Source of the DNA: Polytrichum commune
Taxonomy: Eukaryota; Streptophyta; Polytrichopsida; Polytrichales; Polytrichaceae
Length of the DNA: 64,000 nt
NCBI GenBank assembly: GCA_950295325.1
Contig: OX485806.1
Span: 40,484,001-40,548,000, forward strand
Direction: 5' to 3'
Under the pieces are notes generated by a model. The model ran no database searches, had not been told where the DNA came from, and was given only the letters and a program-made list of their open reading frames with translations. Shown here one piece after another: positions 1 to 64,000 of this stretch. A program made the position numbers and the translations under genes. Numbering within the stretch: the first letter of the stretch is position 1; the number at the start of each line of letters is the position of its first letter.

Positions 1-123
1 AGGCAAGGAGAACTTAACTCCAAGTGAATCATCCATAGGCAAACAGGTGAAGTACGGATGCATTGAGGCGGCAGTGCTGGAGGCCGGCCAAGACATGATC
101 CCGAAACACTCTCAGTAGCGTAC
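1..123 (+). other. 5' leader of element T
   Basis: Untranslated stretch directly before the gag ATG at 124. No primer-binding site or LTR edge is recognisable, so both must lie further left. A short ORF-free leader is normal between the primer site and gag. Confidence 0.5.
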
Positions 124-2076
124 ATGGTTGACCATGAGGATACATCTAGCACAAGAAGCACATCACCAACCCCAAGGGAACGAGAAGCCGAACGGAGGCA
201 TGTGGAGCGCATGCATTTCGGAGATAATTCCGTGAGACGGAACGAACAGCAGAAGAGAGAAAGAGAAGAGAGGTACGCGAGGCGTACGCGTCAAAGAACC
301 ACAAGAGAAGAAGAAAACAGAAATGCTTCTGAGCCACCGGCAGTAGGTTCCCACACCACCAAACCCATCCACCAAAGAAGTCAGAGTGAAGGAGGAGATA
401 ACGACAGGACATACAAAGAAGATAAATACAGAAATGAATACAACTCACTTCACGGAGGAAGTGAGGACGAAGATGACTCGATAATAGGAACCCCTCTTGG
501 GACCTATGTTTTGAGAACGAAAGGAACCAGCGAAAACACCGGCACACATAACCCGGTAAGTGGGGCGCAGGATAAGGGTAAAACCCCTCAAGGTAACACG
601 ACCAAGGAAGACCTTTTCACCCAAAGGAATTGGGAGGAATTGAAGAGGAATTTTGAGAACCAATTTAGTTACGAAGACTGCGGCTTTTCTGGAGGAAGCA
701 CGCAAAACAACACAGACCAAGAAGTGAAGAAACCTATCAGTCAAGAGGAAGTTGACGAATTGAGGAGAAAATTTGAGGAGAGACTCAAGCAATTCCAAAA
801 CCTTGGAAATAACCCCGGAGTCAGCCCACCACTAGCCAACAACAACAACGTACCAAGTTTTAGAAACAACCCATCTAACCCGGCCAACATGGCCGCTCAA
901 CCACGAAGAACGAAGGTTCCTTTACCGACCTATAAAGGTAAGACTGATCCTGATACGTACATGCAAGAATTTAACAATGTTTGTCTTGCCAACCAGGAAG
1001 ACACCGACGCAATCAAGCTACAATTATTTCCAGTTACTTTGAAGAAGCGAGCACTAGAATGGTATTCTCAATTCGGCCCACATCATTTTCCGGATTGGCC
1101 CTCCTTGGGAGCTGCCTTTCTTATGAGATTTAGATCCAAGAAATCGGAGGGAGAAGTGATTGAGAGTCTAGGATCCCTGAAGCAGAAGAAAGATGAAACA
1201 GTTGAAGAATTTTACGAAAGGGTTATGGTGGAATCATCGAAGATAAATCCCCAACCCAGCAATCAATTCAAGAAGGCATGGTTTCTTAATGGCCTTAAGA
1301 AGGAGTATGCCAAACACATTGATCTCATGCCGACCGATGATTTAGACGAAGCCAAGGCCTCAGCTCGGAAATTGGAGCTAGGTCAAATGAGGAAAGGAAG
1401 ATTCCTCGATGAGAGTGACAGCGACGACTCGAGCGATGACTCGGAAGAAGAACACAAGAAAAAGAAGAGGAAGTCAAAGGGTAAGAGAAACGACTCTACC
1501 AAAGATGACATAAAGACCCTCAGGGAAGAGATTGAAGGACTGGCTCTAGGGAGCAGGAAATTTCGAACAGGCATCATCTGCCGGAGATGCCGAAATGAAG
1601 GACACTACGTGCAGGAGTGTCAGATGAAGCAGTGCACCAACTGCAACAGCCTAACGCATAACACAAGTGAATGTGTCTATGAACGGCACGAATCTCGGAG
1701 ACCCCGAGATAGGAGATATGGGGTAAATCAAGTGCAACCCCAAACTAATCGAAGGCCAGGAGCGATAACTCCTAGGCGGGAAATGAATGAAAAGAGAGTT
1801 CGGTTTGAACCAAGAATGGAATATAGAAGAGAAGAGAGATCCCCTTATAGGGAAGGCGATTACCGGCGGGAGGCGGGAGGCCCCTACCGGGGAAATGAAA
1901 TCGCAGAGATGATCGGCCTTATTACAGGCCCAATGATAGCTACAAGGATGATTTCAGAAGGGAAGGTTATTTCCCTTACAAAACCCAAGATTTCCGGAGG
2001 GAAGATGGATACCCCTACCGAGGAGGCCCCAGAGGACCTATCAACCATGACAGGTATGAATATACCAGAAGCCTGA
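124..2076 (+). CDS. gag: Gag of element T (capsid and nucleocapsid), frameshifted near its C-terminus
   Basis: Structural protein that would form the cytoplasmic virus-like particle and package the element RNA. The first ~260 residues are charged and low in complexity, rich in Arg and Glu. A Retrotrans_gag-type capsid domain runs from about residue 264 to 419 and includes ALEWYSQF near 310. An acidic then Lys-rich tract follows (429-456). Two CX2CX4HX4C zinc knuckles begin at residues 486 and 504, followed by an Arg/Tyr-rich tail. After about residue 592 (nt 1899) the Arg/Tyr-rich composition stops in this frame and continues in the frame of pol, so the last ~58 residues here are frameshift product. 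The start is an ATG with an open N-terminus. Pol follows 146 bases later in another frame. Confidence 0.85.
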   Translation: MVDHEDTSSTRSTSPTPREREAERRHVERMHFGDNSVRRNEQQKREREERYARRTRQRTTREEENRNASEPPAVGSHTTKPIHQRSQSEGGDNDRTYKEDKYRNEYNSLHGGSEDEDDSIIGTPLGTYVLRTKGTSENTGTHNPVSGAQDKGKTPQGNTTKEDLFTQRNWEELKRNFENQFSYEDCGFSGGSTQNNTDQEVKKPISQEEVDELRRKFEERLKQFQNLGNNPGVSPPLANNNNVPSFRNNPSNPANMAAQPRRTKVPLPTYKGKTDPDTYMQEFNNVCLANQEDTDAIKLQLFPVTLKKRALEWYSQFGPHHFPDWPSLGAAFLMRFRSKKSEGEVIESLGSLKQKKDETVEEFYERVMVESSKINPQPSNQFKKAWFLNGLKKEYAKHIDLMPTDDLDEAKASARKLELGQMRKGRFLDESDSDDSSDDSEEEHKKKKRKSKGKRNDSTKDDIKTLREEIEGLALGSRKFRTGIICRRCRNEGHYVQECQMKQCTNCNSLTHNTSECVYERHESRRPRDRRYGVNQVQPQTNRRPGAITPRREMNEKRVRFEPRMEYRREERSPYREGDYRREAGGPYRGNEIAEMIGLITGPMIATRMISEGKVISLTKPKISGGKMDTPTEEAPEDLSTMTGMNIPEA

Positions 2077-2219
2077 TGGATAATAACAACACCAAGGCAG
2101 CGCCGAGAACTGGGTTCACTGGCGGACCACAGCGAGATGGCAACCCCGACGAGTGTTTTTATTGTCATCAGAAGGGGCACCGGAAGCCGGATTGTCCGCA
2201 CTTTATTAAACACCAATAG
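1899..2219 (+). pseudogene. Displaced Gag C-terminus with third zinc knuckle
   Basis: In the frame of pol, the DNA from about 1899 keeps the Arg/Tyr/Pro-rich composition of the Gag tail and then encodes a third CX2CX4HX4C knuckle (first Cys codon 2154, last 2193). It ends at a TAG at 2217-2219. The smallest explanation is a 1- or 2-base indel between about 1899 and 1910 that split a once continuous gag. This places the original gag stop six bases before the annotated start of pol and in the same frame. Confidence 0.75.
2217..2219 (+). other. In-frame UAG between Gag and Pol (possible readthrough site)
   Basis: The TAG sits in the context CAA-TAG-GAG. It is the only stop in this frame between about 1899 and 8595. 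Gag and Pol are therefore in one frame separated by a single amber codon, the arrangement used by elements that make Gag-Pol by stop-codon readthrough. Downstream, AAACCGGCAG (about 2245-2254) and CTGCGGTTT (about 2275-2283) could pair imperfectly as a stem-loop. Readthrough is inference; a simple point mutation from a sense codon would look the same. Confidence 0.45.
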
Positions 2220-2222
2220 GAG

Positions 2223-5200
2223 TTGAGTGGATTTAGAAACACGAAACCGGCAGTAGGAGCCAATGTGGTGTCCCCTGCGGTTTGTGTAATGACAAGAGCC
2301 CAACGGGCTGCAGCCGAGGAAGGCAAGGAAGATAGTGAGAGTGACGACAGTGATGATGAGGATGATGAATCGAGCAGTGGCAGCTCGGAGGAGCAAGAAG
2401 ACCACCAAAAGAGAGAGGAGAACTCTGAAGATGAAAGGGATGACGCGTTCGAGGATAACGGACGCAACGAAGTGATTGAAGAACGGCCGATAGGGGCCAA
2501 CAGTGAAGAATGGAAAGCGGATAGGGAAGTCCACCGGGAGGTGAGCAAGACCATCCAGGAGATACAGGAGGAAGAGGGCGAAGCTCTACCCACGCCAGAG
2601 GAGTTCGCACCTTGGTACCCAGAAAAGGAAGAGGCAGAGAAGCCCACAGAACGGAGCCCCGAGAAAGGAGGCGTCCCAGTAACTACCCAGGCACGGGTAG
2701 ATAAGATCTTGGAAAGTGTGATGAATCACACGAAAGCAAACATATCAGTCGGACAATTACTTGAGATAGCCCCTTATTGCAAGAAGCGAATAATGGCGGC
2801 GTTGGCACATGAAGAGAAGTCGAAGGAACCGACTCAAACATATCAAGTTACGGCGAAGGCATTTGATGAAGAGATGCCCATGATATCCGTAATTGTAAAG
2901 AACAGGCAGGTACCGAATGCCTTAATTGATGGTGGATCAGGAGTGAACATCATCACGGACACGTTAAGGAAGCAATTAGGACTCAAGAAAATAGAGCCCG
3001 CACCATTTACCATAAAAATGGCTGACCAAAGAAAAGTCATGCCCAAAGGAATTATCCGGGACGTACGCCTTGATGTTGGCGGGATTATAATCCAGACAAC
3101 ACTCACTGTTATAGACATGGTGAATACTGAAGACAGTTACTCTCTATTATTGGGAAGACCTTGGTTGAAGGAGGCACAAGCTCAACATGACTGGCCCCTT
3201 AACAAACTGACCTTGACCCAAGGAGGGAACAAGGTGGAAGTAAGTACCCGGAGAACACCAGCCCTATCACCTGCAAAGAGACCTTTGCATTGGGAGGATT
3301 ACGACTGGGAGATGGGACTATCGGATGAAGAAGAAGCCATAGTTTATGAGGCCTTCCCCGAACTACTCCCCATGGGAGATTTCGACTTGAAAAGCTTGAG
3401 GAAGCTACAAGAGCCAAGTTGCAATACAATGGAGATTGATACTATCGGAACACCTACACCACAGGGAGGTAAATCCGAGAAACCTCGGTCAAGGAAAGCG
3501 ACCAAGAAAGAACAAGAGGCTATGGAGGAAAAGCCTGTATACCCCTCCCAGTTTTACAAAGCAAAAGAAGGAGACATAATAGTAGACCGTACCCCTGCTT
3601 CAGAAGCTGTCAAGGGGAAAAAGATAGCCGGATGGACGGTTGAGGATGAAGACTTGGTCAAAAACTTGAACTTAGGTACTCCGGAGGATCCTAAGTTGGT
3701 CAAGATAGCCAAGGATTTAGGTGACTATGAAGCACAAGTAAAAGAATTGCTATTGAAATTTAAGGACGTGTTCGCCTTTACATACAAAGACATGAAGGGA
3801 ATACCTCCATATATATGCGAGCATAAGATCGAGTTGCAGCCTGAGGCCAAGCCTGTAAGGCAAATGCGCTATAGAATGAATCCCAATTACGCCGCCAAGG
3901 TCAAAGAAGAAATCGACAAATACTTGGAGGCAGGATTCATATACCCCGTTGACAAAACGGAATGGTTATCACCAATTGTGATTGTGCCCAAGAAGAATGG
4001 GAAATTACGAGTATGCGTCGACTACCGCAAACTCAACGCAGTCACCAAGGTAGACCCTTTTCCTCTACCTTTTACAGAATCAATCTTGGAAGCGGTTGCA
4101 GGACACGAAATGTACACGTTGATGGACGGGTATAGCGGGTACAACCAAATCATGATCGCGCTAGAAGACCAGCTGAAGACCTCTTTCATCACCGAGTATG
4201 GAGCATTCGCATACCGAGTGATGCCCTTCGGATTGATGTGTGCACCAGCCACATTCCAAAGGGGTATGATGAAAATCTTTGCCGATTATCTCGACAAATT
4301 TATGAAGGTTTTTCTGGATGACTTTACCGTATATGGGACCAAGGGAGACCATATTGAGCACTTGGAGAAGTGTCTCGTCAAATGCCGTGAAAATGGGGTC
4401 AGCCTGAACCCGGAGAAATGTTATTTCTGCGTAAACTCCGGGAGACTCCTTGGACATGTGGTATGCCAGGAAGGATTGCTGGTGGACCCTAAAAAGGTGG
4501 GAGTCATCAAAGAGCTACCCCCACCAACCACAGTACGGGGAATCCGGAGCTTCCTAGGCCAAGCCACTTATCACCGTAAGTTTATATGGATGTATGCGGA
4601 TATCACTCGGCCCTTGTACTTATTGCTTAAGAAAGGAGAAAAGTACATTTGGACCAAGTCTTGTCAGGAGGCCTTTGAAGAGGTAAAGAAAAGACTTACG
4701 ACTACACCCATTCTCATAACTCCCAATTGGACAATGGACTTCCACGTGCACTGTGATGCGTCCAACATAGCTATTGGAGCCGCTTTGGCCCAGAACATAC
4801 ATGGAGATAGAGATTCTCCAATTCATTATGCAAGCCGACTTTTGAACAGTGCTGAGAAGAACTACAGCACAACGGAGCGCGAAGCTCTGGCAATGATTTA
4901 TTCGGTGGGCAAATTTAGGCACTACCTACTAGCCAACCATTTTGTCTTCTACGTGGACCATCAAGCGTTGATATACTTGGTCAATAGACCAGTAGTATCC
5001 GGGCGTATTGCAAGATGGATGCTTTTGCTTCAAGAATATGACTTTGAAGTGGTATACAAGCCCGGAAGAAGTCATGTCATGGCTGACCACTTATCCAGAA
5101 TTGAAAGCGGAGAGGAACCCTCAGGGGTGCAAGATCAGTTCCCGGATGCAAGTTTGTTCATGGTACGTGTGCAGCCTTTTCAAGACTGGCGAGCACCTTT

Positions 5201-8200
5201 TATTGAGTATCTTACACACGGAAAACTATTGTCCGTACTCACTACCCCGGAAGCACAGAAGAGAATTCGACAGCTTAGTGAACCATTCATGTTGGAGGAA
5301 GGAAAGCTCGTGCGAATTAGTATCTCCGGCAAAATACATGAATGCATAGCCGGGGACATCATCGAAGAAATTATAAGTGAAGCTCATGAACAAGACGGAG
5401 TGCACTACACTCTGTCTACGACGTGGCAATATGTATTACGCGCACCTTATTGGTGGCCTACACGGCGAAGAGACGTAGTGGGATACTGTAATGAATGCCC
5501 AGTATGCAAAATGTCAGACCAAGCTGACTTAATTGGGGAACCCACCCCACATGACTCCGAAGACGACGACGACCCACTTCCCATCAAACCTTTGGAGGCA
5601 CAAGAAGACATGGATGGGAAAGCGGAACCGGATTGGACAACACCTTACGTCCAATATCTAACCTGTCAAACCTACGGGACCCCGTGGGTGAGTTCCCTAC
5701 CCCTGGAAGAAAGGAAACTGCTTGTTTACCGCAGTCGATTCTTCATACTCAAAGAAGGGGAACTACATCGCATGTTTCACAACAGCATCATAAAGAAATG
5801 TATACCGGGAAGATATGTGAGGAGTTACATCAAGACCCTCCATGTAAATGAAAACCGGCATTTCTCGATAAATGCCACCAGGCAACTGGTACTGCAAGGC
5901 CCTTATTGGTGGCCAACCATAGCGGAGGATGTTTCACTACTCATCACGCTGTGCACTGGATGCAAAGGGCAGGGAGAAGAATTGCCAACAGAAGCAAGCT
6001 CTTCCCAACCTAGTCCGGAGACGGAAATAATACCCTACAAAGAAACCTTCAATGATTGGAGAACACCCCTGGTTGAATACAAGACACGGGGAATATTCAA
6101 AATGGACATGGAGACTCAAAGAAGGCAACAAGAGCTTATACGAGAGAGTGAGTTCTTCACAGTGGAGAAAGGGAAACTCCGGAAGTTAGAAAAGAATGGA
6201 CGGGCAAAGATATGCATTGCGGACTATCAAATAAAGCATTATATAGCACGAATGCATGTCTATCGAAATGTGCACATCAACGATCAATACACTTGGCTCC
6301 GATGTTTGAACGGGAACCGGTGGTGGCCCACGATGGGGCTAAGTGATGTACAATTATACATTGAGTATGATTGCCGAGCCTGTCGAGAGCGATTTATAGG
6401 CCCATACCATAACATAATATGTGGGTCCATTGTGGCACAGCCCCAGAAAACCAAGGATTGGAGGAAATTATTGATTGAGTACCTCACCTACGGGTACCTT
6501 AAGGGGCCCCACATTTTGAAAGGACAACAGAAGAGGATTGCCCGCCAGAGCCGGGAATACTTTATTGAAGAAGGCAAATTGAAAAGAATACTATCAAACG
6601 GGGAAGTCAAGATATGCATTGCCGGTCATGAGGTAAACAAATACCTACAAGAATTACATATCACGGACACAGGAGAGCATCTTAGCATGGAGACCACATG
6701 GCACTTGTCCATGTTTGGGCCATATTGGTGGCCCACGTGCGGGTCCGACATCAAGAACTTATGCAACGGGAAATGCCCAGTATGCAGCTACCAAGTCGGG
6801 CTTGCAACAGAAAAGGAAACACAAACACTTCTAGGTGAGAAGAGCCTAGATTGGAGACGTCCATATTTGGAGTACCTAACATGCGGAAAAATCTTCGACC
6901 AAGCCTTACCACAAGAGGTAAGAAAAGCGGTGGAGCAAAGCCATAAGCATTTCGTGTTCACCAACGGTACTTTGCAACGGATACGCAGAGGAGGAAGGAG
7001 TAACCAGATGTGTATACCAGAGAGTCAAGTACCCGCGTACTTAGCTAAGATTCATGGGCAAAGCATGCCCCATTTGGCAGCCATAGAAACCTGGAAGGCC
7101 GTAGCCACCGGGGCATATTGGTGGCCAACGTGGGGACAGGACGTGTGCAACTACCTAAAACATTGCGAAAGTTGTACAGGAACAGAGACCCTAGAAAACC
7201 ACACTGAAGGGAGTCAAAGCGCGACGCTCCCAGAAACAACATCCAAGCAGGATTGGAGGCGCTCAGTTATACAACGACTGGAGAGTTTTGAAGATTGGAA
7301 CTTTGTTGACACCCCGGAGGATACGGGATTACTTGACCCGAATGCTGAAATGTATTTCAAAACCAAGGACGGGTTGAAATATCAATTACCTGGTGGAGAG
7401 GTGAAAATGTGTATCACAAAAGGAGACGCCATCGATTGGGTAAGACGGGTCCATGAAAATCAAATACCACACTTGTCTGCAGAAGAAACAATTGCTCAAG
7501 TGCACGAAGGCCCGTATTGGTGGCCGACTATCTCTCCAGACGTGAAACATTTGATTGACGAATGTCGGATATGTCCACTTGGGACAACGTTAAGCTCCCA
7601 AATTGGGAAGTATGGAGCCATCCCGTTTAGAAGAGGTAAGGCACAGGATTGGCGAGAACCAATCATACAACACCTCAAGCAACCGATGGAATTAAGCGAA
7701 CTGGTATTCCAAGAAGAGTTAGGGATATTGAAGGAAGAAATATCCGATTATTTCTTGGAAGAAGATATATTGAGCCGAAGGTTAAATGGAGACATCAAAT
7801 TGTGTATCTCCCAAGATGAGGGGATCGAATGGCTAACAAACATACATAAACAGAGATCCCCACATCTCTCAATGGATGAGATGATCTCGCGGGTCGCTTC
7901 AGGACCTTACTGGTGGCCCACAATACCGCCAGACATCGATCATCTCTGTAAGAACTGTGTGCAGTGTCAGCCTCGAGAAACCCCAAAACATGTGATCGAC
8001 TGCCAAACGGTCACAAGCAAAGACAAGGAGGAACTTGATTGGAGAGCTCCTTTCATTGACTATTTGAAGCATGGTCGATTGACCACGGAGGCATCGACCA
8101 CCCAACGACAACAAATAGCAATACGCAGTAGGCCGTATTGGTTAACCCACGATGGGACCTTGATCAAAGAAGGCCCTGATGGCTTACGGAGAATATGTGT

Positions 8201-8597
8201 GAACGGGCCAATAACTACTGCCATTATTGCGGAGGCTCATGAGGGAATTGCCGGAGGGCATTTCTCAGCCAACATTACCCTACACAAGGTAGTGACTGCC
8301 TTGTATTGGTGGCCCACCATGAAAAGAGATGTTTATTTATATTGCACCCAATGCGATATTTGTCAAAGAGTTGGCCCCAAGACTTCAACCAATCTCCAAC
8401 CCTTACATCCCACAATGCCTACTGAGGTCTTTCAGAAATGGGGTTTGGATTTCATTGGACCAGTCAACCCGCCAGCTAAAGGTACCAATAATCGGTACAT
8501 TATTACAGCAACTGACTACACCACCAAGTGGGTGGAAGCAAGAGCCCTAAAAGACAACACGGCTAAATCAACAGCCAAATCCTCTTTGAGGAAATAA
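2223..8597 (+). CDS. pol: Pol polyprotein of element T with eight tandem integrase zinc modules
   Basis: Copies the RNA genome and integrates the cDNA. An acidic leader (residues 1-150) precedes an aspartic protease (ALIDGGSG, catalytic Asp236). Reverse transcriptase spans about 544-760 with FLDDF at 697-701. RNase H spans about 837-965 with HCDAS (Asp845). Eight successive HHCC modules fill residues 988-2047, and the integrase core then begins (WGLDFIGP, first catalytic Asp2076). A usual gypsy Pol has one HHCC module; the seven extra ones add about 950 residues. The frame stays open over 2124 codons. The TTG at 2223 is only the first possible codon after the TAG at 2217, so Pol is probably made as Gag-Pol. 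The ORF ends early because of an indel near 8577-8580; the rest of integrase continues from 8579 in another frame. Confidence 0.92.
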   Translation: MSGFRNTKPAVGANVVSPAVCVMTRAQRAAAEEGKEDSESDDSDDEDDESSSGSSEEQEDHQKREENSEDERDDAFEDNGRNEVIEERPIGANSEEWKADREVHREVSKTIQEIQEEEGEALPTPEEFAPWYPEKEEAEKPTERSPEKGGVPVTTQARVDKILESVMNHTKANISVGQLLEIAPYCKKRIMAALAHEEKSKEPTQTYQVTAKAFDEEMPMISVIVKNRQVPNALIDGGSGVNIITDTLRKQLGLKKIEPAPFTIKMADQRKVMPKGIIRDVRLDVGGIIIQTTLTVIDMVNTEDSYSLLLGRPWLKEAQAQHDWPLNKLTLTQGGNKVEVSTRRTPALSPAKRPLHWEDYDWEMGLSDEEEAIVYEAFPELLPMGDFDLKSLRKLQEPSCNTMEIDTIGTPTPQGGKSEKPRSRKATKKEQEAMEEKPVYPSQFYKAKEGDIIVDRTPASEAVKGKKIAGWTVEDEDLVKNLNLGTPEDPKLVKIAKDLGDYEAQVKELLLKFKDVFAFTYKDMKGIPPYICEHKIELQPEAKPVRQMRYRMNPNYAAKVKEEIDKYLEAGFIYPVDKTEWLSPIVIVPKKNGKLRVCVDYRKLNAVTKVDPFPLPFTESILEAVAGHEMYTLMDGYSGYNQIMIALEDQLKTSFITEYGAFAYRVMPFGLMCAPATFQRGMMKIFADYLDKFMKVFLDDFTVYGTKGDHIEHLEKCLVKCRENGVSLNPEKCYFCVNSGRLLGHVVCQEGLLVDPKKVGVIKELPPPTTVRGIRSFLGQATYHRKFIWMYADITRPLYLLLKKGEKYIWTKSCQEAFEEVKKRLTTTPILITPNWTMDFHVHCDASNIAIGAALAQNIHGDRDSPIHYASRLLNSAEKNYSTTEREALAMIYSVGKFRHYLLANHFVFYVDHQALIYLVNRPVVSGRIARWMLLLQEYDFEVVYKPGRSHVMADHLSRIESGEEPSGVQDQFPDASLFMVRVQPFQDWRAPFIEYLTHGKLLSVLTTPEAQKRIRQLSEPFMLEEGKLVRISISGKIHECIAGDIIEEIISEAHEQDGVHYTLSTTWQYVLRAPYWWPTRRRDVVGYCNECPVCKMSDQADLIGEPTPHDSEDDDDPLPIKPLEAQEDMDGKAEPDWTTPYVQYLTCQTYGTPWVSSLPLEERKLLVYRSRFFILKEGELHRMFHNSIIKKCIPGRYVRSYIKTLHVNENRHFSINATRQLVLQGPYWWPTIAEDVSLLITLCTGCKGQGEELPTEASSSQPSPETEIIPYKETFNDWRTPLVEYKTRGIFKMDMETQRRQQELIRESEFFTVEKGKLRKLEKNGRAKICIADYQIKHYIARMHVYRNVHINDQYTWLRCLNGNRWWPTMGLSDVQLYIEYDCRACRERFIGPYHNIICGSIVAQPQKTKDWRKLLIEYLTYGYLKGPHILKGQQKRIARQSREYFIEEGKLKRILSNGEVKICIAGHEVNKYLQELHITDTGEHLSMETTWHLSMFGPYWWPTCGSDIKNLCNGKCPVCSYQVGLATEKETQTLLGEKSLDWRRPYLEYLTCGKIFDQALPQEVRKAVEQSHKHFVFTNGTLQRIRRGGRSNQMCIPESQVPAYLAKIHGQSMPHLAAIETWKAVATGAYWWPTWGQDVCNYLKHCESCTGTETLENHTEGSQSATLPETTSKQDWRRSVIQRLESFEDWNFVDTPEDTGLLDPNAEMYFKTKDGLKYQLPGGEVKMCITKGDAIDWVRRVHENQIPHLSAEETIAQVHEGPYWWPTISPDVKHLIDECRICPLGTTLSSQIGKYGAIPFRRGKAQDWREPIIQHLKQPMELSELVFQEELGILKEEISDYFLEEDILSRRLNGDIKLCISQDEGIEWLTNIHKQRSPHLSMDEMISRVASGPYWWPTIPPDIDHLCKNCVQCQPRETPKHVIDCQTVTSKDKEELDWRAPFIDYLKHGRLTTEASTTQRQQIAIRSRPYWLTHDGTLIKEGPDGLRRICVNGPITTAIIAEAHEGIAGGHFSANITLHKVVTALYWWPTMKRDVYLYCTQCDICQRVGPKTSTNLQPLHPTMPTEVFQKWGLDFIGPVNPPAKGTNNRYIITATDYTTKWVEARALKDNTAKSTAKSSLRK
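5184..8363 (+). repeat. Eight tandem HHCC zinc-binding modules inside pol
   Basis: Each module begins with Asp-Trp (DWR in seven, DWT in the second), has a HX5H or HX6H pair, then YWWPT (RWWPT in the third) and a closing CX2C. The DW codons lie at nt 5184, 5631, 6054, 6456, 6849, 7251, 7647 and 8037, that is residues 988, 1137, 1278, 1412, 1543, 1677, 1809 and 1939. Spacings are 149, 141, 134, 131, 134, 132 and 130 residues. The CX2C ends read CPVC, CTGC, CRAC, CPVC, CESC, CRIC, CVQC and CDIC. All eight keep all four predicted zinc ligands although the rest has diverged strongly. The eighth (HEGIAGGH...CDICQ) is closest to the canonical module and adjoins the integrase core. Confidence 0.93.
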
Positions 8598-9880
8598 TCA
8601 CAAAATTCGGATGCCCATTGGAGTTTGTAAGCGATCAAGGAAGTCATTTTATTAACGACACCATCAAAGTGCTCACTCAAGAATTTATGATTTTACATCG
8701 AAAGTCAACAACCTATTACCCACAAGCTAACGGGCAAGCTGAGAGCACCAACAAAGTGATCAAGATCGCCCTAACCAAAATGGTCAACGCCAACCGAACA
8801 GATTGGGACACCAAGTTGCATGCAGCACTTTGGGCATATAGGACAGCCTATAAGGTGACAACAAAGCACACCCCATTCTCTTTAGTATTTGGGACAGAAG
8901 CTTTGTTACCTATGGCCTACCTACATCCTGACGTTCACCAACAAAGGAGCCAGGATATACATCCCATTCTTAAGAAAAGGATGGAGCAACTCCAAATCAT
9001 CGATTTAACTCGACATGAAGCAGAAAGAAACATGAGGCACATGCAATTATTGCGCAAAGATAGGCATGACCGACCTCGGAAACGGACACATTGTAAGCAG
9101 TGTCACCACGGAACAAGTAAAATTTCCCAGAAGAAAGCCAAACGGCATGATACTTTGGAGGAAGGAATTATGCAAGACACGAAGAAATCCAAGCACTCCC
9201 CAAGGAGTGAAGAGGCCGAGCTACCGGCCGTAACCAAAACACGATTTCACCCCGGCCAAAGAATCTTGTGGCACTTACGCCATAAAATACCCGGACCGGG
9301 CAAGTTCAAAATACGTTGGGCAGGACCATATCTAGTTGAACAAGTCTATGATAACGGATCAGTGGACGTTACCACCCTGCAAGGAGAAAGTTTAGGCCGC
9401 GTTAACATGAACAAACTCAAACCATATCAAGAGCCGGAGACTACCCAAGCTTATGCCTTACAAATATTAGCATGTCATATTTTAGAAGCTGAGATTAAAA
9501 ATAAACAAAACCATTCACCCAAAAGGGATAGCATAACCCAATTCCCCACTACCCCATCTAAGGAAAAGATCACCCCACACACCGGATCTACCAAATATCC
9601 GGATCAGGCAACCTTAGATGCAGAGGACTTAGAGGTCCATCGAGTCATGTTAGAAGTTTATTGGACACAACCTACACCACTGGAGGGCAACAACCCCCAA
9701 CCCATGTGTCATGATCTAACCAACCCCTTAAAGGGAAATAATACCCCCATAAACCACCTAGGAGACATCCTTAGGAAATCCAAACTTATCACGGTAGAAA
9801 CCCCTAAGAAGGATGCTAACCCCACTTACCCTACCCCACTAGGCTTAAGGGCGGGTAGGACGGATCATTTTCCCAAGTAA
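8579..9880 (+). CDS. Integrase core (second half), C-terminal domain and tail of element T Pol
   Basis: Continuation of Pol after a one-base-type frameshift near 8577-8580. The core resumes with the second catalytic Asp in VSDQGSHF (nt 8633) and the catalytic Glu in QAESTNK (nt 8741), spaced D-X35-E as in retroviral-type integrases. A GPY/F-type C-terminal domain follows (WAGPYLV, about nt 9329), and then a ~140-residue hydrophilic tail without a chromodomain. No ATG fits the beginning; a start at 8618 would be TTG, so this is not an independent gene. It stops at TAA 9878-9880. With the break, no single protein from this copy carries all three catalytic acids. Confidence 0.88.
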   Translation: MLFEEIITKFGCPLEFVSDQGSHFINDTIKVLTQEFMILHRKSTTYYPQANGQAESTNKVIKIALTKMVNANRTDWDTKLHAALWAYRTAYKVTTKHTPFSLVFGTEALLPMAYLHPDVHQQRSQDIHPILKKRMEQLQIIDLTRHEAERNMRHMQLLRKDRHDRPRKRTHCKQCHHGTSKISQKKAKRHDTLEEGIMQDTKKSKHSPRSEEAELPAVTKTRFHPGQRILWHLRHKIPGPGKFKIRWAGPYLVEQVYDNGSVDVTTLQGESLGRVNMNKLKPYQEPETTQAYALQILACHILEAEIKNKQNHSPKRDSITQFPTTPSKEKITPHTGSTKYPDQATLDAEDLEVHRVMLEVYWTQPTPLEGNNPQPMCHDLTNPLKGNNTPINHLGDILRKSKLITVETPKKDANPTYPTPLGLRAGRTDHFPK

Positions 9881-11668
9881 CCAATATGGAATTACGGACT
9901 AGGTAAAGGCTCACCTAGGACCGCCCACTGGTCAAGTAAACCAGTAAGAGCGTTTTCACCTAAATAGGTACGGGAAGTAGTGATAGAAAAACTTACAATT
10001 TAAAAGGGGAATTAAAACATGAATAGATTTAGAACAAGGGAATGATCCAAACATTAGAAGATGGTCAAAAGGATAATGAGATTTTACTCTACTTTTGATT
10101 TTAGGTCATCATAGGAAGATGTCACTAGATTACATGAAGTTAACCCATGCATGTTTCAAATAATGCCTTTTAGGAATTTAGACATTGGAAAGAGGGATAG
10201 CAAACTTACAGGCCAACATACGTAACCATCAAAGCCAGCCAATGGAGGAAATACGAGTAAAAACGATGAAAGAAGAGAATTTTCATATTTTTTAACAAGC
10301 AGGCACGGAAGGTTATTGGAGTTATGTTAGATGCAGCGGCAGTTAATGCACTGACTACTGGGATTTCAATTAGTCAATTATGAAAAGAGATTATTCCATT
10401 TATATCAGGAGAGCAACCGAGCACGAAGGATTATGGAATTTTTACATGATGCAACAGGGTTGAGAAATTGGGGAAGATTTTGGAGATTCGAGTAAAAAAA
10501 ATCACGTCAGGAGGAAAATATCGACTTCGGGAGAAAATCAACGATGAAGGACTAGTGGCTGAGAGCAGCCATGTACGAAATACGTTTAACTTATTGGATG
10601 CCAAAATAAACAAAGGATGGCAAACACTGCAGCTGGATGAGAAGCTAGCTGGCTAGAAATTTCCTTACTTTTGCAACAGGTACCTAAAGGTTGGATGTAG
10701 CAGTGGATGAAGGATTGTCACGAGCAGACATGGATGAAATGACAGCTGAGAGGCGTTTCAGCTAAATGAAGCTTCAATTGGATGAAGTTTTTGAAATAAA
10801 ACACCGGGAGTTTTACAGAGCTTATACCAGCCGTTAATAGTTTCAAAGCAACCGAAAGAGGGAAAGTGGAAGTATAAAGCAGCCTGCGAAGGATTCCCAT
10901 GTACCACAGTAAAACAAAACTCTGTCACAAGTATTGGATGGATGAAGCATTAAACTAAAACGACATTACAGTTTCGTGAAATTCAACTGGAGAAATTAAA
11001 ATCGGAATTAGACTTTGCGGTGCATACCAAATAAACAAATGAAACAGGGTTTGGCAAACACATCAGGCAACCTACGGCGGAAGAGAATTCGAATACGTTA
11101 GTCTTATTAGCCACACCAGCTCATTCACAAGAAACATTCAACTTTGACAAAAATCTGATCTGAGCATGCCAAAAACTCTGTCAACCTTATGTAAGGAAAC
11201 TGTTACAAAAGAGTAACTCCAATTTGTTTTTATTGGAGGGGTCCAACAAGTGGACCCCAAGAAAATTTGGGGATTCAACCCACCGAAGTGGGGAATCCCA
11301 CAGAAGTAACCAGTAAACCCTGTGCCAACCCACTTGCACATGGTTAGTAAGAACTTCTGGAAATAACTTCAGAAGAAAGGGAAAAGGAAACGTAAGAGCT
11401 TACCGTGCAAATTCAAATTATCTGGGCCCCACCAGCTGTGCGCGGTGACCAGTCGGGACAGGGTGTCCAACTGACCCTTCTTCTCCAACCGCCACAAACA
11501 AGAATGCCTAACCACCTTGTGTCAGCTGAACTCTTCAGCAGCCAAGAGAAACAACCCAGCTTATCTCGCAGCGTTTGAACCCGACAATCAATAGTTGTAA
11601 CACCAACAAATTGGGAGGAAGTTGCACGGGATTCAGTTGAAGGTTAAGGAGCTGCAGCAAAGTAAACC
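9881..11668 (+). other. Untranslated spacer between pol and the third ORF of element T
   Basis: About 1.8 kb with no ORF above ~70 codons that resembles a protein, no recognisable repeat and no LTR edge. Athila/Tat elements commonly have a long region between pol and the 3' LTR. If the downstream ORF is expressed from a spliced RNA, its acceptor site would be expected here; I cannot identify one with confidence. Confidence 0.5.
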
Positions 11669-14647
11669 ATGGAGTGTCCGAATGTTTATCAACCTAAACT
11701 GGATGCGAACGGCAGATTCTGGAAGGGGGTGCAGCTCACATGCCTTCAAGCATTCTCTCAAGTCCATTGGCACTCGGGTAAGTCACAATGGTACTCCCCG
11801 ACTTGCAAGCTCCATACATTTCAGGCAGTTCTTAGGGAGGCATTATCCAGAGAAGAAGGAATTCTTGAGCTCACAGACACCATGAAGAGAGGACCAGAAG
11901 ACAGACAAGATGTCTTGTATGCATTCAGTATTGATCCAGCTCTCAAATACCAGTTAACCCCAGGAGAGAGAGAATTCCTGAAGAAACTCAACCTTGAGGA
12001 TTTCCTTACCTCAAACTCTTGGGGAGTATTGCACTCTCCATTAGTCACTGAGGCAATCGCAGCATTGGAGCCGGACACCTTCTGGACTACTGTGAAAGGG
12101 GAAAAGGTCAGGCTCATTGCCGAGGATTGGAGGGAGCAGTTCAAACATACATTCCAATTAACTAAGAAGGAAGCACAACCAGTGACAAGGCAATGGAAAG
12201 TCACAGAACTGTTTCCCACATTGAAAGAGAATCCGGAAAAGGACACGGTGCACATATCAGATTGCCAGCACCCTGGTGCGAGGAGACCTTTGAGGCTGTT
12301 AAGCTCAATCTTCTGTCTCAATCCAACACACCAAAATTCCATAACCCTGGCCTTTGTGGAAATGGTTGTCGCGGCACTAAATGGCCAAGGAGCAGATTGG
12401 CCGCAAGAGTTCTATCACGAGATCACAGAAGAACTCACAACATTACACAACAAGCACCTGGCTACTAGGGTAAAGGTGGAGAAAACTTCTGTAGGGCCTC
12501 ATTTAACTCTGATCCTCAAGGCAGGAGGTGTGCTCAACATCAGGGAAGAATTGGAGGCTGGGTACAGGAGTGAAAGAGCTCTCACCTTGGAGGAGCAACG
12601 ACCTGTCCCAAAGAAGCCCAAGACTGTGGATGCCAAGGAGTCACCAGAAACACAAACCGTGATTCGACAGCGACCAGCTCGGCAGAAAGAAGCTACCACA
12701 AAAAGAGAACCAAGGAAGGCTGCCCAAGTGTACTCGGTCGCAGTGCAACCTGCAGACACCTCATCGAAAGCTCCAGAGAAGAAGGTCATCCTGGAGACAA
12801 CAGAGAGACGCCAACTCCCAAACCCTCTACCTGCCATGGTAGAGCAAATAGGCCAAGCACATCGCAGGTTAGAAAATTTACTTTCTTCTTTTACCAGCAA
12901 GGCCCCACAAGGACTGATAAACCGAATGAATGACGAGTTCTTTAAGATACAAAGGGAGAGCATCCTAAAAGAAAGCTTGGGAAAGGCTACTGATACTGGG
13001 TCAGAAGTGTTACTTAAATCCCAGAAGGTGCAACTTCAGCACTTAGCACAACGGCTGGACAATACAGACAGCCTGAACGATATTAACACCGAGACCATCT
13101 TCCGCCTGGAAGAGGAATTAGCCACATTCAGAACCAAATGGGAGCAGGCTAAGGAGGAAATCGTGTCCTTAAAAGGACAGAAGGACGAAGCCCTCGAACA
13201 GCTAAGCAAGCTCCAAACCACGACTGAAAAACATGCAGAATTAGAGGCAAAACTAACCAATGCAGAGGAATTAATTGACCTGTATGTGGAACACTCCTTT
13301 GAAACCCTGTTAGCAGATCAGGAGGAGGAAGTGGCAGGGTTAAGAGCAGAAATCCACACTGGCACGCATCAGAATCAGCAAAAACTGACCACATTGCGAG
13401 ACCAACTGGAATTCGCCGAGGAAGAAACCCGGGGTTTGAGAGGCCAGAATGCCGAGACCCTGGGGAAATTCACAAAACTCCAGCAGGTGATCGATGACCA
13501 AGCACAACAATTGCAGGGTAAAGACGCCGAAATTAGCCGCTTGAACGACTACATTGCTGAGATGAGAGACATGTTGAAGAGAAGCGATGGATTGGACGAT
13601 CGCAGGAAGAGCGACATCACCAGGCTCGAGTCCAAGGTGGCGGATTACCAGCAGGAGATACAACAGCTCAACAAAGACAAGCACAAATTGATAGCACAGA
13701 TCTCAGCAGGGGAAGGGAAGACACACCTGCTCTCAACCAGAAGTAACCTTGAACACGAGCGCAGTTCGCCTCACCCGATCATGAACAAAGAAAAACATAC
13801 CTTGACTGTTGGAGTGGCCAATAAGCTCCTGAATGAACTAAGAAAGGATCTGGCTCGCACCCAGCAGGAAAATGCAGATCTGGCTCAGCAACTCCTGAAG
13901 CAGCAGGACGAATCCGGGGAAAACACCATTCCCCACGCATCCATACACCCTAGAACAGAGATTGTTCAATGCATTCTCAAGCACACTGAGCCTTTGGACT
14001 CATTAATGCAGTATCACCGTGTGTATGGCGGATTGAACTTGTTGCTCAGCAATATTCCTTTATTGAAAACAGGGTGCAAGCTGGAATTTGCCCAGATGAA
14101 GGAAATATGGAGCCAAGCAAATGTTGCAGCCCGTGATACATTAGTGTTTATGTGGTGCCTAGGAGAAATCAAGACGCCTTTAGGGGTGATTGAAATGCTC
14201 ACAGCTTCTCCCCCTTTCTACGTCAAGAGATACATTTTGCGATGTGTCAAGTTGTGGGCACAACACCGCACTATAACCAGAGTACCCAGAGAATCACTCC
14301 CCATTCTCAAGTCATACTCACATGGCCAGTTTCATCTCATCAGGAGGATGCAACGAGATTACACCAAAGAATTCAATCAAGCCCTATTGACCTTAGCGGC
14401 GGAGGACACTGCAATCTGCTTCGAAGCAGTGCAGCAGCATCGGGCAGTCATCGCCCAACACCCTACCATGCAGCCAAATCTGAGCCAGGTAAAAGACTTC
14501 GTGAATGCTACCCTCGAAGCTCAACAAACGGCGATCTCCCACAGGTATTTCGGAGCTCTCAACAGCGGTACATTGCTGTTTCAGCCACGCTATCACGTCA
14601 GCAACCAGCAAATGAGCCCAAAAAGCATGGGGACATGCTTTCTCTGA
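11669..14647 (+). CDS. Third ORF of element T, 992-residue coiled-coil protein in env position
   Basis: I do not recognise a named family. It starts at an ATG in good context (ACCATGG) and runs open for 992 codons to a TGA that overlaps the polypurine tract. Residues 1-300 look globular (Trp- and Leu-rich, including FWKGVQLTCLQ). About 305-355 is a Lys/Arg/Pro-rich linker. About 470-750 is heptad-like and charged, for example QAKEEIVSLKGQKDEALEQL, and is very probably a coiled coil. About 765-985 is a second helical-looking domain. I see no signal peptide and no long hydrophobic segment, so an envelope glycoprotein is unlikely. Its place between integrase and 3' LTR matches the extra ORF of Athila-type elements. 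The intact frame in an otherwise broken element suggests past selection. Confidence 0.8.
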   Translation: MECPNVYQPKLDANGRFWKGVQLTCLQAFSQVHWHSGKSQWYSPTCKLHTFQAVLREALSREEGILELTDTMKRGPEDRQDVLYAFSIDPALKYQLTPGEREFLKKLNLEDFLTSNSWGVLHSPLVTEAIAALEPDTFWTTVKGEKVRLIAEDWREQFKHTFQLTKKEAQPVTRQWKVTELFPTLKENPEKDTVHISDCQHPGARRPLRLLSSIFCLNPTHQNSITLAFVEMVVAALNGQGADWPQEFYHEITEELTTLHNKHLATRVKVEKTSVGPHLTLILKAGGVLNIREELEAGYRSERALTLEEQRPVPKKPKTVDAKESPETQTVIRQRPARQKEATTKREPRKAAQVYSVAVQPADTSSKAPEKKVILETTERRQLPNPLPAMVEQIGQAHRRLENLLSSFTSKAPQGLINRMNDEFFKIQRESILKESLGKATDTGSEVLLKSQKVQLQHLAQRLDNTDSLNDINTETIFRLEEELATFRTKWEQAKEEIVSLKGQKDEALEQLSKLQTTTEKHAELEAKLTNAEELIDLYVEHSFETLLADQEEEVAGLRAEIHTGTHQNQQKLTTLRDQLEFAEEETRGLRGQNAETLGKFTKLQQVIDDQAQQLQGKDAEISRLNDYIAEMRDMLKRSDGLDDRRKSDITRLESKVADYQQEIQQLNKDKHKLIAQISAGEGKTHLLSTRSNLEHERSSPHPIMNKEKHTLTVGVANKLLNELRKDLARTQQENADLAQQLLKQQDESGENTIPHASIHPRTEIVQCILKHTEPLDSLMQYHRVYGGLNLLLSNIPLLKTGCKLEFAQMKEIWSQANVAARDTLVFMWCLGEIKTPLGVIEMLTASPPFYVKRYILRCVKLWAQHRTITRVPRESLPILKSYSHGQFHLIRRMQRDYTKEFNQALLTLAAEDTAICFEAVQQHRAVIAQHPTMQPNLSQVKDFVNATLEAQQTAISHRYFGALNSGTLLFQPRYHVSNQQMSPKSMGTCFL

Positions 14648-14657
14648 GGGGAGGGGG
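14646..14657 (+). promoter_or_regulatory. Polypurine tract of element T
   Basis: Twelve consecutive purines (GAGGGGAGGGGG) just before the presumed LTR start, where plus-strand DNA synthesis would be primed. It overlaps the stop codon of the third ORF (14645-14647). Confidence 0.8.
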
Positions 14658-14929
14658 TAAATGGTAAGCTCGCCTCCCTCGACAGTAGGGGAAGATCGGC
14701 GATCAAGAAGCACGAGGCGGTGAAGAGAACCCGTGGCCAAGTTCGACACCGAGACCACAATCGGAGGAGGAGTCGGAGCGGAGGGCTGAGAGCCCAAAAA
14801 GGAGACCGTGGGTGAAAAGACAGGAGGACGGCAGAAGAACCATGAGCGATGGGACAAAGGGCCGTCACGGGGAGAGGCCACGTGGCCGAGGGAGAAGGCA
14901 GCGGCTTAAGTACGAGCCGGGAGCGGACT

Positions 14930-15055
14930 GGGAACGCACAAGGGTTCCGGGAACGGGCCGGGAACGCGACTACGGCTCGGGAACATGACGCGTCGGCTTG
15001 GGAACGCGCGACGGTTCCGGGAACGGGCCGGGAACGTGACAGAAGTACCGGGAAC
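14930..15055 (+). repeat. GC-rich duplicated block in U3 of the element T LTR
   Basis: A segment around GGTTCCGGGAACGGGCCGGG occurs at about 14943 and again 69 bases later at about 15012, with further GGGAACG copies around it. It is a tandem duplication in the presumed enhancer part of U3. Confidence 0.7.
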
Positions 15056-15397
15056 AAGCAGGGCTTAGGCCGAATAGCGGATTACTAGTAAATCCAACGG
15101 ACGGTCGGATTAAGGGCCGGGATTAGGGCCAGTTAGATAGGACGGAATACTTAGGAGAATGTAAATAGGACCATTTTGAGAAATGTAAGGACGCGGTCCT
15201 ATTCCCGTTTATAAACACATGTCAATTAGGTAGCTAAAAGATATGAAGAGATATGTAATTAGGATTTACATGTTAGACTATTTAAATTTGAACTCTACGT
15301 ATTAAAGACATTTCAATTCGGCTATTAATAGATACAGAGTTAAAATTAGCCGAACTAACATTTACAAAAATCTTAGAAAAATATAGATTTGTAAGAC

Positions 15398-15405
15398 TAT
15401 ATAAA
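15398..15405 (+). promoter_or_regulatory. TATA box of element T LTR promoter
   Basis: TATATAAA followed by AGAGGCC. The same arrangement (CTATATAAAG, then a GGGGCC-like stretch) occurs on the minus strand in the related solo LTR at 26526-26534. Transcription would be expected to start about 25-35 bases downstream, near 15430. Confidence 0.65.
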
Positions 15406-15479
15406 GAGGCCAACTAGAGGCCCCTAATACACTTCATTCGCTCAAGCAAATTTTACATGAGTGTCAAGAGACCTCAAGC

Positions 15480-15612
15480 GTGCTACCTTTCGATAAATGT
15501 GCTACCTTTCGATTTATATGTGCTACCTTTCGATAAATGTGCTACCTTTCGATAAAAGTGCTACCGTTCGATAATGTGATACCTTTCCATATTGTGTTAC
15601 CATTCTTGCACC
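15480..15612 (+). repeat. Tandem ~19-21-bp array in the element T LTR
   Basis: About seven copies of a unit like GTGCTACCTTTCGATAAA; the later ones are degenerate (GTGATACCTTTCCATATT, GTGTTACCATTC). It lies about 75 bases after the TATA box, so it would be near the 5' end of the transcript. There are no spacers, so it is not a CRISPR array. Confidence 0.85.
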
Positions 15613-17213
15613 GAAAGGATTGACAAATCGGACGATACATTGAAGACTTAGAAAGAAGATAAAATTCCTTCTAACTTAAGGAAAACGACTAAGGTTGGAA
15701 TTTTAAAGGGCTCAAAAACTTTAGGTGAAATACCTAAGGAAGAACTTGTCGCGAGACAACATTTGTAAGAAGCCCAAGAGGGCGATCTTTTGAAGAACAA
15801 TCACAAGATTTTTGTACAAGTAACACTTGAGCTTAAAAAGGATTTTAAGTTGCTATCCGACTACTTGAGCAATTGTTGGACTAAGGTGTGTTATCCATGG
15901 CATTAGGATAGGCACCGCAAGGCATTAGATTTCCACATATGCTCCCGCATGCAATCGGAACACTACCACAACATGCTACCATTCGACGGAAGAGAATTAA
16001 GGAATTCCGAGCAACTTGAGAGAGTAAAGTTTTTGAAAAAGAATTAAAAACTTATGTGAGCCCGAAGTACGAATTGAGTTGAGAATCCGATAAGGACTTA
16101 GGAATTACATGTGAGATTTACCTAAGGGGATTTACTTAAAACGGACTACGAATGAATTAGGTTTTGGGATTCTCATGAAAGCTAACTTAATGGCTAGAAG
16201 TGGATGTACCACATACTTGAGTATAAAGTGGGAATTGAATTATGTGCCTCCACGTTTGGCAACCCCTCGGATTTGATTTACTGGAATTACATCACCGCCA
16301 CCACATGAGGGTATGATTACTACCAATTGAGGGTCCGCCAAGTGGGCATATCAAAACATCCTCTCTCATCATACCTATCAAATCGATCCAAGGTGATAGA
16401 GGAGAAATGAGTAGGGAATTAAAGAGATAAATGAGAGGCTTAATTAAGCTCTATCTTTGAGGGATATCTTCGGGAATTTGATAGATCTTATCCGTCCCTT
16501 TTGAGAATAAGGCTACCAAGGGAGAGAGTGTACGAAGAATGTTTTCATGTCCGTGGGTTTAATACAAAGCCGGGAAATATAATTTAGTGAGGGAATATGC
16601 TTGCAAACATTTTCTTCATTGATACTTGGTTTGCGAACGACTCGCTAATCATTCAAACCATGAAGGAGTTGGAGTGAATCTACAAGATATTAGACTTAAG
16701 GAATGATTTCCCTTCACAACACTTAACCTTGACATTAGAGATGTAGGGGACATTATCTTAAGATCTAAGGTACCTATCCATTTAAGAGATTATTTAAAAG
16801 GAACTACATACTGAGAAAGATTGTAAAAGTAGTTCTCGTTGAAAGTACTTTAAGGGAACATAAACTTGATACCTCGGACACTATATCCCCAAGGACTTAT
16901 GAAAGGGTCTCAATCGCCACATTCTAGATCAAAAGAAGTATTGTATACTAAATCTATATAAAGGTTTAGGAACACCAAACCTTGACATTACATTCACGGT
17001 AACATAATCTTGGAATCTTATACCAACTACTCTTAGAAAGTTTATAAGGACATTGGAGCTACATGTTACCAAATTGAGACACAGAGGAATGCAAACACCT
17101 TCACGAGACTTAGAGAAAAGGAGTTCTAATTTTGGTGGGAGTAACTTCCATGTAAACCGGTTCAGCAGCGGGTTACACCGTCTTAGGCTGGAAGGTTGAA
17201 GGTGCCCTCCACA

Positions 17214-19249
17214 CCCACCTTGTGCGACTTGTGGAAGAAATGGCTATCCCAAGAGTGGGATGATGTTTGTCACGAGTCTTTGGGGAGCTTAACACCAAGT
17301 TTTCTTCGCCGCCCGTGCTCAAGTTCGCGGAGCTTGACAAACCTTTCGAGGTGCATACGGGGGTGAGTGCCTTTGCCAATGGTGGATTATGTGTAAGATG
17401 GATGGCCATTGCATATGGGAGCATAAAGCTCGATGGTTGTCAAAGAAGACAACCAACTCATGACAAAGAACTTCTTTGCCGTAGTGCATTGCTTGAAGAT
17501 GTGGCGACATTATATGGGGTCGCACAAAGCAAAGGTCTACATGGACAATGTGTCCTAAAAGTATTTTGACATACAAGCGTAAGTGAACGCCAAGTCATTG
17601 CGGAGGCATGATAGTTTGGCGCTTATGAAGGTGGATTTGATCCACAAACCGGACCGTTGAAATGTGGTGCCGGATGCGCGAAGTAGACCGGAAGAGTTCC
17701 AAGCAATGAGAACCATCCAAACCTTGTGGCTAATGTGTGCCGGCAAAGGAAACTTGTGATGCAAGATACGGGAGGGGTAAATTAACTACCCCAAAGCACA
17801 AAAGCTTTTAGGTGAGCTTCGCAAGAGCAAGGTGCTCAAAGAGATTAAGTTGGTGGACGGATTGTTCAAGTGCAAACAAAGTCGGGTATATGTGCCACAA
17901 GGCAAGTTGAGGCTATCGGTTTTGAAGGAGGAATATTATAGTCCTATTGCCGGCCATAGAGGAGAAAGAAAAAGCCGCCATAGAATGGCGTCAAAGAGGT
18001 ACCATTGGCGGTGCATAAAGGAAGATATAACCCACTTTGTGAAGGCTTGAATCAAAGTGCCAAGTGAACCGAGCCTCTTACCAAAAGCAAGGCGGCTTCT
18101 TGTAACCGTTGCCTATCCCGTTGGCGCCATGGCATGGTATGTGCATGGACTTGATCACAAGTTTGCCGGAGTCACATGGGTATGATGCCATCTTGTTGAT
18201 GGTAGAGCGGTTTGCCAAGTTGGCACACATGGTGCCGATTGTGGGAACCGCCACCGTGTTGGAGACCGCATAGTCTTTTCTCAAAGGATGGTTGAGGCAC
18301 CACGGGTTGCCAAGAGTGATTGTGTGGGATCAAGATCCAAAGTTCACAAGTGCATTTTCAATGCATTTCTCTAAGGAGGTCGGAATGAAACTAAGGTTTA
18401 GCACGACCTTGCATTCCCAAATGAATGGGAAATCGGAGCGTGTGAATGGAGTCTTGAAGCAATACTTGAGGAACTTGGTGGGGGCGGACCAAGGAGATTG
18501 GGCGGACTATGTGGGTCGAGCGGAGTGTAATTGCAATGTAGCCACGCACTTGGCTACCAAGGGGTGGTCTTTGGTGGTGGCTTATGGAGTGGATGCGCTC
18601 CAACCTATTAACCTAGCTCTCGAGGGGGCACATTCAACACTAGAGTTCAACCAAGATGGTGAGGACTTGGCCAAGAAGCGTGAACAAGTCTTGGAGATGA
18701 CCAAGTTGTTGGTGGAGAAAGCCCGAAGGTGCTACGGAGTGCAAGTCAATGCCGGAAGACGCGAAGTGGAGAATGAGGTGGGCCAAAAGGCGTTGTTGAA
18801 TGTGAACAACTTCACTTAGCCGGAAGGCCTCACTCCAAAGTTCATGTCCAAAATTGGAGCTCCGTTTCCCATTGTGGAACAAGTGGTCAAGGACATATAT
18901 AAGTTGGAATTACCGCCGGAGATCAAAGTGCATCCGACATTTCATGTCTCATTACGAAAGTCATTTTAGGACGACACCTTGTGGCCCGATCACAAGCAAG
19001 TGATTAGGCCACCTCCCGACCTTGTGGACGTCATTTGGAACATGAGGTAAGAGGGCATCCTCAAGTGTAGGAAGCCCAAGTGAAAAGGAAAGAAAATGTA
19101 CAAAGGAATACTTGGTGAAATGGTGAGGATACCATGAGAAAGAAACCGCTTGGGTGGCGGCAAGAGACATGGTCAACACCAATGAATTGGTGAAGCACTT
19201 TGAAGAAACTAAGGCTAGACATTCCAATAAAAAGAAGCGTAGGCATTGA
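17214..19249 (+). pseudogene. Decayed pol of copy C: RNase H, integrase, chromodomain remnants
   Basis: In order: the RT connection/RNase H start with HTGVSAF where the intact relative A has HTDASDF (catalytic Asp replaced by Gly) at about 17350; an RNase H remnant to 17580; an HHCC-like integrase remnant (17832-18050, SPIAGHRGE); the integrase core (18060-18819) with MDLITS and VWDQDPKF; and a chromodomain-like tail (to 19249, ETAWVAARDMV). Stops and frameshifts divide it throughout. Compared with A, the core carries HSQMNGKSERVNG instead of HPQTDGQTERVNG, a change largely shared by the other decayed copies. Confidence 0.85.
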
Positions 19250-20060
19250 TGAGGACATCAATCTCCTTTAGTGGGGGAGAGACTCTAGTAGCAAACATAG
19301 CTTCGAGGTTAATTGCTCCACAACATGCACTTGTTCTTTGGCTTGAGGGAATAAAGTCCAAACTTTAGTGGTGCAAAGAGAAAAGTATGAGATGAGGTCC
19401 TAGTCTTGTACTTGTGCTTGGTTAATGGAAGAGGGGGAATAGACATGCCAAACTAGGTTGGGTAAGCCGAGTAATTGGGGCCATGACTTGGAGGGGCCTT
19501 GGATAAAACCAAGAAACTTCTTAGTTGTGGGCTTGTCCGGGCGGGGACAAGGTGATGGCGCGTGCTCATAAAAGTGCTACCCGCGAGCTAACGAGAGTTG
19601 GCGCATGGGAGTCATGAACCCATGTCTCGAAAGAGCAAAGTGGGAACCGAGTCGGGCGGGACTTGGCATCACCCCCGTGCGATCGAGGCGTGGCTTAACA
19701 ATGGAAAGCCATCTCGGAGTTGCAACCGAGACAACTTAGTGGAAGCGTTGAGGTCTCGCCTAGATGTGTCATGTTAGGCTAGTGGAGCCTAACGGGGGAG
19801 GCCCCAAAGGAGGGGCAACCCAAGTGAGTCTCAAAGTAGGTGGGTCTATTGTAGGTTAGGTCCTTGGAGGAGTTCCAAGGTCGCTAACGGACCACCTAGT
19901 AACGACACCTTTGGGACTATGCCAAATTTGAAGATGCATTGTGGGGGTCGCGCCCTAAGGTAAACACAATGCGGCACCATAGAGGATGGCAACTTGAGAA
20001 TTGGTGTGCCGACTACGAGTATAGTCAATGAGGGCATCGACTCCGTTTGGTGGGGGTGAG
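19250..20060 (+). other. 3' untranslated region of copy C with polypurine tract
   Basis: Non-coding region between the pol remnant and the LTR, conserved in all family members (about 800 bp). It ends in GGTGGGGGTGAG immediately before the LTR, the likely polypurine tract. Confidence 0.75.
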
Positions 20061-21036
20061 TGTCGCGCACCTCTCCATGAGGAGTGCCCGAAACACCATG
20101 GGCACAAGGGGGACCCCGGAGTGACACCCGGGACTTGTGGTGCCATTGGTGAGAGGGCCCAAGTGATCCTAGTGTGGGTGAGGGCCCCGGGCGTTGGGAA
20201 CGCCTCCCACCCACGGAGACTAGGAGGCATGAGGGTAAGGCCATGAGCTATGCGTAGCTCATGGCGTGGTGATTCTAGAATGCTCAAGATCACCTCAATC
20301 GGAGGTGTGAGCTAGGAGTTATGGCCATTTGAGTGGGGCGCTGTCCCGGGACAGCGCCCTGGTACAGCAGTGCCTGGGAGTGATTCCCGGGACTGCCAGG
20401 GTTCAAACAGGCATAACTTCCTCACCACTTGCCCGAATGGGGCAAGTGAGGAGTCCATCGGCATCTACGTGAAGCGTAGATGAAGATGGAGTGGTTGGTT
20501 GCTGGAATCAGACATCATACAAGGAAGTTATGATGGTCTGAAGCTGCTGGGTGCTTCTACGCCCAGCGGCTAAGGGAGAATGTCCACTTGGCCCCAACTC
20601 TTGGTAGAGAGACAAGAGGTTGGTTGACGGTGGGGTAGGGGCCCCGCGTAGAGTCCTAGAGGCTTATATGGGTGAGGTGGTGTGGCCTCACCCACCCGAG
20701 GCCGAACGGCAAGGCCTCCATGGGCTTTGGCCTATTGTGAGGCCATAGTTGCCTAGTATGGTTCGGGTTGTTGTAGTGTTGCTCCGGCAACGCGATGATC
20801 AACATAGGATTGGACTTCCATGGATGGAAGTCCACATTGGGGAAATGGGTTACCGATTAAGGGGTGAGTCCCGAAAGCAAAGTAGGAGGGTTGGTTCCCT
20901 CCTATGAACTATTGGTCCGGGGTTAGAGGAGCTAACCATTAGCATGGCGGTATGCGAAGGGTTAGCCACTCGTAACCTTTGCTAGAATTGAAAATTGGCA
21001 AGATGGTCAAGGGGGGGGCTAGCAAGGGTTGCGACA
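20061..21036 (+). mobile_element. 3' LTR of copy C (chromovirus family LTR, 976 bp)
   Basis: Runs from TGTCGCGCACC to GGGTTGCGACA, the same ends as the other LTRs of this family; the six terminal bases are inverted repeats of each other (TGTCGC/GCGACA). It is followed by foreign sequence, not by a primer-binding site, so it is the downstream LTR. It contains many short perfect inverted repeats, including a 24-bp palindrome at 20336-20359 (arm GGGCGCTGTCCC). Confidence 0.93.
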
Positions 21037-21412
21037 TCCCTGGGTGGAATCCGTCCTTTGGATCCGCGTCCCCTCTGAACTTCCCGGCGAACAGGCCGTC
21101 GCGGCGGCCGGCCCACCCCTCCGTGATTCCCCTGGGAAACCCGTAGACCCTGTTCCACGTATCCGGAGTCCAATGTTCCGGATCCCTCCTCTTTGTGCCT
21201 AGCCACTGATTTCCCCTCTCGAATTTAAACTCGCTGAGGGTATCTTCCGCTCTGAGATTCCAGGGTTTGGAGAACAATCCCGCACAACCCATGACCCTGA
21301 GATCCTCCGCGAGCTCCTGCAGCTCTCTATCCTCCCTCGGAATTGCAGGGGTGAGGGCTTTCAGCGGAATCGGGATGGGTTCCCGCTAATCCTCTTCCCG
21401 TGCTTCCGGCAT
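21037..21412 (-). pseudogene. Minus-strand ORF remnant interrupted by copy C
   Basis: From an ATG at 21412 the minus frame reads towards lower coordinates with one in-frame TAG (21386-21388). It then encodes about 115 residues, including WNLRAEDTLSEFKFERGNQW and GWAGRRDGLFAGKFRGDADP, before being cut by the LTR of C. I do not know the family for certain. The residue pattern (a Trp-rich segment followed by Asp-Pro-Lys-Asp-Gly) recalls first or extra ORFs of long plant gypsy elements and may be distantly related to the N-terminal domain of the third ORF of element T. It is treated as a broken retroelement ORF. Confidence 0.5.
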
Positions 21413-22140
21413 TTTCCTCTCCTCTCACCCTTGCTGGCTTGCAACCTCTCTTTCTCTCTTCCGGAGTCCTTCCCTTCCGTCTAATTGCCACAAAGTCCCG
21501 GCAAGCCCACTGCCGGTGACTGAAAAGTGCAGAGTCCCAGCAATCCAACTGCTGGCGGCTCGAAAGAATGAACACCTCACCACTCGTTCTCTCAACAGGT
21601 TGCCTTTTTCCAGAAAACAGTGGGAGGGAGAAGGAAGGGACCCTTAAATATCCTTCCTCCCTCTTCTGTCCCCTGTTACCGTTCGGTTTAACGGAAAACG
21701 GTTACCAACCGTTTTCCAGCGGTTCTCACCAACGGTTTTACTAACATTTTTACCAACGGCTCTCTTTTCCCCCAACCGCCATAAGGCCCGTTATAACTGC
21801 CACTTCCGGGCCGTTGGGTAATCTTGGCGCGTCCGTTACTTGGTCCGGACCAATGGTTTGGACCATGATTACAGGGTCTGCCCATCCTATTTGACGGACC
21901 GGTCATAGTACTTATTTAGAGTCGTTTTACCGCACAAGGCGGGGTTAGACTACTCTATTTCCTAGTACCATTAATTTTGTCCTAATAGACCCTATTATCC
22001 TCAGATAAGCAAGGTAAAATACGGAAATTGAATCCGTATTTGCGTATTTCCGTCTTTCCGTCGAATTTGGACTCCCACAAGTCCCAATTTTGTAAAACTT
22101 TGTTGGTTCTCCAAGTCAATCTATATTTTCAACTCTAGCT
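21413..22140 (-). other. Region upstream of the minus-strand ORF remnant, possible promoter
   Basis: No coding potential is seen. A TATTTAAG box on the minus strand (about 21643-21650) lies ~230 bases before the ATG at 21412, and several CCAACGGTTTT/AACCGTTTTCC-like motifs occur at 21690-21760. It could be an LTR or leader of the element that owned the ORF; no boundary is visible. Confidence 0.35.
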
Positions 22141-22973
22141 ATGGCACATCTTAGTGTCGCCCACAAATTCAAACACATGTCACAAGTTCATCAACTTATG
22201 TTTCCTAGTAACTTGTGTTCTCAATGTGAAATTGTACACAATTTTACAATGAAGGGGAGAATTTGTAGGCATATAAAAATTGCTTGCCACCCCTTCCCAT
22301 GGAACTTGACCCTTAGTAGATATGGCTCGCATGGGGCTACATGGATTTGGATGAAAACATGGTTCGCAATCTATCCAAAATAATGGTGGATGATAAGCAT
22401 GATATGGAGAATGACAATATAGGTCTAAACAACGTCTTCACGCAACATTGTTGCGCAGAAACATAGCAATAGAGGGAGGTGCCACCATAGATGTATGCAA
22501 GGTAGGATTGGTCATATTTTAGCATTTTCCTACTGTGTGGTGTCAATATTTGGCCACCGATTGGTTTTTGATCATTTGCTCATCATGTGCTTCAGGGATT
22601 TATGAAGGCTACGCCTTTGTTCATAATGCACTTTGCTTCAACAACTCAAGAATTTGTTAGGCTGTGGTTTTCCACAAACTCCATGACATTCTTGCGAAAC
22701 AATGTCCTTTGCATTCTTTACAAATCCTTAGATTTATGAGGAACGGGCTACCTTACATGTCTTGGGGTATAGTCTTCCGGTAATAATGGTGGGTGGGTCA
22801 CCTTTAATTTTTCGGCCACGTTGCATCCTGAAGTTGTTGTTTTCTCCGTGATTGTGGGCGAGCTCTTGGGTGAGTTCTCACATTGGTAGTCTTTTCTTGG
22901 TGTTTTTGAGGATACCAATGCATTAAATTCAAGTTGATCAAAATGATGCCATGTCCTGAGGATTATATTGAGA
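22141..22973. other. Unassigned sequence left of the MITE
   Basis: No ORF resembles a known protein, and there is no repeat shared with the rest of the window. Possibly old decayed transposon or unique intergenic DNA. Confidence 0.4.
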
Positions 22974-22981
22974 TTGAAGCT

Positions 22982-23921
22982 CAGGGTTGTCTATTGTGTC
23001 GTGACGGAGGGTAATCCCGACATAATGTCGTGCCGTCACGACACGTATCCGTCACGACATTATGACGGATGATGTTTTTATCCTGCCGGACTTGAATTTT
23101 ACCAAATTTTTTTGTGTATTTACATTACCCCATTGCGGACACGTAGGAGTTACGATGTCCACGTGTGATGACATGTCAGCAAAGTAGAGGTAAAGTGGGG
23201 AATAAAATTACTAGCGCCCGTCCGCCCTCCTGTCCGCCCCCGTTCCCCGTACCCTAACCCCGCTCCCTTAGCCCATTAACATGTTCCCTAACCCGTTCCC
23301 TATGTTCCCTCCCGTCCGACCCCCCCGTCCGACCTTTTCCCGTCCTCCCTTTTCCCGTCCGACCCTCCCGTCCGACCCTCCCCCCCGTCCGACCCCCCGT
23401 CCTCCCTCCCGTTCCCCCCCGTCCGCTCCCCCCCCCCCCCCGTTCCCACTTACCTTCCTGTCCTCCCTCCCCATCCTCCCTGTCCTCCCCCCGTCCTCCC
23501 CGTCCGACCCATCCCCCCCCCGTCCGACCCTTCCCCCCGCCCGACCCTCACCCCCATCCGACCCCATGTTCCCCCGCGTTCCCACACGTCCGCCTGCGCT
23601 CCCCACCCGTTCCCCCCGTCCGACCCTCTCCCCCGTCCGACCTACACCCTCCTTAGTAATATTTTATTACTTTAATTTTAACAAAATGGTAAACACAATG
23701 GCAAAATGGTTTACATGCCAAGGGAAATATGCACATCCACGTCGGCATTTTTTGCCACGTAGGACGCCACCTTGGCAAGAAGGTAAGTATTTTACCCACC
23801 CTGCTAGGTTGACCCTAGTTTGACCCTACGAGGAGCCTATTGTGTCGTGACGGAGGGTCCAACCCGACACGACGCGTCATGACGGCACGACCCCGTCATG
23901 ACGTCGCGATAGACAACCCTG
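22982..23921. mobile_element. hAT-like MITE (940 bp)
   Basis: Both ends carry the perfect 13-bp inverted repeat CAGGGTTGTCTAT, and an 8-bp direct duplication TTGAAGCT flanks it (22974-22981 and 23922-23929). CAGGG ends with an 8-bp duplication are the signature of hAT/Ac transposons. There is no transposase ORF, so it is non-autonomous. Next to the ends, short inverted motifs of the type TGTCGTGACGG/CCGTCACGACA recur, and a ~60-bp block starting CTATTGTGTCGTGACGGAGG occurs near both ends in direct orientation (about 22991 and 23838). The middle is a pyrimidine-rich tract. Confidence 0.9.
23217..23650 (+). repeat. Pyrimidine-rich minisatellite-like tract inside the MITE
   Basis: About 430 bases of almost pure C and T on the + strand, built from variants of CCGTCCGACCCTCCC and CCGTCCTCCC. 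The complementary strand is correspondingly G-rich, with many runs of three or more G. ORFs crossing it are low-complexity artefacts. Confidence 0.9.
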
Positions 23922-23929
23922 TTGAAGCT

Positions 23930-25134
23930 AATGTGGTGGTTGTTTTTTCTTCTCCTATGATTGTGAGACTTTTGTGTGTTTTCCTTGCTCTTCTAAGTTG
24001 AGGGATGTCCACCTTGTGGAGAATCCGTTTTGTTGGCTTATGAATGGGTTATATAATGATTGAAGCAAGGTGGAAATTTTCGAGTTCTAGGGTTTTGGGT
24101 GGGGAGCCTTGGGTGAATTTTGATGTAAAACTCTACTATATAATTCCCAAGAATGCTAGTGGGTTGAGTTTAAAGATGATCATGTTGATGACTTTAGGGA
24201 TAATTCATGTACTGATTGGGGATTGAAGACAAGGTGGTTCTTGCATCTTCTAAATAGCATTTGGGTGCCCAACTACTTTTAGCACCAAGTGGCTTATAAG
24301 TCGATGCAGGGAGTGGATGGCTTACGCCGAGTTGAGAACCTTGTGTGAGCCCAATTATGGGTTCACATTTTTATTTAACCCCAAATCACATGAGGAACCT
24401 AGAATTAACATTGGGTTAAGTTAGCTTAAAAGCTAGAAGAGATTTGAGTAGCATCAAATTAGTTATCGTGTGATTGGAGTTAGGCGTTTAGTTTAAGAAA
24501 AGAAAAAGAAACCAAAAAGCATTTAAGTTGTGTTAATTAGATGGAGGGTGATGTTGGGTAGGGTGTGGCTTGAGCTTAAATCAAGCGGTTACTTTATGTG
24601 CGTGGGTGTTTGTTTTAGGCTTAGAGTAGGTTCATAAAAGGAGTGAGGTCGTTACCCACGATTAGGTAAGGCACTGGATTCCCGGATCTGGGAAAGGGGG
24701 GGGGTCCCCTGTTTCCGCTGGGCCGAGCTTCACTCTCTCTCTCTCTCTCAATGGTGAAGAGCGGTTGTGGGCGGAGGCTCTACACTGCTCGGAGGCAACC
24801 AACTAATGTGAGTGCTGATTGCTTCAAAAAAGAAAGGTTGTGTTGCGGGCAGTGGGTGGAGAAGATGCGAGCCCTTGTGAGCAGCACGGAGGTAAGAGAG
24901 AAACAGTTGCATTCATGTTACTGCTGAGTTACCAACATCTATCTCAGAGCAACCGCAGCCACAACTGCCAAAATCTTCAGTGCCCGGCGTCCGCTGTTGG
25001 CACTCTCTCGGCCAACATGGTCGAATCCCTAGTTCATACTTCTTTGGGACAGCTAGGAGGGAAGTGAGCTGGCAGCCATCGCATTGCTGTTGTTCTCAAT
25101 TCAGCGTGGATTCTTAGCAAATTCATGAGGGTTG
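23930..25134. other. Unassigned sequence between MITE and solo LTR
   Basis: No convincing gene. A short CT microsatellite lies at about 24729-24748. A stretch at 24344 begins TGTGAGCCCAATTATGGGTT and weakly recalls the LTR start of element G, but no matching end was found. Confidence 0.4.
24729..24748 (+). repeat. CT dinucleotide microsatellite
   Basis: Eight to nine CT units in a row, preceding ATGGTGAAGAGC. Confidence 0.85.
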
Positions 25135-26309
25135 GTAGCTGTCGAGGTCACCTTCAAACCCTTAGCAAACTTAGACGGTGTAACCCGCTGCTGACCGGTT
25201 TACATGGAAGTTACTCCCACCAAAATTAGATCCTTCATTTGATTTCCATTTCTGGTGAAGGTGTTTGCACTCATATAATCTTAATTTTGTGATACCAAAA
25301 TCTTAATGCTCTTTTTGAATCCTCAAGGACAAATTGACCTAAGTTTTCAAGTTTATGTCCCCCGAAATCTAATGTCAAGGTTAGGTGATCCTAAACCTTT
25401 AAATAGATTTAACAACACAATACTTTTCGTAATCAAGAAAAGTGTTTCAAAATCCTTTTATAAATCCCTAAGGATAAAGTGTCCAAGTTGTCAAGTTTAT
25501 GTTCCCCGAAATCTTAATGTCAGGGTTAAGTGTTTTAGGGAGAACATCATTCATACATACAATATTTTTCATGGTTTGAATGATCGTAAAATATCCTTAA
25601 TCCATTAAGAATGTGTGTTTATGATAAGTTCACGATTCCTTTGAAGGTCCAAACATACTCCCTCACTAAAGTATATTCATAAGATTTCATTCTTCTACTC
25701 AATTCCTAGAGTTTACATAATGTTCTCGTGAAAAGCTTTCATTAAATGTTTGTTCCGTATTCGAGTATTAATCTTCAATCATATCACATGATTTTTGAGT
25801 TCTTTAAATCTATGAAGTAGAGTTTGAAATCCTAATCTTGCTCCGAGTTGAGAGGTTGATGAGGTTCCATTTGCCGGCCGCATTCCGTGTACACAAGTTG
25901 AAATGATTTCATGTTTTGATAATCTCCATGTCGCGTCCACCACGTTCTCTAGATCATGATTTCGACTTCGCCACCTAGCTCAATCTACCTCAAATCACAC
26001 TCGAGTAGCTCTAGGTATCCAATTTGGCTTTGCTCCATTTTTTTAATTCTTTCGAGTACTGCCAATTTTGGCTTTACGCTTTCAAGTTTAATCAACTCTC
26101 AAATCAATGTCTCCAAAAGTTCCTCCGGTTTATTTGATTTTCCAAAATCTCAATTTTCTACGGATCCTTGATCCTCTTCGTGTTGAAGAAACTCTAAGAT
26201 TTCCTATCCTCTAAAGTCTTGAATCATTTCGAGGATTCTTAAATCCTTTACGCCTTCAAGTTCGGGGATAATATCTCAATCCCTTTGAATTTGCAATTGT
26301 GAGGATTAC

Positions 26310-26462
26310 AATCCTTTAGTCTTCAAATGCGAGGATAGGTTATATCCTTTAGTCTTCAAATGCGAGGATAGATTATATCCTTTAGTCTTCAACGCGAGGA
26401 TAGGTTATATCCTTTAGTCTTCAAACGCGAGGATAGGTTATATCCTTTAGTCTTCAAGCGCG
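26310..26462 (-). repeat. Tandem ~36-bp array in the solo LTR
   Basis: About four to five copies of a unit containing ATCCTTTAGTCTTCAAATGC and GAGGATAGGTTAT. In the LTR reading direction it begins ~65-70 bases after the TATA box, the same place as the unrelated 19-bp array in the LTR of element T. Confidence 0.88.
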
Positions 26463-26525
26463 TCGTCCTCCACCTCGGATGGCTCGTGTTTAGAATGAGG
26501 TGAATTAGGTGCCATATGTGGCCCC

Positions 26526-26534
26526 TTTATATAG
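26526..26534 (-). promoter_or_regulatory. TATA box of the solo LTR
   Basis: CTTTATATA on the + strand reads TATATAAAG on the minus strand and is followed there by GGGCC, matching the TATA region of the LTR of element T. Confidence 0.65.
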
Positions 26535-27289
26535 GCTTCGAATTTAGGGTAATCTAAGATGTGGCGGTTAGGTCTTTAAATGTCTGTATTTACTAATTTT
26601 ATCCCTGAATGTTTATACAGTCTACATTAGGCCCTGTCCGATCTATTAATAGACTGTCACGTGCTTAAATTAGCTCTACTAATGAGGTACATATGGGCAT
26701 GTTTCAACCGCCTAGATGTGCCATTGGTAGTTGTCATCCCCTTTCTTCCATTCATCACAAAATAGGCTCATTATTCATTGCCGGTAGTTAAGCCCATCCA
26801 AAATTCGTCATCCTTGTATCCTTCCATCTATCATCTAAGGGTTCATCCCTTCTTCCATCCTTACTATGTCTACTTACTATCCTATTGGAGCATCTTCTAA
26901 CTCATTAGTGTAAGAGGTCACTAACGGGCTTGCTCAAGAGTAGTCCTTACCTACTAAGCTAAGGCTTTCACTAATGGTAGCCCGTAACCCTAATTACCCA
27001 TGGTTTAGTGGATGGGCCCTATAAGAGGGCCAGGTGGCTGGCCTCTCATCTTCGCGGCCTCCCTGGGCTCGCAGCCCCCTTTGCCGGGCCTTCACGCCCC
27101 TGCCGCCACGTGGCTCGTCTCTCTCCCTCGCTCGCTCTTCGCCTGCTCCGCTCTCGGTCTCCTCCAGTTCGCTTCCGGTCCCTCTGGCTTCCTCCGAACG
27201 GCTCCCTGACTTCTCTGTCACCTGGATTAACATTGTTGCCGAGCTTAATCCCCCTTGCGCTGCTTAATGTAGGAGGTCCCTACAGTAGC

Positions 27290-27445
27290 CAACACCGAGC
27301 CTGCAAGTCTGGACTGGGGGGTGGTGAGGACTGCCTCAGATTTAGATGATCCTTGCCCCACAGGGGAGGTACTAAAAGTGGGAAGAAGGGGAATCCTTGT
27401 CGGAAATCAATATCTATTTCGCCACAGAGCCAGCTGGAGAGGGTG
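27290..27445. other. Unassigned sequence between solo LTR and LTR fragment
   Basis: About 156 bases with no identifiable gene or repeat. Joined to the sequence left of 25135 it would give the pre-insertion site of the solo LTR. Confidence 0.4.
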
Positions 27446-27918
27446 TGTCGCGCACCTCTCCATGAGGAGTGCCCAAAACACCATGGGCACAAGGGGGACC
27501 TCGGAGTGACACCCGGGACTTGTGGCGCCGTTGGTGAGAGGGCCCAAGTGATCCTAGTGTGGGTGAGGGCCCCGGGCGTTTGGAACGCCTCCCACCCACG
27601 GAGACTAGGAGGCATGAGGGTAAGGCCATAAGCTATGCGTAGCTCATGGCGTGGTGATTCTAGAATGCTCAAAATCACCTCAAGCAGAGGTGTGAGCTAG
27701 GAGTTATGGCCATTTGAGTGGGGCGCTGTCCCGGGACAGCGCCCTGGTACAGCAGTGCCTGGGAGTGATTCCCGGGATTGCCAAGGTTCAAACAGGCATA
27801 ACTTCCTCAAGACTTGCCCAAATGGGGCAAGTGAGGAGTCCATCGGCATCTACGTGAAGCGTAGATGAAGATGAAGTGGTTGGTTGTTATGATCAAACAT
27901 CATACAAGGAAGTTATGA
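27446..27918 (+). mobile_element. Truncated chromovirus LTR, first ~473 bp, plus orientation
   Basis: Starts exactly at TGTCGCGCACC and follows the family LTR to GAAGTTATGA, where it switches to an inverted copy of the same LTR. There is no internal sequence, polypurine tract or primer site next to it. Confidence 0.9.
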
Positions 27919-28156
27919 TTGAGGTGTTCTTGGGCTTTCTAGAATCACCACGCCATGAGCTACGCATAACTCATGGCCTTACCCTTGTGCCTCCCAGTCT
28001 TCGTGGGTGGGAGGCGTTCCCAACGCCCGGGGCCCTCACCCGCACTAGGATCACTTGGGCCCTCTCACCAACGGCGCCACAAGTCCCGGGTGTCACTCCG
28101 GGGTCCCCCTTGTGCCCATGGTGTTTCGGGCACTCCTCATGGAGAGGTGCGCGACA
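27919..28156 (-). mobile_element. Truncated 3' LTR of copy E
   Basis: The + strand ends GGTGCGCGACA and is followed by CTCACCCCCACCA, the reverse complement of the polypurine tract. Only the first ~238 bp of the LTR (in its reading direction) remain; the rest is replaced by the inverted LTR fragment on the left. Confidence 0.9.
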
Positions 28157-28270
28157 CTCACCCCCACCAAACGGAGTCGATGCCCTCATCGACTATACTC
28201 GTAGTCGGCACACCAATTCTCAAGTTGCCATCCTCTATGGTGCGGCATTGTGTTTACCTTAGGGCGCGAC
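28157..28270 (-). other. 3' untranslated end of copy E, left of D
   Basis: Begins with the polypurine tract (28157-28169, minus strand) and ends in GCGAC, which is repeated after D at 35276-35280. Confidence 0.85.
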
Positions 28271-29243
28271 TGTCGCGCACCTCTCCATGAGGAGTGCCCG
28301 AAACACCATGGGCACAAGGGGGACCCCGGAGTGACACCCGGGACTTGTGGCGCCGTTGGTGAGAGGGCCCAAGTGATCCTAGTGTGGGTGAGGGCCCCGG
28401 GCGTTGGGAACGCCTCCCACCCACGGAGACTAGGAGGCACAAGGGTAAGGCGAAGAGCTATGCGTAGCTCATGGCGTGGTGATTCTAGAATGCTCAAGAA
28501 CACCTCAATCGGAGGTGTGAGCTAGGAGTTATGGCCATTTGAGTGGAGCGCTGGCCCGGGACAGCGCCCTGGTACAGCAGTGCCTGGGAGTGATTCCCGG
28601 GACTGCCAAGGTTCAAACAGGCATAACTTCCTCACGACTTGCCCGAATGGGGCAAGTGAGGAGTCCATCGGCATCTACATGAAGCGTAGATGAAGATGGA
28701 GTGGTCAAGTGTTAGCATCAGACATCATACAAGGAAGTTATGATGGTCTGAAGCTGTGGGGGCTTCTAGGCCCAGCGGCTAAGGGAAAATGTCCACTTGG
28801 CCCCAACTCTTGGTAGAGAGACAAGAGGTTGGTTGACGGTGGGGTAGGGGCCCCGCGTAGAGTCCTAGAGGCTTATATGGGTGAGGTGGTGTGGCCTCAC
28901 CCACCCGAGGCCGAACGGCACGGCCTCCATGGGCATTGGCCCATTGTGAGGCCATAGTTGCCTAGTATGGTTCGGGTTGTTGTAGTGTTGCTCCGGCAAC
29001 GCGATGATCAACATAGGATTGGACTTCCATGGATGGAAGTCCACATCCAAGAAATGAGTTACCGATTAAGGGGTGAGTCCCGAAAGCAAAGTAGGAGGGT
29101 TGGTTCCCTCCTATGAACTATAAGGTCCGGGGTAGGAGGAGCTAACCATTAGCATGGCGGAATGCGAATGGTTAGCGCTCGTAACCTTTGCTAGAATTGA
29201 AAATTGGCAAGATTGTCAAGGGGGGCTAGCAAGGGTTGCGACA
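28271..29243 (+). mobile_element. 5' LTR of copy D
   Basis: TGTCGCGCACC to GGGTTGCGACA, directly followed by CT and the primer-binding site. In D the central palindrome is impaired (GAGCGCTGGCCC in place of GGGCGCTGTCCC). Confidence 0.95.
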
Positions 29244-29245
29244 CT

Positions 29246-29257
29246 TGGTATCAGAGC
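29246..29257 (+). promoter_or_regulatory. Primer-binding site of copy D (initiator Met-tRNA)
   Basis: TGGTATCAGAGC two bases after the LTR, complementary to the 3' end of plant initiator methionine tRNA. Confidence 0.95.
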
Positions 29258-29279
29258 AGGGTTCCAAATTTTGAGCTCG

Positions 29280-29890
29280 CACTTTGAGGGAAACATGGGT
29301 ATCAAAAATGCGGGTTATGATGGTGAGCCCGGGGTTTCCAAAAGGTTGTGAGGCTCAAATTGGAACAAGGATCATGTGCAAGTGGAATTTGACCATACCA
29401 TTGGTTCAAATGACAATGGTGGGCATGAGGGTGGATTTGGTAAGGAAATGGAGGAGTGCTTTGAAAAGGGCTCCCGCAAACCTCAAAAAACATTTGGGGC
29501 CTAGAATACCGAAAGCACCCAAAACCTTGGAGGGCATTAATGTTGGATTGAAATTCCAATTCGAAATGCTTGGAAGGTATTGATGTTGGAATGAATTTGG
29601 TGCTAATGAGGCACCCGGGGCCTCTTAAGGCCTATGTGCGCTATTCAAACGCACAAATGAAGGATACACCTAAAACGGACGAGCTTTCTAAGAAATGCAT
29701 CCTTTTAGGTGGGGTTTTAAAAGCGGGTGGTGGATGCCTTGTTTAAGTCCCCAAGGCTTCTTGAGGACACGGTGGGGACCATCAAGTTTGCAAGAGCATT
29801 GAAGCCAATGGTCCCAAAGAGAAGTTCGGCGGCGCATCACCACAAGTGGCTTTAGCCAAAGTAGGTCCCAAAGAAATGAGTGCAAATTGT
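29280..29890 (+). pseudogene. gag remnant of copy D
   Basis: Short stretches correspond to Gag of element A (for example the parts equivalent to [19 protein letters not shown], about 29690-29760), with stops and frameshifts. The Trp-Trp capsid segment of A (ALQWWTSKK) is absent. The first ~300 bases are open (MRETWVSK to EMLGRY), but the frame is not preserved afterwards. Confidence 0.75.
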
Positions 29891-29921
29891 TTGGTCCATT
29901 TTACTTAGGCAAAACATGTTG

Positions 29922-30170
29922 GTGCCGCGGACGGAATGTTGAAAGGTGGCTTTATGCTTCCAAAGCAAATCATACTCGTGCCGCGGACGGAATGTTGGGA
30001 GGTGGGTTTGTGCTACCAAGGCAAAACATGTTTGTTTTCCGGACAAATTATTAGAAATTGGTTTTGTGGCACCAAACCAATTTGTCCCGCGGACGAAATG
30101 TTTAAAGTTGGCTTTGCGGACCAAGCCAAGCCAAGTTGCCGAGGACCAAATGTTGGACGATGGCTTTATG
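29922..30170 (+). repeat. Tandem ~50-57-bp array between gag and protease of copy D
   Basis: Units start near GTGCCGCGGACGGAATGTTG at 29922, 29978, 30034 (degenerate), 30084 and about 30136. In A the corresponding place holds a single copy ([11 protein letters not shown], just after the zinc knuckle). The period is not a multiple of three, so the array breaks the reading frame. Confidence 0.85.
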
Positions 30171-30179
30171 GCCAAGGCT

Positions 30180-30660
30180 AGTAGCCTTAAGCCGAGGCCA
30201 AGTATTTTGTACCTTGAGGCTCAAATGAATGGGAGGCTTGTCTCATGGGTTGACAAAGAGTTAAGGCATTCTTTCATGACCCCAAAGCTCACAAGGGAGT
30301 TGGGGTTTGCCGATTGGTAGAGTGGTGAAGCCCACCAAGGTGCGGTTTGGAAAGGGCGAACCGCATGAGACAAAGGAGGCCGCGATGCATGTAACCTTTC
30401 AATGTGGGACATTGGAATTTTGTCAAAATTTCACACCATGTGAAATAGATGAAATGCATGTCATTGTGAAGGCCGCCTTCTTTGAAACTCACATGATAGA
30501 TGTGAGGTGCAAGCCGGTGTGCTTGCGGTGCATTATGATGTGTCATAATGGCAAAGAATTGAGGTTCAAATTGACAAGGACTCCTATGGTAGGAGTACCC
30601 AAGTTGAATTTGGTCTTAATGGACCAAATGAAATATGGTAAACATAATGGTCGTGGTTCA
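30180..30660 (+). pseudogene. Protease remnant of copy D
   Basis: Matches the protease region of A, but the catalytic DTGATHSF is changed to DKELRHSF (about 30250-30275), removing the active-site triad. The following part (equivalent to KGEPHETKE and [14 protein letters not shown] in A) is recognisable, with substitutions. Confidence 0.8.
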
Positions 30661-31012
30661 ATTGAAGCAACTCCAAGGAACTCATGGGGAGGCTAGGAAA
30701 GATGGGCCTCCCCCAAACCATATTTGTGGGATGTTGGTGAGATACAAGGATGTATTCACCAATGTGTTGCTCAAAATGTTATCGCCAAGAAGTGAATTGC
30801 AACTTTGCTCAATAAGAAATTTAGTTCTTGAGGCATGTGGTGACAAAGGAAGTTGGTGGACAAACATGAAGAATTTCAAGGCAATCCAAGAGGAGAATTG
30901 GACCTTGATTCAAAAAAAAAGCTTAGGTCATTGGTTGGCCTAGCCAACTACTACCACCACTTCATTCTAGATTTGTTTTAAGGTTGCTAGGGCCTTACTC
31001 GACTTATTGAGG
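30660..31012 (+). pseudogene. RT remnant of copy D lacking the catalytic core
   Basis: The sequence goes from the protease-RT linker (ILGRYKDV-like) straight to the segment equivalent to [12 protein letters not shown] and then [11 protein letters not shown] of A. The fingers and palm, including YIDD, are missing (roughly 0.5 kb). B and F have the same gap. Confidence 0.8.
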
Positions 31013-31640
31013 AAATGGCTATCCCAAGAGTGGGATGAGCCTTGTCACCAAGCCCTTGAGAAGCTCAAGAGCAAGTTCCCTTCACAAGATGTGGTTAAGT
31101 TTCCGGGTTTTCATAAGCATTTTGAGGTGCACATGGAGGCGAGTGACTTTACCATTGGCGGATGTTGATCCAAGATGGATGACCATTGCTTATGAGAGCA
31201 TTAAGCTCCATGGTTGTCAAACCTTGTCCGGCTTGTGCAAGAAATGGCTATCCCAAGAGTGGGATGAGCCTTGCCACCAAGCCATTGAGGAGCTTAAGAC
31301 GAAGTTTTCTTCGCTGCCCGTGCTCAAGTTCGCGGAGTTTGACATACCTTTTGAGGTGCATACGGGGGCGAGGGACTTTATTTGGCGGATGTTGATGTAA
31401 AAAAAAAAGATGGCCATTGCATATGGGAGCATGAAGCTCGATGGTTGTCCGACCTTGTCCGACTTGTGAAAGAAATGGCTATCCCAAGAGTGGGACTAGC
31501 CTTGTCACCAAGTCTTTGGGGAGCTTAAGAGCAAGTTCTCTTCACCGCCCGTGCTCAAGTTTGTGGAGTTTGACAAACCTTTTGAGGTGCATACGGGGGC
31601 GAGTAACTTTCCCAATGATGGATTGTTAATGTAAGATGGA
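31013..31640 (+). repeat. Tandem ~230-bp RT/RNase H units of copy D (three)
   Basis: The marker AAATGGCTATCCCAAGAGTG occurs at about 31013, 31242 and 31473. Each unit corresponds to the RT connection and the first part of RNase H, present once in A. Every unit has HTG (or HME) where A has the catalytic HTD. Confidence 0.88.
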
Positions 31641-33489
31641 TGGCCTTTGCATATGGGGGCTTGAGGCTCGATGGTTGTCGAAGAAGACAACCAACTCATG
31701 ACAAAGAACTTCTTTGCCGTAGTGCATTGCTTGAAGATGTGGCGACACTATTTGGGGTCGCACAAAGCAAAGGTCTACATGGACAATGTGTCCTAAAAGT
31801 ATTTTAACATATACAAGCGCAAGTGAACGCCAAGTCATTGCAGTGGCATGATAGTTTGGCGCTTACGAAGGTGGATTTGATCCACAAACCGGACCGTGGA
31901 AATGTGGTGCCGGATGTGCTAAGTAGACGAGAAGAGTTCCAAGCAATGAGAACCATCCAAACCTTGTGGCTAATGTGTGCCGGCGAAGGAAACTTGTGAT
32001 GCAAGATACGGGAGGGGTAAATTAACTACCCCGAGGCACAAAAGCTTTTAGGTGAGCTTCGCAAGAGCAAGGTGCTCAAAGAGGTTAAGTTGGTGGACGG
32101 ATTGTTCAAGTGTAAGCAAAGTCGGGTGTATGTGCCTCAAGGCAAGTTGAGGCTATCGGTTTTGAAGGAAGAATGTGATAGTCCTATTGCCGGCCATAGA
32201 GGAGAAAGAAAAAACCGCCATAGAATGGTGTCTTGGAGGTACCATTGGCGGTGCATAAAGGAGGATATAACCCACTTTGTCAAAGCGTGAATAAAGTGCC
32301 AAGTGAACCGAGCCTCTTACCAAAAGCAAGGCGGTTTCTTGCAACCGTTGCCTATCCCGTCGGCGCCATGGCATAGTATGTGCATGGACTTGATCACAAG
32401 TTTGCCGGAGTCACATGGGTGTGATGCCATCTTGTTGATGGTAGAGCGGTTTGCCAAGTTGGCACACATGGTGCCGATTGTGGGAACCGCCACCGCGTTG
32501 GAGACCGCATAGCCTTTTCTTAAAGGATGGTTGAGGCACCACGGGTTGCCAAGAGTGATTGTGTGGGATCAAGATCCAAAGTTCACAAGTGCATTTTCAA
32601 TGTATTTCTCTAAGGAGGTCGGAATGAAACTAAGGTTTAGCACGGCCTTGCATTCCCAAATGAATGGGAAAGCGGAGCATGTGAATGGAGTCTTGAAGCA
32701 ATACTTGAGGAACTTGGTGGGGGCGGACCAAAGAGATTGGGCGGACTATGTGGGTCGAGCGGAGTGTAATTGCAATGTAGCCACGCACTTGGCTACCAAG
32801 GGGTGGTCTTTCGTGGTGGCCTATGGAGTGGATGCGCTCCAACCTATTAACCTAGCTCTCGAGGGGGCACATTCAACACTAGAGTTCAACCAAGATGGTG
32901 AGGACTTGGCTAAGAAGCGTGAACAAGTCTTGGAGATGACCAAGTTGTTGGTGGAGAAAGCCCGAAGGTGCTACAGAGTGCAAGTCAATGCCGGAAGACG
33001 CGAAGTGGAGAATGAGGTGGGCCAAAAGGTGTTGTTGAATGTGAACAACTTCACTTAGCCGGAAGGCCTCACTCAAAAGTTCATGTCCAAAATTGGAGCT
33101 TCGTTTTCCATGGTGGAACAAATGTTCAAGAACATGTATAAGTTGGAATAACCGCCCGAGATCAAAGTGCATCCGACATTTCATGTCTCATTACGAAAGT
33201 CATTTTAGGACGACACCTTGTGGCCCGATCACAAGCAAGTGATTAGGCCACGTCCCGACCTTGTGGAGGTCATTTGGAACATGAGGTAGGAGGGCATCCT
33301 CAAGTGTAGGAAGTCCAGGTGAAAATGAAAGAAAATGTACAAAGGAGTACTTGGTGAAATGGTGAGGATACCATGAGAAAGAAACCGCTTGGGTGGCGGC
33401 AAGAGACATGGTGAACACCAATGAATTGGTGAAGCACTTTGAAGAAACTAAGGCTAAGGATTCCAATAAAATGAAGCGTAGGCATTGAT
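31641..33489 (+). pseudogene. RNase H, integrase and chromodomain remnants of copy D
   Basis: RNase H tail to about 32060; HHCC-like segment at 32072-32290 (SPIAGHRGE); integrase core at 32300-33058 with MDLITS, VWDQDPKF and KAEHVNG; C-terminal and chromodomain remnants to 33489. Several stops separate these parts (for example the TAG near 32510 and another at about 33056). The same substitutions are seen in C, F and B. Confidence 0.82.
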
Positions 33490-34302
33490 GAGGACATCAA
33501 TCTCCTTTAGTGGGGGAGAGACGCTAGTAGCACACTTAGCTTCGAGGCTAATTCCTCCACAACATGAACTTGTTCTTTGGCTTGAGGGAATAAAGTCCAA
33601 ACTTTAGTGGTGCAAAGAGAAAAGTATGAGATGAGGTCCTAGTCTTGTACTTGTGCTTGGTTAATGGAAGAGGGGGAATAGATATGCCAAATTAGGTTGG
33701 GTAAGCCGAGTAATTGGGGGCCATGGCTTGGAGGGGCCTTGGATAAAACCAAGAAACTTCTTAGCCGTGGGCTTGTCCGGGCGGGGACAAGGTGATGGCG
33801 CGTGCTCATAAAAGTGCTACCCGCGAGCTAACGAGAGTTGGCGCATGGGAGTCATGAACCCATGTCTCGAAAGAGCAAAGTGGGAACCGAGTCGGGCGGG
33901 ACTTGGCATCACCCCCGTGCGATCGAGGCGTGGCTTAACAATGGAAAGCCATCTTGGAGTTGCAACCGAGACAACTTAGTGGAAGCATTGAGGTCTCGCC
34001 TAGATGTGTCACGTTAGGCTAGTGGAGCCTAACGGGGGAGGCCCCAAAGGAGGGGCAACCCAAGTGAGTCCCAAAGTAGGTGGGTCTAGTGTAGGTTGGG
34101 TCCTTGGAGGAGAGATCCAAGGTCGCTCACGGACCACCTAGGAACGACACCTTTGGGACTATGCCAAGTTTGAAGATGCATTGTGGGGGTCGCGCCCTAA
34201 GGTAAACACAATGCCGCACCATAGAGGATGGCAACTTGAGAATTGGTGTGCCGACTACGAGTATAGTCGATGAGGGCATCGACTCCGTTTGGTGGGGGTG
34301 AG
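33490..34302 (+). other. 3' untranslated region and polypurine tract of copy D
   Basis: Non-coding, about 0.8 kb, nearly the same as in C. It ends with GGTGGGGGTGAG (34291-34302) abutting the LTR. Confidence 0.85.
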
Positions 34303-35275
34303 TGTCGCGCACCTCTCCATGAGGAGTGCCCGAAACACCATGGGCACAAGGGGGACCCCGGAGTGACACCCGGGACTTGTGGCGCCGTTGGTGAGAGGGC
34401 CCAAGTGATCCTAGTGTGGGTGAGGGCCCCGGGCGTTGGGAACGCCTCCCACCCACGGAGACTAGGAGGCACAAGGGTAAGGCGAAGAGCTATGCGTAGC
34501 TCATGGCGTGGTGATTCTAGAATGCTCAAGAACACCTCAATCGGAGGTGTGAGCTAGGAGTTATGGCCATTTGAGTGGAGCGCTGGCCCGGGACAGCGCC
34601 CTGGTACAGCAGTGCCTGGGAGTGATTCCCGGGACTGCCAAGGTTCAAACAGGCATAACTTCCTCACGACTTGCCCGAATGGGGCAAGTGAGGAGTCCAT
34701 CGGCATCTACATGAAGCGTAGATGAAGATGGAGTGGTCAAGTGTTAGCATCAGACATCATACAAGGAAGTTATGATGGTCTGAAGCTGTGGGGGCTTCTA
34801 GGCCCAGCGGCTAAGGGAAAATGTCCACTTGGCCCCAACTCTTGGTAGAGAGACAAGAGGTTGGTTGACGGTGGGGTAGGGGCCCCGCGTAGAGTCCTAG
34901 AGGCTTATATGGGTGAGGTGGTGTGGCCTCACCCACCCGAGGCCGAACGGCACGGCCTCCATGGGCATTGGCCCATTGTGAGGCCATAGTTGCCTAGTAT
35001 GGTTCGGGTTGTTGTAGTGTTGCTCCGGCAACGCGATGATCAACATAGGATTGGACTTCCATGGATGGAAGTCCACATCCAAGAAATGAGTTACCGATTA
35101 AGGGGTGAGTCCCGAAAGCAAAGTAGGAGGGTTGGTTCCCTCCTATGAACTATAAGGTCCGGGGTAGGAGGAGCTAACCATTAGCATGGCGGAATGCGAA
35201 TGGTTAGCGCTCGTAACCTTTGCTAGAATTGAAAATTGGCAAGATTGTCAAGGGGGGCTAGCAAGGGTTGCGACA
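34303..35275 (+). mobile_element. 3' LTR of copy D
   Basis: 973 bp; no difference from the 5' LTR was found by reading. Followed by GCGAC, the target duplication. Confidence 0.95.
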
Positions 35276-35280
35276 GCGAC

Positions 35281-35970
35281 CCCCACAATGCATCTTCAAA
35301 TTTGGCATAGTCCCAAAGGTGTCGTTACTAGGTGGTCCGTTAGCGACCTTGGAACTCCTCCAAGGACCTAACCTATACTAGACCCACCTACTTTGGGACT
35401 CACTTGGGTTGCCCCTCCTTTGGGGCCTCCCCCGTTAGGCTCCACTAGCCTAACGTGACACATCTAGGCGAGACCTCAACGCTTCCACTAAGTTGTCTCG
35501 GTTGCAACTCCGAGATGGCTTTCCATTGTTAAGCCACGCCTCGATCGCACGGGGGTGATGCCAAGTCCCGCCCGACTCGGTTCCCACTTTGCTCTTTCGA
35601 GACATGGGTTCATGACTCCCATGCGCCAACTTTCGTTTGCTCGCGGGTAGCACTTTTATGAGCACGCGCCATCACCTTGTCCCCGCCCGGACAAGCCCAC
35701 TACTAAGAGGTTTCTTGGTTTTATCCAAGGCCCCTCCAAGCCATGGCCCCCAATTACTCGGCTTACCCAACCTAGTTTGGCATGTCTATTCCCCCTCTTC
35801 CATTAACCAAGCACAAGTACAAGACTAGGACCTCATCTCATACTTTTCTCTTTGCACCACTAAAGTTTGGACTTTATTCCCTCAAGCCAAAGAACAAGCT
35901 CATGTCGTGGAGCAATTAACCTCGAAGCTAAGTGTGCTACTAGCGTCTCTCCCCCACTAAAGGAGATTGA
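35281..35970 (-). other. 3' untranslated region of copy E, right of D
   Basis: Continues the sequence interrupted at 28270. Non-coding, equivalent to 44,440-45,120 of F. Confidence 0.85.
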
Positions 35971-36612
35971 TGTCCTCATCAATGCCTACGCTTCATTTTA
36001 TTGGAATGTCTAGCCTTCGTTTCTTCAAAGTGCTTTACCAATTCCTTGGCGTTCATCATGTCTCTTGCCGCTACCCAAACGGCTTCTTTCTCATAGTATC
36101 CTCATCATTTCACCAACTACTCCTTTGTACATTTTCTTTCCTTTTCACTTGGGCTTCCTACACTTGAGGATGCCCTCCTACCTCATGTTCCAAATGACGT
36201 CCACAAGGTCGGGAGGTGGCCTAATCACTTGCTTGTGATCGGGCCACAAGGTGTCGTCCTTAAATGGCTTTAGGAATGAGACATGAAATGTCGGATGCAC
36301 TTTGATCTTGGGCGGTAATTCCAACTTATACATGTCCTTGAACATTTGTTCCACAATGGGAAACGGAGTTCCAATTTTGGACATGAACTTTGGAGTGAGG
36401 CCTTTCGGCTAAGTGAAGTTGTTCACATTCAACAACACCTTTTGGCCCACCTCATTCTCCACTTCGCGTCTTCCGGCATTGATTTGCACTCCATAGCACC
36501 TTCGGGCTTTCTCCACCAACAACTTGGTCATCTCCAAGATTTGTTTACCATCCTTGGCCAAGTCCTCACCATCTAGGTTGAACTCTAGTGTTAAATGTGC
36601 CCCCTCGAGAGC
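35971..36612 (-). pseudogene. Chromodomain and integrase C-terminal remnants of copy E
   Basis: The minus strand encodes decayed versions of the integrase C-terminal domain (for example KIGTPFPIVEQMF, about 36340-36380) and of the chromodomain. Stops and frameshifts are frequent. Confidence 0.78.
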
Positions 36613-36698
36613 TAGGTTAATAGGTTGGAGCGCATTATTGGTTAATAGGTTAATAGGTTGGAGCGCATTATAGGTTAATAGGTTGGAGCGCCGCTATT
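36613..36698 (-). repeat. Filler tandem repeat replacing the integrase core in copy E
   Basis: Three to four copies of AGGTTAATAGGTTGGAGCGC with short spacers. In F the same site runs directly into the integrase core, about 690 bp of which are missing here up to CCTCAACTTGCCTTG at 36710. Confidence 0.85.
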
Positions 36699-37795
36699 GT
36701 AGGTGACCTCAACTTGCCTTGTGTCACATACACCCGACTTTGCTTGCATTTGAACAATCCGTCCACCAACTTAACCTCTTTGAGCACCTTGCTCTTGCCA
36801 AGCTCACCTAAAAGCTTTTGTGCTTTGGGGTAGTTAATTTACCCCTCCCGTATCTTGCATCACAAGTTTCCTTCGCCGGCACACATTAGCCACAAGGTTT
36901 GGATGGTTCTCATTGCTTGGAACTCTTCCGGTCTACTTCGCGCATCCGGCACCACATTTCCACGGTCCGGTTTGTGGATCAAATCCACCTTTACAAGCGC
37001 CAAACTATCATGCCACCGCAATGACTTGGCGCTCACTTGCGCTTGAATGTCAAAATTCTTTTAGGACACATTATCCATGTAGACCTTTGGTTTGTGCAAC
37101 CCCAAATAGTGTCGCCACATCTTCAAACAATGCACTACGGCAAAGAAGTTTTTTGTCATGAGTTGGGTGTCTTCTTTGACAACCATCAAGCTTCATGCTC
37201 CCATATGCAATGGCCATCCATCTTACATCAACAATCCGCCATTGGCAAAGTCATTCACCCCCGTATGCACCTCAAAAGGTTTCTCAAGCTCCGCGAACTT
37301 GAGCACGGGCGTCTAAGAACACTTGCTCTCAAGCTCCCCAAAGACTTGGTGGCAAGGCTCATCCCACTCTTGGGATAGTCATTTCTTCCACAAGTCGGAT
37401 AAGGTCGGATAACCGTCAAGCTTAACTCTCTCATATGCAATGGCCATCCATTTTACATTAACCATCCGCCAATGGCAAAGTCACTCGCCCCCCCGTATAG
37501 ACCTCAAAAGGTTTGTCAAGCTCCGCGAACTTAAACACGGGTGGCAAAGACAACTTTGTATTAAGCTTCCCAAAGACTTTGGGGCAAGGCTCATCCCACT
37601 CTTAAGATAGCCATTTCTTTCACAAGTCGCACAAGGTTTGACAACCTTTAAGCTTAATGCTCCCATATGCAATGGGCATCCATCTCGGATCAACATCCAC
37701 CAATGGTAAAGTCACTCGCCCCCGTATGCATCTCAAAAGGTTTGTCAAATTCCGCAAAGTTGAGCACGGGCAGCGAAGAGAACTTGCTCTCAAGC
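36699..37795 (-). pseudogene. RNase H remnant and RT/RNase H units of copy E
   Basis: RNase H to integrase linker remnants (36700-37200), then tandem units with the marker GATAGCCATTTCTTTCACAA or its variants at about 37375 and 37608. The array is cut at 37795 by an LTR fragment. Confidence 0.78.
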
Positions 37796-37935
37796 TTCCC
37801 AACGCCCGGGGCCCTCACCCGCACTAAGATCACTTGGGCCCTCCCACCAACGGCGCCACAAGTCCCGGGTGTCACTCCGGGGTCCCCCTTGTGCCCATGG
37901 TGTTTCAGGCACTCCTCATGGAGAGGTGCGCGACA
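37796..37935 (-). mobile_element. Embedded LTR end fragment inside copy E
   Basis: About 140 bp matching the first part of the LTR (ends GGTGCGCGACA at 37935), lodged between the RT/RNase H units and the protease remnant. The left join shares TTCCCAA between LTR and unit sequence, a sign of microhomology joining or template switching. There is no target duplication. Confidence 0.88.
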
Positions 37936-39120
37936 CCATGAGTTCCTTGGAGTTGCTCCAATTGAACCACGACCATTATTATTATGTTTTTCCGTTTATT
38001 CATTTGGTCCATTAAGACCAAATTCGAGTTGGTTCCTCCTACCATAGGAGTCATTGTTAATTTGAACTTCAATTCTTTGCCATTATGACACATCATAATG
38101 CACCGCAAGCACACCGGCTTGCACCTCACATCTATCATGTGAGTTTCAAAGAAGGCAGCCTTCACAATGACATGCATTTCATCTATTTCACATGGTGTGA
38201 AATTTTGACAAAAATCCAATGTCCCACATTGAAAAGTTACATGCATCGTGGCCTCCTTTGTTTCATGCGGTTCGCCCTTTCAAAACCGCACCTTGGTGGG
38301 CTTGCCCGCTCTATCAATCGGCAAGCCCCAACTCCCTTGCGAGTTTTGGGCTCAAGAAGGAATGGTAGCCTCTTTATCAACCCATGAGACATTTGTTCCA
38401 TTCATTTGAGCCTCAAAGTACAAAAGACTTGGCCTCGGCTTAAGGCTACTAGCCTTGGCCACAATGCCATCGTCTTACATTCGGTCCGCGGCATAAGTAT
38501 TATTTGGCGTGGTACCTATCTCCCTTCAACGTCCATTGTTGTAAGGCACCACCAAATTTCTTATTGGGGTCATCGGCCTTAATGCTCGTTGCAATTTTGA
38601 TGATCCCCGCCACAACCTCAATAAATTTTTGGAAATTTGAACTTGGTATTCACCACCCGCTTTTGAAACCCCACCTAAAACGATGTACTTCTTAGAAAAC
38701 TCGTTCATCTAAGATGCACAATTCATTTGGGTGTGAAATTCGCACATATACGCCTTAAGAGGCCCGCACGCCTCATTTCCACCAAATTCATTCCAACATC
38801 AATACCTTCCAAGCATTTCGAATTGGAATTTCAATCCAACATTAATGCCCTCCAAGGTTTTGGGTGCATTCGGTATTCTAGGCCCCAAATGTTTTTTTTT
38901 GAGGTGTGCGGGAGCCCTTTCAAAGGACTCCACCAATTTCCTTACCGAATCCACCATCATGCCCACCATTGTCATTAGAACCAATGGTATGGTCAAATTC
39001 CCTTTACACATGATCTTTGTTCCAATTTGAGCCTCACAACCTTTTGGAAACCCCGGGCTAACCATAATAACCCTCACGTTTGATAGCCATGTCTCCCTCA
39101 AAGTGCTAGCTCAAATATTG
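37936..39120 (-). pseudogene. Protease and gag remnants of copy E
   Basis: Protease-region remnant (HVTFQCGTLDF, about 38230-38245), a much reduced knuckle-linker array (about 38470-38530) and gag remnants up to the leader. The catalytic protease motif is not recognisable. Confidence 0.75.
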
Positions 39121-39127
39121 GAACCCT

Positions 39128-39139
39128 GCTCTGATACCA
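39128..39139 (-). promoter_or_regulatory. Primer-binding site of copy E
   Basis: GCTCTGATACCA on the + strand, that is TGGTATCAGAGC on the minus strand, two bases from the 5' LTR. Confidence 0.93.
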
Positions 39140-39141
39140 AG

Positions 39142-40113
39142 TGTCACAACCCTTGCTAACCCCCTTAGCAATCTTGCCAATTTTCAATTCTAGCAAAGGT
39201 TACGAGCGCTAACCATTCGCATTCCGCCATGCTAATGGTTAGCTCCTCCTACCCCGGACCTTATAGTTCATAGGAGGGAACCACCCCTCCTACTTTGCTT
39301 TAGGGACTCACCCCTTAATCGGTAACCCATTCCTAGATGTGGACTTCCATCCATGGAAGTCCAATCCCATGTTGATCATCGCATTGCCGGAGCAACACGA
39401 CAACAACCCGAACCATACTAGGCAACTATGGCCTCACATTGGGCCAATGCCCATGGAGGCCGTGCCGTTCGGCCTCGGGTGGGTGAGGCCACACCACCTC
39501 ACCCATATAAGCCTCTAGGACTTCACGCGGGGCCCTTACCCCACCGTCAACCAACCTCTTGTCTCTCTACCAAGAGTTGGGGCCAAGTGGACATTTTCCT
39601 TTAGCTGCTGGGCCTCGAAGCCCCCAGCAGCTTCAGACCATCATAACTTTCTTGTATGATGTCTGATCATAACAACCAACCACTCCATCTTCATCTACGC
39701 TTCACGTAGATGCCGATGGACTCCTCACTTGCCCCATTCGGGCAAGTATTGAGGATGTCATGCCTGTTTGAACCTTGGCAGTCCCGGGAATCACTCCCAG
39801 GCACTGCTGTAGCAGGGCGCTGTCCCGGGACAGCGCCCCACTCAAATGGCCATAACTCCTAGCTCACACCTCCGATTGAGGTGTTCTTGAGCTTTCTAGA
39901 ATCACCACGCCATGAGCTACGCATAACTCATGGCCTTACCCTTGTGCCTCCTAGTCTTCGTGGATGGGAGGCGTTCCCAACGCCCGGGGCCCTCACCCGC
40001 ACTAGGATCACTTGGGCCTTCTCACCAACGGCGCCACAAGTCCCGGGTGTCACTCCGGGGTCCCCCTTGTGCCCATGGTGTTTCGGGCACTCCTCATGGA
40101 GAGGTGCGCGACA
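39142..40113 (-). mobile_element. 5' LTR of copy E
   Basis: 972 bp, TGTCACAACCC to GGTGCGCGACA on the + strand; the fifth base differs from the TGTCGC end of the other copies. Followed by GTTCC. Confidence 0.93.
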
Positions 40114-40123
40114 GTTCCCCTCC

Positions 40124-41021
40124 TGTGAGCCCAAAATGGTGCCCACATGTATTATTAACCCTTTGAAACCATTAGGAGTTACATTTTGATGTTTTATGAT
40201 TATTCTCAAAAATATTAAAAAATGAGGCTTGGTGTGAAGTTATGTTTAGGCCTTAGGCTTATGTGATGTAGTTAATTAGAAGCTTAGCGGCATGAAGGAA
40301 GTTCTTTGGTTAGGTGAGTGTAGCATGTGGTGGACCAAGGGGAGCTCCTTGAGTTTAAATATTTGAATTGGAATCCATCTTGTTGGTTTAGGAGGTGAAG
40401 GCTTAGCGGATAGGATAAGAGCATACGAAGTAGGCGAGGATCGAGGGGCTTACTTGGCAGATAGGATAAGAGCCTACAAAGTAGGAGAGGATCGAGGGGC
40501 TTATCTTGAGCTTTGAGGGGTGCTCACCCCTTCCCTTCTCCTATATATTCCTTCCTCTCACTTTCTTCATTCATTTGTGTTTCTATTCACTTTCTCTTCC
40601 TTCGCGCTCTTTCATCTTGCACGTGTGGGTGCACACGTGTGTGTGGGCACATGAGCATGTTGTATTGAGAGGGGAGTGTGGGTAAAGGGGAAAGGTTCAT
40701 ACAAGGCCCCCTTACCCTCTCATTCTCTCTCTTTCCCTCTTGTTGTTCATCTCATAGAATTGAATTTTAGAATTAGAGTTGTGTAGGAATTAGTAGAAGG
40801 TTTAGTGGAATTAGTAGAATTCATAGAGACTTGTAGGGGACTTAGTAAGGTTAAGTGTAGTAGTTGGTCGACCCTTGAAAAGGCCAATGCTCTATCTATT
40901 CAAGAGACTAGCATTAATAAAGCATCATGATTTCAAGTGAATTGGGAGCTTGTTGAGATGGAAGTACATTCCATGTTACCACGAGCTTTGGTATGATACA
41001 TGTGATTTTCAAAACCATCTG
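40124..41021 (+). mobile_element. LTR-like copy 1 of element G
   Basis: Begins TGTGAGCCCAAAATGGTGCC and has a TATA-like CTATATATTCC near 40541. It is followed at 41022 by a second, diverged copy with the same order of motifs (shared GATAGGATAAGAGCCTAC-like and CTTGAGGGTGCTCACCCC-like segments). The end is taken where copy 2 starts and is approximate. Confidence 0.55.
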
Positions 41022-42440
41022 TGAGCCCAAATTGATGCCCACATATGTTGTTAACACTTGTAAAACATTACAAGTGGTGTTTTGTTGATTTATGATTATT
41101 CACAAAAATATAAAAATGGTGAAGCTTGAAGAAAACTAAGTTTGAAGCATTAGGCTTGTGTGGAGTGGATTTAAGTAGTATGAGGACATAGCTTGATAAA
41201 GTGTGGTAGGTAGAAAGCCAAGGTTAGTTAAATGTTTGAATTAGGATCTTTGTTGATCATTTGAAGGAGGAAGGCTTAGGAGATAAGATGAGAGCCTACA
41301 AAGTAGGAGGAGATTTCGAAGGCTTATCGTGAGCCTTGAGGGTGCTCACCCCCTCAAACTCATTATATAATCCCTCATTCTTCCTTCATTCATCCTCTCT
41401 TTCCTTCGTGCTCCTTGGCACCCCACGTGTTATAAGTGTGGGTGTATGGAAGCAAAATAGAAGCACATGTGTGTGCATGATTTTGAAGTTAGGAGCCAAG
41501 GCTAGTTGGCCTTGAAGAGGGCTTGACCTCTTGTTAGCATTAGTTTGGATGTGAATGATTTTAAGATAATTTATGGCTTTAAGTTGTAGTACTTGAGTTC
41601 ATATTTCTTGGGTATATGTGTTTGCTAAGTGTCATCATAACTATTCCACTCGGGCTAGAAGGAAATCGAAGGGTGGAATACTTTTGGTAACACGTTGCCG
41701 GAACACGTGTTGGTAAATGAGAGGGTCCTTTGAGTAGTCTAGGTTGTAAGGGACATAACTTCCGAGCAGAAGAAGATACTTCGTTGAAATTTAGAGGGTT
41801 AGTAAACAACTTGTTTATATGAACATGGTCAAAATCTGAGGATGTTTGGAGTATTAGAGCAGCAGTTATAATATTCTAAACTTTGCCTACATTTTCGAGC
41901 TGAAATGGGCATAACTCTTGGAAAAAGGCTTGGAAACGTATGAAATTTTGAGGCATGCTTTGTTCTTAGATTTCCTAGTTGTGGTACAAATTTCAAGTCA
42001 TTCCGAATAGATGAGAAGGAGATATATCATTCTGAAGTGTTTTCAAGAGTTGCAGACTGAAAAGGCCATAACATTTTGGCAGAAAATGAAAATAGTTTGA
42101 AATCTCAGGGGGTCATAAACAATTAGTTTTTGTGATTGCTCCCAAAATTTGAAGTTCTTTGGAGCCCGTAGGAGGAAGTTATGACATTCTGAAATTTGGG
42201 TAGACTGACACACTAAAATGGTCATAACTGTCGGACAGAAAATGGGATAGGCTTACAAATTTGTGAGATGTTTTTTGCTTTGTCTCCCTAGTTACCGATA
42301 AAATTTTAGGACATTCCGAGAAGTAATGGGAAAGTTACACTATTCTGAAATTTGTTCTGAAATGGGGGTTAAATCATAAGTCATTAACGTTGTGTATATT
42401 CCAAAGGCATATTGGAATGATACATTGAATTACTAAGGAA
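41022..42440 (+). mobile_element. LTR-like copy 2 of element G with internal repeats
   Basis: Begins TGTGAGCCCAAATTGATGCC; TATA-like TTATATAATCC near 41363. It is longer than copy 1 because of a degenerate repeat region (41750-42370). Copies 1 and 2 are too diverged to be the two LTRs of one young element; they may be two insertions or an old tandem LTR. The right edge is uncertain. Confidence 0.45.
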
Positions 42441-42520
42441 GGAGTTTGCTAAGTGTCATCAATACTATTCCACTCGGGCTATGACGAAATCGAAGGGTGG
42501 AGTAGTTTTGGTGACACCAT
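41630..42520 (+). repeat. Degenerate tandem repeats and a 70-bp direct repeat in G
   Basis: The block GCTAAGTGTCATC...ACTATTCCACTCGGGCTA with the following GAAATCGAAGGGTGGA occurs at about 41633 and again at about 42448. Between them a motif of the type GGCATAACT...CAGAAAATG recurs about every 155 bases (near 41755, 41910, 42067 and 42223). Confidence 0.7.
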
Positions 42521-43349
42521 CACCCGGACTAGGACGCTTAAGGGTGGTGGGTTTGGTTCACATAAATGGTTCGTCCGCCGGGAGTGAAGCGGGAAATAGA
42601 CACAAGATTTGGAGGCAATTAAGAAGACTTGGAGGCACAAACTTGAGAGAGGGGAAGGAGCACTTGAGATGTGGTAAGTATTTTCTCCTAAGCTTTTATT
42701 TTTTGAATTATTTAGATTAGTTGCATTTCGATTATTTCCTTGGGATGGATTGCATTGTGATTTATGCAATTTCATTTTGAGGAAGGAGTGCGGCAAAGGT
42801 ATGTCCGCATCATTTTTGGGGATTTTTTAAGGACATAAAAGAAACTTACGATCGATTAGTTCACTAAGATTTTAGAGGGATAATTAATTTTAGGACATTA
42901 GATTTTGACACTCACCTACGGGTGAGTCTCCAAGTCTTGGGAGTTTTTACATTTGATGCTTAGATTAGATTGTTAGTTTAGAAAGTTTGTTTTTATTATC
43001 GCTTGAATCACGGTCGAGGGGAGTGCTAATTTGCAGGGGGATGCGATTGCTCAAGGTATGAAATTTCTTCAAAGTGAATTGGTGACTAATTAATGAATGA
43101 TTTTTGTATTCGTGGTTGTCGTTATCCGTTGTAGAGGGTAATTCCTTAGTCATAGTATAGCATTGGAAACAAGAGGATGATGCCTCGGTCTTTAATGTGG
43201 TGCATGACGATGGTCAGCCCCTCACTCTCGGTATTGTGGCGAGTGTTAGTTGGAGGGAAGGTTTTAGAGGTGATGCTATAGCCCGACCAAATATTGACAT
43301 AAGCATGTATATCCCATGTTTGGGATTGTTCATCTAAGTGGGCTTGCAG
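42441..43349 (+). other. Leader region of element G, left of copy F
   Basis: Untranslated sequence that continues after F at 50167. It ends in TGCAG (43345-43349), repeated at 50167-50171. No primer-binding site was identified with confidence. Confidence 0.5.
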
Positions 43350-44322
43350 TGTCGCAACCCTTGCTAGGTCCCTTAACAATCTTGCCAATTTTCGTTTCTA
43401 GCAAAGGTTACGAGCGCTAACCCTTCGCATTCCGCCATGCTAATGGATAGCTCCTCTTACCCCGGACCAATAGTTCATAGGAGGGAACCAACCCTCCTAC
43501 TTTGCTTTCGGGATTCACCCCTTAATCGGTAACCCATTTCCCCAATGTGGACTTCCATCCATGGAAGTCCAATCCTATGTTGATCATCGCGTTGCCGGAG
43601 CAACACTACAACAACCCGAACCATACTAGGCAACTATGGCCTCACAATAGGCCAAAGCCCATGGAGGCCTTGCCGTTCGGCCTCGGGTGGGTGAGGCCCC
43701 ACCACCTCACCCATATAAGCCTCTAGGACTCTACGCGGGGCCCCTACCCCACCGTCAACCAACCTCTTGTCTCTCTACCAAGAGTTGGGGCCAAGTGGAC
43801 ATTTTCCCTTAGCTGCTGGGCCTAGAACCCCCCCTGCAGCTTCAGACCATCATAACTTCCTTGTATGATGTCTGATTCCAGCAACCAACCACTTCATCTT
43901 CATCTACGCTTCACGTAGATGCCGATGGACTCCTCACTTGCCCCATTCGGGCAAGTCTTGAGGACGTTATGCCTGTTTGAACCTTGGCAGTCCCGGGAAT
44001 CACTCCCAGGCACTGCTGTACCAGGGCGCTGTCCCGGGACAGCGCCCCACTCAAATGGCCATAACTCCTAGCTCACACCTCCGATTGAGGTGTTCTTGAG
44101 CTTTCTAGAATCACCACGCCATGAGCTACGCATAGCTCATGGCCTTACCCTTGTGCCTCCTAGTCTTCGTGGGTGGGAGGCGTTCCCAACGCCCGGGGCC
44201 CTCACCCACACTAGGATCACTTGGGCCCTCTCACCAACGGCGCCACAAGTCCCGGGTGTCACTCCGGGGTCCCCCTTGTGCCCATGGTGTTTCGGGCACT
44301 CCTCATGGAGAGGTGCGCGACA
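43350..44322 (-). mobile_element. 3' LTR of copy F
   Basis: 973 bp. The 24-bp palindrome (arm GGGCGCTGTCCC) is perfect at 44024-44047. Next to it, at 44323, is the reverse complement of the polypurine tract (CTCACCCCCACC). Confidence 0.95.
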
Positions 44323-45122
44323 CTCACCCCCACCAAACGGAGTCGATGCCCTCATCGACTATACTCGTAGTCGGCACACCAATTCTCAAGTTGCCATCCT
44401 CTATGGTGCGGCATTGTGTTTACCTTAGGGCGCGACCCCCACAATGCATCTTCAAATTTGGCATAGTCCCAAAGGTGTCGTTTCTAGGTGGTCCGTTAGC
44501 GACCTTGGAACTCCTCCAAGGACCTAACCTATACTAGACCCACCTACTTCGGGACTCACATGGGTTGCCCCTCCTTTGGGGCCTCCCCCATTAGGCTCCA
44601 CTAGCCTAACGTGACACATCTAGGCGAGACCTCAACGCTTCCACTAAGTTGTCTCGGTTGCAACTCCGAGATGGCTTTCCATTGTTAAGCCACGCCTCGA
44701 TCGCACGGGGGTGATGCCAAGTCCCGCCCGACTCGGTTCCCACTTTGCTCTTTCGAGACATGGGTTCATGACTCCCATGCGCCAACTCTCGTTAGCTCGC
44801 GGGTAGCACTTTTATGAGCACGCGCCATCACCTTGTCCCCGCCCGGACAAGCCCACAATTAAGAAGTTTCTTGGTTTTATCCAAGGCCCCTCCAAGCCAT
44901 GGCCCCCAATTACTCGGCTTACCCAACCTAGTTTGGCATGTCTATTCCCCCTCTTCCATTAACCAAGCACAAGTACAAGACTAGGACCTCATCTCATACT
45001 TTTCTCTTTGCACCACTAAAGTTTGGATTTTATTCCCTCAAGCCAAAGAACAAGTTCATGTCGTGGAGCAATTAACCTCGAAGCTAAGTGTGCTACTAGC
45101 GTCTCTCCCCCACTAAAGGAGA
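44323..45122 (-). other. 3' untranslated region of copy F
   Basis: Non-coding, same as in the other copies; starts with the polypurine tract on the minus strand. Confidence 0.85.
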
Positions 45123-47010
45123 TTGATGTCCTCATCAATGCCTACGCTTCATTTTATTGGAATCCTTAGCCTTAGTTTCTTCAAAGTGCTTCACCAATTC
45201 ATTGGTGTTGACCATGTCTCTTGCCGCCACCCAAGCGGTTTCTTTCTCATGGTATCCTCACCATTTCACCAAGTACTCATTTGTACATTTTTTTTTCATT
45301 TTCACTTGGGCTTCCTACACTTGAGGATGCCCTCCTACCTCATGTTCCAAGTGACCTCCACAAGGTCGGGACGTGGCCTAATCACTTGCTTGTGATCGGG
45401 CCACAAGGTGTCGTCCTAAAATGACTTTCGTAATGAGACATGAAATGTCGGATGCACTTTGATGTCCGGCGGTAATTCCAACTTATACATGTCCTTGAAC
45501 ACTTGTTCCACAATGAAAAACGAAGTTCCAATTTTGGACATGAACTTTTGAAGTAAGGCCTTTGGGCAAGGTGAAGTTGTCCACATTCAACAACACCTTA
45601 TTGGCCCACCTCATACTCCACTTCGCGTCTTCCGGCATTGATTTGCACTCCGTAGCACCTTCGGGCTTTCTCCACCAACAACTTGGTCATCTCCAAGATT
45701 TGTTTACCATCCTTGGCCAAGTCCTCACCATCTTGGTTGAACTCTAGTGTTGAATGTGCCCCCTCGAGAGCTAGGTTAATAGGTTGGAGCGCATCCACTC
45801 CATAAGCCACCACCAAAGACCACCCCTTGGTAGCCAAGTGCGTGGCTACATTGCAATTACACTCCGCTCGACCCACATAGTCCGCCCAATCTCCTTGGTC
45901 CGCCCCCACCAAGTTCCTCAAGTATTGCTTCAAGACTCCATTCACACGCTCCGTTTTCCCAAATATTTGGGAATGCAAGGCCGTGCTAAACCTTAGTTTC
46001 ATTGCGACCTCCTTAGAGAAATGCATTGAAAATGCACTTGTGAACTTTGAATCTTGATCCCACACAATCACTCTTGGCAACCCGTGGTGCCTCAACCATC
46101 CTTTGAGAAAAGGCTATGCGGTCTCCAACGCGGTGGCGGTTCCCACAATCAGCACCATGTGTGCCAACTTGGCAAACCGCTCTACCATCAACAAGATGGC
46201 ATCATACCCATGTGACTCCGGCAAACTTGTGATCAAGTCCATGCACATACTATGCCATGGCGCCGACGGGATAAGCAACGGTTGCAAGAAACCGCCTTGC
46301 TTTTGGTAAGAGGCTCGGTTCACTTGGCACTTTATTCACGCCTTCACAAAGTGGGTTATATCCTCCTTTATGCACCGCCAATGGTACCTCCATGACACCA
46401 TTCTATGGCGGTTTTTTCTTTCTCCTCTATGGCCGGCAATAGGACTATCACATTTTTCCTTCAAAACCGATAGCCTCAACTTGCCTTGAGGCACATACAC
46501 CCGACTTTGCTTGCACTTGAACAATCCGTCCACCAACTAAACCTCTTTGAGCACCTTGCTCTTGCGAAGCTCACCTAAAAGCTTTTGTGCCTCGGGGTAG
46601 TTAATTTACCCCTCCCGTATCTTGCATCACAAGTTTCCTTCGCCGGCACACATTAGCCACAAGGTTTGGATGGTTCTCATTGCTTGGAACTCATCCGGTC
46701 TACTTAGCGCATCCGGCACCACATTTCCATGGTCCGGTTTGTGGATCAAATCCACCTTCATAAGCGCCAAACTATCATGCCACCGCAATGACTTGGCGCT
46801 CACTTGCGCTTGTATATGTTAAAATACTTTTAGGACACATTGTCCATGTAGACCTTTGCTTTGTGCGACCCCAAATAGTGTCGCCACATCTTCAAGCAAT
46901 GCACTACGGCAAAGAAGTTCTTTGTCATGAGTTGGTTGCCTTCTTTGACAACCATCGAGCCTCAAGCCCCCATATGCAAAGGCCATCCATCTTACATTAA
47001 CAATCCGCCA
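45123..47010 (-). pseudogene. Chromodomain, integrase and RNase H remnants of copy F
   Basis: Right to left in reading order: RNase H tail (46790-47010), HHCC segment (46336-46536), integrase core (45600-46320) with MDLITS, VWDQDSKF and KTERVNG, and C-terminal and chromodomain remnants to 45123. Stops and frameshifts throughout; the substitutions are largely shared with C, D and B. Confidence 0.82.
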
Positions 47011-47390
47011 TTGGCAAAGTCATTCACCCCCGTATGCACCTCAAAAGGTATGTCAAGCTCCGCGAACTTGAGCACGGGCGGCGAAGAGAACTTGCTCTTA
47101 AGCTCCCCAAAGACTTGGTGACAAGGCTAGTCCCACTCTTGGGATAGCCATTTCTTTCACAAGTCGGACAACCATCGAGCTTCATGCTCCCATATGCAAT
47201 GGCCATCCATCTTACATCAACATCCGCCAATGGTAAAGTCACTCGCCTCCATGTGCACCTCAAAATGCTTATGAAAACCCGGAAACTTAACCACATCTTG
47301 TGAAGGGAACTTGCTCTTGAGCTTCCCAAAGGCTTGGTGACAAGGCTCATCCCACTCTTGGGATAGCCATTTTTTCAACAAATTGACTAA
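47011..47390 (-). repeat. RT/RNase H units of copy F (two)
   Basis: The marker GGGATAGCCATTT occurs at about 47140 and 47360, so F has two units where D has three and B four. The unit encodes HTGASDF-like or HMEASDF-like sequence instead of HTDASDF. Confidence 0.85.
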
Positions 47391-48200
47391 GGTCCTAGCA
47401 ACCTTAGAAAAACCTCGAATGAAGTGGTGGTAGTAGTTGGCTAGGCCAACAAATGACCTAAGCCATTTTCTTGAGTCAAGGACCAATTCTCCTTTTGGAT
47501 GGCCTTGATATTCTTCATGTTTGTCACCAACTTCCTTTGTCACCACATACCTCTAGAACTCAATATGTTGTTGAGCAAAGTTATTTTCATTTCTTGGCGG
47601 TAACTTTTGGGCAACACATTGATGAATACATCATTGTATCTCCCTAACATCCCACCAAAGTGGTTTAGGGGAGGCCCATCTTTCCTAGCCTCCCCATAAG
47701 TTCTATCGAGTTGCTCCAATTGAACCACGACTATTATGCTTTCTATTTTTCATTTGGTCCATTAAGACCAAATTCAACTTAGATCCTCCTACCATAGGAG
47801 TCCTTGTCAATTTGAACTTCAATTCTTTGCCATTATGACACATCATAATGCACCGCAAGCACACCGGCTTGCACCTCACATCTATCATGTGAGTTTCAAA
47901 GTAGGCGGCCTTCACAATGACATGCATTTCATCTATTTCACTTGGTGTGAAATTTTGACAAAAATCCAATGTCCCACATTGAAAGGTTACATGCATCGCG
48001 GCCTCCTTTGTCTCATGCGGTTTGCCCTTTCCAAACCGCACCTTGGTGGGCTTGCCCGCTCTACCAATCGGCAAGCCCCAACTCCCTTATGAGTTTTGGG
48101 CTCAAGAAGGCATGGCTTGCCTCTTTGTCAACCCATTAGACGTTTGTCCCATTCATTTGAGCCTCAAGATATAAAATAGTTGGCCTTGGCTTAAGGCTAC
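47391..48200 (-). pseudogene. RT and protease remnants of copy F
   Basis: The segment equivalent to [11 protein letters not shown] adjoins, across the RT-core deletion, the protease-RT linker. Protease remnants (HVTFQCGTLDF, FETHMIDVRCKPV) follow to about 48200, without an intact DTG. Confidence 0.78.
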
Positions 48201-48229
48201 TAGCCTTGGCCACAATGCCATCGTCTTAC

Positions 48230-48540
48230 ATTTGGTCCTCGGCAACTTGGCTTGGCTTGGTCCGCAAAGCCAACTTTAAACATTTCGTCTGCGGGACAAA
48301 TTGGTTTGGTGCCACAAAACCAATTTCTAATAGTTTGTCCGCAAAACAAACATGTTTTGCCTTGGTAGCACAAAGCCACCTTCCCACACTCCGTCCGCGA
48401 CACGAACATGAATTGCCTTGGTAGGACAAACCCACCTCCCAACATTCCGTCCGCGGCACAAGTATGATTTGCTTTGGAAGCATAAAGCCACCTTTCAACA
48501 TTCCGTCCGCGGCACCAACATGTTTTGCCTAAGTAAAATG
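48230..48540 (-). repeat. Knuckle-linker tandem array of copy F
   Basis: About six units of CATTCCGTCCGCGGCAC plus ~38 bases, one more than in D. Confidence 0.82.
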
Positions 48541-49175
48541 GACCAAACAATTTGCACTCATTTCTTTGGGACCTACTTTGGCTAAAGCCACTTGTGGTGA
48601 TGCGCCGCCAAACTTCTCTTTGGGACCATCGGCTTCAATGCTCTTGCAAACTTGATGGTCCCCACCATGTCCTCAAGAAGCCTTAGGGACTTAAACAAGG
48701 CATCCACCACCCGCTTTTAAAACCCCACCTAAAGGATGCATTTCTTAGAAAGCTCGTCCGTTTTAGGTGTATCCTTCATTTGTGCGTTTGAATAGCGCAC
48801 ATAGGCCTTAAGAGGCCCCGGGTGCCTCATTAGCACCAAATTCATTCCAACATCAATACCTTCCAAGCATTTCGAATTGGAATTTCAATCCAACATTAAT
48901 GCCCTCCAAGGTTTTGGGTGCTTTTGGTATTCTAGGCCCCAAAAGTTTTTTGAGGTTTCCGGGAGCCCTTTTCAAAGCACTCCTCCATTTTCCTTACCAA
49001 ATCCACCCTCATGCCCACCATTGTCATTAGAACCAATGGTATGGTCAAATTCCACTTGCACATGATCCTTGTTCCAATTTGAGCCTCACAACCTTTTGGA
49101 AACCCCGGGCTCACCATCATAACCCGCATTTTTGATAGCCATGTTTCCCTCAAAGTGCGAGCTCAAAATTTGGAA
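48541..49175 (-). pseudogene. gag remnant of copy F
   Basis: Decayed Gag, closely similar to the remnant in D and B, with the same missing capsid segment; short open part at 48932-49153. Confidence 0.75.
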
Positions 49176-49179
49176 CCCT

Positions 49180-49191
49180 GCTCTGATACCA
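49180..49191 (-). promoter_or_regulatory. Primer-binding site of copy F
   Basis: GCTCTGATACCA on the + strand (TGGTATCAGAGC on the minus strand), two bases from the 5' LTR. Confidence 0.95.
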
Positions 49192-49193
49192 AG

Positions 49194-50166
49194 TGTCGCA
49201 ACCCTTGCTAGGTCCCTTAACAATCTTGCCAATTTTCGTTTCTAGCAAAGGTTACGAGCGCTAACCCTTCGCATTCCGCCATGCTAATGGATAGCTCCTC
49301 TTACCCCGGACCAATAGTTCATAGGAGGGAACCAACCCTCCTACTTTGCTTTCGGGATTCACCCCTTAATCGGTAACCCATTTCCCCAATGTGGACTTCC
49401 ATCCATGGAAGTCCAATCCTATGTTGATCATCGCGTTGCCGGAGCAACACTACAACAACCCGAACCATACTAGGCAACTATGGCCTCACAATAGGCCAAA
49501 GCCCATGGAGGCCTTGCCGTTCGGCCTCGGGTGGGTGAGGCCCCACCACCTCACCCATATAAGCCTCTAGGACTCTACGCGGGGCCCCTACCCCACCGTC
49601 AACCAACCTCTTGTCTCTCTACCAAGAGTTGGGGCCAAGTGGACATTTTCCCTTAGCTGCTGGGCCTAGAACCCCCCCTGCAGCTTCAGACCATCATAAC
49701 TTCCTTGTATGATGTCTGATTCCAGCAACCAACCACTTCATCTTCATCTACGCTTCACGTAGATGCCGATGGACTCCTCACTTGCCCCATTCGGGCAAGT
49801 CTTGAGGACGTTATGCCTGTTTGAACCTTGGCAGTCCCGGGAATCACTCCCAGGCACTGCTGTACCAGGGCGCTGTCCCGGGACAGCGCCCCACTCAAAT
49901 GGCCATAACTCCTAGCTCACACCTCCGATTGAGGTGTTCTTGAGCTTTCTAGAATCACCACGCCATGAGCTACGCATAGCTCATGGCCTTACCCTTGTGC
50001 CTCCTAGTCTTCGTGGGTGGGAGGCGTTCCCAACGCCCGGGGCCCTCACCCACACTAGGATCACTTGGGCCCTCTCACCAACGGCGCCACAAGTCCCGGG
50101 TGTCACTCCGGGGTCCCCCTTGTGCCCATGGTGTTTCGGGCACTCCTCATGGAGAGGTGCGCGACA
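49194..50166 (-). mobile_element. 5' LTR of copy F
   Basis: 973 bp, TGTCGCAACCC to GGTGCGCGACA on the + strand; apparently identical to 43350-44322. Confidence 0.95.
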
Positions 50167-50419
50167 TGCAGGTTCTCTTCCTCACCCCCTTAATTTTTAA
50201 TTCACACCAAGAGAAGTGATAATATTAATGACTGAAGGTAGTGAGGAGTATGATTGGTCAAGTGAGGGTTGATCGATTCTTTGGGGAATGCAAAGTAAGA
50301 CTCGATTCTAAAAACTATGCTTGACATTAGGTTTAGAAAGATCTAGACGTAAAAGGAGATCATCTAGGATTAGGGTAAACGATGTTGTGGACGATGTTGA
50401 CGTTTGACTAAAAAGTTGT
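50167..50419 (+). other. Leader of element G, right of copy F
   Basis: Begins with the second TGCAG. Untranslated sequence before the gag frame. Confidence 0.5.
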
Positions 50420-50759
50420 TTGAATATTGAACCTAGTTTTAGTCCATTGTTAGAGATATTAGAATACGATATTAGAGTGGAGGAAGAGGTAACTTCTTCT
50501 AATTTGATTGGTGAGATAGCATCGGATGCTTATACGTCTAGGGAAGAAATTCCGATATACATTGATAGAAAATTAGGAGAGGATCCACCGGTGGACATAG
50601 CACGACGAGGGGATGACGAGGGTCCTATACCGGAGGAGGATCCCATTGATCTATTGGTTAGACCGAGAGGTTTACCAATTATGGTTCCACAAAACTTACA
50701 TGCGGTGAAGATGCCATCCCACCTCCCTAAGTTTTATGGAACCAAGGATGAGCATCCTT
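50420..50759 (+). pseudogene. N-terminal gag fragment of element G, cut by element A
   Basis: An open frame of about 113 residues ending in VPQNLHAVKMPSHLPKFYGT, a pattern typical of the start of the capsid domain in plant gypsy Gag proteins (a proline-rich leader, then a LPKF-type motif). It is cut at 50760 by the 3' LTR of A. The frame opens at TTG; a true ATG is not evident. The rest of the gene must lie beyond the right edge of the window, on the far side of A. Confidence 0.65.
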
Positions 50760-51702
50760 TGTCGCGACCCTTGCTAGTTTTTCTCCACTTAGCTCAATCG
50801 CTTTCCAACTCTAGCAAGTGTCCCGAGCGCTAACCTGCACATCCCACGCACATGCATGGTTAGCTCCCAAAACCGCGGACCTTCAATCCCATATTTGGTC
50901 ACCAAACCCTCCTACACATGCATTCGGGACTCTTTCCCCTTAGTAGGTAACCCATCGCTAAGGTGGACTTCCATCCATGGAAGTCCACTCCCTACTTGGT
51001 CATAGTGTTGCTAGGACAACACTACAACCACCCGGAGCACATTGCCAAGTATGCTCCGGGGGGGGGGTCGGTCGGCAAAGCCGCCTCACCCATATAAGCC
51101 TCTAGGACTTTTGGCGGGGCCCCTCCCCCACCGTCAACATCCCTTTTGTCTCTCTACCAAGAGTTGGGGCCAAGTAGACATTTTCCCTTAGCCGCTGGGT
51201 CTAGAAGCCTCCCTGCAGCTTCAGACCTTCATAACTTCCACGTGCGGTCTCTGAATCTAACAACCAACCACTCTATCGTCATCTACATTTCACGTAGATC
51301 CCTATGGACACCTCACTTGCCCTATTCGGGCAAGTATTGAGGAAGTTATGCCTGTTTAAACCTTTGCAGTCCCGGGAGCCACTCCCAGGCCCCTGCTGTT
51401 CCAGGGCGCTGTCCCGGGACAGCATCCCACTCAAAGTGCCATATCTCCTAGCTCACACCTCAGATTGAGGTGTTCTTTAGCATTCTAGAATCGGGACGCC
51501 ATAAGCTACTCATAGCTTATGGCTTTACCCTCATGACTCCTAGTCTTTGTGGGTGGGAGGCGTTCTAAACGCCCGGGGCCCTCACCCACCTTAGGATCAC
51601 TTGGTCCCTCTCACCAATGGCGTCACAAGTCCCGGGTGTCACTCCGGGGTCCCCCTTGTGCCCATGGTGTTGCGGGCACTCCTCATGGAGAGGTGCGCGA
51701 CA
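50760..51702 (-). mobile_element. 3' LTR of element A (943 bp)
   Basis: TGTCGCGACCC to GGTGCGCGACA on the + strand. Clearly related to but diverged from the 973-bp LTRs, with the same ends and largely the same hairpins. The central palindrome has lost one arm end (GGGCGCTGTCCC against GGGACAGCATCC). Confidence 0.92.
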
Positions 51703-52530
51703 CTCACCCCCACCAAATGGAGTCGATGCCCTCATCGACTATACTTATAGTCGGGCACACCAATTCTCAAGTTGCCATCCTCTCTTGGTGTGGCATTGTG
51801 TTTTCTTTAGGGCGCTACCCCCACAATGCATCTTCAAATTTGGCAAAGTCTCAAAGGTGTCGATCCTAGGTGGTCCGTTTAGGAAAACCCCGGACATCTT
51901 GTCCAAGGACCTAAACTACACTAGACTCACCTACTTTGAGACTTACTTGGGTGACCCTTCCTTTGGGGCCACCCAAGTTAGGCTCCACTAGCCTAACTCT
52001 ATCATTTTGACACAACTAGGTTGGACCTCAACGCTTCTACTAAGTTGCCTCGGTTGCCACTCCGAGATGGCTTTCCTTTGTTAAGCCACGTCTCGATCGC
52101 ACGGGGGTGATGCCAAGTCCCGCCCGACTTGGCTCCCACTTTGCTCTTTCGAGACATGGGTTCATGACGCCCATGCGCCAACTCGCATTGGCTCGTGGGT
52201 TGCACTTTTATAAGCACGCGCCATCACCTTGCCCCCGCCCGGACAAGACCATGGCTAAGAGGTTTTTGGTTTTATCCAAGACCCCTCTAAGCCATGGTCC
52301 CCATTACTCGGCCTACCCAACCTAGTTTAGCATATATATTCCTCCCTCTTCCACTAACCAAGCACAAGTACAAGACTAGGACCTCATCTTATACTTTTCT
52401 CTTTGCACCACTAAAGTTGAACTTTATTGCCTTAAGCGAAAATGAACAAGTACATAATGTGGAGGACATTGCCTCCAAGTTAAGGGTGCTACTAACATCT
52501 CTCCCCCACTAAAGGAGATTGATGTCCTCA
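51703..52530 (-). other. 3' untranslated region of element A with polypurine tract
   Basis: Starts with CTCACCCCCACC (polypurine tract on the minus strand, 51703-51714). No coding sequence. Confidence 0.85.
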
Positions 52531-54208
52531 TCAATGCCTACGTTTCCTTTTGTTGGACCCTCTAGCCCTAGTTTCTTCAAAGCGCTTCACTATCTCCTTG
52601 GCATTCACCATGTCCCTTGCCGCTACCCAAGTGGCTTCTTTCTCATGAAACCCCCGCCACTTCACCAAATACTCCTTTCCTTTTCGCTTGTGGTTCCTAC
52701 ACTTGAGGATGCCTTCTACCTCGTACTCCAAATGATCTCCTACAAGGTCGGGAGGTGGCCTAATCACTTGCTTACGATTAGGCCATAAGGTGTCTTCCTT
52801 GAACGGCTTTAATAGTGAGACATGGAATGTCGGATGCACTTTGATCTCGGGCGGCAACTCCAACTTATAAACATCTTTGAAAACTCGTTCAACAATCGGA
52901 AACGGACCCGCAAATTTTGACATGAACTTTGGAGTGAGGCCTTCGGGCATTGTGAAGTTTTTTACATTCAACAACACCTTTTGGCCCACCTCATACTCCA
53001 CTTCGCGTCTTCCGGCATTGACTTGTTTTTCATAGCGTTTTTGGGCTTTCTCCAACAACAACTTGGTCTTCTCCAAAACTTGTTCACGCTTTTTGGCTAA
53101 GTCCTCACCATCTTGGTTGAACTCTAGTGTTGAATGTGCCCCCTCGAGAGCTAGGTCGGCGGGTTGGAGCGGATCCACTCCATAAGCCACCTTGAATGGC
53201 GATTGCTTGGTCGCCGAGTGCGTGGCCGCATTATAACTAAACTCCGCTAAACCCACATAGTCCGCCCAATCTCGTTGGTCCACACTCACAAAGTTCCTCA
53301 AGTATTGGTTCAAGACTCCATTCACACGCTCGGTTTGGCCATCCGTTTGGGGATGGAAGGCCGTGCTAAAGGTTAGTTTTGTTCCAACCTTCCTAAAGAA
53401 ATGCCTCCAAAATGCGCTTGTGAACTTCGGATCTCGATCGGATACAATCACTCTCGGCAACCCGTGATGCCTCCACCATGCATTGAGAAAGAGCTTTGCG
53501 GTCTCCAAAGCGGTTGCCGTTCCCACGGTTGGCACCATATGCGCCAACTTACTAAACCGGTCCACCATCACCAAGATGGCATCGTAGCCTCGTGACTCCG
53601 GCAAACTCGTGATGAAGTCCATGGACACACTATGCCATGGCCCCGGCGGGATAGGCAACGGTTGCAATAAGCCGGCTTGCTTTTGATAAGAGGCTCGGTT
53701 TAATTGGCATTTGACACAAGTCTTCACAAAGTGGGCGATTTCTTCTTTCATGCATGGCCAATAATACCTCCTTGACACCGCCGCTATGGTGGCTTTTTCT
53801 CCTCTATGGCCGGCGATGGGACTATCATGTTCCTCCTCCAAAACCAATAGCCTCAACTTGCCTTGTGGCACATACACCCGACTTTGCTTATACTTGAGCA
53901 ATCCGTCCACCAACTTGATCTCCTTAAGCGCCTTGCCTTTGCGAAGCTCGCCTAGAAACACTTGTGCTTCGGGATCGTTGACGTACCCCTCCCTTAACTT
54001 ACGATGCAAGTCACATTCACCTTTGTACATTAGCCACAAGCTTTGACTTGTGCCCATTTCTTGGAACTCTTCACGTCTACTTAACGCGTCCGGCACCACA
54101 TTATCACGGCCCGGTTTGTGGATCAACTCCACGTTCATAAGCGCCAAGGTATCGTGCCACCGCAATTGCTTGGCGCTCACTTGCGTTTGTGTCTCGAAAT
54201 ACTTCAAC
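52531..54208 (-). CDS. pol: Pol of element A, C-terminal part: RNase H end, integrase, chromodomain
   Basis: Continuous frame of about 558 codons on the minus strand to a TGA at 52531-52533. From the insertion point: the end of RNase H (KPGRDNVVPDALSRRE), an HHCC module (SPIAGHRGE...CVKCQ), an integrase core with MDFITS, VSDRDPKF and QTERVNG as D, D and E positions, a C-terminal domain (FAGPFPIVER) and a chromodomain (EYLVKWRGFHEKEATWVAA) near the end. A chromodomain directs chromovirus integrase towards modified histones in known families. The beginning is interrupted: upstream codons lie at 61487 and beyond, on the other side of copy B. A start in the LTR of B would be artificial. Confidence 0.93.
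54204..54208. other. Target-site duplication of copy B, left
   Basis: TCAAC, repeated at 61487-61491 on the other side of B. Confidence 0.95.
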
Positions 54209-55182
54209 TGTCGCAACCCTTGCTAGCCCCCCCTTGACCATCTTGCCAATTTTCAATTCTAGCAAAGGTTACGAGCGCTAACCATTCGCATTCCGCCATG
54301 CTAATGGTTAGCTCCTCCTACCCCGGACCTTATAGTTCATAGGAGGGAACCAACCCTCCTACTTTGCTTTCGGGACTCACCCCTTAATCGGTAACTCATT
54401 TCTTGGATGTGGACTTCCATCCATGGAAGTCCAATCCTATGTTGATCATCGCGTTGCCGGAGCAACACTACAACAACCCGAACCATACTAGGTAACTATG
54501 GCCTCACATTGGGCCAATGCCCATGGAGGCCGTGCCGTTTGGCCTCGGGTGGGTGAGGCCACACCACCTCACCCATATAAGCCTCTAGGACTCTACGCGG
54601 GGCCCCTACCCCACCGTCAATCAACCTCTTGTCTCTCTACCAAGAGTTTGGGCCAAGTGGACATTTTCCCTTAGCCGCTGGGCCTAGAAGCCCCCACAGC
54701 TTCAGACCATCATAACTTCCTTGTATGATGTTTGATGCTAACACTTGACCACTCCATCATCATCTACGCTTCATGTAGATGCCGATGGACTCCTCATTTG
54801 CCCCATTCGGGCAAGTGGTGAGGAAGTTATGCCTGTTTGAACCTTGGCAGTCCCGGGAATCACTCCCAGGCACTGCTGTACCAGGGCGCTGTCCCGGGAC
54901 AGCGCTCCACTCAAATGGCCATAACTCCTAGCTCACACCTCTGATTGAGGTGTTCTTGAGCATTCTAGAATCACCACGCCATGAGCTACGCATAGCTCAT
55001 GGCCTTACCCTCATGCCTCCTAGTCTCCGTGGGTGGGAGGCGTTCCCAACGCCCGGGGCCCTCACCCACACTAGGATCACTTGGGCCCTCTCACCAACGG
55101 CGCCACAAGTCCCGGGTGTCACTCCAGGGTACCCCTTGTGCCCATGGTGCTTCGGGCACTCCTCATGGAGAGGTGCGCGACA
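54209..55182 (-). mobile_element. 3' LTR of copy B
   Basis: 974 bp, TGTCGCAACCC to GGTGCGCGACA on the + strand; followed by the reverse complement of the polypurine tract. Confidence 0.95.
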
Positions 55183-55984
55183 CTCACCCCCACCAAACGG
55201 AGTCGATGCCCTCATCGACTATACTCGTAGTCGGCACACCAATTCTCAAGTTGCCATCCTCTATGGTGCGGCATTGTGTTTACCTTAGGGCGCGACCCCC
55301 ACAATGCATCTTCAAATTTGGCATAGTCCCAAAGGTGTCGTTCCTAGGTGGCCCGTTAGCGACCTTGGATCTCTCATCCAAGGACCTAACCTATACTAGA
55401 CCCACCTACTTTGGGACTCACTTGGGTTGCCCCTACTTTGGGGCCTCCCCCGTTAGGCTCCACTAGCCTAACGTGACACATCTAGGCGAGACCTCAACGC
55501 TTCCACTAAGTTGTCTCGGTTGCAACTCCGAGATGGCTTTCCATTGTTAAGCCACGCCTCGATCGCACGGGGGTGATGCCAAGTCCCGCCCGACTCGGTT
55601 CCCACTTTGCTCTTTCGAGACATGGGTTCATGACTCCCATGCGCCAACTCTCGTTAGCTCGCGGGTAGCACTTTTATGAGCACGCACCATCACCTTGTCC
55701 CCGCCCGGACAAGCCCACAACTAAGAAGTTTCTTGGTTTTATCCAAGGCCCCTCCAAGCCATGGCCCCCAATTACTCGGCTTACCCAACCTAGTTTGGCA
55801 TATCTATTCCCCCTCTTCCATTAACCAAGCACAAGTACAAGACTAGGACCTCATCTCATACTTTTCTCTTTGCACCACTAAAGTTTGGACTTTATTCCCT
55901 CAAGCCAAAGAACAAGTTCATGTTGTGGAGTAATTAACCTCGAAGCTAAGTGTGCTACTAGCGTCTCTCCCCCACTAAAGGAGA
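55183..55984 (-). other. 3' untranslated region of copy B
   Basis: Non-coding, equivalent to the same region of F and E. Confidence 0.85.
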
Positions 55985-57850
55985 TTGATGTCCTCATCAA
56001 TGCCTACGCTTCATTTTATTGGAATCCTTAGCCTTAGTTTCTTCAAAGTGCTTCACCAATTCATTGGTGTTCACCATGTCTCTTGCCGCTACCCAAACGG
56101 CTTCTTTCTCATGGTATCCTCATCATTTCACCAACTACTCCTTTGTACATTTTCTTCCTTTTCACTTGTGATTCCTACACTTGAGGATGCCCTCCTACCT
56201 CATGTTCCAAATGACGTCCACAAGGTCGGGAGGTGGCCTAATCACTTGCTTGTGATCGGGCCACAAGGTGTTGTCCTTAAATGGCTTTAGGAATGAGACA
56301 TGAAATGTCGGATGCACTTTGATCTTGGGCGGTAATTCCAACTTATACATGTCCTTGAACATTTGTTCCACAATGGGAAACGGAGTTCCAATTTTGGACA
56401 TGAACTTTGGAGTGAGGCCTTTCGGCTAAGTGAAGTTGTTCACATTCAACAACCCCTTTTGGCCCACCTCATTCTCCACTTCGCGTCTTCCGGCATTGAC
56501 TTGCACTCCGTAGCACCTTGGGGCTTTCTCCACCAACAACTTGGTCATCTCCAAGACTTGTTTACCATCCTTGGCCAAGTCCTCACCATCTAGGTTGAAC
56601 TCTAGTGTTCAATGTGCCCCCTCGAGAGCTAGGTTAATAGGTTGGAGCGCATCCACTCCATAAGCCACCACGAAAGACCACCCCTTGGTAGCCAAGTGCG
56701 TGACTACATTGCAATTACACTCCGCTCGACCCACATAGTCCGCCCAATCTCCTTGGTCCGCCCCCACCAAGTTCCTCAAGTATTGCTTCAAGACTCCATT
56801 CACACGCTCCGCTTTCCCATCCATTTGGGAATGCAAGGCCGTGCTAAACCTTAGTTTCATTGCGACCTCCTTAGAGAAATGCATTGAAAATGCACTTGTG
56901 AACTTTGGATCTTGATCCCACACAATCACTCTTGGCAACCCGTGGTGCCTCAACCATCCTTTAAGAAAAGGCTATGCGGTCTTCAACGCGGTGGCAGTTC
57001 CCACAATCGGCACCATGTGTGCCAACTTGGCAAACCGCTCTACCATCAACAAGATGGCATCATACCCATGTGACTCCGGCAAACTTGTGATCAAGTCCAT
57101 GCACATACTATGCCATGGCGCCAACGGGATAGGCAACGGTTGCAAGAAACCGCCTTGCTTTTGGTAAGAGGCTCGGTTCACTTGGCACTTTATTCACGCC
57201 TTCACAAAGTGGGTTATATCCTCCTTTATGCACCACCAATGGTACCTCTTTGACACCATTCTATGGCGGTTGTTTCTTTCTCCTTTATGGCCGGCAATAG
57301 GACTATCATATTCCTCCTTCAAAACCGATAGCCTCAACTTGCCTTGTGGCACATACACCCGACTTTGCTTGCATTTGAACAATCCGTCCACCAACTTAAC
57401 CTCTTTGAGCACCTTGCTCTTGCGAAGCTCACCTAAAAGCTTTTGTGCTTTGGGGTAGTTAATTTACCCCTCCCGTATCTTGCATCACAAGTTTCCTTTG
57501 CCGGCACACATTAGCCACAAGGTTTGGATGGTTCTCATTGTTTGGAACTCTTCCGGTCTACTTCGCGCATCCGGCACCACATTTCCTTGGTCCGGTTTGT
57601 GGATCAAATCCACCTTCATAAGCGCCAAACTATCATGCCACTGCAATGACTTGGCGCTCACTTGCGCTTGAATGTCAAAATTATTTTAGGACACATTGTC
57701 CATGTAGACCTTTGCTTTGTGCGACCCCAAATAGTGTCGCCACATCTTCAAGCAATGCACTACGCCAAAGATGTTCTTTGTCATGAGTTGGTTGTCTTCT
57801 TTGACAACCATCGAGCTTCATGCTCCCATATGCAATGGCCATCCAATTAC
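55985..57850 (-). pseudogene. Chromodomain, integrase and RNase H remnants of copy B
   Basis: RNase H tail (57480-57850), HHCC segment (57194-57412), integrase core (56609-57181) with MDLITS, VWDQDPKF and KAERVNG, then C-terminal and chromodomain remnants. Broken by stops and frameshifts; the shared substitutions link it to C, D and F. Confidence 0.82.
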
Positions 57851-58720
57851 ACATAATCCACCATTGGCAAAGTCACTCACCCCCGTATGCACCTCAAAAG
57901 GTTTGTCAAGCTCCGTGAACTTGAGCACGGGCGGCGAAGAGAACTTGGTCTTAAGCTCCCCAAAGACTCGTGACAAACATCATCCCACTCTTGGGATAGT
58001 CATTTCTTCTACAAGTCGGACAAGGTGGGACAACCATCGAGCTTCATGCTCTCATATGCAATGGCCATCCATCTTGCATCAACATCCGCCAATGGTAAAG
58101 TCACTCGCCCCCCGTATGCACCTCAAAAGGTTTTTCAAGCTCCGCGAACTTGAACACGGGTGGTAAAGAGGACTTTGTCTTAAGTTCCCCAAAGACTTTG
58201 GGACAAGGCTCATCCCACTCTTGAGATAGCCATTTCGTTCACAAGTCGCACAAGGTTCGACCACCTTTAAGCTTAATGGTCCCATATGCAATGGGCATCC
58301 ATCTTGGATCAACATCCACCAATGGTAAAGTCACTCGCCCCCGTATGCACCTCAAAAGGTTTGTCAAATTCCGCAAACTTGAGCACGGGCGGCGAAGAGA
58401 ACTTGCTCTTAAGCTTCCCAAAGGCTTTGTGGCAAGGCTCATCCCACTTTTGGGATAGCCATTTCTTGCATAAGTTGGACAAGGTTCGACAACCATGGCG
58501 CTTAATGCTCCCATAAGCAATGGTCATCCATCTTGGATCAACATCCGCCAATGGTAAAGTCCTTCGCCTCCATGTGCACCTCAAAATGCTTATGAAAACC
58601 CGGAAACTTAACTACATCTTGTGAAGAGAACTTGCTCTTGAGCTTCCCAAAGGCTTGGTGACAAGGCTCATCCCACTCTTGGGATAGCCATTTTCCTCAA
58701 TAAGTTGAATAGGATCCTAG
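57851..58720 (-). repeat. Tandem ~220-230-bp RT/RNase H units of copy B (four)
   Basis: The marker GATAGCCATTTC or its variants occurs at about 58004, 58225, 58455 and 58682, giving periods of 221, 230 and 227. The encoded HTGASDF replaces the catalytic HTDASDF in the units that can be read. Confidence 0.88.
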
Positions 58721-59500
58721 CAACCTTCAAAAATTCTCGAATGAAGTGGTGGTAGTAGTTGGCTAGGCCAACAAATGACCTAAGCCCTTTTTGAATGAAA
58801 GGCCAATTCTCCTTTTGGATTGCCTTGACATTCATCATGTTCGTCCACCAACTTCCTTTGTCACCACATACCTCAAGAACTCAATCTCTCGTTGAGCAAA
58901 GTTCTTTTTCACTCCTTGGCGGTAACTTTTGGGCACACATTGGTGAATACATCCTTGTATCTCACCAACATCCCACCAATGTGCTTTGGGGGAGGCCCAT
59001 CTTTCCTAGCCTCCCCATACGTTCCTTGGAGTTGCTCCAATTGAACCACGACCATTATGTTTTTTATTTTTCATTTGGTCTATTAAGACCAAATTCGACT
59101 TGGGTCCTCCTACCATAGGAGTCCTTGTCAATTTGAACTTCAATTCTTTGCCATTATGACACATCATAATGCACCGCAAGCTCACCGGCTTGCATCTCAC
59201 ATCTATCATGTGAGTTTCAAAGAAGGCGGCCTTCACAATGACATGCATTTCATCTATTTCACATGGTGTGAAATTTTGACAAAAATCCAATGTCCCACAT
59301 TGAAAGGTTACATGCATCGCGGCCTCCTTTGTCTCATGCGGTTCGCCCTTTCCAAACCGCACCTTGGTGGGCTTGCTTTCTCTATCAATCGGCAAGCCCC
59401 AACTCCCTTGTGAGTTTTGGGCTCAAGAAGGAATGGTAGCCTCTTTGGCAACACATGAGACATTTCTCCCATTCATTGAGCCTCAAGGTACAAAAGATTT
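58721..59500 (-). pseudogene. RT and protease remnants of copy B
   Basis: Same RT-core deletion as D and F, then protease remnants (FCQNFTPCEIDEMHVIVK, FETHMIDVRCKPV). No DTG motif. Confidence 0.78.
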
Positions 59501-59539
59501 GGCCTTGGCTTAAGGCTACTAGCCTTGGCCACAATGCCA

Positions 59540-59860
59540 TTGTCTTACATTCGGTCCTCGGCAACTTGGCTTGGCTTGGTCCGCAAAGCCAACTTTAAAC
59601 ATTTCGTCCGCGGGACAAATTGGGTTGGTGCCACAAAACCAATTTCTAATAGCTTGTCCGCAAAACAAACATGTTTTGCCTTGGTAGCACAAAGCCACCT
59701 TCCCACACTCCGTCCGCGGCACGAACATGAATTGCCTTAGTAGGACAAACCCACCTCCCAACATTCCGTCCGCGACACAAGTATGATTTGCTTTGGAAGC
59801 ATAAAGCCACCTTTCAACATTCCGTCCGCGGCACCAACATGTTTTGCCTAAGTAAAATGG
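59540..59860 (-). repeat. Knuckle-linker tandem array of copy B
   Basis: About six units of CATTCCGTCCGCGGCAC plus ~38 bases, nearly the same as in F. Confidence 0.82.
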
Positions 59861-60490
59861 ACCAAACAATTTGCACTCATTTCTTTGGGACCTACTTTGG
59901 CTAAAGCCACTTGTGGTGATGCGCCGCCAAACTTCTCTTTGGGACCATCGGCCTCAATGCTCTTGCAAACTTGATGGTCCCCACCATGTCCTCAAGAAGC
60001 CTTAGGGACTTAAACAAGGCATCCACCACCCGCTTTTAAAACCCCACCTAAAAGGATGCATTTCTTAGAAAGCTCGTCCGTTTTAGGTGTCTCCTTCATT
60101 TGTGCGTTTGAATAGCGCACATAGGCCTTAAGAGGCCCCGGGTGCCTCATTAGCACCAAATTCATTCCAACATCAATACCTTCCAAGCATTTCGAATTGG
60201 AATTTCAATCCAACATTAATGCCATCCAAGCTTTCGGATGCATTCAGTATTCTAGCCCCCGAATATTTTTCGAGGTTTGCGGGAGCCCTTTCAAAGCACT
60301 CCTCCATTTTCCTCACCGAATCCACCCTCATGCCCACCATTGTCATTAGAATCAATGGTATGGTCAAAATCCACTTGCACATGATCCTTGTTCCAATTTG
60401 AGCCTCACAACCTTTTGGAAACCCCGGGCTCACCATCATAACCCGCTTATTTGATAGCCATGCTTTCCTCAAAGTGCTAGCTCAAAAATT
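59861..60490 (-). pseudogene. gag remnant of copy B
   Basis: Decayed Gag as in D and F; the longest open part, at 60173-60472, is not in one frame with the rest. Confidence 0.75.
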
Positions 60491-60498
60491 GGAACCCT

Positions 60499-60510
60499 GC
60501 TCTGATACCA
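60499..60510 (-). promoter_or_regulatory. Primer-binding site of copy B
   Basis: GCTCTGATACCA on the + strand (TGGTATCAGAGC on the minus strand), two bases from the 5' LTR. Confidence 0.95.
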
Positions 60511-60512
60511 AG

Positions 60513-61486
60513 TGTCGCAACCCTTGCTAGCCCCCCCTTGACCATCTTGCCAATTTTCAATTCTAGCAAAGGTTACGAGCGCTAACCATTCGCATTCCGC
60601 CATGCTAATGGTTAGCTCCTCCTACCCCGGACCTTATAGTTCATAGGAGGGAACCAACCCTCCTACTTTGCTTTCGGGACTCACCCCTTAATCGGTAACT
60701 CATTTCTTGGATGTGGACTTCCATCCATGGAAGTCCAATCCTATGTTGATCATCGCGTTGCCGGAGCAACACTACAACAACCCGAACCATACTAGGTAAC
60801 TATGGCCTCACATTGGGCCAATGCCCATGGAGGCCGTGCCGTTTGGCCTCGGGTGGGTGAGGCCACACCACCTCACCCATATAAGCCTCTAGGACTCTAC
60901 GCGGGGCCCCTACCCCACCGTCAATCAACCTCTTGTCTCTCTACCAAGAGTTGGGGCCAAGTGGACATTTTCCCTTAGCCGCTGGGCCTAGAAGCCCCCA
61001 CAGCTTCAGACCATCATAACTTCCTTGTATGATGTCTGATGCTAACACTTGACCACTCCATCATCATCTACGCTTCATGTAGATGCCGATGGACTCCTCA
61101 TTTGCCCCATTCGGGCAAGTGGTGAGGAAGTTATGCCTGTTTGAACCTTGGCAGTCCCGGGAATCACTCCCAGGCACTGCTGTACCAGGGCGCTGTCCCG
61201 GGACAGCGCTCCACTCAAATGGCCATAACTCCTAGCTCACACCTCTGATTGAGGTGTTCTTGAGCATTCTAGAATCACCACGCCATGAGCTACGCATAGC
61301 TCATGGCCTTACCCTCATGCCTCCTAGTCTCCGTGGGTGGGAGGCGTTCCCAACGCCCGGGGCCCTCACCCACACTAGGATCACTTGGGCCCTCTCACCA
61401 ACGGCGCCACAAGTCCCGGGTGTCACTCCGGGGTACCCCTTGTGCCCATGGTGCTTCGGGCACTCCTCATGGAGAGGTGCGCGACA
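60513..61486 (-). mobile_element. 5' LTR of copy B
   Basis: 974 bp; ends GGTGCGCGACA at 61486, followed by TCAAC and then the coding sequence of A. Confidence 0.95.
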
Positions 61487-64000
61487 TCAACGACACGTTG
61501 TCCGTGTACACCTTGGTCTTGTGCAACCCCAAATAATGTTGCCACGTCTTCAAGCAATGTACTACGGCGAAGAGCTCCTTTTCATGAGTTGGCCATCGTC
61601 TTTGACAACCATCGAGTTTCTTGCTCTCATAAGCAATGGGCCGTCCATCTTGCATCAACACTCCGCCAATTGCAAAATCGCTCGCATCCGTATGCACCTC
61701 AAAAGGCTTGTCAAACTCCGGGAACTTTAGTACGGGCGGCGAAGACAATTTGCTCTTGAGCTCCCAAAAAGCTTGGTGACAAGGTTCGTCCCATTCTTGG
61801 GATACCCCTTTCTTCAACAAGTCGGACAAAGGCCTAGCAACCTTAGAAAAATCTCGAATGAAGCGGCGGTAGTAATTGGCTAGGCCAAGGAACGACCTAA
61901 GCCCTTTTTGAGTCGATGGCCGCTTCCATTCTTGAATCGCCTTTACCTTTTTCATGTCCGGCTTAATTCCATCCTTGGTCACCACATGGCCTAAGAACTC
62001 AATTTCATTTTGAGCAAAATCGCTCTTCTCCCCGTTAGCATACAACTTGTTGTCCCTTAGTTTTCGAAGCACCACCTCAAGGTGCCGTGCATGCTCCTCC
62101 GCCGTCTTGGAATACACCAAGATGTCGTCGATATAGATTATCACGAAATCGTCGGTTTCCTCTCGAAAAATGGTATTCATAAGGGTTGTGAATGTCGAGG
62201 GCGCATTACACAACCCGAAAGGCATCACCAAAAACTCATAAGACCCATACCTTGTGCGGCACGCCGTCTTTTCAACATCTTCATTCGCGATTCGAATTTG
62301 ATAATACCCGGATTTTAAGTCAATACGACTAAAATACTTAGCTCCCGCCAATCGGTCGAAAAGATCATCAATCCGAGGTAGCGGGTAGTTGTTTTTGATA
62401 GTCACCTTATTCAAGGCCCTATAATCGATGCACATGCGTAGCTTGCCATCTTTTTTATCCACAAAGAGCACCGGGGCCCCATATGGTGATTTACTCGGCC
62501 TAATGTAACCTCTTGATAGCAAGTCATTGAGTTGTTTCTTCAATTCTAGCAACTCTTTTTGGTTCAATCGATAAGGTGCCTTGGACGGTGGCTCGGACCC
62601 CGGGATCACCTCGATCTTGTGATCGACTTCTCTCGTTGGCGGTAACTCTTGGGGCAACTCGTCGGTGAGTACATCCTTGTACCTCCCTAATACATCGCGA
62701 ATGTGCTTTGGAGGAGGCCCATCGGTTTTAGCCTCCTCGTGAGTTCTTTGGTGTTGCTCCATTCGGACCACCACAACCATTTGTACTTTGGACATTCGGT
62801 CTATCGAGACCAAATTCAACTTGCCTCCTCCTGCCAGAGGAGTCCTCGTCAACTTTAAAGTCATTTCCTTGCCATTACGACAAACTACAAGCCGCACCGG
62901 CTTGCGCCTCACATCCACCGTGTGAGTCTCGAAGAAGGTGTCCCCCAAAATGAGGTCCACCTCATCCATTTCACAAAGTGTGAAATTCTCCTTAAACTCC
63001 AACGTCCCACACTTTAAGTTCACGTTCAACGCTACCTCCTTCGTCTCATGCGGCTCGCCCTTTGCGAACCGCACGTTAATGGGCTTGCCCGCTCTACCCG
63101 TTGGCAAGCCCAATTCCTTCGCAAGTTTCGGGCTCATGAAGGAGTGCGTTGCCCCTGTATCAACCAAGCATGAGACATTCCGACCATTGATTTCGGCTTC
63201 AAGGAACAAAAGACTTGGCCTTGGCTTAAGGCTACTAGCCTTGGCCACAAAGCCACCTTTTAGCATTTGGTCGGCGGTACAACCACGATTTGTCTTGACA
63301 CTCACCTTGTTGTCGGGGCACGCCGCTTGAAAATGACCAAGTTTGCCACATTTGTGGCACCGCTTGTCCTTCATGTCGCCTCCTTTAATTCCTACATTGG
63401 GTGGTTTTCCTCTTTGGTAGCCACCCTTGGTGGAATTTGTCCCGTCGGGTTGTCCTTTGAAATGGTTGGATGGCCCAAATTTCTTGCGCTCTTTGCCTCG
63501 AGACATATTTCGACTCGAGCCGCTTTGTTGTGCGGGGCCGCTTGACTTTCTTTCGGGGCCGTCGGCTTCAATTCTCTCCGCGATCTTAATGATCCCCGCC
63601 ACGTCCTCGGGAAGCTTTGGAAACTTGAACAAGGCGTCTACCACCCACTTTTGTAAACCACCTAAGAAAATGCATCTCTTGGCAAATTCATCCATCTTAG
63701 GTGTAGCATTCATTTGGGCGTTAAAATCGCGCACATAGGCCTTAAGGGACCCCGTGTGCCTCATTTGCACCAAGTTCATTCCCTCCCGCAATTCTTGGTA
63801 CTCCGGCGTGAACCTATCAACAAGCAATTCCTTGAAGCCGACCCAAGTCAAGTTTGCCACCAACTCGGGCTCTTGTTCTTTTTTGCTCGTCCACCATTGG
63901 AGCGCATGATCTTTCAAAAAGGTCACCGCTATGGAGACCTTGTCGTCTTCATCGGGCCTTTGGACATCGTAGTAGTTGTCCATTTCCAATAAAAATTCTT
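61487..64000 (-). CDS. gag-pol: Gag-Pol of element A, N-terminal part (open at window edge)
   Basis: Single minus-strand frame, open beyond 64000; the ATG at 63989 is internal because in-frame codons precede it. Numbering from that Met: capsid domain (residues ~1-150, ALQWW near 30), zinc knuckle [14 protein letters not shown], protease [10 protein letters not shown] (Asp277), reverse transcriptase with YIDD at 619-622, and RNase H from about 745 with HTDASDF. It is cut inside RNase H at 61487 by copy B; the frame beyond is LTR. Gag and Pol are fused without a stop or frameshift, which is usual in plant chromoviruses. All visible catalytic motifs are intact, in contrast to B-F. Confidence 0.93.

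What the first reader, a model, noticed from the sequence alone, without database searches (positions are those of the whole stretch)
5184..8363. Pol with eight tandem copies of the integrase HHCC zinc module
Known Ty3/gypsy and retroviral Pol proteins carry one N-terminal HHCC module before the integrase core. Here eight follow each other at a regular 130-149 residue spacing within one open frame, adding about 950 residues. I know of no described element with this architecture, but I could not search. Possible roles: extra nucleic-acid or LTR-end binding, multivalent assembly of the integration complex, targeting, or release by protease as separate small zinc proteins.
Basis: partly seen in the sequence, partly recalled or inferred. 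Interest (0 to 1): 0.93.

Follow-up and report, generated by a model that had tools for sequence, protein, structure and literature searches.

The report
Retrotransposon integrase with eight zinc modules
A large jumping gene, probably from a plant, carries eight copies in a row of the small zinc-holding front piece that normally sits once at the start of its DNA-inserting enzyme, and the copies look old and carefully kept, so they are probably used.

The parts
124..2076 (+). gag ORF, 650 aa, with Retrotrans_gag (aa 300-392) and a weak zinc knuckle match (aa 485-499)
2223..8597 (+). pol ORF, 2,124 aa: protease-like (aa 223-316, below the Pfam cut-off), RT (588-746), RNase H (810-939), eight modules (988-2060), start of integrase core (2067-2123, below the cut-off)
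5184..5630 (+). module M1, aa 988-1136; long acidic linker at its end
   Evidence: PF17921 37.7 bits
5631..6053 (+). module M2, aa 1137-1277
   Evidence: 27.9 bits
6054..6455 (+). module M3, aa 1278-1411; no Pfam H2C2 hit, found by profile of the other seven
   Evidence: 96.4 bits in leave-one-out
6456..6848 (+). module M4, aa 1412-1542; folded model pLDDT 85.8, matches PFV integrase NED-NTD
   Evidence: 24.8 bits, just under the cut-off
6849..7250 (+). module M5, aa 1543-1676; modelled together with M6
   Evidence: (35.6 bits)
7251..7646 (+). module M6, aa 1677-1808; net charge -8
   Evidence: (27.3 bits)
7647..8036 (+). module M7, aa 1809-1938; net charge -10
   Evidence: 30.6 bits
8037..8402 (+). 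module M8, aa 1939-2060 (end chosen by me); the copy next to the catalytic core and closest to the H2C2 profile
   Evidence: 56.0 bits
8403..8597 (+). start of integrase catalytic core, ends at a stop inside the core
   Evidence: rve, weak, aa 2067-2123
8618..9880 (+). rest of integrase in another frame (420 aa; SDQ and QAE stretches of the core seen by eye, then the C-terminal part)
   Evidence: (tblastn with the window's chromovirus integrase, its residues 252-393); no Pfam family reaches its cut-off
11669..14647 (+). extra ORF, 992 aa, central coiled coil; lies between pol and the polypurine tract
   Evidence: HAP1_N, below cut-off; SMC/Rad50-type coiled coil, far below cut-offs
14646..14657 (+). 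polypurine tract GAGGGGAGGGGG, at the end of the extra ORF
   Evidence: read
14658..15605 (+). start of the presumed 3' LTR, with TATATAAAG at 15398-15406 and a 19-base tandem repeat at 15480-15591; LTR end not located, the 5' LTR is not in the window
   Evidence: inference

Best explanation
A Ty3/gypsy LTR retrotransposon (no chromodomain found; probably related to the plant Athila/Tat group, by recall; perhaps in a non-seed plant) has multiplied the front part of its integrase (NED plus HHCC NTD) in tandem to eight copies, long ago, and selection has kept each copy able to fold and bind zinc. M8 next to the core is the working NTD of the catalytic domain. M1-M7 most likely form a flexible, beads-on-a-string arm on integrase that gives multivalent contacts: the basic modules M2-M5 with element RNA or cDNA ends, the acidic modules M6-M7 with protein. 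This would hold many integrase-nucleic-acid contacts together in the particle and the integration complex. Shown: the eight homologous modules, the fold of M4 (and less surely M5) by prediction, their age and constraint. Inferred: zinc binding, the fold of the other modules, the arm staying on integrase, and the partners.
Confidence: 0.5

Rival explanations
1. The element's protease cuts the array (or M1-M7) out of Pol, giving a separate zinc-array protein of about 950-1,070 residues that acts as a particle or nucleocapsid-like scaffold, while integrase proper starts with M8.
For: M8 next to the core is the most canonical module (56 bits); linkers of 18-41 residues between modules could hold cleavage sites; the M1 linker is long and acidic.
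Against: I had no way to recognise cleavage sites by sequence; one would expect the M7-M8 junction to differ from the others, and its linker (23 residues) is not unusual.
Confidence: 0.27
2. The modules bind host chromatin or transcription factors and steer integration, as the Ty3 NED is reported to interact with TFIIIC; divergence between modules reflects different partners.
For: Modules are divergent (23-39% identity) with opposite charges; reported Ty3 NED-TFIIIC interaction (PMC8632968, passages); no chromodomain was found in this element.
Against: No target preference can be measured from one copy; PFV outer NED-NTD had no significant effect on nucleosome binding (PMC8050864).
Confidence: 0.13
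3. The array is tolerated baggage: tandem duplications arise by slippage in reverse transcription and have no role, as in the chromovirus-like copies of the same window that carry 2-4 tandem RNase H units.
For: Such tandem arrays do arise in this genome.
Against: Those arrays are 80-84% alike per unit and have stops in all three frames; the integrase array is far older by divergence, has no stop in 1,073 codons and keeps all ligands.
Confidence: 0.07
4. Assembly or local recombination artefact in this copy.
For: None beyond there being one copy.
Against: The modules are 36-49% identical in DNA, and the repeat finder (exact seed 12, length 40 or more) reported no repeat inside the pol ORF.
Confidence: 0.01

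Closest known systems
Integrase NED-NTD of prototype foamy virus and of yeast Ty3
   Different: One copy per integrase there; eight in tandem here
Plant Ty3/gypsy of the OTA group (Athila, Tat, Ogre, Retand)
   Same: Order protease-RT-RNase H-integrase, no chromodomain found, extra ORF between pol and the 3' LTR (PMC6317226 and PMC11963269, passages)
   Different: No additional RNase H found (it marks most Tat elements); integrase front part repeated eight times
Tat elements of hornworts with two sequential additional RNase H domains
   Same: Precedent for a duplicated domain in Pol near RNase H (PMC10508981, passages)
   Different: Other domain, two copies, not integrase
Odin retrotransposons and retroviruses with dual RNase H
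   Same: Retroelements that enlarged Pol by a further domain of a kind already there (PMC9040795, passages)
   Different: One acquired RNase H, with the old one turned into a tether
Vertebrate ZBTB11 with an integrase-like HHCC finger
   Same: HHCC integrase-like module used outside an integrase (title and start of abstract in a search listing only, PMC5384227)
   Different: Host transcription factor, not a Pol protein; whether it has more than one such finger was not looked up

Membership tests
Ty3/gypsy LTR retrotransposon | gag, then pol in the order protease, RT, RNase H, integrase | tested here: met
   domains in that order, though protease and integrase core are below their Pfam cut-offs; the core continues in another frame after 8597
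Ty3/gypsy LTR retrotransposon | pair of LTRs, primer binding site, target site duplication | tested here: inconclusive
   polypurine tract and LTR-like promoter downstream; no repeat pairing the two ends of 1-16000 was found, as the 5' end lies outside the window
Integrase HHCC (PF17921) module, each of eight | match to the curated profile | tested here: met
   met for 6 of 8 (above cut-off); M4 just under it; M3 not matched, found only by the profile of its sisters
Integrase HHCC (PF17921) module, each of eight | two His and two Cys ligands | tested here: met
   8 of 8 modules, all four columns invariant
Integrase HHCC (PF17921) module, each of eight | binds zinc | not testable with these tools
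   needs purified protein
PFV/Ty3-type NED plus NTD | NED fold ahead of the three-helix NTD | tested here: met
Chromovirus | chromodomain at the integrase C-terminus | tested here: not met
   no Chromo match at E up to 1 in 8618-9880, while the window's other integrase ORF has one at 5e-13. Caveat: the same scan also missed the second half of the core in that ORF, so its sensitivity there is limited
Tat clade | additional RNase H domain | tested here: not met
OTA superclade / Athila | RT-RH-INT phylogeny | not tested
   no reference elements could be fetched; the likeness is recalled
OTA superclade / Athila | extra ORF and long region after pol | tested here: met
   4.8 kb between 9880 and the polypurine tract, with a 992-aa ORF; reported for most OTA elements in PMC6317226

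The most novel reading that the evidence does not exclude
A lineage of retrotransposons has turned the integrase front part into a specialised eight-zinc scaffold, with modules divided by charge into nucleic-acid-binding and protein-binding beads, required for particle assembly or integration: a new structural component of a retroelement made by repeating one of its own domains.
Probability: 0.35. Interest if true: 0.85.

Novelty: new variant of a known kind. Interest (0 to 1): 0.72.

Why it matters
The enlargements of Pol in the papers I saw are one or two extra RNase H domains, a chromodomain, or (listing only, PMC9289625) an acquired RNA demethylase domain. An array of eight constrained integrase N-terminal units would be a large change to a core enzyme, and would give a natural system for asking what the NED and NTD do beyond catalysis (RNA binding, assembly, targeting). 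The seven extra modules can be expressed and tested one by one.

Tried and rejected
Assembly or recent duplication: rejected, the modules are too divergent. Chance motif: rejected by shuffles and leave-one-out profiles. Chromovirus membership and Tat membership by the additional RNase H: tested, not met, with the caveats given in the membership table.

Searches that gave nothing: viral contigs with the module region (no pattern match), with RT-RNase H (2 pattern matches, 0 relatives) and with a degenerate GPYWWPT...D(V/I) DNA pattern; genome contigs, which are bacterial and archaeal, with the module region (38 pattern matches, 0 relatives) and with the same DNA pattern. As a control the window's own chromovirus integrase also found no relative in viral contigs (4 pattern matches, 0 relatives), so these absences say little. 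A scan with the eight-module alignment was not possible (no stretch conserved enough). NCBIfam gave nothing for Pol. No Rfam family at gathering score and no tRNA in the window. A tree of the eight modules with one outgroup has no branch that passes the support marks; the best is M6-M7 at 85/78. The script looked for outgroup pieces in three further chromovirus copies and its pattern found none, so 1 of 4 entered: the order of duplication is unresolved. An alignment of overlapping module pairs slipped out of register and was dropped; four non-overlapping pairs were used instead. M3 alone gave only chance hits in the PDB, best E 0.22. Three paper searches had no useful listing. The liverwort genome paper (PMC12885004, passages) was of no use.

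Full report
What is there. The frame 2223-8597 (+) encodes 2,124 aa. Pfam finds, in order, an aspartic-protease-like stretch (aa 223-316, below its cut-off), RT (588-746), RNase H (810-939), Integrase_H2C2 with 7 stretches, and a weak start of the integrase core (2067-2123, E 0.15, below its cut-off). Between RNase H and core lie eight modules (aa 988-2060).

Is it more than chance, and is it old? HHCC patterns: 8 against 0.09 on average and at most 2 in 2,000 shuffles. Each module is found by a profile of the other seven at 94-124 bits against at most 9.1 for 200 shuffles of itself. Pairwise identity is 23-39% in protein and 36-49% in DNA. Over 3,572 codon pairs, identity is 0.45, 0.51 and 0.32 at positions 1, 2 and 3, with chance near 0.26: silent positions are close to random while the protein is held. 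There is no stop in 1,073 codons. These facts exclude an assembly artefact and a recent duplication and point to long purifying selection on all eight modules in the lineage. This compares modules within one copy; a test among copies could not be made.

The element. Upstream is a 650-aa gag with Retrotrans_gag and a weak zinc knuckle, in another frame from pol, with 143 bases between the gag stop and the opening of the pol frame. The pol frame ends inside the integrase core, and the rest of integrase continues in the frame 8618-9880. Whether these breaks are damage or natural is not known; damage is likelier. Then 1.8 kb with no ORF of 150 aa or more, a 992-aa ORF with a coiled coil (weak SMC/Rad50 and HAP1_N matches), a polypurine tract at 14646-14657 and an LTR-like stretch with a TATA box. 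If that reading of the 3' end is right, the element exceeds 15 kb; its 5' LTR is not in the window. A long region after pol with extra ORFs is described for OTA and Retand elements (PMC6317226 and PMC11963269, passages). No chromodomain and no second RNase H were found in the ORFs scanned, with the caveats in the membership table. The likeness of RT and RNase H to Athila is recalled, not tested.

The host. Unknown. Much of the rest of the window is chromovirus-like copies. The chromodomain in the ORF 52531-54216 (-) shows Y, W and F at the three cage positions when read by eye. Among plants such cages are reported only from non-seed plants, algae included (PMC6317226, passages), but they are also typical of fungal and animal elements (PMC3350952, passages). 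A non-seed plant is a guess that joins this to the recalled Athila likeness.

How it may work. The NTD is important for integrase oligomerisation and catalysis, and HHCC mutants of HIV-1 show the class II phenotype with defective RNA binding and particle form (PMC9144474, passages). The Ty3 NED stabilises contact with the LTRs and is reported to interact with TFIIIC (PMC8632968, passages). The PFV NED is called essential in complexing viral DNA but without a role in in vitro activity (PMC3738965, passages). The modules here differ in net charge: M2 to M5 are +3 to +7, M6 and M7 are -8 and -10, M1 is -3, M8 +2. I therefore favour a flexible multivalent arm with basic beads for nucleic acid and acidic beads for protein, with M8 as the catalytic partner (0.5). 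A separate protease product is the main rival (0.27). Against any strong role, the spare NED and NTD of outer PFV subunits are dispensable in vitro (PMC8050864, abstract and passages; PMC6333793, abstract).

Novelty. Ten paper searches were answered. They held 654 papers in sum, overlaps not removed, of which 99 rows were listed; in those titles and abstract starts I saw no retroelement with a repeated integrase N-terminal domain. The nearest precedents are extra or doubled RNase H domains (PMC10508981, passages; PMC9040795, passages). Subscription papers are mostly missing from that library, and no plant sequence database could be searched, so novelty is provisional.

A contrast in the same window. 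Chromovirus-like copies carry tandem RNase H units of 219-232 bases, 2.0-3.9 copies, 80-84% matches, with stops in all three frames of their strand in 4 of 4 arrays. They show that tandem duplication in Pol occurs in this genome and what it looks like when it is not kept.

Noticed in passing
window 31012-31679 (+), 37178-37802 (-), 46947-47377 (-), 57803-58693 (-): Chromovirus-like copies in which tblastn finds at most a small part of the RT and the start of RNase H is repeated in tandem 2.0-3.9 times in units of 219-232 bases; all four have stops in every frame of the strand. They look like a non-autonomous family spread by relatives (inference).
   Followed up: partly
window 61467-63989 (-) and 52531-54216 (-): Long open chromovirus ORFs: gag-protease-RT-RNase H (840 aa) and integrase with a chromodomain whose three cage positions read Y, W, F (561 aa).
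   Followed up: partly
window 11669-14647 (+): 992-aa ORF ending at the polypurine tract, with a long coiled coil and an unassigned N-terminal part of about 440 residues.
   Followed up: partly
window 15480-15591 (+): Tandem 19-base repeat GTGCTACCTTTCGATAAAT just after the LTR-like promoter, 5.8 copies.
   Followed up: no
window 26311-26462: 33-base tandem repeat, 4.6 copies, 95% matches.
   Followed up: no
window 23307-23642: C-rich degenerate tandem repeats with units such as CCCTCCCGTCCGA.
   Followed up: no
pol aa 1465 (M4) and the matching residue of the other modules: A further invariant Cys ahead of the His pair in all eight modules, of unknown role.
   Followed up: no
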